Source: Rhodospirillaceae bacterium (lineage in GTDB: Bacteria > Pseudomonadota > Alphaproteobacteria > MPNO01 > UBA2964). From it: 64,000 bases of DNA. Made by a program: the position numbers and the translations under genes. The DNA is taken from assembly GCA_002720855.1 (NCBI GenBank), contig PBIN01000015.1:682001-746000 (forward strand), given 5' to 3'. A model generated the notes under the pieces. The model did not search any database and was not told the origin of the DNA. It saw nothing but the letters and a program-made list of their open reading frames with translations. This document shows, one piece after another, positions 1 to 64,000 of this stretch (within the stretch, counting starts at the first letter, position 1; each line of letters opens with the position of its first letter).

Positions 1-2
1 AC

Positions 3-671
3 GAAAACAACAAAAACGGCGAAGATAAAAACAGCGAAAAGGATCCGCTGGCCGAAGCTATGTCTCAAACAGAAGATGAGGCTGTTACAGAGGATCCCGC
101 AGAAACTTCGGAAGAAAGTGGGGAAGAAACCTCCCCCGATAAGGACAAAGAATCGCCCTGGGCGGAAGGTGGGCCAGAAGCTGAAATCGCTGACCTCAAA
201 GACAAGTTACTGCGCGCACTTGCCGATAACGAAAATACGATTCGTCGAGCCAAACGGGAACGCGAAGATACGGCAAAATACGCTGCAGCTAATTTCGCGC
301 GCGATATGCTGACAGTGGCCGACAATTTGCAGCGCGCGCTCGATGCAACGCCGGAAGCACTTCAGGATGGTGATGACGAAACAAAGTCTTTTCTCGAAGG
401 CATTGATTTGACCAGTCGCGAACTCCTTAGTGTTCTTGAGCGGCATGGCATCAAACGGATTTCGCCTATGGGTGAAAAATTTGACCACGATCAGCATGAA
501 GCTTTGTTCGAAGTCCCGACCTCAGACACCGAGCCCGGCACGGTTGTTCAGGTCGTCGAAGATGGGTTTATGATCCATGATCGCCTTTTGCGGGCGGCAA
601 AGGTTGGGGTCTCAAAAGCGATTGACGGACCTGACGAAGGTGAGGGCCATAACGTCGATACAACGGCCTAA
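3..671 (+). CDS. grpE: GrpE, nucleotide exchange factor for DnaK (5' end outside window)
   Basis: GrpE releases ADP from DnaK in the cytosolic Hsp70 cycle. The protein shows the family layout: an acidic low-complexity N-terminus, a long helical segment with RAKREREDTAKYA and a compact C-terminal beta domain ending near DRLLRAAKVGVS. The first ATG is at 60, but the frame stays open back to position 3, the upstream codons encode the same acidic, Asn/Lys-rich composition, and no Shine-Dalgarno sequence precedes 60. The real start is therefore probably upstream of the window. The stop codon overlaps the stop of the opposite-strand DUF1848 gene by 4 bp. dnaK lies further down the same strand. Family assignment is firm; only the start is unresolved. 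Confidence 0.93.
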   Translation, partial: ENNKNGEDKNSEKDPLAEAMSQTEDEAVTEDPAETSEESGEETSPDKDKESPWAEGGPEAEIADLKDKLLRALADNENTIRRAKREREDTAKYAAANFARDMLTVADNLQRALDATPEALQDGDDETKSFLEGIDLTSRELLSVLERHGIKRISPMGEKFDHDQHEALFEVPTSDTEPGTVVQVVEDGFMIHDRLLRAAKVGVSKAIDGPDEGEGHNVDTTA

Positions 672-1519
672 CTAAAACTTTTATAATTTTTAGCCGCCTT
701 CGCGTTGTTTGACACGGCATAGCAATAGACGCATCCCATAGGGCAGGTATCGTATTGACCGATGTCGCGGGATTCCGAGCATAAACATCCCGACCGGTTT
801 CCTTTTTGCCTGGCCGCAATTTCCCGACCCGCGATTTCTGAAAGCCGGTCAGCATCGATGCATCGCGCGGCACTGACGCCCGGCACCGATAATTCGGGTT
901 GTGCACATGTTGTTAGGCGGATGTTTTCAGCCTTAGCGATTTCCGCGAGTCGGGCGATCAACGCTTGCTTCTCGTCAATTGACGGATCGCGCCAGTCGAA
1001 ATCATGAATTTTTGCTGCAATCTTTATATTTTTTTCGGACTTTCGGTAGGGTTGGGCATAAGACACAACCACCTCATCGGTCATACCTGATAGTTTCTTT
1101 GCGATTCCGGCAAAGTTGGCGAAATGCCAGGCGTGGTCTGTCAGACTCGTGACAAGAATAGGATCATATCGCCAAACAACTGATTTTGAACCGAATCTCC
1201 TGCTGAGTTCTTTGAATGTGTCTACCGACCGATTAACAGAAGGCGTGTTTGCCTCAAGCGCATTTGGGCTTCCGGTGATGGTATACTGGAAAACAGAATA
1301 GGCACCTTGCTCCGCCATCGTCTGAGCAATTTCGATAAAGGGCGCAGCGTTCTTTGTCCAGAACACATAGCCGTCCACGTCGGACGAGTTCAGAGAAACC
1401 CGATAGGATTTTCTGCTATAGGGATTGGGCACTTCGCAGAAGCCCGCCTCCAGTTTTTCTACGAACCATTTGCTGAAATAGGCGGGAATATCGGTGCGGT
1501 AGCTGGCAGACACAATCAT
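668..1519 (-). CDS. DUF1848 family protein with C-terminal CxxxCxxC cluster
   Basis: 283 aa of unknown function. The N-terminus MIVSASYRTDIPAYFSKWF and the segment DGYVFWTKNAAPFI are typical of DUF1848. Near the C-terminus CPMGCVYCYA gives a CxxxCxxC triad like the [4Fe-4S] ligands of radical SAM enzymes, which normally sit at the N-terminus; further cysteines (CLC, about 20 residues earlier) could bind a second metal. This resemblance is known for the family, but no reaction is established. The gene sits between grpE and dnaK on the opposite strand and overlaps the grpE stop by 4 bp. The ATG at 1519 has only a weak Shine-Dalgarno sequence. The family call is solid; any enzymatic role is inference. 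Confidence 0.85.
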   Translation of the reverse strand: MIVSASYRTDIPAYFSKWFVEKLEAGFCEVPNPYSRKSYRVSLNSSDVDGYVFWTKNAAPFIEIAQTMAEQGAYSVFQYTITGSPNALEANTPSVNRSVDTFKELSRRFGSKSVVWRYDPILVTSLTDHAWHFANFAGIAKKLSGMTDEVVVSYAQPYRKSEKNIKIAAKIHDFDWRDPSIDEKQALIARLAEIAKAENIRLTTCAQPELSVPGVSAARCIDADRLSEIAGREIAARQKGNRSGCLCSESRDIGQYDTCPMGCVYCYAVSNNAKAAKNYKSFS

Positions 1520-1626
1520 GCGCGTAAAATAGCCCTGAAATTCGCGAATTTTGATCTAAATTTTTTGGTTCATGCAAAAAATCTCCCAAAATGCGAAAAA
1601 ACATGTAAAAACATCGCCCAACAGAG

Positions 1627-1657
1627 CTTGCGACCCTAAAATAACGTGCCTATATAG
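1627..1657 (+). promoter_or_regulatory. Putative RpoH (sigma-32) heat-shock promoter of dnaK
   Basis: CTTGCGA at 1627-1633, a 15-nt spacer, then CCTATATAG at 1649-1657. This fits the alphaproteobacterial heat-shock consensus (CTTG... and a CYTATNT-type -10). It lies about 120 bp upstream of the dnaK start, in the 260-bp gap that otherwise holds only AT-rich sequence. No CIRCE inverted repeat was seen in the gap. The motif match is visible; the function is inferred. Confidence 0.6.
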
Positions 1658-1779
1658 GCCCTAGAAACCCGAGCCTTGAATAATTCTCGGCACAGGTATT
1701 TTTAAACACCACCATTTGGGGATCTTGCTCGCGCCGGATATTCGGGCTGGCGAGGTTCGCCACAAAACAAGAGGGCACA

Positions 1780-3729
1780 ATGGCCAAAGTCATCGGTATC
1801 GATCTCGGAACAACTAATTCTTGCGTCGCTGTTATGGAAGGCAGTGAGGCACGCGTTATTGAAAATAGTGAAGGTGGACGCACGACGCCGTCCATGGTCG
1901 CATTTACAGAAGACGGTGAACGTCTTGTCGGACAGGCGGCAAAACGTCAGGGCGTTACCAATCCTGAAAACACGCTCTTCGCTATCAAGCGTCTGATCGG
2001 CCGCACTTATGACGATCCGATGACCTCAAAAGACAAGGATCTGGTTCCCTATTCAATTGTTAAGGCGGATAACGGCGATGCCTGGGTTTCGTCGCGCGAC
2101 AAACAATACTCACCGAGCGAAATCTCAGCATTCATTCTGATGAAAATGAAGGAGACCGCTGAAGCACATCTCGGTGAAGACGTTACCGAAGCGGTGATCA
2201 CTGTTCCGGCCTACTTCAATGATTCACAACGTCAGGCTACGAAAGATGCCGGCCGGATTGCCGGTCTTGAAGTTTTGCGCATTATCAACGAGCCAACGGC
2301 TGCTGCGCTCGCTTATGGCCTCGACAAAAAAGAGACAGGTACAATTGCCGTTTACGATCTCGGCGGCGGTACGTTTGACGTATCGGTCTTGGAAATCGGC
2401 GATGGTGTCTTTGAGGTTAAATCGACCAATGGCGACACGTTCCTGGGCGGTGAAGATTTCGATGCGAAAATCATCGATTACCTCGCTGAAGAATTTTTAA
2501 AAGAGCAAGCGATAGATCTGCGTGGAGACAAACTGGCCTTGCAACGGCTCAAGGAAGCCGCCGAGAAAGCCAAAATCGAACTTTCTTCCGCAATGCAAAC
2601 CGAAGTCAATTTACCATTTGTCACGGCGGATGCGACCGGACCCAAACATCTCAACATCAAGCTGACCCGGGCCAAACTGGAAGCGCTGGTAGAAGACCTG
2701 GTTACACGGACGATCGATCCCTGTAAGGCGGCGCTGAAAGATGCCGGTCTGTCTGCTGGTGAAATCGACGAGGTTATTCTGGTTGGCGGCATGACGCGTA
2801 TGCCCAAGGTTATCGAGGCGGTAAAATCCTTCTTCGGGCGCGAGCCACACCGCGGCGTTAATCCAGATGAGGTTGTTGCTATCGGGGCAGCGATTCAGGC
2901 TGGTGTGCTCACAGGAGACGTTAAAGACGTCCTGCTTCTGGATGTAACGCCGTTGTCGCTCGGGATTGAGACTCTTGGCGGCGTCTTTACGCGGCTTATC
3001 GATCGCAATACGACCATCCCGACCAAAAAGAGCCAGACCTTTTCAACAGCTGAGGACAACCAAAATGCTGTGACCATTCGGGTGTTCCAGGGTGAACGCG
3101 AAATGGCGGCTGATAATAAAATCCTTGGGCAATTTGATCTGGTCGGTATTCCTGGCGCACCGCGCGGCGTGCCGCAAATCGAAGTAACTTTCGATATCGA
3201 TGCCAATGGTATCGTCAATGTCGGCGCCAAGGACAAAGCCACCGGCAAAGAACAGCAAATCCGTATCCAGGCATCGGGCGGTCTCAGCGAAGATGAGATC
3301 GAGAATATGGTCAAAGATGCGGAAAGCCATGCTGCGGACGATCAGGCCCGGAAAGAAAAAGTGGAAGTCCACAATCAGGCTGACGGGCTGATTTACGCCA
3401 CGGAGAAGAATCTCAGCGAACATGGCGATAAAATCGACGCTGCGGACAAGGCGCAGGTTGAGTCTGACATTGCCGCGTTGCGCGAAGTGATGGATGGCGA
3501 TGACACAGAAGCAACCAAAGCCAAAGTTGAGGCGCTGTCGCAGTCGGCAATGAAGCTTGGCGAAGCGATGTACAAAGCTGAGCAGGAAAGTGCTGCTGAG
3601 TCGGGCGAAGGCTTCGCAGATGCCGGTGGTTCTGAGGGAACAGCTGGCGAGACGCCCGCCGATGATCCGACGGTTGTCGATGCGGACTTCGAAGAGGTTA
3701 AGGACGACAAAAAAGATAAGTCCGCGTAG
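1780..3729 (+). CDS. dnaK: DnaK, Hsp70 chaperone
   Basis: ATP-dependent cytosolic chaperone that works with DnaJ and GrpE. 649 aa, a normal length. The N-terminal ATPase domain opens with [14 protein letters not shown] and contains the phosphate loop [14 protein letters not shown] and the adenosine motif GGMTRMP. The substrate-binding domain follows from about residue 390, and the C-terminus is acidic ([14 protein letters not shown]), as in bacterial DnaK. The start ATG follows AAGAGGGC, a reasonable ribosome binding site. A sigma-32-like promoter lies about 120 bp upstream. dnaJ follows after 42 bp, so the two are probably co-transcribed, whereas grpE is separated by the opposite-strand DUF1848 gene. 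Confidence 0.98.
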
Positions 3730-3771
3730 GCGAAATTTGAAACGCCCCGCAATTGTGCCGGAGTTCGCCTA

Positions 3772-4929
3772 ATGGCCAAGCAGGATTTCTATGATGTTCT
3801 GGGCATTGCCCAGAACTCCTCAGCCGATGAGATAAAAAAAGCGTATCGCAAAAAAGCGATGCAATATCACCCTGATCGCAATCAGGGGGACGATGCTGCT
3901 GAGCAGAAATTCAAAGAGGTCAACGAAGCGTACGACATTCTGAAGGATGATCAGAAAAGAGCGGCTTATGACCAGTTTGGTCATGCTGCTTTTGATGGCA
4001 ATGGCGGCGGCGGATTTGGCGAGGGCGGATTCGGTGGCTTTGGTGGCGGCGGCTTCGCCGATATCTTCGATGAAATGTTTGGCGATTTCACGGGCCGCCA
4101 GCGATCAGGTGGCCGGTCATCGCGCGGCGGCGATCTTCGCTACAATATGGAAATCTCACTCGATGATGCGCATCGCGGCCGCGACACCCGTATTCGGGTT
4201 CCGACATCGGTTAGCTGCGATTCCTGTGGTGGGTCTGGTGCCAAAAAAGGAACGCAACCATCCACCTGCGGAACATGCCAGGGGCACGGCAAGGTACGAG
4301 CGAGCCAGGGGTTTTTCACCATTGAACGCACCTGTCCCGCCTGTCAGGGCGAGGGCCGTGTAATCGGATCGCCGTGTGACGACTGCAACGGCTCCGGCGC
4401 GGTGCGAAAAGAAAAGACCTTGGAGGTCACCATTCCCGCCGGTGTTGAAGATGGCATGCGTATTCGGCTTTCGGGAGAGGGGGAGGCAGGTAGTCGGGGT
4501 TCCCCACCCGGCGATCTATACATTTTCATTGCCGTGGGTGCTCATCCGCTATTCCGCCGCGACGGTGCAGATATTTTTTGCACAGTACCAATTCCCATGA
4601 CGACGGCGGCGTTGGGGGGCTCGGTGGAGGTGCCCTCAATCGATGGAAGCCGAGCGAAAGTTACCATCCCGGTGGGTGCTCAATCCGGCCATCGGTTGCG
4701 TCTTCGCAGCAAAGGGATGAGCGGTCTGCATGGGAAAGGTCGTGGGGATATGTATATTGATCTTCAGGTCGAAACACCCGTAAACCTGAATAAAGAACAA
4801 AAAGAAAAACTCCAGGCCTTTCAATCCACCCTTAAGTCATCCGGCAAAGGCAGTGGGAAATCGACGAGCCCCGAATCAGAAGGGTTTTTTGCAAAGGCTA
4901 AAGAGCTCTGGGACGATCTTACAGATTAA
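3772..4929 (+). CDS. dnaJ: DnaJ, Hsp40 co-chaperone
   Basis: Stimulates DnaK ATPase and delivers substrates. 385 aa, complete type-I DnaJ: J domain with the HPD triad at residues 33-35, a Gly/Phe-rich linker at about 75-105, then four zinc-finger repeats CxxCxGxG ([32 protein letters not shown]) and two C-terminal beta domains. GGAG lies about 10 nt upstream of the ATG. It follows dnaK by 42 bp and precedes dapB, an order common in alphaproteobacteria. No terminator is obvious before dapB. Confidence 0.98.
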
Positions 4930-5036
4930 GTTTGGGACCCAGGTCTTTTCATTACAGTTCGAAACAATTTGATCCAGGGATTTGAACACCCGAATTCGCG
5001 TTGTATTGTGCGCCCAAGCGAATGGAGGAGTATTAC

Positions 5037-5852
5037 ATGACGGATATGAAAATAGGTGTTGTGGGTGCGTCAGGTCGCATGGGCGGCGCCGTTATCCGGC
5101 AGGTTACGGAAACGGATGGCTGCGTGGTGGCAGCGGCAAGCGAACGTCAGGACAGCGACTCAGTTGGCAGGGATGCGGGTGATGTTGCTGGTTGCGGTCA
5201 TCTAGGGGTTGAGATCGTCGATGACGCCGCAGCTTTGTTTGATCGTGTCGATGCGGTGATCGAGTTTTCAGTACCCGATGCGACCGTTGCTCATGCAGCG
5301 CGTGCGGCCGACGCTGGCTGCATTCACATTGTCGGGACGACGGGGTTAACCGCGAGCGACGAAGCCATTCTCAAAGAGGCAGGTGAAAAAACCACAATCG
5401 TTTACGCGCCCAATATGAGTATGGGCGTCAATATTCTTTTTGCGCTCACCAAGCAGGTCGCCGGTATTCTTGACGAAGACTTTGATATTGAGGTGGTCGA
5501 AATGCATCACCGCCATAAGGTTGACGCCCCTTCGGGAACGGCACTGGGCCTCGGACGTTCAGCGGCAGAAGGCCGTGGAACCACGCTCGATGAGTCAGGT
5601 GTCTTGTCTCGCGAAGGCATTACCGGTGCACGTGATCGCGGTACTATAGGATTTGCCACACTTCGCGGTGGAGACGTTCCGGGCGACCACACAGTAATTT
5701 TCGCCGCCGATGGTGAACGGATAGAGCTAAGCCACAAGGCCGGGTCCCGACAAATTTTTGCCCGTGGCGCCGTACAGGCAGCGCTTTGGGCCAGTGGAAA
5801 AGAAAACGGCCTTTATTCAATGCTGGACGTGCTGCGGCTTGGAAATCGTTAA
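5037..5852 (+). CDS. dapB: 4-hydroxy-tetrahydrodipicolinate reductase
   Basis: Reduces hydroxy-tetrahydrodipicolinate to tetrahydrodipicolinate with NAD(P)H in lysine and meso-diaminopimelate synthesis. The N-terminal Rossmann motif is VGASGRMGGAV. The catalytic/substrate segment EMHHRHKVDAPSGTA carries the His-His and the Lys of the family signature. I chose the ATG at 5037 because GGAGGAG ends 6 nt before it; a longer frame from a TTG at 5001 would have to place that Shine-Dalgarno inside the coding region. Product 271 aa, the usual length. Its stop overlaps that of the convergent alkylation-repair gene by 4 bp. Confidence 0.96.
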   Translation: MTDMKIGVVGASGRMGGAVIRQVTETDGCVVAAASERQDSDSVGRDAGDVAGCGHLGVEIVDDAAALFDRVDAVIEFSVPDATVAHAARAADAGCIHIVGTTGLTASDEAILKEAGEKTTIVYAPNMSMGVNILFALTKQVAGILDEDFDIEVVEMHHRHKVDAPSGTALGLGRSAAEGRGTTLDESGVLSREGITGARDRGTIGFATLRGGDVPGDHTVIFAADGERIELSHKAGSRQIFARGAVQAALWASGKENGLYSMLDVLRLGNR

Positions 5853-6715
5853 GACGGAATTGGCTCGCGGGACAGAACGGCTTCCCTGCCGATCATTGCC
5901 AGTTTTCGTGGGGTTCCCCAGCGGTAATTTGTATCAAGCAAACCGGTGGCTCTTATGGCGCGATGACAGGGAATGATGTGCGCGACCGGATTGGCGCCGA
6001 CAGCGCTACCGACGGCTCGCGCGGCACCAGATTGCCCTACAAGATTAGCTATCTTGCCGTAACTCACCAAATCTCCTGAGGGAATCGACAACAAGGCGTG
6101 CCAAACCTTAACCTGAAAGTTGGTCCCTACTACTGAAATTCGAAGCGCCGTATTTGTCTGGTTACCGTTAAAAACGGTATCAGCATATGGGCGGGTTTTG
6201 TCAGGCGCATGATCGAACTTTGCACCGGGCATTGATGATCTAATAGCTGTAAGCGCGGCGTCAGGTTTCCCGTTTTCGAAAAATTGAAGCCCGCAAACCC
6301 CTCTCTTAGTAATAGCGATTACGAACTCGCCATAAGGCCCGATATGACTACCATAATGGACAACAAGTCCTTCGCCGTTTGTTTTAAACTCACCGGGTGT
6401 CATCGCCTCAAAGTTCACAAACAGATCATGAAGCCTGCCCGGGCCGGATAGTCCTGCTTCCAGACTGGCATCAAGTACGCTTTCGCTGCGCCTCAGGGAA
6501 TTTTTTGCTTCCTCAATGCTGAGCGCTTGCATGAATCGCTTCGGACTTACGCCAGCCCATCGAGTAAATAGGCGCTGAAAGTGATGAGGGCTTAGATTGG
6601 CCGCCTGCGCAATTTGATTGAGAGACGGTTGGTTACGAAAATTCTCGTGCAAGAAACTAATCGCCTGCTCGATGCGATGATAATCTCGAAGTGTTTGGTT
6701 ATTGCTTTTGGTCAT
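5849..6715 (-). CDS. AraC-type regulator fused to O6-methylguanine-DNA methyltransferase (Ada-like)
   Basis: 288 aa. The N-terminal ~100 residues are an AraC-type double helix-turn-helix (LNQIAQAANLSPHHFQRLF). A linker with the MGMT N-terminal ribonuclease-like fold follows, then the catalytic suicide-methyltransferase motif IIPCHRAI near residue 250. The Cys of PCHR accepts alkyl groups from O6-alkylguanine. Compared with E. coli Ada, the N-terminal zinc/phosphotriester methyl-acceptor domain is absent, so the usual self-methylation switch is missing. This HTH-MGMT form is widespread. It is convergent with dapB (4-bp stop overlap). Confident on domains; autoregulation is unknown. Confidence 0.9.
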   Translation of the reverse strand: MTKSNNQTLRDYHRIEQAISFLHENFRNQPSLNQIAQAANLSPHHFQRLFTRWAGVSPKRFMQALSIEEAKNSLRRSESVLDASLEAGLSGPGRLHDLFVNFEAMTPGEFKTNGEGLVVHYGSHIGPYGEFVIAITKRGVCGLQFFENGKPDAALTAIRSSMPGAKFDHAPDKTRPYADTVFNGNQTNTALRISVVGTNFQVKVWHALLSIPSGDLVSYGKIANLVGQSGAARAVGSAVGANPVAHIIPCHRAIRATGLLDTNYRWGTPRKLAMIGREAVLSREPIPS

Positions 6716-6849
6716 GTGTGTCAGAATAGGGGTGGTTATTGTTGCCGCCCACCCGGATGTTGCTGTTTATCGCTCCGATTACAAAAACATGAAGAATTTA
6801 TCGGATGCGTTAAATCTGCTAACGTTGATAACGGCCAAAGAATCATGGC

Positions 6850-6865
6850 GTGATATTGGCATCAC
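6850..6865. repeat. Short inverted repeat in the Ada-like/FkbM divergent region
   Basis: GTGAT, 6-nt gap, ATCAC: a perfect 5-bp inverted repeat about 45 bp upstream of the FkbM gene. It could be an operator half-site pair, but a 5-bp match can be chance. Confidence 0.2.
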
Positions 6866-6907
6866 GAAATTCTGGAAAGACGCAGGCTGCCGTAGAGTTT
6901 GAGTGTT

Positions 6908-7731
6908 ATGTCGATATCTTTATCCCTTCGAAATCTGCTTGAAGACATCACCCGTAGCTGGGTTTACAAGAGACGCCTACCGCGTGAGTTTAATAGGGCG
7001 CCTATTTATGTGACGCCTGCGGCAGGACTTAAATTTTTTTTAAATCGATGGCAAAGGCTGATCCGCCTCTTTTGCGTAATGTACAAGAGTTGGTCAAACC
7101 CGGATTCGTTATATGGGATATCGGTGCAAATGTTGGATTACTCACATTTGCAGCGGCCGCTATTTCCGGTGCCAAAGGCGCTGTTGTTGCCTTTGAGCCT
7201 GACAGCTGGCTACTACAAATTTTGCGGCGCTCCCGTGCCCGTCAATCGGCCGCCAGCGCGCCGGTGACTATTGTGCCTGCTGCTGTCGCAAGCGGTGTCG
7301 GATTGCGCCAATTCAATTTGGCTGCACGTTCCCGTGCCTCCAATTCGCTCGCGGAGTATGGCCATAGCCAGACAGGCGGCGTCATGGAGGAATATACTGT
7401 TCCCACTTTTACGCTTGATTGGTTGCTCGATAATCAGCCCGAGCCGGATCTCATAAAGTGTGATGTTGAGGGTGCGGAAGTCGAAGTATTTCGCGACCAG
7501 ATAAAAATGCTTAAGGAAATTCGTCCCATCATCATGTGTGAGGTTGGCGACGAAATGTCAGATGAGATCACTGCGATATTCGCTGACAGCGGGTACAAAC
7601 TTTTTGATGGTGAGAAACCATTATCGCGGGCCTCAACCGTAACCCGTGCAAGCTGGAATACGATCGCAATCCCAGAAGAAAAATGCGAAGCGCTGGTCGG
7701 TGTTTACGAGACGGCTACTACGGCAGCCTGA
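6908..7731 (+). CDS. FkbM-type SAM methyltransferase, split by a frameshift at a T8 run
   Basis: FkbM-family enzymes methylate hydroxyls of sugars or small molecules. The SAM-binding half, read from 7048 (227 aa), has VIWDIGANVGLLTFAAA, an acidic loop VAFEPDSW and a C-terminal LIKCDVEGAEVEVF. The conserved family N-terminus, RRLPREF...APIYVTPAAGLKFF, is present but in another frame (from ATG 6908). The frames meet at a run of eight T (7034-7041): one extra T would read straight through as LKFFFKSMAKADPPLL. So the gene is either a recent frameshift mutant, a site of transcriptional slippage, or a sequencing/assembly homopolymer error. ATG 7048 has no ribosome binding site and is unlikely to be a real start. 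Confidence 0.75.
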
Positions 7732-7829
7732 GACCAGTTAAGTCCGGCAGCCATTATCAATATGGTCAGCCCGGTTACGGCGACGGCTCGCCGTAAAACT
7801 ATTTGAACGCGTGTTGTATGATTGAACAT
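7704..7829 (-). CDS. Possible 41-aa membrane microprotein
   Basis: Small frame on the minus strand: a basic N-terminus (MFNHTTRVQIVLRR) followed by one hydrophobic stretch (AVAVTGLTILIMAAGL) and a short tail. AAAGGG lies about 8 nt upstream of the ATG. It overlaps the 3' end of the FkbM gene by 28 bp. The charge-then-helix layout and the ribosome binding site are suggestive, but I recognise no family and the frame is short enough to be chance. Confidence 0.3.
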   Translation of the reverse strand: MFNHTTRVQIVLRRAVAVTGLTILIMAAGLNWSQAAVVAVS

Positions 7830-8062
7830 CAGTACACCCTTTGTTTAACGGCCACCCCCCTGATGTGTCATTTGAAACGATTATGCAACCAACATGCCAA
7901 ACAGGTTAATCCAATAAAATCAATCACTAAGCGGTCGCTTTTTTGTGACGCTCGTTAGCGATGTCAACATTCGCGACGGTTAACCTGTTAAGGTAAACAA
8001 CATTTAAAACCGCCTTCCGATTCGTGTCGACAAATCTCTGCTTTGTACCCCGTCCACAAAGC
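7830..8062. other. Intergenic region between FkbM and DUF2244 genes
   Basis: Together with the FkbM 3' flank this is about 330 bp without a confident gene. It holds a small hairpin-plus-T tract (7929-7944) and scattered GTTAA words. I see no tRNA, no repeat family and no convincing promoter. Confidence 0.4.
7929..7944 (+). terminator. Weak intrinsic terminator downstream of FkbM gene
   Basis: AAGCG-GT-CGCTT followed by TTTT: a 5-bp stem with a very tight loop and a T tract on the plus strand, about 200 bp after the FkbM stop. Weak stem, so low confidence. Confidence 0.35.
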
Positions 8063-8587
8063 CTATTGCGTAACGGGATTGCGGCGCAGCTTCTCAAGCT
8101 CATCACGAAGCGCTGTTGCAAGATCGTATTTTTCTTGCGGCGTCAAAAAAATACCAATCTCAAGCACCTTGCCATGGCTGCGCAGCATAAGCGCGCTTTC
8201 GGGTGTTGGCGGATTCTCCAGATCGACTTTCAACCAATAAGTTTGAAATGACCATTTTTGCCGCCGTCCTGTCGGACCAACTCTTTCGATAAGCAGTTTG
8301 CGATCTGTTAGTTTTACGGTCTCGTAGCGCCGCGCATCCCGGTAATTGAATTTAAAAGCGACGTAAACCAGAACGACGTCAAGGCCGAGAAATCCGAATA
8401 CAGGCCAGGCCCCTACCATGATGAAAGCAACACCTGCTGTAAAACTGATGACGCCGATTACAGCCATTAACAATAAGAAACCCTGTGGACCCAGGCTGGT
8501 ATGTGGTTGCAGAACGGCGTCGAACCGAATCGTTGGTTCGTCACTTAAATCGAAATCATTCGTTATTGTTTGAGCATCCCTGTTCAT
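8063..8587 (-). CDS. DUF2244 family membrane protein
   Basis: Function unknown. The protein has the family signature PHTSLGPQGFLLLM and GAWPVFGFLGLDVVLVYVAFKFNYRDAR. Two membrane helices lie close together (about residues 35-80), followed by a soluble C-terminal domain. I took the ATG at 8587 (174 aa); a TTG at 8632 would add 15 residues with no family similarity. Family members are common in alphaproteobacteria, often near nth as here, where the two genes are divergent. Confidence 0.85.
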   Translation of the reverse strand: MNRDAQTITNDFDLSDEPTIRFDAVLQPHTSLGPQGFLLLMAVIGVISFTAGVAFIMVGAWPVFGFLGLDVVLVYVAFKFNYRDARRYETVKLTDRKLLIERVGPTGRRQKWSFQTYWLKVDLENPPTPESALMLRSHGKVLEIGIFLTPQEKYDLATALRDELEKLRRNPVTQ

Positions 8588-8696
8588 ACTCCGCAGCTTA
8601 CCGTCACCTTGACGAGACGCAACAACTATCAAAGTTAATAGATAGCGTTAATGGTTAACGGGATGAATCAAAGGTCATTTTGCGGTAAAATGAATA

Positions 8697-9344
8697 ATGG
8701 TGATGAGACGTACAAACATTGAGGAATTTTATCGCCGATTGGCGGAGGCCGACCCCGAACCGCAGGGGGAGCTCAACTACGTCAATGATTATACTTTGCT
8801 CGTAGCGGTTGTTTTGTCGGCACAGGCGACAGATGTTGGTGTAAACCGGGCGACAGAGAATCTATTTCAGATTGTCGACACACCTGAAAAAATGGTGAAG
8901 CTCGGTGAAAAGAAACTGATCGGGCATATCAAGACGATCGGTCTGTATCGCAACAAGGCTAAAAATGTCATCGGGCTTAGCGAAAAGCTAATTGCGGAAC
9001 ATAATAGCGAAGTGCCGCGAGATCATGACGCGCTGGTAAAACTTCCGGGCGTTGGGCGCAAGACCGCAAACGTTGTTCTCAATATTGCATTTGGGGAGCC
9101 AACCATTGCAGTCGATACCCATATATTCCGTATTGGAAACCGAACCGGCATCGCGCCTGGAAAGAATGTCGATGTGGTCGAACAGGGGCTCCTAAAGAGA
9201 ACTCCTAAACAATTTATGCTCCATGCCCATCATTGGCTCATCCTGCATGGGCGTTATATATGTAAGGCGAGAAAACCCGACTGCCCCGACTGTATCGTTT
9301 CCGATCTTTGTCAATACAAAGCGAAGACGATTTTGACTGCATAA
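8697..9344 (+). CDS. nth: Endonuclease III
   Basis: Base-excision repair glycosylase/AP lyase for oxidised pyrimidines. 215 aa. It contains the helix-hairpin-helix LPGVGRKTANVV with the catalytic Lys, the catalytic Asp in VDTHIFRIGNRTG, and a C-terminal [4Fe-4S] ligand set C-x6-C-x2-C-x5-C (from CKARKPDC). The start ATG at 8697 lacks a clear Shine-Dalgarno sequence; TAAAAT at 8686-8691 could be a -10 box only 5 nt before it. Convergent with the lipoprotein gene, 16-bp gap. Confidence 0.97.
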   Translation: MVMRRTNIEEFYRRLAEADPEPQGELNYVNDYTLLVAVVLSAQATDVGVNRATENLFQIVDTPEKMVKLGEKKLIGHIKTIGLYRNKAKNVIGLSEKLIAEHNSEVPRDHDALVKLPGVGRKTANVVLNIAFGEPTIAVDTHIFRIGNRTGIAPGKNVDVVEQGLLKRTPKQFMLHAHHWLILHGRYICKARKPDCPDCIVSDLCQYKAKTILTA

Positions 9345-9360
9345 AAAATTATTTACGTGA

Positions 9361-9813
9361 TCAGCCCGTTGGTATTTTCAGGCTTTTCTTATGAACCGCG
9401 TTTAGGCAAGGGGTCAGTTTAGTCTGTGGGCCTTTAGGCGTTCTTGCCTCCAGATATGTCACTTCTTTTTGCTTTGTCGTATCGCTGGTTTTGGGCGGGT
9501 ACAGATAAAGGTCTACGAGACACTCATCGGTGCGGTAGCGCCAAATTTCCGCTGGCGGATCGCGGCGTTGAAAGCTTGGTCTTCCTAGCAGGTTTAATAT
9601 CTCATCTTTTTTCAGGCCGATGAGTTGCGCTTTTGAAATATTCACCTGCTGAGCAGGTGAAGTTGCTGGCACTGGGTCGGTTGACCGATCAGTTGTTCGC
9701 TCTGTTCTCGCAGGACTCGCATCTTGCGGGGTTTCGTTGGAAACATTGTTATTCGCCTCACCACCGGCGCATGCCGAAAGTGCAACTGCAGCAATCAGAA
9801 CCAAATAACGCAT
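9361..9813 (-). CDS. Small lipoprotein with SmpA/OmlA-like segment
   Basis: 150 aa from ATG 9813. MRYLVLIAAVALSAC is a lipoprotein signal peptide with lipobox LSAC, so the protein should be lipidated at Cys15. A Ser/Thr/Pro-rich linker follows, then a domain with GLKKDEILNLLGRPSFQRRD and AEIWRYR, which resembles the SmpA/OmlA (BamE-like) fold. A longer frame from 9906 would bury the signal peptide, so I reject it. It is 28 bp downstream of the bactofilin gene and probably in the same transcript. Role unknown. Confidence 0.75.
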   Translation of the reverse strand: MRYLVLIAAVALSACAGGEANNNVSNETPQDASPARTERTTDRSTDPVPATSPAQQVNISKAQLIGLKKDEILNLLGRPSFQRRDPPAEIWRYRTDECLVDLYLYPPKTSDTTKQKEVTYLEARTPKGPQTKLTPCLNAVHKKSLKIPTG

Positions 9814-9841
9814 GACAAAACGCAATAAGGCCGAAGACAGC

Positions 9842-10363
9842 CTATTCCGAGTCCCCTGTATCCGGGATGATTTCAATCTCGCCAGAAATCTCGCCACCCC
9901 TCTCAACTTCCAGCTGCCTGACGCGGACCTTGCCGTTAACCCGTCCCGTTGATCGCACGATTAAAAGTTTGCGGGCACTAACACTACCTTCAAAGACGCC
10001 GCTAACCTCCGCAATTTCGATTTCAGCCTCACCTTTAAAAGTACCGGATTCAGCGATTTCGATTTCGCGGCATTCTTTCATATTCGCTTCAACGCGACCT
10101 TCAACGACAAGTTTTTCACATGCGCTAATCTCACCGTTAAGTGCAATATCCCGACCAACGATCAGTTTTTTGCTATCGCCGTAGCTGCCGACCGATCTGT
10201 CATCTGCGGGCGTGCCAGTATACTCGCGCGCACGCCGGACAATTGCCGGACGTGCCCCATCTTGGCGTGCCGGCATAACGGGGGCATCGCCTTCTCCGGG
10301 TGGGCCTGATGGCTCGGTACCGTCTTCATTCATTTGCTGACCTTCTGGGTTTTTGGTGAACAT
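9842..10363 (-). CDS. Bactofilin (polymer-forming cytoskeletal protein)
   Basis: 173 aa. A proline-rich disordered N-terminus is followed by a right-handed beta-helix made of short repeats (LIVGRDIALNGEISACEKL, VEGRVEANMKECREIEI, FKGEAEIEIAEVSGVFEG). Bactofilins self-assemble into filaments without nucleotide and help position cell-wall enzymes or stalk/division machinery. Start ATG at 10363 because GGAAAGGA lies about 8 nt upstream; the TTG at 10381 sits upstream of that site. Flanked by an EI24-like membrane protein gene and a lipoprotein gene on the same strand. Confidence 0.9.
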   Translation of the reverse strand: MFTKNPEGQQMNEDGTEPSGPPGEGDAPVMPARQDGARPAIVRRAREYTGTPADDRSVGSYGDSKKLIVGRDIALNGEISACEKLVVEGRVEANMKECREIEIAESGTFKGEAEIEIAEVSGVFEGSVSARKLLIVRSTGRVNGKVRVRQLEVERGGEISGEIEIIPDTGDSE

Positions 10364-10389
10364 ATGTTCGATCCTTTCCAACCTGCCAT

Positions 10390-11094
10390 TTATTCAACCG
10401 GCGCAGGCGGCTCCAAATTATTGCTGGAACTAACTTCTCTATAAGCTAATCCTTCAAAGATATGGAGCATATAGGCCGCTGCAACAACAGGCATAAACCA
10501 ATTTACCACCGGAATTGTGAGGAGTGACGTAATAATCATACCGGCAAGCCATAAGCGCATTCGATATTGCCGCCAAATGTACTTTACCCCTTCGGGTTCC
10601 AGCCTCCGTACGGCCACGAGTTCGAAATACTCTCTACCCAAAAGATATCCGTTAAGGCCTACAAAAACAAAGATATTTATGATTGGAATAAAAAACAGAG
10701 GCAAAAACAGAAGATTCAAGGCGACGACGATCGCCGTATAACGCAACCCGATGAGAATAATTTCTGACATTGTCTGCGGACGGGGTTCAGGAAGGTTTGG
10801 ATAGTGTTTTCTTTCTACTGCCCGGGCTATTTTTTCCAGCATCAGGGAAACGACAAAGACCATTGCGCCAGGAAACAATAAAAACGCGACGATAATTGCC
10901 GTCGCGCCACCAACAAAATCCACGATCCATTCCAGCCACCCAATGCCAAAAAACCGCGTGGAAACAATTAGCCACCACGTAAATGTCAGCAAAAGGGCAA
11001 ATGTTCCGATTGCATAAAGCAATGCACGGCCCATGACGCTTCGGAAATCAGGGTCTGGTACTTGCCCAATGGCCTTGAGAAAGGGTGATATCAT
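10390..11094 (-). CDS. EI24/CysZ-family membrane protein
   Basis: 234 aa with about five hydrophobic segments, including LLYAIGTFALLLTFTWWLIV, ATAIIVAFLLFPGAMVFVV, YTAIVVALNLLFLPLFF and MIITSLLTIPVVNWFMPVVA. The motifs YLLGREYFELVA and the C-terminal NWFMPVVAAAYMLHIFE match the EI24 (CysZ-like) family. CysZ imports sulfate in E. coli, but alphaproteobacterial members are generally uncharacterised, so sulfate transport is not claimed. It is followed 27 bp later by the bactofilin gene. Confidence 0.8.
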   Translation of the reverse strand: MISPFLKAIGQVPDPDFRSVMGRALLYAIGTFALLLTFTWWLIVSTRFFGIGWLEWIVDFVGGATAIIVAFLLFPGAMVFVVSLMLEKIARAVERKHYPNLPEPRPQTMSEIILIGLRYTAIVVALNLLFLPLFFIPIINIFVFVGLNGYLLGREYFELVAVRRLEPEGVKYIWRQYRMRLWLAGMIITSLLTIPVVNWFMPVVAAAYMLHIFEGLAYREVSSSNNLEPPAPVE

Positions 11095-11147
11095 CTTCCA
11101 ACTATAGCCTGCCCGACGGGCCTGCCTACTAAAAATTCATTTCGGTC

Positions 11148-11175
11148 TTGGCGGAATTCCCACTGTGACTATACT
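11148..11175 (+). promoter_or_regulatory. Putative sigma-70 promoter of the PfkB-family kinase gene
   Basis: TTGGCG (11148-11153), 16-nt spacer, TATACT (11170-11175), 29 bp before the start codon. Both boxes are close to consensus. Confidence 0.5.
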
Positions 11176-11204
11176 CGCGGCGCCTACAACCGGAAGGAAT
11201 TTAG

Positions 11205-12197
11205 ATGACCAACGCGCGCTATGACGTAATCGGTGTCGGAAATGCCATTGTCGACGTGATTTCAGCTGCTCCTGAAACGCTTTTACAGGAACTCGGGCTC
11301 GATAAGGGGGTCATGACACTCATTGACGCGGAGCGCGGCGAGGAACTCTATTCAGCGATGGGCAGCAAAGTAGAGACATCGGGTGGTTCCGCAGCCAATA
11401 CTCTTGCTGGCATTGCCTCCCTCGGCGGAAATGGTGCTTACATTGGCAAAGTCAGGGATGATGTTCTCGGAAAAGTCTTTCACGATGATCTTATGAAGAC
11501 GGGTGTAGACTATCGCACCCCGCTTGGACAGGACGGACCACCAACTGCCCGGTGCCTAATTTTTGTTACATCGGATGCAGAGCGGACAATGCAGACTTGT
11601 CTCGGGATTTCGGTGCAACTCGGTCCGGAGGACATAGAAAAGGAAGCTATTGAAGCGGCGGAAATTACCTATCTGGAAGGTTACCTGTTTGATCCACCAG
11701 AGGCAAAAAAGGCATTCGTAAAGGCCGCGGAAATATCCCATGCGGCGGGACGTAAAGTAGCACTCTCTCTCTCCGATGCATTTTGTGTTGAGCGTCACCG
11801 CGCGGAATTTATGCATCTCATTTCTGGCCATGTTGACATTCTCTTCGCCAATGAAGGCGAAATCACGTCTCTGTTTGAAGTGAGCGACTTTGCGGAGGCG
11901 GTGAATTTAACGGCCGGACATTGTGAAGTAGCGGCACTGACCCAGGGCGAAAAAGGCTGCGTTGTTGTAAAAGAGGGTGCAACGCATGAGGTAGATGCTC
12001 AACCTGTTGAAAATGTCGTCGATACGACCGGTGCGGGCGATTTGTTTGCTGCAGGGTTTTTATTCGGCTACACAAGAGGGCTTGAGTTGCAAAATTGCGG
12101 CGCAATCGGAACATTGGCTGCAGCCGAGATCATAAGTCATTATGGCGCACGTCCTGAAACTTCGCTCGCTGACCTGCTTGCAGAGAGCAATCTTTGA
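11205..12197 (+). CDS. PfkB-family kinase, adenosine kinase-like
   Basis: 330 aa ribokinase-fold sugar/nucleoside kinase. N-terminal GVGNAIVDVIS, the Gly-Gly motif SGGSAANTLAGIASLGG, and C-terminal DTTGAGDLFAAGFLFG, whose Asp is the catalytic base. The sequence resembles the adenosine kinase branch found in many alphaproteobacteria, but substrate cannot be fixed by eye; ribokinase- or fructokinase-like activity remains possible. GGAAGGAA precedes the ATG by 5 nt. A good promoter lies immediately upstream, and the next gene starts 89 bp later. Confidence 0.88.
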   Translation: MTNARYDVIGVGNAIVDVISAAPETLLQELGLDKGVMTLIDAERGEELYSAMGSKVETSGGSAANTLAGIASLGGNGAYIGKVRDDVLGKVFHDDLMKTGVDYRTPLGQDGPPTARCLIFVTSDAERTMQTCLGISVQLGPEDIEKEAIEAAEITYLEGYLFDPPEAKKAFVKAAEISHAAGRKVALSLSDAFCVERHRAEFMHLISGHVDILFANEGEITSLFEVSDFAEAVNLTAGHCEVAALTQGEKGCVVVKEGATHEVDAQPVENVVDTTGAGDLFAAGFLFGYTRGLELQNCGAIGTLAAAEIISHYGARPETSLADLLAESNL

Positions 12198-12286
12198 CCA
12201 GCATTTCAAACTCGCCCTGAGTCACCGATACCCCTATCATCGCCCTTACATTTGTAAGCGATGCAGAATGACTTTGAAGGCAAACG

Positions 12287-13885
12287 GTGAGCGCTGAAAA
12301 AATTTGTGTTGTCGGCTCCGGACCTGCTGGAGCAACAGCGGCACATTTTCTCTGGCATGCGGGGTTTGACGTCACTGTTTTGGACGGTGGGCTCAGAGCC
12401 GAGCCTGAGGTCGTTTCCGATATTGCCGACTGGCTTGAGAAGCCAGACGACGCAAAGCTGAAAAGCGCCGTCGCCCAACGCCGCAGTTCTTCAACACTTG
12501 AGAAGCCTGATCTTGCTGAAAAATTATTTCTGGGATCCGACTTCGTTTATCGCGAGACGGAACGCGAATTGCTTGAGAGCGTAGAGAACGCTGATATACG
12601 AGCGTCCCTTGCCCAGGGAGGACTCAGTAATGTCTGGGGCGCTGCGGCCCTGCCAATAACTGCTCAAGATATTGCCGACTGGCCTATTTCACAGGATGAC
12701 CTATCGCCGCACTACCAGTCCCTCAACGAAATTATCGATATCGTTGGTGACAATGATGGGTTGGAAAAAAGTTTTGGAACAAACGTCGTGTCACCGTCAT
12801 TTTCTCTTGGTCGTCAGGCGTCGGCGTTGCTTGAAGACATGGCTTCCCACGCTTCCGATCTTCACCAATCAGGTTTTGAATTTGGTCGCGCGCGGGTAGC
12901 GGTGGGGAATAAATTTTCGCATCAGTCAGAGGGGTGCGTTTCATGCGGTCACTGCATGATAGGCTGTCCGCATGGGGCCATTTTTAATTCGGCTTTTGTT
13001 ATCGATACGCTAAAGGGACGCGAACGGTTCACCTATCAGGGTAGACGTATAGTGGACCAGGTCGCCGAGACGGTTGATGGCGTAACCGTTTCCGGCCATG
13101 GCCTGATTGATGGCAGCGCGTTCAGCCAAAGGTTTGAACGTGTCTTTATTGCAGCCGGCGTGGTTTCAACAGCGGCCATTATGTTGCGATCCCGCCGCGA
13201 AAACGGCGGCTCGCTGCAACTGCGCGACAGCCAGCTTTTTGTCTTTCCGATAATTCGATACCGGGGAGAAGATGACGTGGCTCTCGAGAAAACCAATCGC
13301 CTTGCCCAATTGTTTATTGAACTGAATGACCCAAATTTGTGTGACCGATTAATTCACCTGCAGCTATATGGATTCAATGACGTTTTTATGGATGCCATAA
13401 CAGAAAAACTTGGACCGCTCGCTTCAATTGCGCCTTTTATTCTTAAATTTCTAACGCGTCACGCGATGATTGTTCAGGGTTTTTTACATTCAGACTATTC
13501 CGGCTCAATCAGAGTTTCGCTCAGCAAGTCGGGGAAAGCCAATCTTACCGGAGAACCAAACGAACAATCGGAAATGTCTGCACGCAAAACCCAAAAATAT
13601 TTTGTGCAATCAAGGCCACATTTCCGTGCGACCCCCATCCCTGGGCAAATAGTTATCCCTCCACCGGGCGCAAGTCGCCATCTTGGTGCAAGCTTGCCGA
13701 TGAGCGCCTCTCCCAAAATCGGCGAGTCCGATTTGCTTGGGCGGCCTGATGGACTTAAACGAGTTCACGTTGTCGATGCCAGCGTTCTTCCTTCAATCCC
13801 CGCAAGTACAATCACCTATACCGCGATGGCAAACGCAGCGCGAATTGTTGGAGAAACAGCCCGGCTTCCCGAGGTGTCGATATGA
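12287..13885 (+). CDS. GMC-family FAD-dependent oxidoreductase
   Basis: 532 aa. N-terminal FAD Rossmann motif VVGSGPAGATAAHFL; C-terminal GMC_oxred_C segment VVDASVLPSIPASTITYTA with the FAD-contacting end. A cysteine cluster CVSCGHCMIGCPHGA lies about residue 220, as in the GMC subgroup that includes cholesterol- and long-chain alcohol-oxidase-like proteins. It could bind an Fe-S cluster; I cannot tell. GTG start with GAAGG 7 nt upstream. The gene overlaps the next by 4 bp (ATGA), so it is translationally coupled to the epimerase/reductase. Substrate unknown, perhaps a glycan or polyol precursor given its neighbours. Confidence 0.85.
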   Translation: MSAEKICVVGSGPAGATAAHFLWHAGFDVTVLDGGLRAEPEVVSDIADWLEKPDDAKLKSAVAQRRSSSTLEKPDLAEKLFLGSDFVYRETERELLESVENADIRASLAQGGLSNVWGAAALPITAQDIADWPISQDDLSPHYQSLNEIIDIVGDNDGLEKSFGTNVVSPSFSLGRQASALLEDMASHASDLHQSGFEFGRARVAVGNKFSHQSEGCVSCGHCMIGCPHGAIFNSAFVIDTLKGRERFTYQGRRIVDQVAETVDGVTVSGHGLIDGSAFSQRFERVFIAAGVVSTAAIMLRSRRENGGSLQLRDSQLFVFPIIRYRGEDDVALEKTNRLAQLFIELNDPNLCDRLIHLQLYGFNDVFMDAITEKLGPLASIAPFILKFLTRHAMIVQGFLHSDYSGSIRVSLSKSGKANLTGEPNEQSEMSARKTQKYFVQSRPHFRATPIPGQIVIPPPGASRHLGASLPMSASPKIGESDLLGRPDGLKRVHVVDASVLPSIPASTITYTAMANAARIVGETARLPEVSI

Positions 13886-14736
13886 AGCGCTGCGCGATCA
13901 CTGGCGCAAACGGATATCTCGGAAAAGCAATGGTCAGAGCATTTGGAGAAGCCGGTTGGGTTGTAGAATCGCTGGTTCGTCGGCCGGAACAGCTGCAGAC
14001 GAACGCCCATCGATTCGTGCTTGGCGAGACGTGTGACCCTAAATTGCTGAGCGGTGTAGATGTGTTGATTCATTGCGCCTGGGATTTTTCACCTGGCACA
14101 TGGGACGACTATGTGAGGATCAATGTCGATGGATCGAAAGAGCTTTTTGACTTAGCCGTTCGCGCCAATGTCGAAAATTTGATCTTTATCTCCTCCATGA
14201 GTGCGCATGACGGATGCAGGTCAAATTACGGCCGCGCTAAGTTGCGATGCGAAGAACAGGTATTGGCCCACGGTGGTGCCGCGATTCGGCCGGGTCTGGT
14301 GTGGGGTGGTGATGGGTCCGGTCTGCATGGCGCGATAGAAAAGGTCACTCGTCGTTTGCCGGTGGTGCCGATTTTGTCGGGCAGCCTGCATTCGCTCCAT
14401 ATGTGCCATGTTGACGATCTTGCGAGGTTTCTCTGCAGTGAAACTGAAAAGGACACGGCGCTAAAAGGTCTCTATATCGCCGCAGATAAAACGCCCTGGC
14501 CGATGCGCAAACTTGTGTCTCAAATCGCTGCAGCGACGAGTAAGTTTCGCATAATAGTGCCGATACCGTGGCGGTTGGTTTGGTGGTTGCTCCGTGGTTT
14601 GGAATCAATCGGCATTCGACCGCCATTCCGGAGCGATAGTGTGTTGGGTTTGGTACGTGATGGCAAACTACCTGACCCAAACACTTATAGTGATGGATTC
14701 CGACCTTATGACACGGCAGAATCATCAGTGAAATGA
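13882..14736 (+). CDS. NAD-dependent epimerase/dehydratase family protein
   Basis: 284 aa extended short-chain dehydrogenase. The nucleotide motif is TGANGYLGKAM; the active site has SSMSAHDG and the YxxxK pair in NYGRAK. A C-terminal hydrophobic segment (PIPWRLVWWLLRGL) may associate with the membrane. It overlaps both neighbours by 4 bp, so GMC oxidoreductase, this protein and the permease are made together. Substrate unknown: a nucleotide sugar is the usual guess for the family, but sterol- or quinone-type substrates also occur. Confidence 0.82.
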   Translation: MKRCAITGANGYLGKAMVRAFGEAGWVVESLVRRPEQLQTNAHRFVLGETCDPKLLSGVDVLIHCAWDFSPGTWDDYVRINVDGSKELFDLAVRANVENLIFISSMSAHDGCRSNYGRAKLRCEEQVLAHGGAAIRPGLVWGGDGSGLHGAIEKVTRRLPVVPILSGSLHSLHMCHVDDLARFLCSETEKDTALKGLYIAADKTPWPMRKLVSQIAAATSKFRIIVPIPWRLVWWLLRGLESIGIRPPFRSDSVLGLVRDGKLPDPNTYSDGFRPYDTAESSVK

Positions 14737-16061
14737 TCAATAAAACAAAGGTTCAGTCCTGGAAAGAGGCGCTGACGGTCTATTGGGACCGTCGGCAACT
14801 TGTCATTTTTCTTATGGGCTTCTCTAGTGGTCTTCCACTTCTTCTCGGATTTTCGACTTTGTCCTGGTGGCTTTCGGGCGAAAATATTCCAAAAACGGTC
14901 ATTACCGGCTTACTGGTTGTTGCCACACCATATTCGTTTAAGTTTTTGTGGGCGCCGTTATTGGATCAAATCAAATTGCCAATTTTGACAAATTGGTTAG
15001 GGCAACGGCGCAGCTGGATGCTTGTTATTCAGATCTTGCTCATGTCCTCTATCATAGCCCTTGGTGCAAGCGATCCAAAAGAGGGTCTGACCTATATGGC
15101 TGCAGCCGCATTTATGGTTGCGTTTTTTTCGGCAAGTCAGGACATCGTAATTGACGCCTATCGGATCGAAATACTGGAGGAATTCGAACAAGGCGCTGGA
15201 GCCGCATCGACCCAGGCGGGATATCGCGTCGGATTGCTTGTGGCAGGCGCTGCACCGCTAGCACTATCAGATTTCATATCGTGGTTCTGGGTGTACTTTT
15301 TGATGGCCTCGCTTGTCATTGTTGGAATTGCAGCGACCTTTTTGGCAAAGGAACCGCGCAACTATTCTGCGCGCGACACGAATGAAATAGGCACCGGTAC
15401 AGCGCAACGAATTTCCGTTTTGGCGACGACGTTAAAAAGATCGGTAATTGAGCCATTTTCAGATTTTTGCACCCGCCGAGGCTGGATCTGGGTACTGATT
15501 TTTATTCTATTTTACAAATATGGAGACGCTATTGCCGGGGCCCTGTTTAATCCGTTTTTCCGCGAGCTTGGATTCACGGGCACTCAGGTCGCGCTGATCG
15601 TAAAAACCTATGGCGTGCCAATGACAATGGCAGGCGTATTCGTTGGCGGCTTAATAGTTGCACGCATCGGAATTTTCCCCGCACTTCTTCTGGGAGGCAT
15701 TCTCCAGGCGGTCACCAATCTCCTTTTTGTATGGCTAGCAGCTGATCCGTCGATGGCGACGGAAACTGGTCTGTTTATAGTAATTGCATCGGACAATTTC
15801 ACGGGTGGACTGGGATCAACGGCATTTGTAGCGTTCTTGTCCGCGCTCTGTAACTTACGGTTCACAGCTACTCAATTTGCACTATTCACGTCTTTCATGG
15901 CGTTGGGGCGCACCTATCTGGCGGTGCCTTCGGGCTGGCTTGTCGACCAAATTGGCTGGATCAACTTCTTCATATCCTCGACGGCTATTGCGATACCTGC
16001 ATTGCTGCTTTTGTTGGTAATTCGCCGATATGCGTCCGAGGTCTTTCCCAAACGCGACTAG
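14733..16061 (+). CDS. AmpG-like major facilitator permease
   Basis: 442 aa, about 12 membrane helices. Family signature GFSSGLPLLLGFSTLSWWLSG, then PYSFKFLWAPLLDQIKLP and GQRRSWMLVIQ. AmpG in enterobacteria imports muropeptides (GlcNAc-anhydroMurNAc peptides) for recycling. The context here, an operon with a GMC oxidoreductase and an epimerase, is not the usual recycling context, so the cargo may differ. The start overlaps the epimerase stop by 4 bp; the stop overlaps the convergent GT9 stop by 4 bp (CTAG). Confidence 0.85.
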   Translation: MINKTKVQSWKEALTVYWDRRQLVIFLMGFSSGLPLLLGFSTLSWWLSGENIPKTVITGLLVVATPYSFKFLWAPLLDQIKLPILTNWLGQRRSWMLVIQILLMSSIIALGASDPKEGLTYMAAAAFMVAFFSASQDIVIDAYRIEILEEFEQGAGAASTQAGYRVGLLVAGAAPLALSDFISWFWVYFLMASLVIVGIAATFLAKEPRNYSARDTNEIGTGTAQRISVLATTLKRSVIEPFSDFCTRRGWIWVLIFILFYKYGDAIAGALFNPFFRELGFTGTQVALIVKTYGVPMTMAGVFVGGLIVARIGIFPALLLGGILQAVTNLLFVWLAADPSMATETGLFIVIASDNFTGGLGSTAFVAFLSALCNLRFTATQFALFTSFMALGRTYLAVPSGWLVDQIGWINFFISSTAIAIPALLLLLVIRRYASEVFPKRD

Positions 16062-17062
16062 TTTTTCAAGAGTGCGTCGATTGCATCTGCGACCGTTTCA
16101 ACGGGAATTGCCGTCATTTCGTTGGAACCGAAATTCTGTGCTTCAATCACCGTGAGCCTTGACGCCGCGGGGGCAAATTTGGCTGCGGGCGTTGGTCCGA
16201 ACAGGGACACAAGCGGGATATCGGCAGCCGCTAAAATGTGACCTGTCCCTGCATCGTTGGCGACTGCGGCGTGAAGACGTTGAGCAAGCGCAATAGAGTT
16301 GCTCACCGATGCGATCGGTCGCCCATTTTGTCCAATAGTAGGAAATAAAGCTTTTGGAACCGCGTTGATCAGCGATGCTGTCCATTCCGCCTCACCGGGC
16401 CCCAGAATGAAGACCGCCTTCCGACCAAGCGCATCTTGTTGATTGGCGATTTCGATAAACCGATCTATGGGCCAGCATTTTTGTCGACCACCTGCCCCGG
16501 GAGCGATGCCGATATATAGTGGGCCATCGGGCAATGCCGCTGCTGCAGCGGCAACTTCCGTTTCCGGGAGTGTCAGCTTAGCGCTGGGGTTCGGCTTTTC
16601 GCCTGTAGCAAGTTCTAGAAGATCCATCATTTGCTGAACCATTGCCGCAGGGCGCTGGTAGCCGGAATTGGGCTTTCGATCAGACAAAAGAAAATTTGCC
16701 GCCCCCGATATAAAAAGCCGATGGTGAATTCGACGCACTAAATAACTTGCTGCTGCACCGCGTTGCGTATCAATGACCAAGTCAAAATGTCGGCCATCGA
16801 TGGGCCGTTTCCACAGAAACTGCGATGGCTTGTCGAAGCCCGCTTCTTCGATGACTTCATCGATGAGGCCGTCAACAAGGTTTGACAATTCTTTACCGAA
16901 TGCGGATTTATGTTTTCCGGCGCACCAGCTGATACGAGCGCTCGGAAAGGCCGTTCGCAAAGCGCGGGCAAAGGGTAGTTTCATGAGGGCGTCCCCAACG
17001 AGGTCGCCACCGACATAGATAAGTACAGATGATATGTCCCGCGCTGCGGACGGATTATTCAT
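16058..17062 (-). CDS. Glycosyltransferase family 9 (heptosyltransferase-like)
   Basis: 334 aa from ATG 17062, preceded by GAGG at 5 nt; a GTG at 17080 is upstream of that site. N-terminal SVLIYVGGDLVGDALMKLP, and C-terminal donor-binding motif AVANDAGTGHILAAADIPLVSLFGPT, typical of GT9 enzymes (ADP-heptose:LPS heptosyltransferases such as WaaF/WaaC/WaaQ). It probably adds heptose or a related sugar to LPS core at the cytoplasmic membrane. It faces the GMC-epimerase-AmpG operon, so the region may handle envelope glycans, but no direct link is shown. Confidence 0.88.
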   Translation of the reverse strand: MNNPSAARDISSVLIYVGGDLVGDALMKLPFARALRTAFPSARISWCAGKHKSAFGKELSNLVDGLIDEVIEEAGFDKPSQFLWKRPIDGRHFDLVIDTQRGAAASYLVRRIHHRLFISGAANFLLSDRKPNSGYQRPAAMVQQMMDLLELATGEKPNPSAKLTLPETEVAAAAAALPDGPLYIGIAPGAGGRQKCWPIDRFIEIANQQDALGRKAVFILGPGEAEWTASLINAVPKALFPTIGQNGRPIASVSNSIALAQRLHAAVANDAGTGHILAAADIPLVSLFGPTPAAKFAPAASRLTVIEAQNFGSNEMTAIPVETVADAIDALLKN

Positions 17063-17202
17063 GTCAGCCTCAGCAGACACCTGTCACTAAATGTAAGTGC
17101 CGCTTCATAAAAATGTCTTTTAATAGAGGTATCATAGAGCGGGCCCGGTTAAAATGGGTTGGTGTTTGAGTAGGCGCTCACTGCGTTTATTGGGGTATAG
17201 CT

Positions 17203-17721
17203 ATGTCGGAAAGAATGCAGATCATAGAAGGCGACATTACCCTTCTTGATGTCGATGCGATTGTAAATGCAGCCAACGAAACGCTGCTTGGTGGCGGTGG
17301 TGTCGATGGGGCCATCCACCGTGCTGCGGGCCCGAAATTGTTGGATGAATGTCGCGCGCTGGGTGGTTGTGCAACCGGTAATGCCAAGCTAACCGCGGGC
17401 TACGAGCTCAAGGCAAGATATATCATTCATACGGTGGGGCCGGTTTGGCGCGACGGTACTGTTAATGAAGAGGCGCTTCTGGCGAGCTGTTATCGGCGTT
17501 GTCTGGAAATTGCTGCTGAACATAATCTCCGGACAATCGCCTTTCCGGCGATCAGCACGGGCGTATACCGCTTTCCAATAGATCTCGCAGCAAAAATTGC
17601 TGTTTCGACGGTTTACGAAGAACTAAAGGCTCACGCGGAAATCAATTCAGTTCTTTTCGTTTGCTTTAACGAAGACGCCGTCAACGCTCATCGAGCCGCA
17701 ATCGATTCTATTTGCGCTTAG
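17203..17721 (+). CDS. Macrodomain O-acetyl-ADP-ribose deacetylase (YmdB-like)
   Basis: 172 aa, a single macrodomain. Motifs: [27 protein letters not shown] (ribose/diphosphate loops, with the active-site Asp of [10 protein letters not shown]) and [13 protein letters not shown]. Family members hydrolyse O-acetyl-ADP-ribose or remove ADP-ribose from acidic residues. The 3' end overlaps the opposite-strand malic enzyme gene by 14 bp, so the last codons of each gene are antisense to each other. Confidence 0.93.
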
Positions 17722-20077
17722 TTTTTCCAGTAGTCTTTCGCGCCTGGTGGGCTGCAAGCACAGCGTCCGTAACAATATCTGAAACGGTTGCGTCCAGCCG
17801 GGCGATTTGTGCCGGCTTGCTTAGACCTACGAGCAGCGGCCCAATCACCGTACCGCCACCGAGTTTTTGCAATAGCCTTGATGAAATTGCGGCGGAGAAC
17901 AAACCGGGCATAATCAATACATTTGCCGGGCCCTTGAGGCGACTAAAGGGATATAACGTTTTCATGTCGGGATCGAGCGCGACGCTAACCGTCATTTCGC
18001 CTTCATAGGCGAAATCCCGCTTTTCGGAATCGAGAATTTCAACTGCCCGTTTTACTTCGCTGGTGATATCGCTCGACCGTCCTCCAAAGCTGGTATGGGA
18101 CAGAAGGGCTACGCGTGGTTCGTGTCCGAGTTCACGAGCTTTGGCAGCAGACTGAACTGCAAAGTCCGCCAACTGTTCCGATGTTGGTCTTTCATGAACC
18201 AGCGTATCGGCAATGAAAACCGTTCGGTCGCGGGTGGAAACAACGCTGAGGCCGAACAGTTGTTGATCTTTTTCAATTTCAATGGCGCGTGCCAAATCAT
18301 TCCAGCAGGTCGGCGAATTACGGGTTAGTCCGGTGACCATTGCATCCGCGTCACCGCAAGCAACCATACAGGCGGCAAAAATATTTCGGTCCCGATTAAC
18401 CATACGCTGACAATCACGATATAACGCACCATTTCGAGCCAGTCTTTCATACAGATAGTCGGTGTATTGCTTATTGCGTTTGGAGAGACGGGCATTATGC
18501 GCTTCGATCGCATCAGCTCCTTCAAATCCCAGGGCAGCCATTTTATCCGCAACAACATCATCACGTCCTATGAGAACCGGTGTTCCATAGCCAGAATTGC
18601 GAAATACCTGCGCTGCGCGTATGACCTTTTCTTCTTCGCCCTCGGCAAATACTACGCGCTTCGGCTGCTTCTTAACCTGTTCAAATATTTCATTGAGGCT
18701 TCCCACGGTCGGATCAAGACGTGCTTCAAGCGATGACTTATAGCTATCAATGTTGGAAATATTTTTGCGTGCGACACCGGTTTTGATAGCTGCCTCAGCA
18801 ACTGCGGGCGGAACCGCTGTAATCAGGCGGGGATCGAATGGCGTTGGTATTAAATAGTCCGGACCAAATTGCAGCCGTTGTCCTGAATAGGCACCACTGA
18901 CTTCGTCGGGAACATCTTCTCTGGCAAGTTCCGCAAGTGCTTTGGCTGCTGCGACTTTCATTTCGTCGTTGATGCGTCTCGCCCGTACGTCGAGCGCGCC
19001 GCGAAAGATATACGGAAAGCCCAAAACATTATTAATTTGATTTGGGTAGTCGGATCGGCCCGTTGCGATAATACCGTCCTTTCGAACCGCCCTGACATCT
19101 TCAGGCGTGATTTCGGGGTCGGGATTGGCTAGGGCGAATATAATCGGTTTATCTGCCATGGACTTGATCATTTTTTTGGTGACTGCCCCCGCAACGGAAA
19201 CACCAAAAAAGATATCTGCTCCTTTCATGGCATCTTCGAGAGTTCGGGCGTCAGTGTCGATGGCGTGTGCGGACTTCCACTGATTCATACCGTCTTCCCG
19301 GCCTTGATATACAACACCTCGGGAATCGCACAGCGTTATGTTCTTTTTGGTGAAGCCCATTGCCACAAATAGCTCCAGGCAGGCAATTGCTGCTGCGCCC
19401 GCCCCATTGACCACCATCGTTGTCTTTTTGAGATCTCTGCCAGTTAAATCCAGGGCATTGATCAAGCCGGCGGCCGCAATTACCGCCGTGCCATGCTGGT
19501 CATCGTGAAATACCGGGATGTCCATAATTTCCTTGAGACGTTGCTCAATTATGAAGCATTCCGGTGCTTTGATATCTTCCAGATTGATGCCGCCAAAGCT
19601 CGGGCCGAGAAAACGCACGCAATTAATAAACTCTTCCACGTCACGTGTTTCGACCTCTAAATCAACTGCGTCGATGTCCGCGAAGGTTTTAAAGAGGACA
19701 CATTTTCCTTCCATGACCGGTTTCGCGCCGATTGCACCGAGGTCGCCGAGGCCCAGAACGGCTGTACCATTAGATATGACAGCAACCATGTTGCCTTTGT
19801 TGGTGTAGTCGTAGGCGGTATTTTCATCCTCTGCGATTTTGAGGCATGGCGCAGCGACGCCAGGAGAGTAGGCAAGAGATAAATCCCGTTGAGTCCTAAT
19901 CGTTTTCAGCGGCGCGATAGAAAGTTTTCCAGGCGGTGGACCGGCATGAAGGGCAAGCGCTTCTTGCTCAAGATTGCTAATTCGATTCTGTCCTGTGCCG
20001 CTATCTGAATTCGATTTAGCTGTCGATTTTTTCGCCGCTGATTTCCTGGCTGGTGCCTTTTTTGCCTTGCGAGCCAT
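17708..20077 (-). CDS. maeB: NADP-dependent malic enzyme with phosphotransacetylase domain
   Basis: Oxidatively decarboxylates malate to pyruvate. 789 aa: an unusual Lys/Ala-rich histone-like tail (residues 1-25, [17 protein letters not shown]), the malic enzyme domain (about 60-460; [37 protein letters not shown]) and a C-terminal phosphotransacetylase-like domain (about 465-780; [32 protein letters not shown]). The C-terminal domain in MaeB proteins is regulatory (acetyl-CoA binding) rather than catalytic. GGGGGG sits just before the ATG. Divergent from mutS, whose product has a similar basic tail. Confidence 0.95.
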
Positions 20078-20206
20078 ATTCCCCCCGTACGCATGGATTG
20101 CTGGAGCATAACTTGATGGTTTTCAATAATTTAGGCAAGCAACGATTATGTTACACCGTGACCAGTTGTCCGCGTGCGTTGTAATGGTCATTCCTATTAG
20201 GACGGT

Positions 20207-20234
20207 TTGTCTGGCGTTGGCCCAATGATAAACT
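20207..20234 (+). promoter_or_regulatory. Putative mutS promoter, predicting a leaderless mRNA
   Basis: TTGTCT (20207-20212), 16-nt spacer, TAAACT (20229-20234). The -10 box ends only 6 nt before the mutS ATG at 20241, so transcription would begin at or next to the start codon. No Shine-Dalgarno sequence is present between them. Confidence 0.5.
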
Positions 20235-20240
20235 GGCGTC

Positions 20241-22946
20241 ATGGCAGACGGTGGGACCACGCGAACGAAGAAGAAAGCGTCAAAAAAGACGTCACGAGCT
20301 CCTGCGATTACACCAATGATGACGCAGTATCTTGATATCAAGAATGCCCACCCTGATTGTTTGCTTTTTTATCGGATGGGCGATTTTTACGAACTGTTCT
20401 TCGATGATGCCGTGGCAGCATCCGCCGCGCTAGACATTACCTTGACGCAACGCGGCAAACACGAGGGCAACGATATTCCGATGTGTGGCGTGCCGGTTCA
20501 TGCTGCAGAAACCTACCTCTCGCGGCTAATCAAAAAGGGATTTCGTGTCGCTGTTTGCGAGCAAACGGAAGATCCGGCAGAAGCAAAAAAAAGAGGCTCC
20601 AAGGCTGTCGTAGCACGTGATGTTGTCCGGGTGGTTACACCCGGTACTCTTACGGAAGAGTCGTTGCTGGATGCTGCTCAGAACAATTATCTCGCAGCTT
20701 TGGCGGATGCCCAGAACGAAATGGCGTTGTCGTGGGTCGATATATCTACCGGTGCCTTTCGCGTTCAGGATGTCGACACAAGCTCAATTGCGGCAGCGCT
20801 CGCGCGAATTGATCCCGGAGAACTTTTGATCTCCGAGCGACTGCTTCAAAACGAATTTCTGTTTGAGTTGCTCAATGACTGGAAAGACGTACTAATTCCG
20901 CTGCCTTCAAGTAAATTCGACAGCGAAGCGGGCCGCAAACGGCTTGAAGCAATTTATGACGTTGCGTCGCTTGACGCATTTGGAACGTTTACACGGCCGG
21001 AACTCGCGGCCTGCGGGACGCTAATTTCCTACGTTGAGTTGACGCAAAAGGGCCGTCTTCCACATCTAGAACCGCCGGGTCACATAGCTAGTGGTGATGT
21101 GCTCGAAATCGATTCTGCCACGCGGCGAAATCTGGAACTGACACGTACATTGGCTGGTGAAAAACCTGGCTCACTATTGTCGACGATTGACCGGACCGTA
21201 ACCGGTGCGGGCGGCCGAATGCTAAGCGCGCGCCTGTCGGCACCATTGACAGACGTGAAAGAAATCACGGCGCGTATTGATGCTGTTCAGTATTTCCGTG
21301 ACGACCCGGCCCTTAGCGATAATTTGCGCGAAGCGCTTTCCGTTAACGCCGATATAGAGAGATCGCTTTCACGGATAACTTTGGGGCGTGGCGGCCCAAG
21401 AGATATCGCCGCAATACGCGATGGCCTACGGGTATCATCGTCACTAAAGAAATTGCTTCAAAATTCCGAAACCTCTGAATTGCCGAGCGCATTGCATTTA
21501 GCATGGAATAACTTGGGAGAGCACGGTTCGTTGATCGAACGGTTCGAGCGAGCACTTGATGACGATTTGCCGTTATTGGCGCGCGATGGCGGATTCATCG
21601 CAGTCGGATATGTGCCTGAACTGGATGAGCTCATTACGTTGCGTGACGAGAGCCGCAAATTGGTTGCAGGATTGCAGGCTAAATATTGCGAGGAGACGGG
21701 CATTCCATCGCTGAAAATTCGGCACAATAACGTCCTTGGATATTTTATCGAAGTAACACCGTCGCATGCGGATAAAGTTCCTCTCGATGAAGATTCGCCG
21801 TTTATCCATCGGCAAACTCTGGTCAGCGCAACCCGTTTCAGCACAGTGGAGCTTGGCGAGCTTGAAAGCCGGATTAGTCGCGCGGCAGACCAGGCGTTGG
21901 CACTTGAGCTGGAACTGTTTGACCATCTTGTCTCCGAAGTTACCGGCCGCAACAGCGAGATCGCCCTTGCTGCGCAAGGGCTTGCCATGCTCGATGTCTT
22001 TTCAGCACTTGCCGATTTGGCAATTGAGAATCGGTATGTACGTCCGACAATAGATGACGGTGTCGCCTTTGAAATTTCCGGGGGACGTCATCCCGTCGTC
22101 GAGAAAGCCCTTAGAGAAACGGCGTCGACAGACTTTGTTCCAAACGATTGCGACCTCGCCGACGATAATAGGCTGTGGTTGCTTACTGGCCCCAATATGG
22201 CCGGTAAAAGCACTTTTTTGCGTCAAAACGCCCTCATCGTCATCCTCGCGCAGATGGGTTCGTTTGTACCGGCTGCGGCAGCGCATATTGGTGTGGTTGA
22301 CCGTGTATTTAGCCGGGTTGGCGCGGCGGACGACCTAGCGCGGGGCCGGTCTACCTTTATGGTTGAAATGGTAGAAACCGCGACCATCCTGAATCAGGCC
22401 AGCGAACGCTCTCTGGTTATTTTGGACGAAATTGGCCGTGGAACCGCGACCTTTGACGGTTTGTCGATTGCCTGGGCTGCACTCGAACATATTCACGATG
22501 TGAATAAATGTCGTGCCCTGTTCGCGACGCATTATCATGAGCTCACGGCACTTGCATCGCGCCTGGCCGCACTACGGTGCCATACGATGCGGGTAAAGGA
22601 ATGGCAAAATGACGTTGTCTTTCTGCATGAAGTTGGGCCAGGTTCAGCCGACCGTTCCTATGGGATCCATGTCGGCAGACTCGCGGGTCTTCCCTCTGCA
22701 GTTATCGATCGTGCGGAAGAGGTCCTCGCGGCTCTTCAATCGGGGGAGCAGGGCAGTGCAACAGCACGCCTCGCAGATGACTTGCCATTGTTTCAGGCGG
22801 CTCGGCCGGAATCAGGCACCAAAAAGATGCCTAATCAGCTTGCGGAGGCTTTGGCTGAAATCGACCCGGATGCGCTGACTCCACTGTCTGCGCTGGAACT
22901 TTTGTACAAACTGAAATCGATTGCCGGCGACCTGGATCAAAATTGA
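20241..22946 (+). CDS. mutS: DNA mismatch repair protein MutS
   Basis: Recognises mismatches and recruits MutL. 901 aa: a Lys-rich N-terminal tail ([13 protein letters not shown]), the mismatch-reading Phe-x-Glu in [11 protein letters not shown] (about residue 43), core/lever domains, ATPase Walker [14 protein letters not shown] (about residue 650), Walker [17 protein letters not shown] and the C-terminal dimer/HTH region. The ATG at 20241 has no ribosome binding site and follows a -10 box directly, suggesting leaderless expression. Followed by glnD in the conserved order mutS-glnD-murJ-trpS. Confidence 0.98.
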
Positions 22947-23031
22947 GCTTAGCGTGACTAACCGTTCGATTGCGACGGCGGACTGTGCTACGGATAAAGC
23001 GAAATTTTTGGCGGGAACATGACAGCTTCCA

Positions 23032-25803
23032 ATGGCCACAATTATTAAGCGGCGCGACATTATCGACATTAAGTCGATGCAAACGGCACTGGACGAGCAA
23101 CTCGAGGAAGAGGCTTCTGCGGGTGCTGTTCGATTGGTTCTGCTCAATCTTGTTCGCGACGCCTTGGAGAATGGTACGCAAGAAATTCGGCGTCGCTTTG
23201 AAAACGATAGCCGCTTAGGTGAGGCGACAATTCGTGCCAATGCGTTTTTGATTGATCAGATTTTGCGTTTCGCTTTCGAGGCGACGACAACCCGGATTTA
23301 TCCGACGGCAGAAGCAACAGAATCTGAACGCATATGCATCGCTGCTGTTGGAGGCTATGGCCGCGGAGAGATGGCCCCCTACTCTGATATCGATCTTTTA
23401 TTTTTGCTGCCCTATCGGTTAACACCGCGTGTTGAACAGATCATCGAATCGATGTTGTACCTGTTGTGGGATTTGGGTCTTAAAGTCGGACACGCGACCC
23501 GAACCATTGACGATTGTATACGTCTGTCCCTGGACGACATAACTATCCGTACCTCAATTCTGGAGGCGCGCTTTGTTGATGGCAACAAAGGACTATTCAA
23601 CCAGCTTCGCCGCCAGTTTCGGGACAAGGTGGTTGCTGATACGGCGCTCGCTTTCGTAGAAGCAAAGCTCGAAGAACGGGATGTGCGTCACCGGCGCATG
23701 GGCGATTCCCGTTATGTCTTGGAGCCGAACATCAAAGATGGCAAAGGCGGTCTGCGCGACCTGCAGACGCTCTTCTGGATTGCCAAATATCTCTATCAGG
23801 TGGATGCCGTTGAGGACCTCGTCGCTGAAGGCGTTTTAACTGCAGGCGAAGCGAAGAGTTTTGCCCGGGCGGAAACATTTTTGTGGACGGTCCGTTGCCA
23901 TCTTCATTACCTGACAGGACGTGCTGAGGATCGGCTGACGTTTGATTTACAGACCGAGATTGGTGACCGCCTCGGTTATAAAGACCATGCGGGAACGCGC
24001 GGTATTGAACGTTTTATGAAGCACTATTATTTGACGGCCAAAGAGGTTGGTGACCTGACTCGGATATTTTGTGCAGCCTTAGAATCCGAGGAGCGCCGCA
24101 GCCTGCCGCTTTCGTTCGTCAGTTGGGACTGGCTTCGGCGTGATATAGATGGCTTCCCAATAAAATCCGGTCGGCTTTCGGTTTCCTCCAGTAAAGATTT
24201 CGAAGAAAACCCAACGCGAATTTTGCAACTATTTCACGTTGCGCAACAACGCGAAATAGATGTGCACCCGAATGCTCTCAGGCTTGTGACACGGAACATT
24301 CGAAAGATCGATACGATTCGAGATGAGCCTGAGGCCAATCGTCTTTTTCTTGAAATGTTAATCTCGCCAAAAGGAGCGGAAGTAACTTTGCGGCGTCTAA
24401 ATGAGTCCAGCGTTTTTGGGCGGTTTGTCCCCGACTTTGGTCGCGTCGTTGCCCAGATGCAGCACGATATGTATCACGTCTATACCGTCGACGAGCACAC
24501 GATCTTCGCAATTGGCATATTGCACGGGATCGAACAGGGTAAGTATCAGGATGACATGCCGGTTGCCAGTGATGTCATCCACAAAATCAGTTCACGTCGG
24601 GCTTTATTCGTTTCTCTGTTTTTGCACGATATCGCAAAAGGCCGCGGTGGTGATCATTCAGTGTTAGGTGCAGAGGTGGCTGATACGCTTTGTCCGCGTC
24701 TGGGTTTATCCGCAGAAGAGACCGAAACGGTAGCTTGGCTTGTTCGGCACCATCTTCTTATGAGCCGAATAGCATTTCATCGTGACCTGACGGATCCCAA
24801 GAGTATTCGTGATTTTGCCATCTCGGTACAATCGCTCGAAAGACTTCGCCTTTTGCTGCTTCTCACCGTTGCCGATATTCGCGCGGTCGGTCCGAATGTC
24901 TGGAACAACTGGAAAGCGTCGCTTTTGCGGGAGCTATATTTTGCCACCGAAGCGCAACTGTCGGGTGGGCATGACGCAACTGGGCGCGAGGCGCGAATTG
25001 AGGGTGCCAAAGCTGCGGTGCGGGATGGGCTTCAAGGGTGGGATGAAGAACAACGCGAACAATTTATCGGCCTCGGTTATCCATCCTACTGGCTTTCAAT
25101 TGATACAGAATCACATTTGCGACACGCGAAAATCATTCGCACGGCGCAGAAATCTGAAAAAGAACTTGCGCTGGATATCCGTGTAGATAGTGAAAACGAC
25201 GTCACTGAATTCACGATATACACGGCTGATCACCCCGGACTTTTTTCCAGAATTGCTGGTGCGATGGCGGTGTCGGGCGCCAATATCGTCGATGCGAAGA
25301 TCTTCACGACCACGAGCGGAATGGCGCTCGATATTTTTTCTATTCAGGATTCCAAGGGGAAAGCATTTGATGACAAAATTTCCCTAGATCGCCTAAAGAC
25401 GCGTATCGAAAGAACGCTTACAGGCGAGATCAATATTTCCGAGCAACTCGACAAAACGCTCATTCACCCAACAAGAGCTGAGGTCTTTACCGTCCCGACG
25501 CGTGTCTTGATCAACAACTCTGCCAGCCAAACCCATTCGCTCGTGGAGATCAATGCCCGTGATCAGGCTGGGCTGCTTCATAGGGTTACCCGCACACTGA
25601 CCCAACTCGGTCTACAGATATCCAGCGCCCTTATCACCACATATGGAGAGCGGGCGGTTGACGTGTTTTATGTCAAAGACACTTTCGGTATGCAGATCAC
25701 GCACGAAGACAAGCTTGAACAGATTAGAACCACTCTCCTGGAGGAAATTGCAGAGGAGCCTGAAGCAACGGCATCTTCAGAAAAGATTGCAGCTGTATCC
25801 TGA
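23032..25803 (+). CDS. glnD: Bifunctional PII uridylyltransferase/uridylyl-removing enzyme
   Basis: Nitrogen sensor that modifies PII proteins (GlnB/GlnK) according to glutamine. 923 aa: nucleotidyltransferase motif GGYGRGEMAPYSDIDLLFL (about residue 107), the GlnD linker domain, a central HD domain with HDIAKGRGGDHS (about 532) for de-uridylylation, and two C-terminal ACT domains (from about residues 727 and 835) that bind glutamine. Lies 85 bp after mutS. Confidence 0.98.
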   Translation: MATIIKRRDIIDIKSMQTALDEQLEEEASAGAVRLVLLNLVRDALENGTQEIRRRFENDSRLGEATIRANAFLIDQILRFAFEATTTRIYPTAEATESERICIAAVGGYGRGEMAPYSDIDLLFLLPYRLTPRVEQIIESMLYLLWDLGLKVGHATRTIDDCIRLSLDDITIRTSILEARFVDGNKGLFNQLRRQFRDKVVADTALAFVEAKLEERDVRHRRMGDSRYVLEPNIKDGKGGLRDLQTLFWIAKYLYQVDAVEDLVAEGVLTAGEAKSFARAETFLWTVRCHLHYLTGRAEDRLTFDLQTEIGDRLGYKDHAGTRGIERFMKHYYLTAKEVGDLTRIFCAALESEERRSLPLSFVSWDWLRRDIDGFPIKSGRLSVSSSKDFEENPTRILQLFHVAQQREIDVHPNALRLVTRNIRKIDTIRDEPEANRLFLEMLISPKGAEVTLRRLNESSVFGRFVPDFGRVVAQMQHDMYHVYTVDEHTIFAIGILHGIEQGKYQDDMPVASDVIHKISSRRALFVSLFLHDIAKGRGGDHSVLGAEVADTLCPRLGLSAEETETVAWLVRHHLLMSRIAFHRDLTDPKSIRDFAISVQSLERLRLLLLLTVADIRAVGPNVWNNWKASLLRELYFATEAQLSGGHDATGREARIEGAKAAVRDGLQGWDEEQREQFIGLGYPSYWLSIDTESHLRHAKIIRTAQKSEKELALDIRVDSENDVTEFTIYTADHPGLFSRIAGAMAVSGANIVDAKIFTTTSGMALDIFSIQDSKGKAFDDKISLDRLKTRIERTLTGEINISEQLDKTLIHPTRAEVFTVPTRVLINNSASQTHSLVEINARDQAGLLHRVTRTLTQLGLQISSALITTYGERAVDVFYVKDTFGMQITHEDKLEQIRTTLLEEIAEEPEATASSEKIAAVS

Positions 25804-25883
25804 TATTTAGGAAAATCTGAATTTAGAGATTTGGTTCTGCTTTGCCTTTCTATGGCCCCAAATTTCCTCTAAAGGTCCTTCCC

Positions 25884-27452
25884 ATGGTGCTTTTGCGTTC
25901 CATAATTACCGTCGGCGGCTTTACTATGATGAGCCGCATACTAGGATTCGTTCGGGATATTCTTGTTGCGGCATTTCTTGGCGCGGGTGCCATCGCAGAT
26001 GCATTCTTTGTGGCATTCAAAATGCCCAATTTTTTCCGGCGTTTGTTTGCGGAAGGAGCATTTAACGCTGCTTTCGTCCCACTGTTTGCGGCAAAACTAA
26101 CTGATGAAGGGCTTGCCCCGGCTGCGAGCTTTGCGGCCGCAGTCCTATCAGTAATGGTCACCTTTCTTCTGGTATTTGTGACAGCCCTTCAAATCGCAAT
26201 GCCTTGGCTTATGTATGTTTTCGCGCCGGGGTTCGCGGATGATCCCGAAAAGTTCGGCCTTGCTGTTGATCTAACCCGCATAACATTTCCCTATCTGTTG
26301 TTTATTTCACTCGTATCGCTATTGGGCGGAGTCTTGAATTCTTTGGGGCGTTTTGCTGCGGCCGCCGCGACACCTATAATTTTGAATATTGTCCTTATAG
26401 GCGCGTTGCTGCTTGCAACACCTTACCTGCCCAGTGCGGGGCATTCTCTGGCCTGGGGCGTCGCCGTCGCTGGCGTTGTCCAATTCCTATGGTTGATGAC
26501 TGCTTGCCGACGGGAGGGCGTGTTACTTCGATTACGCCGCCCACGCCTCTCAAAACCTGTACGGCGGCTTCTCAAGCTCATGGTGCCTGGTGCTATCGGA
26601 GCTGGCGTCGTTCAAATCAACCTGCTGATCGATATCGTTATCGCTTCTATATTGCCAACCGGCGCTATTTCATTGCTCTATTATGCTGATCGTATAAACC
26701 AACTGCCTTTGGGCGTTGTCGGCGTAGCTGTTGGTACCGCGCTGCTACCGCTTTTGTCGAAGCAGATTCGTGCGGGAGAAGATCACGAAGCTCTAAACAG
26801 CATGAACCGCGCGATTGAAATTGCGCTCCTGTTTACCATTCCAGGCGCTGCGGCATTACTGATAATCGGTCATCCCATTGTGAGCGTTCTTTTTGAGCGC
26901 GGAGCCTTTGATTCCACAACGTCTATAGCGACTGCGCAGGCCTTAATGGCCTATGCGATTGGGTTACCTGCCTACGTCCTGATAAAAGTATTGGCACCTG
27001 GCTTTTTCGCGCGGCAGGACACGGCCACGCCTGTCAAAATCGCTATTCTGTGTGTTTTGATAAATGTGGTTCTTAACCTGACACTTATTCAGTTCTTGGC
27101 GCATGTTGGCATTGCGTTAGCCACAGCGATCTCTGCCTGGATTAACGCGCTTCTTCTGGTGACCCTCTTACAGAAACGGGGTCAGTTTCAAACTGACAGT
27201 CGGCTAAGGCAAAGAACGGTACGAATTATTTTGGCAGCGGCCGGGATGGCTGCTGCGCTTTGGTTCGCTTTTTCCGGACTCCAGACTTTCTATGCGGATG
27301 GCCCGGCAGCACAAATTTTGGTTCTCGCCATTCTCGTGTTCGGCGGTATGGCATTTTATTTTGCACTGGTTGTGCTGTTCCGCGCAGCCTCGCTAGAAGA
27401 CGTAAAATCTTTATTGCGTCGCAAGGAGAACGACAAACCCTCCGCTGCTTGA
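25884..27452 (+). CDS. murJ: Lipid II flippase MurJ
   Basis: Flips lipid II across the inner membrane for peptidoglycan assembly. 522 aa with about 14 membrane segments. The conserved N-terminus is MMSRILGFVRDILVAAFLGAG, and the family segment KMPNFFRRLFAEGAFNAAFVP follows. The ATG at 25884 is preceded by AAAGG at 8 nt; the TTG at 25842 would add a non-conserved 14 residues. Sits between glnD and trpS. Confidence 0.96.
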   Translation: MVLLRSIITVGGFTMMSRILGFVRDILVAAFLGAGAIADAFFVAFKMPNFFRRLFAEGAFNAAFVPLFAAKLTDEGLAPAASFAAAVLSVMVTFLLVFVTALQIAMPWLMYVFAPGFADDPEKFGLAVDLTRITFPYLLFISLVSLLGGVLNSLGRFAAAAATPIILNIVLIGALLLATPYLPSAGHSLAWGVAVAGVVQFLWLMTACRREGVLLRLRRPRLSKPVRRLLKLMVPGAIGAGVVQINLLIDIVIASILPTGAISLLYYADRINQLPLGVVGVAVGTALLPLLSKQIRAGEDHEALNSMNRAIEIALLFTIPGAAALLIIGHPIVSVLFERGAFDSTTSIATAQALMAYAIGLPAYVLIKVLAPGFFARQDTATPVKIAILCVLINVVLNLTLIQFLAHVGIALATAISAWINALLLVTLLQKRGQFQTDSRLRQRTVRIILAAAGMAAALWFAFSGLQTFYADGPAAQILVLAILVFGGMAFYFALVVLFRAASLEDVKSLLRRKENDKPSAA

Positions 27453-27500
27453 CCAAGAGTTGTAATAGCGGGATAACCCGGCCCAAGAGAAAGGGAAGTC

Positions 27501-28508
27501 ATGGCGCGCGTATTTTCAGGGGTTCAGCCCACCGGCAATCTACACTTGGGGAACTATCTGGGTGCGATACGGAATTTTGCCCGTCTTCAGGACGGCAACG
27601 AGTGTCTCTATTGCGTCGTCGATATGCATGCCGTCACTGTATGGCAGGATCCCGAAGAGCTTGCGAAAAATACGCGTGAAGTGACCGCCGCTTTTCTTGC
27701 TGCTGGCATAAATCCTGACTCCCATATCATTTTCAATCAAAGTCGCGTGCCCCAGCATGCGGAGATTGCCTGGATCTTTAACTGTGTCGCCCGAATGGGA
27801 TGGCTAAATCGCATGACCCAGTTTAAGGAGAAGGCGGGTAAGCATCGCGAGAATGCCAGTGTCGGGTTGTATGTCTATCCCAATCTAATGGCCGCTGATA
27901 TTCTGGCCTACAAGGCCACCCACGTGCCGGTAGGTGAAGATCAGAAGCAGCATCTGGAACTTGCGCGCGATATTGCACAAAAATTTAACAATGATTTTGG
28001 GACAGAGTGTTTTCCTATCGTCGAGCCGCTGATCCTTGACGCTGCAGCACGCGTAATGAATCTTCGGGATGGGCGTAAAAAAATGAGCAAGTCTGATCCA
28101 TCAGATAATTCGCGTCTTAATTTGAATGATGACGCTGAAACAATCGCCCGCAAGATACGAAAAGCGCGGACAGATCCAGACCCTGTTCCCGATGGATCAG
28201 CTGAAGGCGGAAACAGGGAAAGTCGGCCTGAAGCATTTAATCTCCTGGAGATTTTTGCCGCATTGGCCGATAAGTCTATTTCAGACATTCAGAGAGACTT
28301 TGGCGGGAAGCAGTTTTCGGACTTTAAACAGGCGCTTGCTGAACTTGCGGTCGAAAAGTTGGGGCCGATTGGTAGCGAAATGCAGCGCTATGCGGATGAC
28401 CCAGGATATATCGACTCAGTTTTGTCTGGTGGTGCGGAACGGGCTCGCGCAATCGCGACCCCAATACGCGATGAAGTTTATGACATCGTCGGATTCCTGA
28501 GGAATTAG
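27501..28508 (+). CDS. trpS: Tryptophanyl-tRNA synthetase
   Basis: Charges tRNA-Trp. 335 aa class I synthetase with the HIGH-type motif [13 protein letters not shown] (residues 11-23) and the KMSKS loop [10 protein letters not shown] (about 194). Length and order are typical. Preceded 48 bp earlier by murJ; no clear terminator follows. Confidence 0.98.
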
Positions 28509-28734
28509 ATTCCTCCAGCCAGCCCTACAATATCCAATTTTTTATTCGATGGGATGTCGATGGATTAAACTGTTTCGCGGAAGATTTTTAACCATAAAAA
28601 TTCGTTTTTGAGAAATTTTGGTACAGAAAGTCATCGAAAAATAATAATTCCGCATCCGAAATGACCCGTGACTTTGTGGGTGAATCAATGCGTTGTAAGA
28701 TTCGGCGAATCATTCCTGTAAATCGCCCTTGATC

Positions 28735-28751
28735 TTAACACTTTCTTAAAC
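28735..28751. promoter_or_regulatory. Putative CtrA-binding box
   Basis: TTAACACTTTCTTAAAC: TTAA, exactly 7 nt, TTAA followed by AC. This matches the CtrA consensus TTAA-N7-TTAA(C) of alphaproteobacteria. It lies about 130 bp upstream of a peptidoglycan-hydrolase-type gene, a plausible cell-cycle target. Binding is inferred. Confidence 0.45.
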
Positions 28752-28837
28752 GAAATATTGCCCTAGCGGATCTGTTAATCCGTTAACTAAACCGTGGGTC
28801 GGCGCCGCGGTTTTGATGCTGAAAAATGTATCGGATG

Positions 28838-28858
28838 TCCGGTAAAGGGGGGACCGGA
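28838..28858 (+). promoter_or_regulatory. Leader hairpin with G-rich loop before the ribosome binding site
   Basis: TCCGGT, loop AAAGGGGGG, ACCGGA: a perfect 6-bp stem, ending 6 nt before GGAGGG. The loop is itself Shine-Dalgarno-like. Could affect translation of the glucosaminidase gene. Confidence 0.35.
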
Positions 28859-28877
28859 ATCGCCGGAGGGATGGACA

Positions 28878-29939
28878 ATGACTAAAGCAGTCTGGTTGAG
28901 TGTATGGCGCGCATTGAATTTTGAACGTGTAGCATTAGTATTTACCGGTCTGAGTGTTGTTACTCTATATGCATTGGTGTTAACGCAGCCGCCAGCAACA
29001 CCGCCGAAATCAGTAAAAAAGGAATCGACTTCCGATCATGCCGGAATTCGCCCATTGAGCGATTCTGAATGGCAGCGGGAAACGAAACGGTCTGCGGTAA
29101 AGCCGATTGGTGTTCTGTCTATCGCACCTACTAAAAAGCTTAAAAAGGTATTTGACCAAATTGGTTACCGGCTAGATACCGTCAGAACCAACCAGCGCGT
29201 TCCGCGCCTATTTTTAGCTACATTGCCCAAAGACCTGCCTGAAATACGGCAACCGACAGAACGGAAGAACGTTTTCGTTATGATGACGCTGCCATTGGTG
29301 TTGCACGTAAACGAATTAATTTTGCAAACACGGTCTCAACTCAAAGCAATTCAACGAAAACAACAGAGTGGCCAGGCCATTTCGATTGAAGATCAACGAT
29401 ACCTGGAAAAAGTGGCAGAAGAGTACGGACTCGAAAAACCGCTTGTCGCCGATCTCTTGAAACGGGTGGATATAATTCCACCGTCTCTCGCTCTTGCGCA
29501 ATCCGCTGAGGAAAGTGGATGGGGCACGTCGCGATTTGCCCGCGAGGGTAATGCCCTCTTCGGTCAACGGACCTGGCGCAGTACGACCGGGATCATTCCA
29601 AAAAAACGGGAAGACGGCAAAAAATTCAAAGTCAGAGTATTTGACCACCTTCTTGATGGCGTTAAGGCGTATGCACGCAACCTGAATGGACATCCTTATT
29701 ATAAAAATTTCCGGAATTTACGAGCGGAGATGCGCGAGACCAAAGCTGGAAAAATTGACGGCATGAAACTGGCGGCAACCTTGCTGAGTTATTCAGAGCG
29801 CGGCGCGGACTACGTCAAGACGATCCAGGCTATTATCCGGATCAATCATTTCACTGTTTTTGATGAAGCGCGGCTTCTCGATAAGTTGGACAAGACGCTC
29901 CAGGATTTAACCAGTAAACCCAGTAGTCCTGACGCCTAG
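28878..29939 (+). CDS. Glucosaminidase-domain (Bax-like) membrane-anchored protein
   Basis: 353 aa. An N-terminal membrane anchor (about residues 15-38, VALVFTGLSVVTLYALVL) exports a C-terminal domain with LAQSAEESGWGTSRFAREGNALFGQ and a later segment HPYYKNFRNLRAEM, as in Bax-like members of the mannosyl-glycoprotein endo-beta-N-acetylglucosaminidase family. It probably cleaves peptidoglycan glycan strands; the first motif carries the likely catalytic Glu. I chose ATG 28878 because GGAGGG ends 7 nt before it. The upstream leader has a CtrA-type box. The stop overlaps the convergent deacetylase stop by 4 bp (CTAG). Confidence 0.85.
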   Translation: MTKAVWLSVWRALNFERVALVFTGLSVVTLYALVLTQPPATPPKSVKKESTSDHAGIRPLSDSEWQRETKRSAVKPIGVLSIAPTKKLKKVFDQIGYRLDTVRTNQRVPRLFLATLPKDLPEIRQPTERKNVFVMMTLPLVLHVNELILQTRSQLKAIQRKQQSGQAISIEDQRYLEKVAEEYGLEKPLVADLLKRVDIIPPSLALAQSAEESGWGTSRFAREGNALFGQRTWRSTTGIIPKKREDGKKFKVRVFDHLLDGVKAYARNLNGHPYYKNFRNLRAEMRETKAGKIDGMKLAATLLSYSERGADYVKTIQAIIRINHFTVFDEARLLDKLDKTLQDLTSKPSSPDA

Positions 29940-30991
29940 TTCCGGCCTGGCTTGGGGACAAGGAACTGCATTCCCAGCCAACGCCAACGCCCATCCTTCT
30001 CTAGCAGCGTGCAGTTCATGCGCGTGCGACCTGCGGGAAACGCCTGCAGCGCCCGCACTTCTATGCGTCGGTCGCCCAGCCGCTCGACATTAATCTTTCC
30101 CTGCCGTGTTGCGTAACAGGCCACGCGCGACAAACCCCGAGCGGATTCTTTATCGACCGTGAAACCAAACGGTGGCGGATTTTGCTTCCCCTTCAGATAA
30201 GGGTCCTGCGGAGTTACATCGCTAACCTTGAATGGTAGAGCGCGGATTGCCAGTCTAAAGCGCTGTACATCGCCAAACGCCTCGTTAAAAGCAAAACGCG
30301 GTAGGTACAAGAAATCCGAATTTTTATAGATAACGCCAGAATGTTGTCCAAAACCAACATCGAATCCAACCTCTCGGGTGATCTTACCGACGGCAAGGCT
30401 GTATTCCCCGTAGGGATAGGCGATCATTTTAGGCACGAAGCCAAGCTCTTTCTTGAAACGATCGTTAGAAGTTCTCAGATCTTCCAGATTTCGACTCTCT
30501 GATTCCATCGGCATGTGGAGATGCGATGCCGTTTGACTACCGATTGTAACGCCTGCTTTGACGAGCTCTCGAAGTTGATCCCATGACATATAGCCGGGAA
30601 AACGTCGGTCCAGCGGCTCTGTGGCGACAAAAAGAGTAAATGGAAGACCAGCTTTCTGTAGCATTGGCCACCCAACCCGATAGACCGATAAAAATGCGTC
30701 ATCGATGCTAATTCCAACCGTTTTTTCAGGTAGTGCTTCGCCAGATCTGATTGCCGCTACAATTTCGGGGATCGGTTTAACAACATAATCGCCGTCTTTC
30801 AGTTCAGATAAATGTGCCTTGAACTGTTCAACGGTTGTATTCGTGTGTGGATATTTGCTTTCACCAAATCGGTGATACATCACGATAACGGCAGAATTCG
30901 CAGCAAATGCGCCCGCTGGCGCGAGTACCGCGAAAATTGCAAGAAAACAGAGTGCTACATGCCGTGCACTGCGGACTGCAGAGTTATACAT
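29936..30991 (-). CDS. Secreted polysaccharide deacetylase family protein
   Basis: 351 aa. Signal peptide (about 1-31, ending AGAFAAN). NodB-type fold: MYHRFGESKYPHT at the start, SIDDAFLS carrying the metal/catalytic Asp pair, and SQTASHLHMP with the two metal-binding His. Such enzymes remove acetyl groups from peptidoglycan or exported glycans in the periplasm. The last ~90 residues (CYATRQGKINVERLGDRR onward) form an extra domain I do not recognise. Convergent with the glucosaminidase gene, so the pair may act on the cell wall, though substrate is not shown. Confidence 0.85.
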   Translation of the reverse strand: MYNSAVRSARHVALCFLAIFAVLAPAGAFAANSAVIVMYHRFGESKYPHTNTTVEQFKAHLSELKDGDYVVKPIPEIVAAIRSGEALPEKTVGISIDDAFLSVYRVGWPMLQKAGLPFTLFVATEPLDRRFPGYMSWDQLRELVKAGVTIGSQTASHLHMPMESESRNLEDLRTSNDRFKKELGFVPKMIAYPYGEYSLAVGKITREVGFDVGFGQHSGVIYKNSDFLYLPRFAFNEAFGDVQRFRLAIRALPFKVSDVTPQDPYLKGKQNPPPFGFTVDKESARGLSRVACYATRQGKINVERLGDRRIEVRALQAFPAGRTRMNCTLLEKDGRWRWLGMQFLVPKPGRN

Positions 30992-31078
30992 CTAAGACAA
31001 CCAACCCGGATCGTATTATTACCATTCTATGACAGAATTTTAAGCACGATTCGATAGTCTAATACCACCCCGGCTGCC

Positions 31079-31639
31079 TCATGATGGTGGCATCATGGGA
31101 TTCGGGACCTCTTTATCACTAACAAGTGGAAAATTTCGAGAATCGAAAAGCTGGTAATGCCACCACTCATTGCGATAAAAATCCCACCCTGCCAAGGTCA
31201 TAATCCCGAGAAGGATGAGCCGGTTTTGTTGTGCGATTTTCGAAATATCAGTGTTGCCGTGGTGGGATCTTGGCGTGAAAGCGTCAAATCCGGTTCCCAT
31301 TTCAAGCGGCTGGCCTTCAGCCGTGATCAAGGTAAGATCAATCGCTGTGCCTCGGGAATGCGGCGAACCGCGCCGGGGGTCGGCAAGAAAATCCGGGTCG
31401 GGGGTGTGATCCCACAAAACCCACTGCGCTTCAGATGGGCGAAAGGCGTCGTAAATACGTATCCTAAAATCAAGTTCAGCAGCATAGATTATGGTTTTCT
31501 TGAGAGCATCCGCAGCGTCTTTATGCAGATAACAAATCGGCGTTTTGTACACTGGCTTGCCGGTAAAATTTCCGTCGGTAGCATAAAGAAGTTCAATATC
31601 GACATCATATTCGGGGGGCGCAATCTCGACGAGGTCCAT
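31079..31639 (-). CDS. ddpX: VanX-family D-alanyl-D-alanine dipeptidase
   Basis: 186 aa zinc dipeptidase. The VanX set is complete: Arg67 in FRPSE, zinc ligands His94 and Asp101 in SPHSRGTAIDL, catalytic Glu158 and zinc ligand His161 in EWWH. It cleaves D-Ala-D-Ala, recycling cell-wall peptide, and outside vancomycin clusters it has a housekeeping (DdpX-like) role. No vanH/vanA genes are nearby, so glycopeptide resistance is not implied. No signal peptide, so cytoplasmic. It is divergent from tsaB. Confidence 0.9.
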   Translation of the reverse strand: MDLVEIAPPEYDVDIELLYATDGNFTGKPVYKTPICYLHKDAADALKKTIIYAAELDFRIRIYDAFRPSEAQWVLWDHTPDPDFLADPRRGSPHSRGTAIDLTLITAEGQPLEMGTGFDAFTPRSHHGNTDISKIAQQNRLILLGIMTLAGWDFYRNEWWHYQLFDSRNFPLVSDKEVPNPMMPPS

Positions 31640-31704
31640 TGGAATGGTCCCAATTTCAATTTTGATAACGATCTATTCTTCTCTCAAATCGCGCGAATCG
31701 GAAG

Positions 31705-32391
31705 ATGAAGGTTCTTGGTATCGATACAGCCCTTGGGGCCTGCTCAGTTGCGATATGGGATGGAGTGGTGATAGCGAGCGACCATAAGATTATGGCGCGC
31801 GGGCATGTTGAGAAATTGATTCCTATGGCAGAGGCAGTGATAGCCCAATCGCCAGTGGAATTTGATGACTTGGACTTAATTAGTGTTTCAATCGGACCAG
31901 GTTCCTTTACCGGAATTCGTGCGGGTCTCGCTGCGGCAAAAGGTTTTGGACTGGGTCTCAATATACCGGTACACGGTGTAACGACGCTTGAAGCGGTCGC
32001 CTATGCGGCGTGTAAAGCGCGCAGTTCAGCGGCGCCATTGCCAATCGTGGTTGCACTTGAAACCAAACGGTCGGATTTCTATGTACAGCGCTTTGATCAG
32101 AGTGGATTGGCGATTAATCGGCCAGCCATCGGTTTAACCGAAGAAATCGTCAGTGAACTTCGCAAGGAGGAAGTTTGTTTGTGTGGCGACGGCGCCCCGC
32201 GCGTCCTCGCTTCCTTCGATGAACTCCAATCGAGCCTTATAGAAAATCTCGAACAAGTACAGCAGCCTTCGGCCGGCGACATAGCGGAAATCGCAGCAAA
32301 TCGGTATGACAATCCTATCTCCGCGGAACCGCTTTATATTCATCCACCGGCGGCAAAGCTTCCGCAATCGAAGGGAAAATTACGACCGTGA
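31705..32391 (+). CDS. tsaB: tRNA t6A37 biosynthesis protein TsaB
   Basis: Partner of TsaD/TsaE in making N6-threonylcarbamoyladenosine in tRNA. 228 aa ASKHA-fold protein: N-terminal VLGIDTALGACSVAIWDG, then SIGPGSFTGIRAGLAAAKG, the family signature. GGAAG lies close before the ATG. The stop overlaps the rimI GTG by 4 bp. Confidence 0.95.
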   Translation: MKVLGIDTALGACSVAIWDGVVIASDHKIMARGHVEKLIPMAEAVIAQSPVEFDDLDLISVSIGPGSFTGIRAGLAAAKGFGLGLNIPVHGVTTLEAVAYAACKARSSAAPLPIVVALETKRSDFYVQRFDQSGLAINRPAIGLTEEIVSELRKEEVCLCGDGAPRVLASFDELQSSLIENLEQVQQPSAGDIAEIAANRYDNPISAEPLYIHPPAAKLPQSKGKLRP

Positions 32392-32861
32392 CCGCGCGTA
32401 AAAATATTGAAACGCTTAGAACGGCTGATATCGAAATTGTCGCGAAAATCCACGCAACCTGTTTCTTTGACGCTTGGGGACCCAAGATGATTCAACAGGT
32501 GTTAGATATGCCGGGGACGTTTGGTCTGGTCGCGCGGCGTGAAAATTACAGCTCAATTATCGGTTTCGCCCTGGCACGGGTGGCGGCCGACGAATGTGAG
32601 CTTCTGTCTCTCGGTGTGGAGTCCGAATATCGCGCGAATGGAACCGGCACTCAGCTTTTGCACGCCTCGATGGCACGCGCTATTGCCGAGCGGGCGAGAT
32701 GGTTTTTTCTTGAAGTAGCCGAAGATAACGATGCTGCGCTTCGGCTTTATCGGGCACACGGTCTAACCAAGGTGGGTATTCGCCCGAATTATTACGAAAA
32801 TTCTGATGGCAGCAAAACCAGTGCATTGACGATGCGTTGCGAATTACCGGCCTTTAAATGA
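32388..32861 (+). CDS. rimI: Ribosomal protein S18 alanine N-acetyltransferase RimI
   Basis: 157 aa GNAT acetyltransferase. The acetyl-CoA motif region includes LLSLGVESEYRANGTGTQLL (a variant of the R/Q-x-x-G-x-G loop), with EVAEDNDAALRLYRAHGL later, typical of RimI, which acetylates the N-terminus of ribosomal protein S18. GTG start inside GTGA, overlapping the tsaB stop. The tsaB-rimI pairing is common. Confidence 0.92.
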   Translation: MTARKNIETLRTADIEIVAKIHATCFFDAWGPKMIQQVLDMPGTFGLVARRENYSSIIGFALARVAADECELLSLGVESEYRANGTGTQLLHASMARAIAERARWFFLEVAEDNDAALRLYRAHGLTKVGIRPNYYENSDGSKTSALTMRCELPAFK

Positions 32862-32868
32862 TCGCGCT

Positions 32869-33126
32869 TCAAGACTTTCTAATAATTAGTCGGTGAACCG
32901 AGTGCAAATTAGTTGATTCCGACGTTTCGTTTGGCTCGAACGATAAAATGGTATGACCGAGTTCGGTAACAGAAGCCGGTACGTTTTCGAGAGGCTCTTC
33001 ACCCATAAGCAGGATTTCGGCAACATCGCCAGTTGCCATTTTTTCAATGAGGAGACGCGTTTTTACAAATGTCATCGGACAGACATCTTTTGTAATATCG
33101 AGAAAGTTTTTCGGTTTTCCAGTCAT
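32869..33126 (-). CDS. TusA/SirA-like sulfurtransferase domain protein
   Basis: 85 aa from ATG 33126. The family motif is TKDVCPMTFVKTRLLIEKM, followed by a segment matching the TusA-like alpha/beta fold. The Cys of CPMT would carry a persulfide in a sulfurtransferase, but the usual CPxP is CPMT here, a variant seen in uncharacterised family members. A longer frame to 33219 adds 31 unrelated residues. Convergent with rimI (7-bp gap) and divergent from fur. Role unknown. Confidence 0.82.
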   Translation of the reverse strand: MTGKPKNFLDITKDVCPMTFVKTRLLIEKMATGDVAEILLMGEEPLENVPASVTELGHTILSFEPNETSESTNLHSVHRLIIRKS

Positions 33127-33235
33127 TTGGCTACAGGTACTGACCGAAATCAGCTCCAAAAAGGTCGCATCGTAACATAGGGTGGAGAAGCATCTGCGCC
33201 AATGGCTTAAAAAGTGCAAAATTAAATTTTGATCG

Positions 33236-33265
33236 TTGTCCCTTTTTGCAGGATTTCGTTATAGT
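33236..33265 (+). promoter_or_regulatory. Putative fur promoter, predicting a leaderless mRNA
   Basis: TTGTCC (33236-33241), 18-nt spacer, TATAGT (33260-33265). The -10 box ends 7 nt before the ATG at 33273, which lacks a Shine-Dalgarno sequence. Confidence 0.5.
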
Positions 33266-33272
33266 GGGGCCC

Positions 33273-33755
33273 ATGGCAAACGCAAACACTCCACCAAACT
33301 CCGAAAATTCCTTATCAAGCATTGAGAGCGCCTGTATTGAAAAGGGCATGAAGATGACGGACCAGCGCCGTGTGATTGCGCGCGTTTTGTCTGATTCGAA
33401 AGATCATCCCGATGTTGAGGATGTCTATCGCAGGGCCTCAAAAATTGACCCTAAAATTAGTATCGCGACGGTCTATCGGACCCTGCGATTATTTGATATC
33501 GCCAATATTATTGATCGCCACGATTTTGGTGATGGGCGGGCACGTTACGAGATTGCCGCAGAAGGGTCACACCATCATCATCTAATTGACATGAAAACCG
33601 GTCACGTTCTGGAGTTCGAAAATGAAGAACTTGAGAGCATCAAAAGGCGTATCGCACGTGAACTGGGCTACCGGCTTGTTGGTGAACGGCTTGAACTCTA
33701 CGGAGTTCCTATCGGAACAGGCGACGAAACAGCGGATTCCGAAGACGAAAGTTAG
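33273..33755 (+). CDS. fur: Fur-family metalloregulator (Fur/Mur type)
   Basis: 160 aa. The winged helix has GMKMTDQRRVIARVL and the recognition helix ISIATVYRTLRLF. The regulatory metal site region is EGSHHHHLIDMKTGHVLEF. The CxxC structural zinc motifs of gamma-proteobacterial Fur are absent, as in alphaproteobacterial Fur/Mur proteins, which often respond to manganese. I took the ATG at 33273; a TTG at 33246 overlaps the promoter. An internal ATG at 33354 has an AAGGG site but would cut into the DNA-binding domain. Confidence 0.92.
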   Translation: MANANTPPNSENSLSSIESACIEKGMKMTDQRRVIARVLSDSKDHPDVEDVYRRASKIDPKISIATVYRTLRLFDIANIIDRHDFGDGRARYEIAAEGSHHHHLIDMKTGHVLEFENEELESIKRRIARELGYRLVGERLELYGVPIGTGDETADSEDES

Positions 33756-33860
33756 ACGGCAAACCGGTTCTGCCGCCATGTGCATGTTTAAATTTTCTTT
33801 GCGTCCATCGCATGGTGTCTTCGTGTGTCTGACGACCCATTCTCTGAACGGGAGGCGGAC

Positions 33861-34682
33861 ATGGATACCTTAGCCACTGATTTTGAGTCTTTTGCACCAG
33901 TAAGCGCCGGCAATCTAACGGTACGATTAGCAGATTCGCCCGAAGAAATCGCCGCAGCGCAATCGCTCCGTTATCGAGTATTTTACGATGAAATGCGGGC
34001 TATTCCATCTCCGGAAATGAAAGCTCTTCGGTTAGATTTTGATTCTTTCGATGAGGTTTGTGATCACCTACTTGTTTTTTGCAAAGATCGGACGGATCTG
34101 CCGTGTGGCGTTGTAGGTACTTACCGGATCCTTCGACATAGTATCGCCAAGCGAAACCAAGGTTTTTATTCCGCCAATGAATTCGATCTAAAACCACTTC
34201 TTGAAGTGGATGGTGAAATTATGGAGCTGGGCCGGTCGTGTGTTGATCTCGAGTATCGAAATCGGCCCACCATGCAGCTTCTTTGGCAGGCAATTGCCGC
34301 CTACGTACAACATTATAAAATCGAAATTCTTTTTGGCTGCGCCAGTCTTGCGGGCACAGAGCCCGAAGAGTTGAAGCTACCCCTTTCCTATTTGTATCAC
34401 TTCCATCTTGCTCCCGAGGAAATCCGGACCAGAGCAATTGAAAACCGCTATGTAGATTTAAACTGGATAGACAAAGAGGAAATTGAATTCCGTCCCGCAT
34501 GGAAAACCCTGCCCCCATTAATTAAAGGCTATATTCGTCTCGGTGGATTTGTCGGTGACGGTGCCGTGGTGGATTCGCAATTCAACACAACGGATGTTTC
34601 GATCATCGTTAAGACCAAACTCATAACTGAAAAGTATTTTCGGCATTATGAACGTTCAGCAGACTGGTCGTCCGATCGCTAA
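33861..34682 (+). CDS. olsB: GNAT acyltransferase, OlsB-like (ornithine lipid synthesis)
   Basis: 273 aa from ATG 33861 (GGGAGG at 5 nt; the upstream GTG 33825 is less likely). Related to OlsB, which transfers a 3-hydroxyacyl group from acyl-ACP to ornithine to make lyso-ornithine lipid. Family features: SLRYRVFYDEM near the N-terminus, GTYRILR, and ELGRSCVDLEYRNRPTMQLLWQ. The 3' end overlaps the next gene, a PlsC-type acyltransferase, by 35 bp, matching the olsB-olsA order. The exact lipid (ornithine or another amino acid) is inferred. Confidence 0.85.
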   Translation: MDTLATDFESFAPVSAGNLTVRLADSPEEIAAAQSLRYRVFYDEMRAIPSPEMKALRLDFDSFDEVCDHLLVFCKDRTDLPCGVVGTYRILRHSIAKRNQGFYSANEFDLKPLLEVDGEIMELGRSCVDLEYRNRPTMQLLWQAIAAYVQHYKIEILFGCASLAGTEPEELKLPLSYLYHFHLAPEEIRTRAIENRYVDLNWIDKEEIEFRPAWKTLPPLIKGYIRLGGFVGDGAVVDSQFNTTDVSIIVKTKLITEKYFRHYERSADWSSDR

Positions 34683-35526
34683 TCGTCTTAGCTCGCCATT
34701 TAGATCGGTGCTGAGACTCTCAGCGTATCTGACTTTGACGGCAGCTTTACTGCCTATTCAGGCATTGGCGGTCCTTTCGCGTACCCGCGCTTCAAAACTG
34801 ACTCCCATACTTTATCACAGACTGTGTGCCCGAATTTTCGGGTTTCAGATCAATGTGCATGGGAAATTTTCCGGAACTGGGCCAACGTTATTTGTGTCCA
34901 ACCATGTCAGCTATATGGATATTACGGTCTTGGGCTCACTGCTTGATGCTTCATTTATTGCGAAAGCTGAGGTTGCAAAATGGCCGCTATTCGGCCAACT
35001 CGCCAAGTTGGATGGTACCGTGTTTATTCAACGACGAAGCCCTCGCGCCGCAGAACAGCGGGATGAAATTTCAGGCCGATTGACAGATGGCGATAGCCTG
35101 ATCCTATTTCCTGAGGGGACAAGCGCCGACGGACTACATGTTTTACCCTTTAAAAGCGCGTTATTTTCTGTTGCAGAGCGCCACGGTCGGGAGAACCCCC
35201 TCGCGATTCAGCCGGTTTCCATCTCATATACACATTTGGACGGAATTCCATTGAGCCGTTGCCTTCTACCGCATTTCGCCTGGTACGGTGAAATGACAAT
35301 GGTGCCGCATTTGTTCACGCTTGTTGGTCTAGGACCGGTAACAATTGATGTAAAATTTCATGAGCCTGCATATAGCCATCAGTTTCAGACCCGAAAAGAA
35401 ATGGCAGAATATTGCCATCGCGTTGTCTCTATAGGCGCCAGCCGCAACAATCGATTTGGTCTCCGACTTCCCCGTCCGAACGAAACGAACAAAAACGTAA
35501 GCCGGAGCAGACCTGCCTTTTCTTGA
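34648..35526 (+). CDS. olsA: PlsC-family acyltransferase, OlsA-like
   Basis: 292 aa membrane-associated acyltransferase. A hydrophobic N-terminal segment (LTLTAALLPIQALAVL) precedes the catalytic NHxxxxD motif in NHVSYMD and the substrate motif FPEGTS. It would add the second acyl chain to lyso-ornithine lipid (OlsA) or act as a 1-acylglycerol-3-phosphate acyltransferase; the overlap with an OlsB-like gene favours the former. The start lies 35 bp inside the preceding gene. Confidence 0.82.
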   Translation: MNVQQTGRPIANRLSSPFRSVLRLSAYLTLTAALLPIQALAVLSRTRASKLTPILYHRLCARIFGFQINVHGKFSGTGPTLFVSNHVSYMDITVLGSLLDASFIAKAEVAKWPLFGQLAKLDGTVFIQRRSPRAAEQRDEISGRLTDGDSLILFPEGTSADGLHVLPFKSALFSVAERHGRENPLAIQPVSISYTHLDGIPLSRCLLPHFAWYGEMTMVPHLFTLVGLGPVTIDVKFHEPAYSHQFQTRKEMAEYCHRVVSIGASRNNRFGLRLPRPNETNKNVSRSRPAFS

Positions 35527-35628
35527 CTAATGTCCCGACAATGTTACTGTCCACCGATGCCCTGACAGAAAATATCTGCGGTATGAAACGGCAGAAAAAT
35601 GGGCTAGCACGAATTTTCGGATTGCTTC

Positions 35629-37002
35629 TTGGCGAAAAAGGTCTTTATCAAAAGCTACGGCTGTCAGATGAACGTCTACGATTCCGCCCGAATGGCAGAC
35701 GTATTGTCACCAGAGGGTTATGTCGAGACGAAAGTCGCCGATGACGCCGATTTGGTGATTCTGAACACCTGCCATATTCGAGAAAAAGCAGCAGAAAAAG
35801 TTTATTCCGAGCTCGGAAGGCTACGTGATTCAAAGGACGGCGGGAAGATGATCGCTGTGGCAGGTTGTGTAGCACAAGCTGAGGGCGATGAAATCCTGCG
35901 GCGTGCGCCTTACGTGGATCTCGTCGTCGGGCCGCAGAGCTATCACCGTTTGCCCGCACTGATCGCCGATTCAGCGTTAGACAAAAAGTCCGCAAAGTCA
36001 TCCCGGGTTGTTGATACGGAGTTTCCTGCCGAATCGAAATTCGATTTTTTGCCAAAAGCAAATGTAAACGGACCTTCGGCTTTTCTGACAATTCAAGAAG
36101 GGTGCGATAAATTTTGCGCATTTTGTGTGGTTCCCTATACCCGCGGTGCAGAATATTCGCGCCCGATGCACGCTGTCCTGGATGAAGCAAAACAGCTTGT
36201 TGAAGACGGCGTCGTTGACATTACTTTGCTCGGTCAAAACGTGAACTCCTACCATGGCGATGAGAGCGGGCTTTCGGGGCTGATCTGGAAACTTAGTGAA
36301 ATCGGCGGATTGGAACGCATTCGATATACGACATCGCATCCGCGTGACATGGATGACCAATTAATAGCGGCTCATCGTGATATACCGGAGCTTATGCCTT
36401 ATCTGCATTTACCGGTTCAGTCGGGATCTGATGCCATTCTCGCTCGCATGAATAGACAGCATGTTGCGGAAGATTATTTAGATATTATTGAAAAGCTAAA
36501 GATGGCACGGCCTGATCTGGCATTGTCGTCCGATTTTATTGTGGGTCACCCTGGCGAGACGGAGGAAGATTTTGCGGCAACTTTGGCTTTGATCGAAACT
36601 GTTGGTTACGCACAAGCCTATTCCTTCAAATACAGCAAGCGACCCGGAACTCCCGCTTCTGATATGGACGATCAAGTTCCCGAGGATATCAAGTCTGAGC
36701 GCTTGGCCAGGTTGCAGGGTTTGCTTAATCAGCAACAAATCACATTTAATAATAACTTTGTCGGAGAGCGAATTCCGGTTTTGTTTGATCGCCGCGGCAA
36801 GCTTCCTGATCAATTGGCTGGCAGAAGCCCCTACATGCAGGCAGTTCATGTAACATGCATGGACCCCATTCAAGCGGACGCCATGTTTGGAAAAGTTGTG
36901 ACCGTTGAAATTACAGGTGCTCATGCAAACTCTTTGTCGGCTTCCGTGATAAAAGAGAATGGGTTTGCTGTCGTTGGGGCGATGGAGGCAGCGAGCGCTT
37001 GA
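35629..37002 (+). CDS. miaB: tRNA-2-methylthio-N6-dimethylallyladenosine synthase
   Basis: Methylthiolates i6A37 in tRNAs. 457 aa: an N-terminal MTTase domain with cluster cysteines in YGCQMN (Cys12), [10 protein letters not shown] and VAGCVAQ; the radical SAM motif [16 protein letters not shown]; and a C-terminal TRAM domain. The start is TTG: the frame has no ATG or GTG between the stop at 35605 and the conserved [12 protein letters not shown] segment. The stop overlaps the phoH TTG (TTGA). Confidence 0.97.
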
Positions 37003-38042
37003 GTTCCAAAATTACAATGGGAAGTCGAACAGTTCCTTCGGTATCAGAATCCGAGAACTCCACGGTATTGCGGTTCGCTGACAATCGACTTCTTTCCTTG
37101 CTGTTTGGCGAACATGACCGACACCTGGCACGCATCGAAGAGAGTTTCGACATTCGGATATCTTCGCGGGGAAACAGAGTTTCCCTGGCGGGTGACGAAA
37201 CCGGGGTGGCGCTCGGCACCAAAACATTAAATGCCCTTTATCGACGTTTGGAAAAGAATTTGCCTGTAGATCCAGCAGAAGTAGATGCAGCAATACGTTT
37301 GGCCGGCGATACCAGAACGAATGGTGGGGAGAAATCCAATATGGCCAGCGATATTTCGATCCGGACTTCGAAGGGTCTCATTACTGCCCGGTCACCCGGT
37401 CAGCTTGATTACATGAAAGCGCTGGCCCACGAGCAGATGGTTTTCGGCATCGGGCCCGCCGGAACCGGAAAAACCTATCTTGCTGTTGCGACGGCGGCCT
37501 CAATGCTTATCACGGGCCAGGTAGATCGAATCATTCTTTCACGGCCTGCCGTGGAAGCGGGAGAGCGCTTGGGTTTTCTCCCCGGCGACCTGCGCGAAAA
37601 AATCGATCCTTATTTAGCACCGCTATATGATGCTCTGTACGATATGCTGCCAGCCGATCAAGTCTTGAACAGGTTGAATTCGGGAGAAATTGAAGTTGCG
37701 CCATTGGCTTTCATGCGCGGTCGAACGCTTTCTCATGCCTACGTTATTTTGGACGAAGCACAAAACGCGACGAAGACACAAATGAAAATGTTTCTCACCC
37801 GTATTGGGGAAGGATCACGAATGGCCATTACAGGTGATCCCAGCCAGGTTGACCTGCCGTCGGGAACGATCTCGGGATTAACGCATGCGGTCGATACGCT
37901 AAACCAAATCGATGACGTAAGCGTTATAAGATTTAATAGTGCCGATGTTGTTCGTCATCGCTTGGTGACCAAGATCGTAAAAGCTTATGAAAATGATGAC
38001 AAAAAGCATCAGGGTAAAGGCGGTGCGAAAGCGAAAAAATGA
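36999..38042 (+). CDS. phoH: PhoH-like ATPase
   Basis: 347 aa cytosolic P-loop protein. Walker [16 protein letters not shown], Walker [12 protein letters not shown], and sensor motif [13 protein letters not shown]. The KH-like N-terminal domain and a Lys-rich tail ([13 protein letters not shown]) suggest RNA binding. PhoH is paired with ybeY in many genomes and is thought to work with it in RNA/ribosome metabolism. TTG start within TTGA; an alternative is ATG 37017. The stop overlaps the ybeY ATG by 4 bp. Confidence 0.93.
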
Positions 38043-38542
38043 CTTCAGATTTCGCTGATTCATTTTCTGTTGTGGTCGAGACACGAAGCGCTAGGTGGGA
38101 GGAGCTCGTTCCACATGCACGGGACCTGTGCAACCAGGCGGTTTCTGCCGCGTTCGGTGTTGCCGAAGTCGCGACAGAAGGCGCGGAGGTGAGCGTTGTC
38201 CTGGCAGATAACTTATTCGTTCAGTCCTTAAACAAATCCTGGCGAAAACAGGATAAACCGACAAACGTACTTGCTTTTCCATGTGCGGAACCTGGCGCCA
38301 ATCACGAATCAGTTCACTTGCTTGGCGATATTGTGGTGGCCGACAGCGTTGTCGAAAAAGAAGCCCGCGAACAGGGAAAGACGTGTGCTCAACATTTAGC
38401 CCATATGGTTGTTCACGGTACACTTCATCTTCTTGGATTTGATCACCTGTCGGATGAAAAAGCCCAAGATATGGAGGCATTGGAAACGCAGGCTTTGGCG
38501 GCACTCAATATTAAGGACCCTTATTCGATGGATAGGGTGTAG
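38039..38542 (+). CDS. ybeY: Endoribonuclease YbeY
   Basis: 167 aa metal-dependent RNase for 16S rRNA 3'-end maturation and ribosome quality control. The zinc site is complete: HGTLHLLGFDH with three His. The start overlaps the phoH stop (ATGA). corC follows after 8 bp. Confidence 0.96.
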   Translation: MTSDFADSFSVVVETRSARWEELVPHARDLCNQAVSAAFGVAEVATEGAEVSVVLADNLFVQSLNKSWRKQDKPTNVLAFPCAEPGANHESVHLLGDIVVADSVVEKEAREQGKTCAQHLAHMVVHGTLHLLGFDHLSDEKAQDMEALETQALAALNIKDPYSMDRV

Positions 38543-38550
38543 AAATAGAA

Positions 38551-39462
38551 ATGTCCGACGCTAAGAAGCCACCCATGGAAAGCGCTGCTACTCGCGGTAC
38601 GCCGCCTGCCGACGTCGCCGTCACAGGTGGCGTGGCGGACTGGTTTCGTCGAATTTTTGGTTTGCGCAACGGCGGCGATTTACGCGGCACCATTGAAGAA
38701 CTCATAGAGCAAGAGGATACCGGCGAACTGCCGGCCTCTAAAGATGAGCTGACGTTGTTGCGAAACATCCTAAATCTTCATGGTCTCACTGTTTATGACA
38801 TTATGGTGCCCCGCGCCGATATTGTGGCTGTGGATATTGATATTTCTCTGGCTGAACTCGTTCGCATTATGAGCGAAGAGGCCCACTCGCGAATTCCGGT
38901 TTATCGGGGAACGCTCGATGATATCGCCGGCATGGTTCACATTAAGGATGTGCTGGCTTGCTGGAATCGTGAACAAAAAGTCTCACTCGGAGAAATTGTA
39001 AGGTCCGTTTTATTTGTCGCACCGTCGATGCCAATTCTTGAGTTACTGCTGCAAATGCGCGTTAACCGGGTTCATCTTGCGCTGGTGGTAGATGAGTTCG
39101 GTGGCATTGACGGAATGGTGACTATTGAAGACCTCGTCGAAGAAATCGTGGGTGAAATCGAAGACGAGCACGATGATGACGATACGCCACGCATGATCGA
39201 ACGAACCGACGGAACGTTCGAAGCAGATGCCAGAGTCCCTGTAAAAGAATTTGAGGACAAACATGGCGAGTTTCTGTCGGAGCAGGAGCGGGAAGAAGAT
39301 ATCGATACGTTAGGTGGCCTGGTATTCTTTTTGGCTGGGCGCGTTCCCGTACGGGGCGAGATTGTTCGGCATGACTCAGGAATTGATTTTGAGGTTCTTG
39401 ATGCTGACCCGCGTCGAATTCGTCGCCTGCGCGTATGCCGTCCATCGGGTGACACAAAATAA
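38551..39462 (+). CDS. corC: Hemolysin/CorC-family CBS-domain protein
   Basis: 303 aa. Two CBS domains (about 70-200; GLTVYDIMVPRADIVAVD and VVDEFGGIDGMVTIEDLVEE) and a C-terminal CorC/HlyC transporter-associated domain. No membrane segments, so this is the soluble CorC form, linked to magnesium/cobalt homeostasis. The stop TAA shares its last base with the lnt ATG. The ybeY-corC-lnt order is widely conserved. Confidence 0.93.
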   Translation: MSDAKKPPMESAATRGTPPADVAVTGGVADWFRRIFGLRNGGDLRGTIEELIEQEDTGELPASKDELTLLRNILNLHGLTVYDIMVPRADIVAVDIDISLAELVRIMSEEAHSRIPVYRGTLDDIAGMVHIKDVLACWNREQKVSLGEIVRSVLFVAPSMPILELLLQMRVNRVHLALVVDEFGGIDGMVTIEDLVEEIVGEIEDEHDDDDTPRMIERTDGTFEADARVPVKEFEDKHGEFLSEQEREEDIDTLGGLVFFLAGRVPVRGEIVRHDSGIDFEVLDADPRRIRRLRVCRPSGDTK

Positions 39463-41060
39463 TGGCGACCTCATTCCCTGATCCGACTGGGGATCGATGG
39501 GATTGGTTTTCAGATGCCGCAGAAAAACTAGGAAGCCGAACAGGCTGGTCTCGCCGAGGGCTGGCCGTTGGTCTGGGAGTGATCGCAGCAGCGGCGCTGC
39601 CCCCGATTCACGCAGTGCCTGTGCTGCTCGTTTCGTTTCCCTGCTTGATTTGGCTTATTAACGGCGCACCAAACTGGAAGCGGGCGTTCTGGGATGGCTG
39701 GTGGTTCGGTTTGGGTCACTTTACAGCTGGCTTATACTGGATTGCTCATTCTCTTCTCGTCGACCTCCGATTCGCCTGGCTCATTCCATTCGCTGTTCTT
39801 TGCATACCCGCGGTGATCGGATTTTATATCGGTGCAGTTACCGCCCTGGCACGTCTGGCACCCGCAGGCGTCTCTAGAACAGTTGTCTTTGCAGCACTGT
39901 GGACCTGCTTCGAGTGGTTACGCGGTCAGCTTTTTACCGGATTTCCATGGAATTCTATTGGTTCCGTTTGGGCTTTTTCCGATATTGCCATGCAGTTGGC
40001 AGCTTATGTCGGCATTTTGGGACTTGGATTGCTGACCGTATTTGCGTCAGCGTCTCTTGCAACTATTGCTAAAAGAAAACCCACTGTTCGCTGGCGTCAG
40101 CTAATCCCATTTATTGCAAGCGTCGTTATTTTGTTCGGTGTCGGTGGTTTGCGGCTTACGGTTGGGGAGCCGGTGCAATTTGAACAAAATACGCATCTTC
40201 GGATTGTTCAGCCCAATATTCCTCAAAGGCTAAAATGGTTGCGTTCTCGCCGCGATGAACACCTCCAGAATTATCTCGATCTTTCAAGGGGTTCCTCAGA
40301 CCGACCGATTACACTTCTCATTTGGCCCGAAACAGCGGTTCCCTTCGTTATGACGCGCGATGCAAAGTACCGAAAAATTTCCGCGACAGCTGCTCCCGAA
40401 AATGGATTGTTGCTAACAGGATCGGTGCGCACAACTGACCGGAACGTAAAACCTTTCAAAATTTGGAATAGTCTTCATGCGGTCTCACCACGCGGCGAAA
40501 TCGTTATGACCCATGACAAATTTCATCTTGTTCCCTTTGGTGAATACATCCCATTTAGCAGATTTTTGAAAACCCATTTAGGACTTGAAAAAATCACTGC
40601 TGGTCGGACGGATTTCTCGCCCGGTCCCGGTCCACGGACTATAAAATTGATGAATATCCCGTCTTTTAGCCCTCTCATTTGCTACGAAGTAATTTTTCAG
40701 GATGGGATTATTGGACCGGGAGAACGGCCAAAATGGTTGCTGAACATCACAAATGACGCGTGGTTTGGTACAAGTTCAGGTCCATTTCAGCATTTCGCGA
40801 TGGCACGTTTCAGGTCTGTTGAACAGGGATTGCCATTAATTCGAGCGGCGAACACGGGAATTTCGGCTGTTATCGATCCTTACGGTCGCGTTATCCGAAA
40901 ATTGTCACTGAATACACGGGGCAAAATCGATTCTGCCCTACCCAGCCCCCTGCGCAAAAAAACGCTTTACAGCAGTGTGGGCGACATGCCGGTCTTGATC
41001 ATAGCAATAACCGTTATAATCGCACTGATTTGGCGCCGCCGCAGGGACGATCAGCCATAA
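39462..41060 (+). CDS. lnt: Apolipoprotein N-acyltransferase
   Basis: Adds the third acyl chain to the N-terminal Cys of lipoproteins in the inner membrane. 532 aa: several N-terminal membrane helices, then a nitrilase-like domain with catalytic Glu in LIWPETAVPF and catalytic Cys in LICYEVIFQD, and a final helix (PVLIIAITVIIALIW). Start codon overlaps the corC stop by one base. Confidence 0.96.
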   Translation: MATSFPDPTGDRWDWFSDAAEKLGSRTGWSRRGLAVGLGVIAAAALPPIHAVPVLLVSFPCLIWLINGAPNWKRAFWDGWWFGLGHFTAGLYWIAHSLLVDLRFAWLIPFAVLCIPAVIGFYIGAVTALARLAPAGVSRTVVFAALWTCFEWLRGQLFTGFPWNSIGSVWAFSDIAMQLAAYVGILGLGLLTVFASASLATIAKRKPTVRWRQLIPFIASVVILFGVGGLRLTVGEPVQFEQNTHLRIVQPNIPQRLKWLRSRRDEHLQNYLDLSRGSSDRPITLLIWPETAVPFVMTRDAKYRKISATAAPENGLLLTGSVRTTDRNVKPFKIWNSLHAVSPRGEIVMTHDKFHLVPFGEYIPFSRFLKTHLGLEKITAGRTDFSPGPGPRTIKLMNIPSFSPLICYEVIFQDGIIGPGERPKWLLNITNDAWFGTSSGPFQHFAMARFRSVEQGLPLIRAANTGISAVIDPYGRVIRKLSLNTRGKIDSALPSPLRKKTLYSSVGDMPVLIIAITVIIALIWRRRRDDQP

Positions 41061-41264
41061 ATATCGTTTCTTAATTTTATTTCAAAAATATTACAGCTTT
41101 GGTTATGCACACGATTGCATTACCACCTAAAACGTGTTTTAAGGGATATAAGGGCGAGAAAGAAACCCGGATTGGTTGAATAGCTGATATATTGTGAGCA
41201 TATCAAAAGACTAAAAACAATGGTCCAAATTGTATCACGGGCATTAATAAAATAGGGTGTTAGA
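41061..41264. other. Intergenic region before the XRE regulator
   Basis: 204 AT-rich bases. I see no hairpin with a T tract, no clear promoter boxes and no conserved RNA. It probably contains the promoter of the XRE gene. Confidence 0.4.
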
Positions 41265-41744
41265 ATGGTAATGAATTTAGCTGCAGATCCCCCGGAACGT
41301 CGTGGGCGTCGCGGTCGCCGGAGTGGACCTCACCCGGTAGACATTCACGTTGGAAGCCGTGTGCGCATGCGTCGCACGCTTTTAGGCATGAGCCAGGAAA
41401 AACTTGGTGACGCGCTAGGTCTGACGTTCCAGCAGGTTCAAAAATATGAAAGAGGTGCGAACCGTATTGGCTCGAGCCGACTTTTTGAAATAAGTCGTAT
41501 CCTCGATGTGCCGGTATCGTTCTTTTTTGAAGAAATGTCGGCCGAAGCGGCATCCGCAACTTCAATTGCGGAAACGGGTGATGCACCAGCTGCCGAATCA
41601 GAGGAATTTCAGCGCGATCCCTTGGCAAAACGCGAAACGCTGGAGCTTGTCCGTGCCTACTATCGGATTACAGATCCACGCGTTCGCAAACGTGTTTTCG
41701 AATTGACTAAATCGATTGCGTCGGACACTTCTGTTTCCGACTAG
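41265..41744 (+). CDS. XRE-family transcriptional regulator
   Basis: 159 aa. A basic N-terminus (RRGRRGRRSG) precedes a Cro/C1-type helix-turn-helix: VRMRRTLLGMSQEKLGDAL, then FQQVQKYERGANRIGSSRL. An acidic linker and a C-terminal helical segment (LVRAYYRITDPRVRKRVFELTKSI) follow. Proteins of this layout are common in alphaproteobacteria, often upstream of metK. Some relatives (PraR-like) control biofilm or attachment genes, but the target here is unknown. A hairpin after the stop probably ends the transcript. Confidence 0.88.
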   Translation: MVMNLAADPPERRGRRGRRSGPHPVDIHVGSRVRMRRTLLGMSQEKLGDALGLTFQQVQKYERGANRIGSSRLFEISRILDVPVSFFFEEMSAEAASATSIAETGDAPAAESEEFQRDPLAKRETLELVRAYYRITDPRVRKRVFELTKSIASDTSVSD

Positions 41745-41757
41745 AGCTTATCTGGAG

Positions 41758-41797
41758 ATCGGAAACGCCATTCCTATCGGATGTGGCGGTTTCCGAT
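41758..41797 (+). terminator. Terminator-like hairpin between the XRE gene and metK
   Basis: ATCGGAAAC-GCC pairs with GGCGGTTTCCGAT (one bulged base; 12 bp), 13 nt after the XRE stop. Only a short T-rich tail (TTTCT) follows, so it may be a weak terminator or a leader structure. No known SAM-responsive riboswitch is recognisable in the 217-bp gap. Confidence 0.5.
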
Positions 41798-41961
41798 TTC
41801 TACCTTGCCCCCTTGACTGATAAGGGGATTTGCCACAAAACCCCGCCAGATGATTTTTTATCCCGCTTTGCAATGTTGCATCGTCGGTAACGTTATAGTG
41901 GCTAAGTCTCGGACAATGTTGCCGGCTAGCTCTGTATCAACCCTGACAGGAGGGTGAGAAA

Positions 41962-43131
41962 TTGCCAAAAGGCACCTATCTTTTTACCAGTGAATCCGTT
42001 TCCGAGGGGCATCCCGATAAAGTTTCAGACCGCGTTTCCGACGCCGTGTTAGATACGTTTCTAGCAGCCGACCCGCTTTCTCGCGTCGCCTGTGAGACGC
42101 TGTGCACCACAAACAGAATTGTTCTAGGTGGCGAAGTGCGTGGCCCAGACTCAATAACTAAAGAACTTTTGGAGCAGGTTACGCGCGATGCGGTAAAAGA
42201 TATTGGCTATGAACAGGATGGATTTCACTGGAAAGACGCTTCGGTAGAGATACATCTTCACCAGCAGTCTTCCGATATTGCACAAGGTGTCGATGCGAGC
42301 GGCAACAAGGATGAAGGTGCAGGCGATCAGGGAATTATGTTTGGTTATGCCTGTACCGAAACCGAAGAATTGATGCCCGCGCCCATCCAATTTTCTCATG
42401 CAATATTGAAGTCAATGGCCGAGACCCGCCATTCCGGCGCGGACAAGGGGCTCGGGCCGGATTCTAAAAGTCAGGTAACACTTCAATATGTAGACGGAAA
42501 ACCTGTAAAAGCGACTTCCGTCGTTGTGTCGACACAGCACGCAGAAGAACTTTCTACTGAACAGGTACGAGAAATCGTCCGGCCGCACGTATTAAAATGC
42601 CTGCCTGAAGGTTGGATGTGCGATGAAGCGGAGTTCTACGTAAATCCAACCGGCCGATTTGTTGTCGGCGGCCCGGACGGAGATTGCGGCCTAACCGGCC
42701 GTAAAATTATCGTCGATACATATGGTGGTGCAGCACCGCATGGCGGTGGTGCTTTTTCGGGTAAAGATCCGACGAAGGTTGATCGTTCAGCGGCGTATGC
42801 TGCGAGATACGTTGCAAAGAACGTTGTCGCCGCAGGTCTCGCCGAACGCTGCGTGATCCAGCTTTCATATGCTATCGGCGTTGCGAAACCCCTTTCAGTT
42901 TACGTTGATACCGGCGGAACAGGTACTGTGGATGAGGACAAACTGTCGGATGTCATTCAGGGCGTCGTTGATCTTTCGCCACGTGGGATTCGGGAGCATC
43001 TTAATTTGAGTCGCCCGATTTTTGCCCGGACTTCGGCGTATGGACATTTTGGACGCACACCTGACGACGATGGCGGGTTTTCCTGGGAGAAAACAGACCT
43101 CGTTGATGATTTGAAGGCTGCTTTCGGCTGA
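41962..43131 (+). CDS. metK: S-adenosylmethionine synthetase
   Basis: Makes SAM from methionine and ATP. 389 aa with [26 protein letters not shown] and [16 protein letters not shown], the ATP/metal signatures. The start is TTG, directly after AGGAGGGTGAGAA, an almost perfect ribosome binding site, and the conserved N-terminus [15 protein letters not shown] begins there. The stop lies in CTGA, which appears to be shared with the start of trmB. Confidence 0.97.
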
Positions 43132-43814
43132 CAATTCACCGAACACTATACGGGCGGCGGAAGGGCCGACCGCTGCGGCGGGCACAGCAGGCGCTCATCG
43201 ACGAGTTTTTGCCATCTGTCGAAATTACTCTTTCGACGGAGGAAGGCTCGCTAGATCCCTATGATCTCTTTCCTGAATCTGTTGAGGAAATATGGCTTGA
43301 GATCGGATTTGGCGCTGGTGAACATTTAACGCAGCAGGCGATTACGAACCCGACGGTTGGATTTATCGGCTGCGAGCCCTTTATAAATGGCGTCGCCCGT
43401 CTTTTGGCGAACGTTTCAGAAAACAATATGAGTAACGTCCGAATTTTCAGGGACGATGCGCGTTTGCTGATGCGAGCAATACCAGATCAATGTATCGAGC
43501 GCACATTCGTACTATTTCCTGACCCTTGGCCCAAAACACGGCACCACAAGCGGCGTATTGTTTGTCCCGAAACGATCGAGTCGTTGTGCAGACTTATGCC
43601 AGTTGGGTCGGAGTTTCGGATTGCAACGGATGATCGCAGTTATAAAGAATGGATTCTACAATATATGCTCGCTGCCGAGGGCTTTAAATGGCGTGCGCAA
43701 CGACCTTCAGATTGGCGCACAAGACCAGATGACTGGCCTGAGACGAGATACGAGAGAAAGGCCCACGCAGCAGGGCGTCAATGCAGCTATTTTATGTTTG
43801 ATCGCTGTTCCTGA
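43128..43814 (+). CDS. trmB: tRNA (guanine-N7)-methyltransferase, apparent non-AUG start
   Basis: Makes m7G46 in tRNA. SAM site [10 protein letters not shown], substrate motif [16 protein letters not shown] and RIATDD, all typical TrmB. The first ATG/GTG/TTG in frame is a TTG at 43209, but the conserved N-terminus ([20 protein letters not shown]) is encoded upstream of it, open back to 43110. Within that stretch only CTG 43128 and ATT 43134 could initiate. CTG 43128 sits in CTGA, overlapping the metK stop by 4 bp, with GAAGG 10 nt upstream, so I take it as the likely start (228 aa, normal length). A sequence error is the alternative. Confidence 0.85.
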
Positions 43815-43909
43815 TTTCACGTCGCAAAAAGCTTGCGGTGGCAGATAAAAACAAGATATATAGCAGCCAATTACATTCCTGTGGTTTTTGTAAGAGCCGG
43901 TTATTTGGG

Positions 43910-43934
43910 AGTGGGCCAGCGGCCCACTTTTTTT
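43910..43934 (+). terminator. Strong hairpin and T tract upstream of rimP (terminator or attenuator)
   Basis: AGTGGGCC-AGC-GGCCCACT followed by seven T: an intrinsic terminator by structure, 95 bp after the trmB stop and 22 bp before the rimP start. It could end the metK-trmB transcript, or act as an attenuator in the leader of the rimP-nusA-infB operon; a rimP-leader attenuator RNA is known in alphaproteobacteria. Confidence 0.7.
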
Positions 43935-43956
43935 ATTAGCTCCTCTTGGAACCCGG

Positions 43957-44493
43957 GTGCCACGAATGGGTAAGCACATTAGCGCAAACGGTACAAAACT
44001 AATCGAGAAGTTGATTGATCCGTCCATCATCGATTCGGGTTATGACGTCGTTCGGGTGCAGTTTTTGGACGAGCGAAAAAAGACACTCCAGATTATGATT
44101 GAGCGCCGGGATCGGCGTTCCGTTACCGTTGACGACTGTGCCGCCGTCAGCAGGATTGTGTCGACATTGTTGGATGTCGAGGATCCAGTGCCCGGCCGCT
44201 ATACACTGGAAGTCAGCTCGCCAGGAATTGATCGGCCGCTCGTCAAGGTTGGTGATTACGAGCGCTATACGGGATTTGAGGCAGCGGTTGAGACTAATCG
44301 TCCGCTAGACGGACGCAAGAAATTTCGTGGCAGGATCTCTGGAGTTGAGGGAACGAGTATTCGGATGGAGTGTGAAGGGGAATATGCTGAGCTGCCATTT
44401 GAAGAAATCAGGCGAGCATCGCTTGTTATAACTGATGAGCTAATAGAAGCAGCGCGCCGCGAAGCGAGCGCAGCTGGACAGACGGAGCATTAG
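43957..44493 (+). CDS. rimP: Ribosome maturation factor RimP
   Basis: 178 aa factor for 30S subunit maturation. Family motifs VDDCAAVSRIVSTLLD and YTLEVSSPGIDRPL. The start is GTG 43957 or ATG 43966; neither has a decisive ribosome binding site. It leads the rimP-nusA-ylxR-infB operon, and a terminator-like hairpin lies directly upstream. Confidence 0.95.
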   Translation: MPRMGKHISANGTKLIEKLIDPSIIDSGYDVVRVQFLDERKKTLQIMIERRDRRSVTVDDCAAVSRIVSTLLDVEDPVPGRYTLEVSSPGIDRPLVKVGDYERYTGFEAAVETNRPLDGRKKFRGRISGVEGTSIRMECEGEYAELPFEEIRRASLVITDELIEAARREASAAGQTEH

Positions 44494-44494
44494 G

Positions 44495-46123
44495 ATGGAT
44501 TTGGAAAACGATACAATTGTAGGTGCCGGATTTGATCGCGGTGAATTATTGCAAGTAGCCGAGGCCGTGGCCAGGGACAAAGGCATCGAGTCCGAAGAAG
44601 TTGTTGAAGCGATGGAGCAGGCAATTCAAAAAGCAGCTCGGTCGAGATACGGTCATGAAAATGATGTTCGGGCGGAAATTGATCGTAAATCGGGCGAAAT
44701 TAATCTGGCCCGATATATGGAGGTGGCGGATCCGGTTGAGAATGAGGCCATGCAAATTTCCGTCGAGGATGCAAAGCGGTTGAACCCCGATGCGGAAGTC
44801 GGCGATTTTCTGTCTGAGGAATTACCTCCCGTTGATTTTGGCAGGATCGCTGCTCAGACGGCAAAGCAGGTCATCGTTCAAAAAGTTCGCGAGGCGGAAC
44901 GCGCACGGCAATATAACGAATATAAAGACCGCGTTGGTGAAATCGTAAACGGTATTGTCAAACGGGCAGAGTTCGGCAACGTCACAGTCGATCTCGGCAG
45001 AGGTGAAGCTGTTCTCCGCCGCGATGAAATTATTCCGCGCGAGACATTTCGGCCCGGTGACCGTGTTCGCGCCTATATCTATGATGTACGCGAGGAAACT
45101 CGTGGCCCACAGATATTTTTATCCCGGACTCATCCGCAGTTTATGGCTGGTCTTTTTAAGCAGGAAGTGCCGGAAATTTATGATGGAATAATCGAATTGA
45201 ACGCTGTTGCCCGGGACCCTGGCAGTCGTGCGAAGATCGCTGTTACATCAAATGACTCAAGCATTGATCCCGTTGGCGCCTGTGTTGGAATGCGCGGCAG
45301 CCGCGTACAGGCCGTTGTCGGCGAGCTGCAGGGAGAGAAGATCGATATCATCCAGTGGTCTCCTGATCCCGCAACCTTCATTGTTAACGGGCTGGCACCC
45401 GCTGAGGTCGCGAAAGTCGTTCTCGATGAGGAGGCGAACCGCATTGAAGTTGTCGTGCCCGATGATCAACTCAGCCTTGCTATCGGCCGACGGGGGCAGA
45501 ATGTGCGTCTGGCATCGCAGTTGACGGGCTGGGATATCGTTATTTTGACCGAAGAGGAAGAATCCGAACGGCGACAAGAAGAGTTTCGGGCCAGGTCGCA
45601 AATGTTTATCGATGCATTGGAGGTCGATGATGTGTTGGCCCATCTCCTTGTTACCGAAGGATTCTCGTCAGTTGAGGAAGTTGCTTTCGTGCCAATAGAA
45701 GACCTTCTCGCGATCGAAGGGTTTGACGAGGAGCTATCAGAAGAACTTCGCAATAGGGCCCATATCCACCTCGCGGAAAAGGAAGAAGAGTATGCCAACC
45801 GTCGGAGCGAATTGGGCGTTACCGACGATCTGATGGAAGTCGAGGGTCTAACGGGTGCAATGATTGTGACGCTCGGTGAGGCAGGTATCAAAACGCGCGA
45901 CGACCTTGCTGATCTTGCCGGTGATGAACTCAGCGCCGCCGAAGATGGCCTTCTTCGTGAATACCAATTGTCTGAGGAGGAAGCGAACCAGATTATTATG
46001 GCTGCCAGAGCACACTGGTTTGACGATGAAGAGGAGTCTAACGAAGAAACGGACGAGGAAGTAGCCGATTCAGAAACACCCGCAGAAGACGCGGCCGGCG
46101 AAGAGCCGGTTGCCGATGCTTAG
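44495..46123 (+). CDS. nusA: Transcription elongation/termination factor NusA
   Basis: 542 aa: N-terminal RNA-polymerase-binding domain, S1 domain (GEIVNGIVKRAEFGNVTVDLG), two KH domains (GACVGMRGSRVQAVVGEL and LAIGRRGQNVRLASQLTG), two C-terminal helix-hairpin-helix repeats (AIEGFDEELSEELRNRA and EVEGLTGAMIVTLGEAGI) and an acidic tail. It starts one base after the rimP stop. Confidence 0.98.
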   Translation: MDLENDTIVGAGFDRGELLQVAEAVARDKGIESEEVVEAMEQAIQKAARSRYGHENDVRAEIDRKSGEINLARYMEVADPVENEAMQISVEDAKRLNPDAEVGDFLSEELPPVDFGRIAAQTAKQVIVQKVREAERARQYNEYKDRVGEIVNGIVKRAEFGNVTVDLGRGEAVLRRDEIIPRETFRPGDRVRAYIYDVREETRGPQIFLSRTHPQFMAGLFKQEVPEIYDGIIELNAVARDPGSRAKIAVTSNDSSIDPVGACVGMRGSRVQAVVGELQGEKIDIIQWSPDPATFIVNGLAPAEVAKVVLDEEANRIEVVVPDDQLSLAIGRRGQNVRLASQLTGWDIVILTEEEESERRQEEFRARSQMFIDALEVDDVLAHLLVTEGFSSVEEVAFVPIEDLLAIEGFDEELSEELRNRAHIHLAEKEEEYANRRSELGVTDDLMEVEGLTGAMIVTLGEAGIKTRDDLADLAGDELSAAEDGLLREYQLSEEEANQIIMAARAHWFDDEEESNEETDEEVADSETPAEDAAGEEPVADA

Positions 46124-46150
46124 GTCGGTCACGATGAGGTCCTACAGAAA

Positions 46151-46777
46151 ATGTATTCGACTCAAATCGATCGACAAAAACCAGCTTCCACTGACAGGCG
46201 AAACACGGCTCGTGAACGGCGGTGTTTCGTTACCCGTATTCGGCGTCCAACTGACGAGCTAATTCGTTTCGTTGTAGCACCAGACAATACTATCGTTCCA
46301 GATTTGGCTGAACGTTTGCCGGGTCGCGGATTTTGGCTTTCTTCGACTCGTGAAGTCGTTGATGTGGCGTGCGCCAAACACCTGTTCGCGAAAGTTGCAG
46401 GACGTCAAGTCACCGTTCCTGGCGATCTTTCGAGTGAAATCGAACAGCAGCTTCGTGAAAGAGGACTCAATTTATTGGGTATGGCCAGGAGAGCAGGCGA
46501 AGCCATTGGTGGATTTCAGAAGGTAATTTCTTTTTTGAATAAGGGTGTCGCATCAGTCATTTTATGTGCCCGTGATGCGGCGGAAGATGGTCGCAGTAAA
46601 ATTTTGGCAGCGGCGCCAAACGCGTCGATTGTTGATATATATACCGATGATGAGCTCGGAAGCGTTTTCGGGCGGGACAGAACGGTGTATGTAGCGGTGG
46701 CGCAACAAGCGCTCGGAGAGCGTATAGTGCGTGAGTCAAAACGGTTGGCGGGTTTCCGCCTCGCGGAAACGGTATGA
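46151..46777 (+). CDS. YlxR-family RNA-binding protein with L7Ae-like C-terminal domain
   Basis: 208 aa. The N-terminal YlxR (DUF448) domain has RRCFVTRIRRPTDELIRFVV and PDLAERLPGRGFW; the C-terminal half (LLGMARRAGEAIGGFQKVI) resembles a ribosomal L7Ae-type RNA-binding domain. The two domains are encoded separately in Gram-positives but fused in alphaproteobacteria. Between nusA and infB as expected; role in translation or transcription coupling. Confidence 0.92.
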   Translation: MYSTQIDRQKPASTDRRNTARERRCFVTRIRRPTDELIRFVVAPDNTIVPDLAERLPGRGFWLSSTREVVDVACAKHLFAKVAGRQVTVPGDLSSEIEQQLRERGLNLLGMARRAGEAIGGFQKVISFLNKGVASVILCARDAAEDGRSKILAAAPNASIVDIYTDDELGSVFGRDRTVYVAVAQQALGERIVRESKRLAGFRLAETV

Positions 46778-46789
46778 AGGTTTGGAAAT

Positions 46790-49378
46790 ATGAGTGATGA
46801 AGGCGAAGGCAAAAAGGGCGTCCTGAAAGCACGCCCAGGCAAACTTGAACTCAAAAAGACCGTTGATGCTGGTCAGGTGCGCCAGAGCTTTTCGCATGGC
46901 CGTACGAAATCGGTCGCTGTTGAGGTTCGCAGAAAAAGGACATTCACGCAGGGCGCTGGTGGCTCTATGGAGGAGGTCAAGCGGAAGGCTGCAGCAAAAG
47001 AAGCCGACGAGGCGGAAACAGCGAAGAAAGTTGAAACCGAAACTCCAGAAACCCCCGAGGACGAAGAGGCAAAAAGCCCAACCGTCCTTCGTACGCTAAC
47101 GGAGCAAGAAGCGGCTGCCCGTGCTCGCGCATTGGAGGGCGCCCGTGCGGATGACGGTGGGGCCAATAAGATTCTTGAACAAACGACGGAGACCGCTGAA
47201 GCGCGTCGCGCGGCTGCAAAGGCTGAAGAAGATGCCCGCAAGGTTGAAGAAGAAAAACGCCAGGAAGAAGAGCAGTTACGGCGAGAGGAAGAAGAAAAGC
47301 GGAAGCTTGAAGAAGAGGAGGCTGCAAAGCGCGCTGCTGAACAAGCGGCGAAACTTGAGGAACGCATGGCCAACCGCGAGGCGGCCCTAGACACAACGAA
47401 AATCGAAGCGGAAGAAAAAGAGGAAAGTCGGAACAAACGCGCAGCCCGGCCGGAGAGGCGCCCCAGCGCGAGACGAACGGAACCGCGGCGACGTGCAGGT
47501 AAATTGACGGTGGCGCAGGCGCTAAATGATGATGAGCGCGTGCGAAGCCTCGCTTCTGTGCGCCGTGCCCGAGAACGTGAACGACGCAATACGCGCGTCC
47601 AACCGCAGGAGGCCGTAAAGATTGTGCGCGATGTTGTTGTACCCGAAACAATTACGGTACAGGAACTTGCGAACCGTATGACGGAGCGCGGTGTCGATGT
47701 TATCAAAAGTCTGATGAAGCTCGGCGTTATGGCGACGCTGCAGCAAACCATTGATGCCGATACAGCGGAACTGATCGTTGCCGAATTTGGACACAACCTC
47801 CAACGCGTCAGTGAGGCGGATGTCGAAATTGGACTTAAAGGAGAAGAGGACGCCGAAGAGACCTTAAAATCGCGAGCACCTGTAGTGACCGTTATGGGGC
47901 ACGTCGATCATGGCAAGACATCATTGCTCGATGCGCTGCGTTCGACGGATGTGGCGGCAGGCGAGGCCGGGGGCATTACCCAACATATCGGGGCCTATCA
48001 GGTTGAAATTGCTTCCGGTGACAGAATCACATTCATTGATACGCCAGGCCATGCCGCGTTCACATCGATGCGCGCACGCGGTGCGAACGTAACGGATATC
48101 GTAATCCTGGTTGTGGCGGCAGATGATGGGATCATGCCACAGACGATCGAAGCAATCGATCATGCCAAGGCGGCGGAAGTTCCGATTATCGTCGCGATCA
48201 ACAAAATCGATCGGCCAAATGCTGACGCGACGCGCGTTCGCAATGAGCTCCTGCAACATGAACTGGTTGTTGAGGAGATGGGTGGTGACATTCTCGCGAT
48301 TGAGGTTTCCGCCACAGAGAAGACCAACCTGGATAAACTCGAAGAGGCAATTCTATTGCAGGCTGAGCTGCTTGAATTGAAGGCTAATCCCGACCGACCA
48401 GCGGAGGGCGTTGTCGTCGAAGCCAATCTGGAAACCGGGCGTGGCGCCGTCGCAACAATGTTAATTCAGCGCGGCACTTTATCAGCTGGGGACATCGTTG
48501 TAGCTGGCGCGGAATGGGGGCGCGTTCGAGCTATTTCCGGTCATGACGGCAATTCTATTGAAGGGGCAGGCCCAGCGCAGCCTGTTGAAATTATGGGATT
48601 GAGCGGCGCACCTTTGGCAGGTGATGAGTTTGCCGTCGTAGAAAATGAGCAGCGGGCACGTGAAATCACAGAGTTCCGATCGCGCCGTGATCGTGCGCAG
48701 AAATCGGCCGCCGCGCCGCGCGGGACGCTTGAACAGATGTTCCTCGAAATCGAGGCAGGTCAACTTCAGGAACTACCAATTGTTGTTAAAGCGGATACCC
48801 ATGGTTCCGTAGAAGCGATAATCGGGAGCCTCGAAAAGATTGGAACGGAGGAGGTAACCGCGCGCGTCCTCCATTCGGGTGTTGGCGGCATTAATGAGTC
48901 CGATGTCAGCTTGGCGCAGGCATCCAATGCATTCATCGTTGGTTTTAATGTTCGCGCTAATTCCCAGGCGCGTGACTTCGCCCGTAAGGAAAGTGTCGAT
49001 ATCCAGTATTATTCGGTGATCTATAATCTCCTCGACGATATACGGGATATGATGAGCGGCCTGTTAACACCGGAAAGCAAGGAAACCTTCCTTGGAAATG
49101 CCGAAATTCTTGAAGTCTTCAATATTAGCAAGGTCGGAAAGATTGCTGGCTGCAAGGTGACCGAGGGTATGGTTAAACGCGGTGCCGCTGTGCGGTTACT
49201 CCGTGACAATGTTGTTATTCATGAAGGAAGTCTTGGTACTTTGAAGAGATTCAAAGATGAAGTCCGCGAAGTACGCGATGGCATGGAATGTGGCATGGCG
49301 TTCGAAAATTACCAGGACATCAAGACCGGCGACATTATCGAGTGTTTTGATGTCGAAGAGGTTGCTCGCTCACTCTAG
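46790..49378 (+). CDS. infB: Translation initiation factor IF-2
   Basis: GTPase that places initiator tRNA on the 30S subunit. 862 aa: a long N-terminal region rich in Glu/Lys/Ala coiled coil (about 100-215), an IF2_N module ([18 protein letters not shown]), the GTP-binding P loop [12 protein letters not shown] (about residue 370), switch [12 protein letters not shown], and the C-terminal domains II-IV. The repetitive charged region creates long antisense open frames that are not genes. Confidence 0.98.
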
Positions 49379-49412
49379 GGCGTAAATTCCGATTGGTAGC
49401 GGCGGAGACGCT

Positions 49413-49847
49413 ATGGCAAATCAGCGAGAAGGCGGGCCACGTGCGGGCCGGGAACGGACTCAGCGCCAGTTGCGCGTAGGCGAACTCATCCGGCATGCGC
49501 TTGTGGAAACGATTACACGTGGTGAACTGCGTGACCCCGACCTGGCAGGCGTTTCAATTACAATATCTGAAGTTCGGGTCAGTCCTGATCTTAAAAATGC
49601 GACTGCGTTCGTTATGCCGCTGGGGGGTAAAGAGGTCTCCAAAATTGTGTCAGCGCTCAAACGGGCAGCACCATTTTTGCGGCGGCAGGTCGGCGCGATA
49701 GCTTCGATGCGCTATATGCCCGCACTGAGCTTTGTTGCAGATGAAGCCTTCGACGAGGCAGATAAAATTGAATCTTTGCTTCGGTCCCAGAAAATTAAAC
49801 AAGATATTTCCTCTGCTGATGCAGAGGGCACTGGCGGAAAAAACTAA
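49413..49847 (+). CDS. rbfA: Ribosome-binding factor A
   Basis: 144 aa KH-type cold-shock factor for 30S maturation. Family motif DPDLAGVSITISEVRVSPDL, then SFVADEAFDEADKIESLL. Between infB and truB (2-bp gap to truB). Confidence 0.95.
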   Translation: MANQREGGPRAGRERTQRQLRVGELIRHALVETITRGELRDPDLAGVSITISEVRVSPDLKNATAFVMPLGGKEVSKIVSALKRAAPFLRRQVGAIASMRYMPALSFVADEAFDEADKIESLLRSQKIKQDISSADAEGTGGKN

Positions 49848-49849
49848 CC

Positions 49850-50782
49850 ATGGCGCGAAAAAGGCGCGGGCAGCCAATCCATGGCTGGATATCCGTCGAT
49901 AAACCCGAAGGTCGCACATCGGCACAGGTCACCGCACAGGTCAGAAAACTCTTAGACGCTGCGAAAGCTGGTCATGGAGGGACCTTGGATCCTATTGCAA
50001 CCGGTGTATTGCCTATTGCTTTGGGAGAAGCAACCAAGACGGTTTCCTATGTTATGGATGGGAAGAAACGTTACCGGTTTACGGTCAGGTGGGGCGAGGA
50101 AAGATCAACTGACGATCGAGAAGGTGAAGTTACTTCGCAGAATGATCACCGGCCCGACCAAGAAGAAATTTTAGCGGTGTTGCCGGAATTCGTTGGTGTG
50201 ATCGAACAGGTACCACCCAACTTTTCTGCTATCAAAGTAGATGGAAAACGCGCCTACAAATTGGCGCGTGCTGGCGAAGAGGTTTCAATAGCGAAACGGC
50301 AAGTCGAAATAGCTGAATTTTCTCTTGTTTCGATCCTTGATCGCGACAATGCCGTTTTTGAAGTTTCCTGCGGAAAAGGGACGTATATTAGAAGTCTCGC
50401 AAGAGATATGGCCCGAAGATTAAATACCGTCGGCCATGTTGCTGAACTTCGCAGAACTCAGTGCGGCCCCTTTTCTGAAAACGTTTCGATTTCGCTGGAA
50501 TCTCTTGAAACTCTGGTGCATAGTGCGCCGCCTTCCGCCTACCTGCTTGCGGTTGAGACCGCGCTGGACGACATCCCGGCGCTGGCCCTAAGCGCAGACC
50601 AGGCCGATCACCTAAGACATGGGCGACCGGTAAGAACGCAGGATTTGGGAGGACATTCCTTAATTGATACCGGTTCGCTGGTTGAAGGGGATGTGCTGTG
50701 TGCCAAGGCTGACGGTCAGCCCGTGGCGCTCGCCCGGTTCGTTAGCGGTGAAATCCGCGCGGTTCGGGTTTTGAACATTTAG
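49850..50782 (+). CDS. truB: tRNA pseudouridine-55 synthase
   Basis: 310 aa. Catalytic Asp in HGGTLDPIATGVLPIALG, then KRYRFTVRWGEERSTDD and SCGKGTYIRSLARD. Converts U55 to pseudouridine in the T loop of tRNAs. Starts 2 bp after the rbfA stop and is followed by rpsO after 15 bp. Confidence 0.97.
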   Translation: MARKRRGQPIHGWISVDKPEGRTSAQVTAQVRKLLDAAKAGHGGTLDPIATGVLPIALGEATKTVSYVMDGKKRYRFTVRWGEERSTDDREGEVTSQNDHRPDQEEILAVLPEFVGVIEQVPPNFSAIKVDGKRAYKLARAGEEVSIAKRQVEIAEFSLVSILDRDNAVFEVSCGKGTYIRSLARDMARRLNTVGHVAELRRTQCGPFSENVSISLESLETLVHSAPPSAYLLAVETALDDIPALALSADQADHLRHGRPVRTQDLGGHSLIDTGSLVEGDVLCAKADGQPVALARFVSGEIRAVRVLNI

Positions 50783-50797
50783 ATATAGGAGAATTCG

Positions 50798-51067
50798 ATG
50801 TCGATTACGCAAGAACGCAAGAGTGAACTCATTAAAGAGTTCCAACAAAGCGATGGCGACACCGGGTCGCCCGAAGTGCAGGTTTCGATTCTAACGGAAC
50901 GTATCAACAATCTTACAGAACATTTGAAAGAACATCATAAGGACCACCATTCTCGTCGTGGCCTCCTTATAATGGTCGGTCAAAGGCGTAACCTGCTGGA
51001 CTATCTAAAACGAAAAAATGACGCGCGGTATCAGGATTTGATCAAGCGTTTGGGTCTTCGTCGCTAG
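50798..51067 (+). CDS. rpsO: Ribosomal protein S15
   Basis: 89 aa, standard length. Motifs [18 protein letters not shown] and [30 protein letters not shown] lies 7 nt upstream. Precedes pnp, as in most proteobacteria. Confidence 0.98.
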
Positions 51068-51090
51068 AAACGCCGAAGTCCCTAGTTGGT

Positions 51091-51110
51091 GCATCCGGCA
51101 TGGGCCGGAT
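51091..51110 (+). promoter_or_regulatory. Hairpin in the rpsO-pnp spacer
   Basis: CATCCGGC, loop ATGG, GCCGGATG: an 8-bp GC-rich stem without a T tract, 24 bp after rpsO. In E. coli the equivalent spacer folds into an RNase III-cut hairpin controlling pnp; a similar processing role is inferred here. Confidence 0.4.
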
Positions 51111-51230
51111 GGCTTATGGTATCCCGATCAAAAAATATTCGAAGGGTGCCATGAAGCAGGGCAAATGGGCTGCTGCTTCGAGGTTGACGCGCATCCGGCG
51201 ACGTCAATCAGCAAGGAAGGAATGAAATAA

Positions 51231-53369
51231 ATGTTTTCTGAACATCGTAAAGAAGTGATGTGGGGCGGGCGCAAACTCGTCTTTGAGACGGGCAAGATTG
51301 CTCGCCAAGCCGATGGGGCCGTATTGGTCACCTATGGCGATACAATGGTTTTATGCACGGCCGTGGCGCAGAAGGCGCCGAAACCAGGCGTGGATTTTTT
51401 CCCGCTGACGGTCAACTACCAGGAAAAGACATTTGCCGCAGGAAAGATTCCGGGCGGCTTTTTCAAACGCGAAGGACGTCCCTCCGAAAAGGAGACGTTG
51501 ACCTCACGTTTGATAGATCGGCCGATCCGGCCTCTTTTTGCCAAGGGCTTCCAAAACGAAACCCAGGTTATTTGTACCGTCCTGAGCCACGACCTGGAAA
51601 ATGATCCGGACGTTGTCTCTATGGTTGGTGCATCTGCAGCTCTTACAATTTCCGGCATTCCGTTTATGGGCCCGATCGGGGGTGCCCGCGTCGGTTATAT
51701 CGATGGTGAGTATGCGCTGAACCCACTTCCCGAAGATCTGGAAAAATCAGATCTCGATATGGTCGTTGCAGGTACCACCGATGCTGTTTTGATGGTGGAA
51801 TCCGAAGCGAAAGAGCTTTCGGAGGAAATCATGCTTGGCGCTGTGGTGTATGCCCAGCAAGAGTTCCAGCCCGTCATTCAGGCGATCATCGAGCTTGCCG
51901 AAGAGTGCGCCAAGGAACCTTGGGATCTTCCGGAACCCGCACCAGAGAAAGCCGAATTGGCTGAGAAGCTTGCAGAAGTTGCCGAAGCCAGTATTCGTGA
52001 GGCCTACACTGAAACCGTCAAACAAGCGCGGGTCGAGAAAATTGCGGCAGCCAAAGAAGCCGCGATAGAAGCTCTGGATGTTGATGAAGATAGCGAGAAA
52101 CTGCTCGGCGGTCTTTTGAAAGACCTCGAGAAAGATGTCGTCCGAGGCAATATCCTTGATACCGGCAACCGTATCGATGGACGCGATACTAAGACAGTTC
52201 GTCCAATCGTTGCAGAGGTCGGAATTTTGCCAAGATCGCACGGCAGTGCGTTGTTTACCCGTGGCGAAACTCAGGCGCTCGCGGTGGCGACGCTGGGGAC
52301 AGGTCAGGATGAACAGATCATCGATGCCCTTGAGGGAGAGTATCGTGAGAACTTCATGCTGCACTACAATTTCCCGCCATATTCCGTCGGAGAAGCCAGC
52401 TTCTTGCGGTCTCCAGGACGTCGCGAAATCGGTCATGGCAAGCTGGCCTGGCGCGCGGTTCGAGCTGTACTGCCCAACAAAGATGACTTCCCTTATACAA
52501 TTCGCGTGGTTTCCGAAATCACCGAGTCCAATGGGTCTTCATCAATGGCTACCGTTTGCGGCACATCCCTGTCCCTAATGGATGCCGGTGTTCCCATTAC
52601 GCGTCCTGTTGCGGGAATTGCGATGGGACTCATCAAAGAAGACCGAGGTTTCGCGGTACTGTCGGATATTCTCGGTGATGAAGATCATCTCGGCGATATG
52701 GACTTTAAAGTTGCGGGCACCTCAGAAGGTGTTACGTCGCTGCAGATGGATATCAAGATCACAGGTATTACCGAAGAGATCATGAAAGTAGCGCTGGATC
52801 AGGCCTGCGATGGCCGTCAGCATATCCTTGGTGAAATGGCCAAGGCTCTGGACACTGCCCGTGACGATGTGAGCGACAATGCACCGCGCATAACGACCAT
52901 GTCCGTACCCAAGGACAAGATCCGCGACGTGATCGGAACCGGCGGCAAAGTAATCCGCGAGATTTGCGAAGTTACCGGTGCCAAAATTGATATCGATGAT
53001 GATGGTACGATCAAGGTTGCTGCCGTTACCGCGGAGTCCGGCACCGCAGCGGTTGATTGGATAAAAGGTATCGTGGCCGAGCCCGAAGTCGGAACCATCT
53101 ATGATGGCAAAGTCGTCAAGGTGGTTGATTTTGGCGCATTTGTGAACTTTCTCGGTGCAAAGGACGGGCTGGTACATATCAGCGAGCTTGCTCCACAGCG
53201 CGTCGGAAAAGTAACAGATATCGTGAACGAGGGAGACCAGGTTAAGGTCAAGGTCCTCGCGGTAGATGATCGCGGCAAGGTCAAACTCAGTATGAAAGTT
53301 GTCGATCAGGAAACCGGTGAAGAGATCAGCGGCAAGCCCAAAGAAGAAGCTCCTGCAGCTGAGGCCTGA
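51231..53369 (+). CDS. pnp: Polynucleotide phosphorylase
   Basis: 3'-5' phosphorolytic exoribonuclease of the degradosome. 712 aa: two RNase PH-like domains ([39 protein letters not shown]), an all-helical linker, KH domain ([13 protein letters not shown]) and S1 domain ([18 protein letters not shown]). AAGGAAGG precedes the ATG. A strong terminator follows. Confidence 0.98.
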
Positions 53370-53392
53370 TTAATTCTCTAGGATTGAGGTCC

Positions 53393-53428
53393 GGGCGGTG
53401 AGGGTTTTCTCTCACCGCCCACTTTTTT
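53393..53428 (+). terminator. Strong intrinsic terminator after pnp
   Basis: GGGCGGTGAG, loop GGTTTTCT, CTCACCGCCC, then ACTTTTTT: a perfect 10-bp stem and six T, 24 bp after the pnp stop. Ends the rimP-pnp operon. Confidence 0.9.
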
Positions 53429-53623
53429 CATGAAATTTGAAAAAAAGTCGAAATTGAGCTGGTCAATTTAAAAAGGCTTCATATAAAGATTAGTTAGAGG
53501 GGTTAACGCCCGATATGTTGGCAATCCCGTCACGGCTCTGTTCAAAAGATCAATGCTGGGCGGAATTTTTGGCGTGTCCGGCTGGTATTCTGATTGGGTA
53601 AAAAATTGAGGGCCACGGCGCCG

Positions 53624-54145
53624 ATGAGTGTCAAGGAACGTAACAGTTTTTCATACGATGATCTGATCGATTGCGGGCACGGCAAATTATTCGGTGAGGG
53701 CAATGCACAATTGCCGTTGCCGCCGATGCTGATGTTTGATCGGATTACTCAAATTTCTGAAGACGGCGGAGAGTTTGGAAAAGGCGAGGTCATCGCGGAG
53801 TTTGATATCAAGCCCGATCTTTGGTTTTTCCCCTGTCATTTTGAGGGCGACCCTGTGATGCCGGGCTGCCTGGGGCTTGATGCATTGTGGCAGTTGGTTG
53901 GATTTCATCTCGGTTGGACTGGGGCCCCTGGAAAAGGACGCGCTCTGGGTCTTGGCGGTTTGAAATTTAATGGTCAGGTGACGCCGGATGCCAGCCTTGT
54001 GACCTATCGTATCGATGTGAAGCGTATTTTACGCAGAGGGTTTGCAATTAGTATCGCCAACGGCACGCTGGACGTTGATGGGCAGACGGTGTACGAGGCG
54101 CAGGATCTACGTGTGGGTGTCTTCACATCCACAGATCAGATGTGA
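53624..54145 (+). CDS. fabA: 3-hydroxydecanoyl-ACP dehydratase/isomerase
   Basis: Introduces the cis double bond in anaerobic unsaturated fatty acid synthesis. 173 aa from ATG 53624, matching the family length; the TTG at 53594 adds 10 unrelated residues. The catalytic His and metal-free active-site loop are in [20 protein letters not shown]. Heads the fabA-fabB-fabI cluster, 9 bp before fabB. Confidence 0.96.
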
Positions 54146-54154
54146 GGTGTAGCT

Positions 54155-55381
54155 ATGAAGCGAGTGGCAGTAACCGGGCTCGGGATTGTATCGAGCATTG
54201 GTGATAATAAGGAAGAGGTAACGGCCTCACTCCGTGATGGGAAATCGGGTATTTCTTACGCGCCCGAATATGCGGAGCGCGGATTTCGCAGCCATGTTCA
54301 CGGTGCGCCGACCATAGATTTAGATAGCTTTGTTGATCGAAAACACCGCCGGTTTATGGGCGATGGTGCTGCCTATAATTACGTTGCGATGAACCAGGCG
54401 ATTGAAGATGCCGGCCTTGAAGAGAATGAGGTCTCTGATGAGCGCACCGGATTAATTATGGGATCGGGCGGCCCGTCGACCAAGAACCTGCTCGTTGCTT
54501 TTGACACGGCGCGCGAAAAGAGTGCCAAAAAGGTCGGGCCGTTTATGGTACCCCGAACCATGTCGAGTACTAATTCCGCTGTTTTGGCGACGGCCTTCAA
54601 AATTAAAGGCGTAAATTACTCAATAAGTTCAGCTTGTGCGACCAGTGCGCACTGCATTGGAAATGCAGCGGAACTAATTCAGCTTGGCAAACAGGATGTT
54701 GTGTTTGCGGGTGGCGGCGAAGAGCTGGATTGGACAATGACGGTACTTTTTGATGCCATGCCGGCTCTTTCAGGCGGATATAACGAAACACCTGACAGGG
54801 CGTCACGGCCCTTTGACGCAAACCGGGACGGGTTTGTAATCGCCGGTGGCGGAGGCGTCGTGGTGCTGGAAGAACTTGAACATGCGAAGGCGCGCGGAGC
54901 AAAGATATATGCTGAGTTCGCAGGCTATGGCGCTACTTCGGATGGCTTTGACATGGTGCAGCCATCCGGTGAAGGCGCGGTTCGTTGCATGAATATGGCG
55001 CTGCAGGATGTCGATCAACCGGTTGATTACGTGAATACGCATGGAACGTCGACACCCGTTGGAGACGTAAAGGAACTAGCGGCAATACGAACAGTATTCG
55101 GGGAACGAAATCGAATTCCCGCGTTTAATTCAACGAAATCTTTGACGGGGCATTCGCTCGGCGCTACGGGCGTGCATGAAGCGATCTATACTCTGCTTAT
55201 GATGGATAACAATTTCATTTCAGCCTCAGCTAATGTTGAGGAGGTAGATCCGGAAGTGGGTGATATGCCTCTCGTGACCGAGCGACAGGATGACGTCGAA
55301 ATCGGATGCGCTTTATCCAATAGTTTTGGATTTGGCGGAACGAACGCTTCTCTGGCCTTTAAATCGCTGCAGGCCGCTTAA
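54155..55381 (+). CDS. fabB: Beta-ketoacyl-ACP synthase I
   Basis: 408 aa condensing enzyme. Catalytic Cys in [16 protein letters not shown], the two His in [12 protein letters not shown] and [14 protein letters not shown]. Works with FabA in unsaturated fatty acid elongation. Followed 14 bp later by fabI. Confidence 0.97.
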
Positions 55382-55395
55382 TCGCGGAACGTCCA

Positions 55396-56202
55396 ATGTC
55401 TGATTCAAGCTTGATGCAGGGGAAACGCGGGCTGGTTCTCGGCGTAGCCAATGATCATTCGATCGCCTGGGGAATTGCGAGTTCGGTGGCAGCACACGGC
55501 GCCGAGCTGGCATTTACCTATCAGGGTGAAGGGTTTGCGAAGCGGGTTGCTCCACTGGCCGAATCCGTCGGCTCGAAACTCGTATTGCCGTGCGATGTTA
55601 GCGACGATGACAGTATTGATATGGTTTTTTCGTCAATTGAAAAGGAATGGGGCGCATTGGACTTTTTGGTCCATTCCGTTGCCTATTCGGATAAAGACGA
55701 GCTGTCAGGTCGCTATGTAGATACCACACGACAAAACTTTAAGCAGACGCTCGATATATCATGTTTTTCATTTACGACCCTTTCCCAACGAGCGTCTGAG
55801 ATAATGCCTAACGGCGGCAGCCTTATCACACTCAGCTATTCGGGTGCGGAACGTGTCATGCCTAATTACAATGTGATGGGTGTTGCGAAAGCTGCACTGG
55901 AAGCCAGCGTTAAATATCTGGCGATGGATTTAGGCGCAAACAACATCCGTGTTAACGCGATTTCTGCTGGTCCGATGCGAACTTTGGCCGGCAGTGCTGT
56001 TGGCGGTGCACGTCAGGTCTATAAGTGGAATGAAGAATATTCACCGCTAAGACAAAACACGCAGCTGAACGATGTCGGTGGTGCTGGGCTTTATCTGCTG
56101 AGTGACCTGTCGGCAGGAATTACCGGTGAGATCATGCATGTTGATTCCGGTTACAATGTCGTCGGGGTGCCTGATTTGTTGCGCCACCGTGAGAAAGAGT
56201 GA
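55396..56202 (+). CDS. fabI: NADH-dependent enoyl-ACP reductase FabI
   Basis: 268 aa short-chain-dehydrogenase-like reductase, final step of each elongation cycle. Motifs GVANDHSIAWGIA and active-site YNVMGVAKAALEASVKYLA with the Tyr and Lys pair. This is the triclosan-target family. irr follows after 91 bp. Confidence 0.97.
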   Translation: MSDSSLMQGKRGLVLGVANDHSIAWGIASSVAAHGAELAFTYQGEGFAKRVAPLAESVGSKLVLPCDVSDDDSIDMVFSSIEKEWGALDFLVHSVAYSDKDELSGRYVDTTRQNFKQTLDISCFSFTTLSQRASEIMPNGGSLITLSYSGAERVMPNYNVMGVAKAALEASVKYLAMDLGANNIRVNAISAGPMRTLAGSAVGGARQVYKWNEEYSPLRQNTQLNDVGGAGLYLLSDLSAGITGEIMHVDSGYNVVGVPDLLRHREKE

Positions 56203-56293
56203 CATCGGGCTCAAATTTGCTCCGACACAAGTAAAATTTTTGGAGACTCTTCTTTTTAACCGTTCCAATCTGAGAAATTTGCCCTATATTTCT

Positions 56294-56719
56294 ATGATGA
56301 ACGAAAGACCATTCACATACGTTATTGAACTACTTCACAGCGCCGGGCTCCGACCGACGCGGCAACGTATGGCCCTCGCAAGACTACTGTTTGACGAGGG
56401 AAACCGGCACGTTACAGCTGAAGAACTACATCGTGATGCCAAAAAGGCCCGAATTCCAGTGTCTCTGTCAACAGTGTACAACACGCTTCATCAATTTACC
56501 GAAGCCGGTTTATTGCACGAGGTGGTTGTAGAACCTGGACGGGCCTATTTTGATACCAACTTGGCCAGCCATCACCATTTCTTCTTCGAAGACTCTGGTG
56601 ATATTGAGGATATACCGGACAATCAGGTGACTATCTCTCAACTACCCGATATCCCTGAGGGTACGGAACTTAATCGTGTCGACGTCGTTGTTCGTGTCGG
56701 TGCGCAAGCCCAAAAATAA
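56294..56719 (+). CDS. irr: Irr-type iron response regulator (Fur superfamily)
   Basis: 141 aa from ATG 56294. The DNA-binding part RPTRQRMALARLLFDEGNRH and SLSTVYNTLHQFTEAGLL matches Irr closely, and the signature ASHHHFFFED carries the HHH haem/metal site. In rhizobia Irr senses haem status and represses or activates iron genes. The N-terminal haem regulatory motif with Cys-Pro, seen in Bradyrhizobium, is absent here. Adjacent to fabA-fabB-fabI, an arrangement common in alphaproteobacteria, and upstream of a rubrerythrin gene it may control. Confidence 0.93.
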   Translation: MMNERPFTYVIELLHSAGLRPTRQRMALARLLFDEGNRHVTAEELHRDAKKARIPVSLSTVYNTLHQFTEAGLLHEVVVEPGRAYFDTNLASHHHFFFEDSGDIEDIPDNQVTISQLPDIPEGTELNRVDVVVRVGAQAQK

Positions 56720-56850
56720 CCTAGAAAAAATTATAATAACTACTGATCGGAGGGTTTTGTATAACAATAAAAGTCAGAAAAATTTGTGGTCTCATTAATA
56801 GACGGCTTCAAAAAAGAGCCGCGTAATCACAGAGGTAAAAGGAGAATTCC

Positions 56851-57270
56851 ATGCCATCGTTAAAAGGAACTAAGACCGAAGACAATCTCAAAGCCGCATT
56901 TGCCGGGGAATCACAGGCAAATCGCCGTTATCTATATTTTGCTCAAAAGGCAGACGTCGAAGGGTACAACGATGTCGCTGCAGTATTCCGATCAACGGCT
57001 GAGGGCGAAACTGGTCATGCCCATGGCCATCTAGAATATCTTGAAGAAACAGGTGATCCCGCAACAGGTGAGCCCATCGGAACAACATCTGACAATTTAA
57101 AAGCCGCTGTTGCTGGTGAAACGCATGAGTATACCGACATGTATCCCGGTATGGCTCGCGAAGCGCGTGACGAAGGATTCGATGAAATAGCCAGCTGGTT
57201 CGAGACTTTGGCGAAGGCCGAAAAGTCTCACGCAGGTCGTTTCCAGAAAGCGTTCGACGAGCTCGACTGA
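56851..57270 (+). CDS. Rubrerythrin without rubredoxin domain
   Basis: 139 aa ferritin-like diiron protein. Iron ligands are in AGESQANRRYLYF, EGETGHAHGHLEYLEE, AGETHEYTDMY and AEKSHAGRF. It has no cysteine at all, so the C-terminal rubredoxin electron-transfer domain of classical rubrerythrin is missing and electrons must come from a partner. Likely reduces peroxide. AAAAGGAG precedes the ATG. It lies between irr and the Fe-S/DUF3501 genes. Confidence 0.92.
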   Translation: MPSLKGTKTEDNLKAAFAGESQANRRYLYFAQKADVEGYNDVAAVFRSTAEGETGHAHGHLEYLEETGDPATGEPIGTTSDNLKAAVAGETHEYTDMYPGMAREARDEGFDEIASWFETLAKAEKSHAGRFQKAFDELD

Positions 57271-57280
57271 GCTCCTGTGA

Positions 57281-57317
57281 ATTGATGTGCGGAGGGAATA
57301 AACCTCCGTACATCAAT
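57281..57317 (+). repeat. Long perfect-type hairpin between rubrerythrin and Fe-S protein genes
   Basis: ATTGATGTGCGGAGG, loop GAATAAA, CCTCCGTACATCAAT: 15 pairs with a single G-U, 10 bp after the rubrerythrin stop. No T tract follows on either strand, so it looks like an mRNA stability or processing element rather than a plain terminator. Confidence 0.7.
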
Positions 57318-57396
57318 CCCAAATAAAATTCGTCGCGCCGGAAGTTTTAATTTCCTGCAGGGAAAATTGCTGCTTGCGGTTTAAGGAAAACGAACG

Positions 57397-58743
57397 ATGT
57401 CCGAAGGTAGTCTTGAAGCGCCTATCCGTCATCCAATCGACTGGAACAACCCCGATTTCTTCGACGTTGAGATGCTGGACGAAGAATTGCGCCGTGTGTT
57501 CGATATTTGCCACGGCTGCCGCCGTTGCTTCAATCTTTGCGATTCATTTCCGAAGTTATTCGATCTCATCGATGATTCTGAAACAGGCGAACTCGATTCC
57601 GTTTCAAGTGACGGATTTAAACCAGTCATCGACGCCTGCACTCTTTGTGACATGTGTTTCATGACCAAATGTCCCTACGTGCCGCCACATGAATTCAATC
57701 TTGATTTTCCTCATCTTATGCTGCGCTATCGCGCGATTGAAAATCTAAATAAAAAAACCTCGTTTGTTCAAAATCAGGTTTCTCAAACGGATCGAAACGG
57801 GAAGCTGGCGGCACCGGTCGCCGGGTTGGCAAATTGGGGAACCGGTATAACAAACAAGATAATCCGACCCACGCTCCAGGCTGTTGCCGGGATCGATAAA
57901 AATGCTGTTCTTCCGAAATTTCACGGCAAGACATTTACTGCAAGGGCAAAGCGGAATGCACCCGCTGTCAATGCCGATGCGCCGGCAAATGGCCGGAAAG
58001 CTGTTCTCTACGCAACCTGTTTTGTCAATTACAACAATCCGGACATCGGGGATGCAGCGCGTAATGTTCTGGCAAAGAACGGTGTCGAAACCGAAGTGGT
58101 GTATCCACGTTGTTGTGGTATGCCAAAATTAGAGCATGGCGATATTGCAGCGGTCGCTGAAAATGCACAGGAGGTTGCAAAAGAACTCCTGCCCTGGGTC
58201 GACAAGGGATATGACGTCATCGCGCTCGTTCCGAGCTGCGCGCTAATGCTTAAATTTGAATGGCCGCTCATTCTGCCCGATAACGAAGATATAAAGCGCT
58301 TGTCGTCTGCCACGCGAGACATCACCGAATATGTTGTCGATATCGCAAAGAATGAGGGTTTGGCTGACGGGTTGCTGCCAGCCAATGGTGGTGTAACTGT
58401 TCATTTTGCGTGTCACGCGCGTGCGCAGAATATGGGGCCAAAAGCAGCGGAAATGCTACGCCTCCTACCGGATACAGATGTCAATATATTAGAACGGTGC
58501 TCGGGTCATGGCGGCTCTTGGGGAATGATGAAAGAAAATTTCGAAACCGGAATAAAAGTAGGAAAGCCGGTGGCGCGTGATGCGCTGGAAAATCAACCTG
58601 GCACCGTCGTTTCGGAATGCCCTCTCGCAGGGCTACATATTTTGCAGGGCATGGAGAGGCTGCAGATGGAAAAGGGTGAAGGTCCGATCCCTGAAGCGGC
58701 ACCACATCCTATTGAAATTCTTGCCAAAGCTTACGGATTCTAA
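57397..58743 (+). CDS. Two-[4Fe-4S] CCG-domain protein (GlpC/HdrD-like)
   Basis: 448 aa. Two ferredoxin-like clusters: Cys38, 41, 44, 48 (CHGCRRCFNLC) and Cys81, 84, 87, 92 (CTLCDMCFMTKC). Two CCG domains follow: YPRCCGMPKLEHG and ERCSGHGGSWGM, the latter a variant, as in heterodisulfide-reductase HdrD and glycerol-3-phosphate dehydrogenase GlpC. No glpA/glpB is nearby, so the GlpC role is unlikely; it more likely passes electrons to the cysteine-free rubrerythrin. The DUF3501 gene follows after 14 bp, so the two are co-transcribed. Confidence 0.88.
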   Translation: MSEGSLEAPIRHPIDWNNPDFFDVEMLDEELRRVFDICHGCRRCFNLCDSFPKLFDLIDDSETGELDSVSSDGFKPVIDACTLCDMCFMTKCPYVPPHEFNLDFPHLMLRYRAIENLNKKTSFVQNQVSQTDRNGKLAAPVAGLANWGTGITNKIIRPTLQAVAGIDKNAVLPKFHGKTFTARAKRNAPAVNADAPANGRKAVLYATCFVNYNNPDIGDAARNVLAKNGVETEVVYPRCCGMPKLEHGDIAAVAENAQEVAKELLPWVDKGYDVIALVPSCALMLKFEWPLILPDNEDIKRLSSATRDITEYVVDIAKNEGLADGLLPANGGVTVHFACHARAQNMGPKAAEMLRLLPDTDVNILERCSGHGGSWGMMKENFETGIKVGKPVARDALENQPGTVVSECPLAGLHILQGMERLQMEKGEGPIPEAAPHPIEILAKAYGF

Positions 58744-58757
58744 GGGAGTAGCAAGCG

Positions 58758-59342
58758 ATGCAACGGGAAATTCGACGACAAGATTTAATGCCAATGGATG
58801 AATATAGCGGCGTCAGGCGCCAGCGCGCCAAGGCTCTCGCAGCCGCCAAACGGAACCGACGTGTCGAACTTGGCCCTTCGTGCACATTTTACTTCGAAAG
58901 CTATGACACGATGTGGTTTCAGATCCACGAAATGCTCTATATCGAGAAGGGTGGTGAAGAACAGATAAATGGCGAGTTAGAAGCCTATAACCCTTTAATA
59001 CCGAACGGGCGCGAACTGGTTGCGACAGTTATGATTGAAGTTGGAGACCCTGGTCGTCGGATGGCTTTGTTATCGAAGATCGGTGGATTTGAAGAAACTA
59101 TTTCGCTAATGCTGAATGGCGAAACAATAAACGGTATTTCCGAAGTTGACGTGGATCGAACGACCAGCGACGGCAAGGCTTCTTCCGTTCAATTCCTGCG
59201 ATTTCCATTTACCGACGAACAGACCTCAGCGTTCAAGCGAGAAGGTGCGGATGTGGTGCTCGCTATTGGACATCCCGAGTACCGCCATATGGCGGGTGTG
59301 CCGGAACAGGTAAGAACAGCCCTTAGTTTGGATTTAGACTGA
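58758..59342 (+). CDS. DUF3501 family protein
   Basis: 194 aa, function unknown. Recognisable by RQDLMPMDEYSGVRRQRA, GPSCTFYFESYDTMWFQIHEM and LIPNGRELVATVMIEV. It has one cysteine, no membrane segment and no known catalytic motif. GGGAG precedes the ATG. In many genomes DUF3501 is next to a rubrerythrin and an Fe-S CCG protein, as here, suggesting a three-part module; its job inside it is unknown. Confidence 0.85.
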   Translation: MQREIRRQDLMPMDEYSGVRRQRAKALAAAKRNRRVELGPSCTFYFESYDTMWFQIHEMLYIEKGGEEQINGELEAYNPLIPNGRELVATVMIEVGDPGRRMALLSKIGGFEETISLMLNGETINGISEVDVDRTTSDGKASSVQFLRFPFTDEQTSAFKREGADVVLAIGHPEYRHMAGVPEQVRTALSLDLD

Positions 59343-59361
59343 CAGGAGTGAGAAGGACAGC

Positions 59362-59859
59362 CTATTCGGTCAGGGGCATCAACATCATTATCGATAAATA
59401 GTTCGCACCCAACACGCCTGCGATCATAAAGGCCAATAAAATGTAACGGTGAATATTGGCTTCCATTCGCGATTTAAAGTCATGAATGAGAGTCGATAGA
59501 TTGGAGAGTTTTCCAATCAGCTCTCGGATTTTTTCACGTTCCGTCCCCTGCCAGGATTGGAGAATTGCAAGAGAATAGATAGCGCCAGCGGAAACCAGGA
59601 AAGATCCGCAAATCACGGCATTTACAAAAAAGGTTTCATTCTCGGTGAACTGGCAGGCAAGGACGAGAATGACAAATAGGATTATGGCACCACCCATTGT
59701 TCGCCACTGAAGATTTTTCGAAAACCGTATATTATCTTGCGCATCCGAATACAGCGCCATTACCTCAGCATGTGTTGCCTGGTCCAGAGAAGAAGGCTGA
59801 ATTTCAAAACTGCTTTCTGGTTCCTCTGAAAATTCGTTTTCAAATTCTGCTTCTGCCAT
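59362..59859 (-). CDS. Unrecognised protein with three membrane segments
   Basis: 165 aa. A strongly acidic N-terminus (FENEFSEEPESSFE), one helix (GGAIILFVILVLACQF, about 57-72), a second (VNAVICGSFLVSAGAIYSLAI, about 80-100), an amphipathic, possibly coiled segment (REKIRELIGKLSNLSTLIHDFKSR) and a third helix (YILLAFMIAGVLGANYLSIM). I do not recognise a family. It is convergent with the DUF3501 gene (19-bp gap) and could be expressed independently. Confidence 0.65.
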   Translation of the reverse strand: MAEAEFENEFSEEPESSFEIQPSSLDQATHAEVMALYSDAQDNIRFSKNLQWRTMGGAIILFVILVLACQFTENETFFVNAVICGSFLVSAGAIYSLAILQSWQGTEREKIRELIGKLSNLSTLIHDFKSRMEANIHRYILLAFMIAGVLGANYLSIMMLMPLTE

Positions 59860-59979
59860 AATTTTTCACTCAAGTGCCGCCTAAAGGTCGCAACTGTGTT
59901 TGCAATTGCAGTCCTATCAGTGGCCTTTGCGTGGTTAAGAATCTCTTAAAACGCTGGGCACCTAATCAGATTTCGAATC

Positions 59980-60480
59980 TTATTTTATGGCTTCTCCGGG
60001 ATAGACGCCCCAGATCTGATTGTGGCGCATCCATCCGGTGTATCCGGAGAAATCGATCTTGCACCAGCTTGTGTTGCATTTTTCGACACGCCCAATAACC
60101 TTCTTTTCTATTCGAGCTATTTTAGGAGAATCCGGTTTGGCGGCACGCCGCAAATCCTGTTTTCCTTTTTTTACGATCACCCACCTTTGGCCTGATAGCA
60201 TTGATTTGTGTACCCAGCCGATATTGCCCTGCCACTCGCGGACTTTTCGCCAGTTTTCGAACTCGGCGATTATTTCTACCGGCATGTGTCGATAGATCAG
60301 GACCCATTCGACAGGGTACCGGGTTCCAGGCCCGGTTCTTAAATTCACCTCGCTGGCGCGAAGTGAAACAAAGCGGGGTAGCGGCAATCCCGTTTGTGCA
60401 CAAACCTGACCTATAAACGCGGTTAAGACCAGCAGGATGAGACAGCTTCGGAAGCCATTCTGGTTAATTGGTAAGGTCAT
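59980..60480 (-). CDS. Secreted SH3-domain protein
   Basis: 166 aa. Signal peptide (about 1-29, ending VCAQ). Two bacterial SH3-like repeats follow: SEVNLRTGPGTRYPVEWVLIYR with GNIGWVHKS, and a second ending WCKIDFSGYTGWMRHNQIWG. Probably a periplasmic or secreted domain that binds peptidoglycan or peptides. It is divergent from the D-2-hydroxyacid dehydrogenase, a pairing common in alphaproteobacteria. Exact role unknown. Confidence 0.82.
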   Translation of the reverse strand: MTLPINQNGFRSCLILLVLTAFIGQVCAQTGLPLPRFVSLRASEVNLRTGPGTRYPVEWVLIYRHMPVEIIAEFENWRKVREWQGNIGWVHKSMLSGQRWVIVKKGKQDLRRAAKPDSPKIARIEKKVIGRVEKCNTSWCKIDFSGYTGWMRHNQIWGVYPGEAIK

Positions 60481-60626
60481 TCAATCAGACCATAGCAACA
60501 ATCTACTGCGACATTATACGAGCTGGGTCTGGACGGCTCCAGCTTAGAACGGCAAGATGATAAAATCTCAAAGGGTGGCAAACTTGTCATTTATTCGGAC
60601 CCAAACACGTCATCTCGCGGACCTGA

Positions 60627-61604
60627 ATGAGTAAACCAATTGTCGTTGTAACCCGTCGTTTGCCGGCTCCCGTCGAAACCAGAATGATGGAGCTCTTCGA
60701 CTCGAGGTTGAATGCCGATGATACCCAGTTGTCGGTAGAACAAATGATTTCTCTTTGCGATGGCGCGGAAATTTTGGTGCCAACTGTTACCGATAAAATA
60801 AATTCGGAGCTTATAAACCAGCTGCCGGATTCAATAAAGATGATCGCCAATTTCGGTGTGGGTGTGGATCATATTGATCTCGATGCAGCAGCGCATCGCG
60901 ATATCGTTGTTACAAATACACCAGGCGTTTTAACCGATGATACCGCCGATCTAACCATTGCACTTTTGCTGGCCGTTCCACGTCGTCTGACAGAAGGCTC
61001 ACGCCTGGCGCGAACGGGTGCGTGGGAAGGGTGGACTCCAACCTTTATGATGGGTCATCGCGTTACCGGCAAAAGACTGGGTGTTATAGGTATGGGCCGA
61101 ATAGGTCAGGCGGTTGCGAAGCGGGCCCGCGCATTCGATATTCAAATCCATTATCATAATCGTAGACGTGTCCATGAGGATATCGAAGCCGATCTTGAAG
61201 CAACCTACTGGAAAAGTCTGGACCAGATGCTGGCCCATATGGATTTGGTATCCATCAATTGTCCTCAAACACCTGAAACACATCACCTCTTGAATGCGCA
61301 GCGTCTCGATTTGCTGCAATCACACGCGGTAATCGTCAATACCGCACGAGGTGGAATCATTGATGAAGCAGCGTTGGCGGAAAGGCTGGAAAGTGGCGCG
61401 ATTGCCGGGGCGGGCCTTGATGTTTATGAAAACGAACCGGAGATTCACCCTAAATTGATTGAACTCGACAATGTTGTTTTGGCACCACACCTTGGGTCCG
61501 CAACACATGAAGGACGGTTGGCGATGGGAAAGAAAGTCGTCATCAATATTCAGACGTTCTTGGATGGTCGTACCCCGCCCGATAGAATTCTCACAACTAT
61601 TTAA
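60627..61604 (+). CDS. D-2-hydroxyacid dehydrogenase (glyoxylate/hydroxypyruvate reductase type)
   Basis: 325 aa NAD(P)-dependent enzyme. GFGVGVDHID-type segment NFGVGVDHIDLDAA, nucleotide motif GVIGMGRIGQAVAKRARAF, catalytic Arg in VNTARGGIIDEAAL, Glu in DVYENEP and His in APHLGSATHE. The combination matches glyoxylate/hydroxypyruvate reductase or D-glycerate dehydrogenase. Substrate is inferred. Convergent with the receiver-domain gene. Confidence 0.9.
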   Translation: MSKPIVVVTRRLPAPVETRMMELFDSRLNADDTQLSVEQMISLCDGAEILVPTVTDKINSELINQLPDSIKMIANFGVGVDHIDLDAAAHRDIVVTNTPGVLTDDTADLTIALLLAVPRRLTEGSRLARTGAWEGWTPTFMMGHRVTGKRLGVIGMGRIGQAVAKRARAFDIQIHYHNRRRVHEDIEADLEATYWKSLDQMLAHMDLVSINCPQTPETHHLLNAQRLDLLQSHAVIVNTARGGIIDEAALAERLESGAIAGAGLDVYENEPEIHPKLIELDNVVLAPHLGSATHEGRLAMGKKVVINIQTFLDGRTPPDRILTTI

Positions 61605-61637
61605 CTGAAAACGGTTCGGTAGTTTTCTGCGGACTAC

Positions 61638-62132
61638 TTATTGTCCGGTTGCGACGTCCACACCGGTATGTTCTTCAATTGTTTTAAAGAGAAGGCTCTT
61701 ATCGATCGGCTTGGGGATAAATCCATTCATTCCGGCGGCCTGAAATTTTTCTGTTGCTCCGGCAACAACGTCTGCTGTTAGAGCGATGATTGGTGTCGAT
61801 GCGGAAGGCTCCGGTAGGGAGCGGATACGATATGTCGCCGTGACGCCATCCATTTTTGGCATACGCATATCCATCAAAACCAAATCATAGGGTGTCCGTG
61901 CTACAGCCGCGATTGCGTCCAGACCATTCTCGACAAAATCGATTTGGCAATCTGACGTGGCTAACAGGCAGGACAGAACCTTTTGGTTTGTCGGATTGTC
62001 CTCGGCGACAAGTATCCGAACCGCTTGCCCCGTTTCGGAATTGGGAACTGGTTTTAACGCCGTCTTTTTTGGTTTCGGCCGCACCGGTTTGTCTTTGAGG
62101 TGCGCCTTTGGTGATCTGTTGGTTCGAGCCAT
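61638..62132 (-). CDS. Stand-alone response regulator receiver domain
   Basis: 164 aa. A Lys/Pro-rich basic tail (about 1-35: AHLKDKPVRPKPKKTALKP) precedes a CheY-like receiver: ILVAEDNPTNQKVL with the acidic pair, phospho-acceptor Asp in LVLMDMRMPKMDG, Thr in ALTADV, and Lys in IPKPID. No output domain and no kinase nearby, so it is an orphan; the closest relatives in sequence are receiver domains of hybrid kinases. Confidence 0.9.
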   Translation of the reverse strand: MARTNRSPKAHLKDKPVRPKPKKTALKPVPNSETGQAVRILVAEDNPTNQKVLSCLLATSDCQIDFVENGLDAIAAVARTPYDLVLMDMRMPKMDGVTATYRIRSLPEPSASTPIIALTADVVAGATEKFQAAGMNGFIPKPIDKSLLFKTIEEHTGVDVATGQ

Positions 62133-62303
62133 AGCAAACTACCATGCCGGACTGAAAGAGCATTGCGAAGCCTAGGCCGAATTAGTTATCGCGTTGTTAG
62201 CGGCGCTAATAGTTTGAAAAGCTGTCCAGGTTTTTTCACTGTAAATACTCTTTTGATAGGTAAGCTTTAGACGATGGGCCTATGTATCAAGGAGCGCAAT
62301 CTA

Positions 62304-62741
62304 TCAAATAAATACGATTTGACCGTCGTCCCTTTCTGCTTGTGATAAAAAGCTCACCAATCCGCCGACCTTGATCTGGATATCTGTCCGGAACATAGCC
62401 TCGTTTAACTTCGCGGCTTTTACGCCCATATCGCAGCGATAAAACGCCACATCGAGTTCCGCGCAGGCGGCAAGCAGTTCGTCGATTCCTGCAATTCCGT
62501 CGGCGGAAAACTCTGCGTCCTGTTCCAAAGCAGATTTGCCATCGAGGTTGGCTTTCAAAAATGTCCACCCGGCGTTGTCGTTAGAATTTTTGTCGAGCAG
62601 CAAATGAAGGCCACCGGCTGTGACAAAAACGGTTACCGGTCTATCAGTTGCGGCCGCTGCACTCGCCATAGCCAGACTGTAATGGACGCGGTCGTAATCT
62701 CCAGAAAATAATATGATCGATAGGCTTTTGCGGGCGGCCAT
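62304..62741 (-). CDS. DsrE-family protein
   Basis: 145 aa from ATG 62741. N-terminal SLSIILFSGDYDRVHYSLAMA and a Cys in VAFYRCDMGVKAAKL, consistent with the DsrE/DsrF/TusD fold. Some relatives carry persulfide sulfur. It starts 2 bp after the MoeB/ThiF stop, so it is in the same transcript. A longer frame to 62795 adds 18 residues inside the upstream gene and is less likely. Confidence 0.8.
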   Translation of the reverse strand: MAARKSLSIILFSGDYDRVHYSLAMASAAAATDRPVTVFVTAGGLHLLLDKNSNDNAGWTFLKANLDGKSALEQDAEFSADGIAGIDELLAACAELDVAFYRCDMGVKAAKLNEAMFRTDIQIKVGGLVSFLSQAERDDGQIVFI

Positions 62742-62743
62742 TA

Positions 62744-63541
62744 TTACGCAGCCGCGTGGATCGACAGATCCGAGATCGTCGGTTGATCGCCGCATAGCGG
62801 GCAGGTCTCATCGCGCTTGAGCGTAATTCTGCGAAACTCCGTCTCCAAAGCGTCGTACAAAATGAGACCGGTCGCCAGTGTGGAGCCGATTCCCATAATT
62901 TCCTTCAAGACCTCTGTCGCTTGAATCGACCCAACAGTGCCCGCAAGTGCGCCCAACACGCCACCCTCTGAACAGCTGGGAACCATACCAGGCGGCGGAG
63001 GCTCGCGATAAAGACAACGATAACAAGGAAAGTTGTCTCCCTTATAAGACTTGAAAGTCGCGATTTGACCTTCAAACCTCAAAATTGCACCTGACACCAA
63101 AGTCTTGCCAGCCAGATGGCAGGCATCGTTTACGAGAAATCTGGTCTCAAAGTTATCTGAACCGTCAGCAACAACGTCATAATCAGCGATCAATTCAAAA
63201 ACATTCTTTTCCGTTAACCTGGTGTGATGCGGCCGAAAATTTACGTCGGGATTTACGTCGGATATGGCGGATGCGGCACTTTCCACTTTGGGTGTGCCAA
63301 CATTGCCCGTCGCATGTATGACCTGCCGTTGAAGGTTTGAAATATCGACAACATCATCATCGACAACTCCGAGTGTTCCGACGCCGGCGGCAGCCAAATA
63401 CAAGAGGAGCGGCGCGCCAAGACCACCAGCACCAATAACAAGAACTCTTGCTTTGAGAAGCTTCTCCTGGCCGATGCCACCAACTTCTGGCAAGACGATA
63501 TGCCTGGCATAGCGGTGAAGTTGATCGTCAGTAAATTCCAT
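62744..63541 (-). CDS. moeB: MoeB/ThiF-family adenylyltransferase
   Basis: 265 aa from ATG 63541. ATP-binding motif VLVIGAGGLGAPLLLYLAAAG, then YDVVADGSDNFETRFLVND. Zinc ligands are the pair CYRCLY and CPLCGD near the C-terminus. It adenylates the C-terminus of a ubiquitin-like sulfur carrier (MoaD or ThiS). There is no carrier gene nearby, so molybdopterin versus thiazole synthesis cannot be decided. It sits between dut and a DsrE-like gene. A longer frame to 63655 adds 38 unrelated residues. Confidence 0.9.
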   Translation of the reverse strand: MEFTDDQLHRYARHIVLPEVGGIGQEKLLKARVLVIGAGGLGAPLLLYLAAAGVGTLGVVDDDVVDISNLQRQVIHATGNVGTPKVESAASAISDVNPDVNFRPHHTRLTEKNVFELIADYDVVADGSDNFETRFLVNDACHLAGKTLVSGAILRFEGQIATFKSYKGDNFPCYRCLYREPPPPGMVPSCSEGGVLGALAGTVGSIQATEVLKEIMGIGSTLATGLILYDALETEFRRITLKRDETCPLCGDQPTISDLSIHAAA

Positions 63542-63557
63542 TGATCCTAGGAGCCTT

Positions 63558-64000
63558 CTAGCTCTTGGTACCCGTAGAACCAAACCCGCCTTCGCCGCGG
63601 GCGGTTTCAGGCAGTTCATCGCTCTCCTGCAATTGGGCTTGTATGACGGGGGCAATGACCATCTGGGCGATCCTCATGCCGCGCTCAACGGTAAAGGCCT
63701 CATTTCCCAAATTGGCGAGAATCACTTTAACTTCGCCCCGGTAGTCAGCGTCGATTGTTCCGGGTGTATTCAATACAGTGACACCATTCCTCGCTGCCAA
63801 TCCGGAGCGTGGTCGAATCTGCGCTTCATACCCGTTCGGCAGAGCGATCGCCAGGCCGGTGGGAACCAAAGCACGCTCGCCAGGCGCTAGCACAAGTTCC
63901 TGATCCAGCGCAGCGGGAAGATCCATTCCCGCAGCAGATTCACTCTCATAGGAGGGCAAAGGCAAGTCTTCATTATGGGGTAAGCGTTTTACAGATACCG
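63558..64000 (-). CDS. dut: dUTP diphosphatase (5' end outside window)
   Basis: Hydrolyses dUTP to dUMP, keeping uracil out of DNA. Motifs: [34 protein letters not shown] and the C-terminal GEGGFGSTG that closes the active site. The frame continues upstream of 63965 as [20 protein letters not shown] to the window edge, so the first codons are missing. The MoeB gene follows after 16 bp. Confidence 0.95.

Follow-up and report, generated by a model that had tools for sequence, protein, structure and literature searches.

Epimerisation by oxidation and reduction is described for DprE1/DprE2, the decaprenylphosphoryl-ribose 2'-epimerase, in which a flavoprotein oxidase works with a reductase as is proposed here for two enzymes of an alphaproteobacterial locus, and the three-component undP-ribofuranose systems offer a related comparison (PMC11127046). 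For GMC flavoproteins with an iron-sulfur (Fe-S) cluster, the alpha subunit of BcGDH supplies the reference residues Cys212, Cys218, Cys222, His476 and Asn519 (PMC6719666), and in the CauloKO screen a mutant in the GMC-family gene CC_1278 showed low holdfast staining (PMC13001252). In a literature lying mostly outside the subscription journals, we found no paper pairing a GMC oxidoreductase with an epimerase and polyprenyl, which is no proof of novelty, nor any joining a GMC oxidoreductase with AmpG, or with an iron-sulfur cluster and O-antigen.

The locus lies in a 64,000-nucleotide stretch of a Rhodospirillaceae bacterium, hereafter the window. On the forward strand, a PfkB-family kinase gene (KIN; 11205..12197; PF00294, 163.5 bits), an older neighbour of ampG outside the pair, precedes genes for a GMC-fold FAD oxidoreductase (12287..13885; GTG start, 532 aa), an extended SDR of the epimerase family (13882..14736; 284 aa; PF01370, 48.4 bits) and an AmpG-family anhydromuropeptide permease (14733..16061; 442 aa). 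The ORF coordinates bear out the reading frames of the preliminary description and its two 4-bp ATGA overlaps, at 13882-13885 (GMC/epimerase) and 14733-14736 (epimerase/permease). ATGA overlaps are by themselves frequent between bacterial genes, so their weight rests on conservation: the GMC/epimerase overlap is kept in all six pair-bearing genomes of the genus (the window, G013-G016 and, with its second GMC piece, G017), and the epimerase/ampG overlap in five of the six, the genes being ~1 bp apart in G017. Co-translation of the overlapping genes is likely, in support of the earlier reading. The GMC, epimerase, kinase and permease genes are under purifying selection: in four of the five intact pair-bearing genomes (G015 left out), with dS unsaturated in 13 of 24 gene-pairs, dN/dS was 0.105-0.126 for the GMC gene (three unsaturated pairs), 0.097-0.155 for the epimerase gene (four), 0.025-0.037 for the kinase gene (three) and 0.019-0.040 for the permease gene (three).

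The preliminary description took the three overlapping genes as one combination, and its GMC-epimerase part does recur as a unit; the trio as a whole, however, is two things joined, an enzyme pair and a resident ampG. The pair stands between kinase and ampG in six of nine genus genomes, with the GMC gene split in G017, and the trio is thus not confined to this genome. Of nine fetched genomes that lack the enzymes, six have ampG directly behind the kinase gene. This adjacency is not universal, being absent in G018 and G026; G001, whose contig ends 483 bp upstream, likewise has no kinase match beside ampG. Exactly one AmpG match occurs in each of 27 genomes of the order, the window permease being its host's only one, and 21 of the 27 have no match to the window GMC protein. 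The permease scores 494.5 bits against a cut-off of 350 with TIGR00901 (residues 18-429), a full-length member, and aligns with solved AmpG structure chains over most of its length; it stays under the enterobacterial AmpG equivalogs NF008238 (328.9 of 756 bits) and NF008867 (322.9 of 656 bits). Judged by sequence, it is predicted to be an ordinary muropeptide permease and an older resident than the pair. It differs from the AmpG system in its placement behind two unrelated enzymes, with which it seems to share only a transcript.

We propose that an ancestor of the six pair-bearing genomes acquired the two genes together, along with an upstream element of their own, at a site between its kinase gene and ampG, the event being a gain and not a loss. 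Owing to this insertion, AmpG would now be translated from the end of the pair's transcript, acting independently and on a substrate of its own. The conserved upstream element (12211..12240, forward strand; CTCGCYCTGASTC..GATA-4N-TATCAT, with a GATA/TATC dyad) aligns in 6/6 pair-bearing genomes. A pattern built from these sequences matched the window once at two or fewer mismatches and was not matched in 100 shuffles; it matched 13 of 162 loci, all from the six pair-bearing genomes. No sigma-70 consensus was found in the element, which is a candidate promoter/operator of the pair.

The unusual cysteine cluster that had been noted in the flavin oxidase is indeed there: CVSCGHCMIGCP, of the form CxxCxxCxxxCP, contains C217, C220, C223 and C227. 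In sequence comparison with the BcGDH residues given in PMC6719666, C217, C223 and C227 share the spacing of Cys212, Cys218 and Cys222, predicting a cluster, and the fourth cysteine, where BcGDH has Asn, suggests 4Fe-4S as opposed to the 3Fe-4S of BcGDH. H465, invariant and aligned to His476, is the candidate catalytic His, and Thr508 occupies the second catalytic position, usually Asn or His (Asn519 in BcGDH), so that the GMC catalytic pair is incomplete; this position is Asn in the relatives L084, L128 and L131. The structure model, of moderate overall confidence (pLDDT 67.6), falls below 50 in the cysteine loop, placing the cluster beyond its reach, and indicates a GMC fold, matching GMC enzymes with Z of 21-23 across several hundred residues, including BcGDH alpha (6a2u_B; Z 22.0, rmsd 4.2, 452 aligned). 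Pfam GMC_oxred_C scored 23.8 bits, slightly below its gathering score of 24.6, and mycofactocin MftG was far from reached (TIGR04542, 32.3 of 400 bits). No signal peptide was seen by eye, and the GMC protein of G456 lacks the Fe-S cysteines. BcGDH alpha and fructose dehydrogenase share with the window protein the GMC fold, the spacing of the three cluster-ligand cysteines and the position of the catalytic His, but BcGDH lacks the fourth cysteine, and such DET-type FAD dehydrogenase complexes have hitchhiker and cytochrome c partners; no hitchhiker gamma or multihaem cytochrome c gene adjoins the GMC gene in the window or the genus copies, where its neighbours are the kinase and SDR genes.

The SDR carries a TGANGYLG nucleotide-binding motif and a YGRAK catalytic motif (YxxxK), and its model is also of moderate confidence (pLDDT 71.1). 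For both models, absence of a family or fold from the fold-match lists carries no weight against it. DprE1 is an FAD_binding_4/VAO-type flavoprotein and DprE2 a classical SDR (adh_short). Neither family is represented here, where the flavoprotein is a GMC protein with a cysteine cluster, whose Pfam list holds GMC_oxred_C and Rossmann FAD families only, and the reductase is an extended SDR (PF01370, with PF00106 unlisted). The PRPP-dependent phosphoribosyltransferase of the DprE and undP systems is not established for the window pair; a UbiA-type candidate beside the relative L105 was rejected (Pfam 20.8 of 34.2 bits; no NCBIfam or PDB match).

Outside the genus, we examined 15 GMC relatives among the matches listed, L130 and L142 being near-copies. 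An epimerase homologue adjoins the GMC gene on the same strand in seven of these 15 (L103, L104, L131, L087, L129, L130 and L142), with 4-bp overlaps in six of the seven, and a convergent homologue, 25% alike, in L141 brings those with any homologue to eight. No co-directional epimerase adjoins in 8/15, including the nearest relative among the matches listed (Azospirillum, 39%); in three of these eight (L085/L086, L106 and L127) a contig end cuts the locus short. Thirteen other GMC-like loci (~5 kb each side; one on a 20-kb stretch) gave no epimerase match at E 1e-3, a control for the epimerase partner alone. It replaces an earlier one of 24 loci with 1.5-kb flanks, also with 0 matches, which was weak because many of those loci match one GMC end only and the flank is mostly the gene itself. 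The distances among the GMC proteins correlate with those among the SDRs (r=0.789 for seven non-redundant loci, a value attained by 60 of 10,000 permutations). Counting against the pairing, the epimerase label needs three changes on the GMC tree, a number as low in 36 of 500 shuffles. The range of the pair extends beyond alphaproteobacteria, as far as a Verrucomicrobia and a contig labelled Woesearchaeota, and gene order varies between clades while the pairing persists. A DegT aminotransferase gene adjoins the GMC gene in L084 and L128 and is convergent in L127.

In several relatives the surrounding genes are of glycosyltransferase, sugar-nucleotide and flippase-like types, and several relatives of the pair have the DprE-like context of polyprenyl-phosphate-type GT2, GT-C or flippase-like neighbours: AglJ/dolichyl-phosphate-hexose/PpgS-like GT2 in L104, L131, L128 and L142 and PgfS/ArnC-like GT2 in L141 (all below equivalog cut-offs), PMT_2 above its cut-off in L083, L085 and L105, and a TIGR00374 flippase-like match in L142. 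The tested neighbours of L087 and L129 match no Pfam family, hence no polysaccharide context was seen there. In the Rhizobium plasmid glycan locus (L142, R. etli pRetNXC12b), an epimerase-GMC pair has the 4-bp overlap of the window pair, but the gene order is reversed, identity is 25%, the motif has three cysteines, and gmhA/hddA/gmhB-like genes (all below equivalog cut-offs) lie nearby, unlike in the window. Given these surface-polysaccharide loci with polyprenyl-phosphate-type glycosyltransferases, the earlier suggestion of a modified sugar or lipid carrier as substrate is a fair guess as far as the two enzymes go, but not as a substrate shared with the permease. In the host genome (G000), where the pair sits amid a housekeeping neighbourhood, PMT_2 and GtrA had no match (present in 5/13 genomes tested and 1/9 genus genomes, respectively) and the best ArnC-type match reached only 23 bits; the relatives' polysaccharide setting is therefore missing from the host, a polyprenyl-phosphate carrier is hypothetical, and a three-component undP-pentose system was rejected for this host.

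Tail-to-tail with ampG, as previously described, lies a GT9 (heptosyltransferase-like) gene outside the pair (16058..17062, reverse strand), whose stop overlaps that of ampG by 4 bp (CTAG, 16058-16061). Its ATG start at 17062 agrees with the earlier coordinate, with a GTG at 17080 as alternative; PF01075 (80.1 bits) is over its cut-off and the heptosyltransferase I/II/III equivalog cut-offs are unreached. Among pair-lacking genomes, GT9 stands tail-to-tail with ampG in G009, G001 and G018, and no GT9 was found next to ampG in G010, G011, G012, G007 and G008, so its occurrence is linked neither to the presence nor to the absence of the pair. A heptose role by way of GT9 was suggested by the gmhA/hddA/gmhB-like genes of L142 and by a GT9 gene that overlaps the GMC gene in Azospirillum L141. 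It was rejected, since the window GT9 also adjoins ampG without the pair, no window-GT9 match (E 1e-3) occurred in the stretches of the 15 GMC relatives among the matches listed, and the Azospirillum GT9 shows little similarity to that of the window (36% over 45 residues, E 0.001).

We propose, with a probability of about 0.5, that the GMC protein and the SDR form a two-enzyme redox relay with the logic of DprE1/DprE2 in other folds, inserted before ampG. One enzyme is probably an oxidase and the other a reductase, which together would invert or otherwise alter a hydroxyl of a cell-surface sugar precursor. The GMC protein would oxidise a secondary hydroxyl of a free, lipid-carried or nucleotide-carried sugar to a ketone, FAD electrons would pass to the predicted Fe-S cluster, and the co-translated SDR would reduce the ketone with NAD(P)H, yielding an epimerised sugar, presumably for a surface glycan. 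This proposal builds on the gene structure, the kinase-ampG adjacency without the pair, the recurrent SDR pairing, the folds, the motifs and the purifying selection; DegT, the alternative partner, is likewise a ketone-consuming enzyme and counts for it, as do the correlated distances, the glycan context of relatives and the cysteine spacing shared with BcGDH. Against it count the host's housekeeping neighbourhood, the eight relatives with no co-directional epimerase, the changes of the epimerase label on the GMC tree, the complex I subunits as highest fold matches of the SDR, Thr508, the missing cysteines of G456, the low-confidence cysteine loop and the exceptions to kinase-ampG adjacency. 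A broader version is tentative, possible rather than probable: a mobile glycan-remodelling module of Fe-S GMC protein and extended SDR may have evolved apart from DprE1/DprE2 as their counterpart. In this module the swap to DegT would give an amino sugar from the same keto-intermediate, and here it may have left its polysaccharide locus and become wired to cell-wall recycling via ampG.

Should all three genes form one pathway, AmpG would import a modified (anhydro)muropeptide or glycan fragment as substrate for oxidation by the flavoprotein and reduction by the SDR. Two observations speak for this: five of the six pair-bearing genomes retain both overlaps, and G017 combines a truncated GT9 with a split GMC frame and a divergent ampG. 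We nevertheless hold it to be very unlikely. AmpG occurs once in each of 27 genomes of the order, of which 21 lack any GMC match; the window AmpG fits TIGR00901 and the solved chains over most of its length; and the fetched stretches around the 15 GMC relatives (among the matches listed), eight of which have an epimerase homologue, contain nothing that matches the permease. With AmpG-bearing genomes lacking the pair and relatives' loci lacking AmpG, a role as the pathway's importer was judged unlikely.

The pair could instead act on a lipid or another alcohol (hopanoid, sterol-like or acyl chain), as the SDR weakly matches the OleD, HpnA and 3-beta-HSD models and, among fold matches, the GMC protein scores highest with cholesterol oxidase (Z 23.3), sugar dehydrogenases lying within ~1 of that Z. 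The NCBIfam matches, however, are far under curated cut-offs and several relatives have the glycan neighbourhoods described above; we regard a lipid substrate as unlikely. It is likewise unlikely that the enzymes serve unrelated steps, or that one is a non-catalytic scaffold, with the pairing an operon convenience: Thr508, the closeness of the SDR fold to complex I subunits (its best matches) and the 8/15 relatives without a co-directional epimerase fit this idea, and against it stand TGxxGxxG and YxxxK, kept in all five genus SDR copies checked, the co-divergence of the two proteins and their pairing through changes of gene order.

The locus illustrates how overlapping genes can mislead: where an accessory pair has been inserted in front of a housekeeping gene, all three may be mistaken for one pathway. 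If the proposed relay is real, it would be another evolutionary route to oxidation-reduction epimerisation, the DprE type of which makes the mycobacterial arabinofuranose donors and is a drug target, and it would rely on an Fe-S GMC protein, a type of dehydrogenase whose known members deliver electrons to cytochromes. The exchange of SDR for DegT, if true, would make glycan chemistry predictable from gene neighbourhoods.

Reading of the open reading frames (ORFs) placed a GMC-type flavoprotein gene (12287-13885), an epimerase-family SDR gene (13882-14736) and an AmpG-like permease gene (14733-16061) on the forward strand, with an ATGA overlap at each of the two junctions. A GT9 gene on the reverse strand ends at 16058, and its stop overlaps the permease stop by 4 bp (CTAG). 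This bears out the layout of the preliminary description, an overlapping GMC-epimerase-permease trio facing a GT9 gene. Family profiles assigned the first ORF to Rossmann FAD families and, slightly below cut-off, to GMC_oxred_C (23.8 versus 24.6 bits), the second to the Epimerase family (48.4 bits), the third to the MFS and NCBIfam TIGR00901, the AmpG family (494.5 versus a cut-off of 350), and the fourth to GT9 (80.1 bits). A macro-domain gene (17203-17721; O-acetyl-ADP-ribose deacetylase model NF001664, 239.2 versus 200 bits) adjoins GT9, and such a gene also lies near ampG in G013, G017, G009 and G001.

A search of 27 genomes of the order returned exactly one AmpG match in each, and GMC matches in six, every one in the genus (six of its nine genomes). 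Epimerase matches are strong in the same six genomes (E at most 1e-112); elsewhere in the order they are weak (6e-16 or worse). We fetched the ampG neighbourhoods of nine of the 21 genomes that lack the GMC-SDR pair. In six of these (G010, G011 and G012 of the genus; G007, G008 and G009 of the family), ampG comes immediately after the PfkB-family kinase gene, separated from it by a spacer of 44-292 bp, and a search of the spacers for traces of the pair gave nothing convincing (lowest E, for either GMC or SDR, 0.18). No kinase match was found in G018 across the 20 kb fetched around ampG, in G026 within 1.1 kb upstream of ampG, or in G001 in the 483 bp between ampG and the upstream contig end; the kinase-ampG adjacency is therefore a trait of the nearer relatives rather than of the whole order. 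The simplest reading is that ampG is older at this site and that the pair was inserted between the kinase gene and ampG; the costlier alternative would be that the pair was lost from the remaining three members of the genus and from their outgroups. GT9 lies tail-to-tail with ampG in the pair-lacking G009, G001 and G018; in the pair-lacking G010, G011, G012, G007 and G008, no GT9 gene was seen next to ampG. Compatible with muropeptide recycling, the host has one GH3 protein (163 bits; NagZ-type family) and, below the cut-off, a MurU-like protein (163.5 of 250 bits).

Purifying selection acts on both the GMC and the SDR gene, roughly 3-4 times more loosely than on the kinase gene and ampG. In the one-contig genome G017, the region at 7850-12522 of L091 is altered: ampG is replaced or strongly accelerated, only a truncated remnant of GT9 is left, and two ORFs stand in place of the single GMC frame. 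Identity to G013 is 93% for the kinase, 94% for MaeB, 88% for MutS and 84% for two others, but the G017 ampG shares only 57-60% identity with the seven ampGs of the genus set against it, and in the tree it falls on a long branch outside the rest of the genus (92/88). Either ampG could have been replaced independently of the pair, or the linked genes could have decayed jointly, and this evidence is neutral between the rival explanations.

Between the kinase and GMC genes, a non-coding block (12211-12240) with a GATA-4N-TATC dyad is kept in all six pair-bearing genomes. The pattern was built from these six sequences, so its matches to them are expected; nothing else in the window fits it at up to two mismatches (0 in 100 shuffles), and its occurrences in 13 of 162 loci are all overlapping copies from the same six genomes. 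The sigma-70 consensus was not found at the element. The block suggests a promoter or operator of the pair's own, possibly an alternative promoter.

In the class search with the GMC protein, 60 of 385 genomes matched at E 1e-3, and at 1e-20 only the three genus genomes of that draw plus G248, G305, G318 and G203. The phylum search gave 7 of 398 genomes at 1e-20 (host counted), one more class 3 of 48 genomes at 1e-30 (each found before), the contig database at least 16 confirmed loci, at least four aligned over most of their length, and the plasmid search, at 1e-15, 39 records (38 from Rhizobium and one from Azospirillum; two examined). Beyond the genus, we compared 15 relatives (L083, L084, L085/L086, L087, L103-L106, L127-L131, L141 and L142). 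Two GMCs at a greater distance, G695/L132 (among the seven of the phylum search) and G298/L093, were not counted; neither has an epimerase match. An epimerase homologue adjoins the GMC gene on the same strand in 7 of the 15, in the order GMC-SDR in L103, L104 and L131 and SDR-GMC in L087, L129, L130 and L142 (L130 and L142 are near-copies, 92%). The genes overlap by 4 bp in six of these seven pairs, the exception being L129. The L103 pair (3724-6062, 4-bp overlap) lies on a contig that bears the label Candidatus Woesearchaeota. In L141, the SDR is convergent with GMC and 25% alike. Among 13 weakly matching GMC-like control loci (12 new stretches with about 5 kb on each side, and L093), none had an epimerase match at E 1e-3. 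At the same threshold, neither AmpG nor GT9 of the window has a match in the stretches of any of the 15 relatives.

Across 12 loci, the pairwise distances of GMC and SDR show a correlation of r = 0.982, which none of 10,000 permutations reached, but near relatives inflate this figure; with seven non-redundant loci, r is 0.789, reached in 60 of 10,000 permutations. On the GMC tree, the genus groups with Azospirillum and L105 (98/98), both of which lack a close same-strand SDR homologue beside GMC. The SDR label requires three changes on this tree, and 36 of 500 shuffles needed no more. GMC partners have therefore been gained, lost or exchanged.

The structure model of the GMC protein (5 sequences, pLDDT 67.6, pTM 0.75) matched cholesterol oxidase 1ijh (Z 23.3, rmsd 3.8, 377 aligned), fructose dehydrogenase 8xcm_A (Z 22.5, rmsd 4.0, 429 aligned) and FAD-GDH 6a2u_B (Z 22.0, rmsd 4.2, 452 aligned). 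According to PMC6719666, FAD-GDH holds a 3Fe-4S cluster by Cys212, Cys218 and Cys222, with His476/Asn519 the likely catalytic pair. The equivalents by spacing are C217, C223 and C227, and H465 and T508; unlike FAD-GDH, the window protein has an additional cysteine, C220, because of which we predict a 4Fe-4S cluster. Three cluster cysteines are present in L087, L129, L130 and L142 and none in G456, whose paired GMC (L131, 9334-10896) yet retains its SDR partner and polysaccharide context. The T508 position is Asn in L084, L128 and L131. The SDR retains TGxxGxxG and YxxxK, and its model (3 sequences, pLDDT 71.1) matched extended SDRs, with complex I subunits, presumably of the NDUFA9 type, at the top (7a23_T, Z 23.1, rmsd 3.3, 266 aligned) and RmlD-like reductases also among the matches (2ggs_A, Z 21.0, rmsd 2.9, 234 aligned).

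Several of the relatives' loci look like surface-glycan loci. A GT2 resembling AglJ, dolichyl-phosphate hexose transferase or PpgS is found in L104, L131, L128 and L142, and a PgfS/ArnC-like GT2 in L141 (best models 109-251 bits, all below equivalog cut-offs). PMT_2 scores above cut-off in L083, L085 and L105 and below it in L103; the flippase-like TIGR00374 above in L142 and below in L141; GtrA in L131 and EamA in L103 fall under it. L142 (Rhizobium etli pRetNXC12b, 34-11503) is a plasmid glycan locus combining the SDR-GMC pair, the AglJ-like GT2 and the flippase-like protein, and it also carries genes resembling gmhA, hddA and gmhB/hddC, none of which reaches its equivalog cut-off. The tested neighbours in L087 and L129 gave no family. 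The host genome speaks against such a context at home, with no PMT_2 or GtrA match and an ArnC-model match of 23 bits only. In G013, a member of the same genus, an ArnC/PgfS-like GT2 and a PMT_2 protein lie about 8 kb apart on contig C19 (L144, L139); the host lacks both at comparable scores.

We propose that the pair acts as a redox relay, in which the GMC flavoprotein would make a ketone and the co-translated SDR would reduce it. This logic would be shared with DprE1/DprE2, although both proteins lie outside the DprE families and the resemblance is one of proposed mode of action. PMC11127046 describes DprE1/DprE2 and an undecaprenyl-phosphate SDR epimerase, and its authors state that they are aware of no further epimerases in systems for O-polysaccharide side chains. 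A DegT aminotransferase stands beside GMC in three relatives: on the same strand in L084 and L128, and convergent at about 750 bp in L127. In L084, a gene of the Epimerase family lies two frames away as well. Such a partner fits the proposed relay, since an aminotransferase would also need a ketone.
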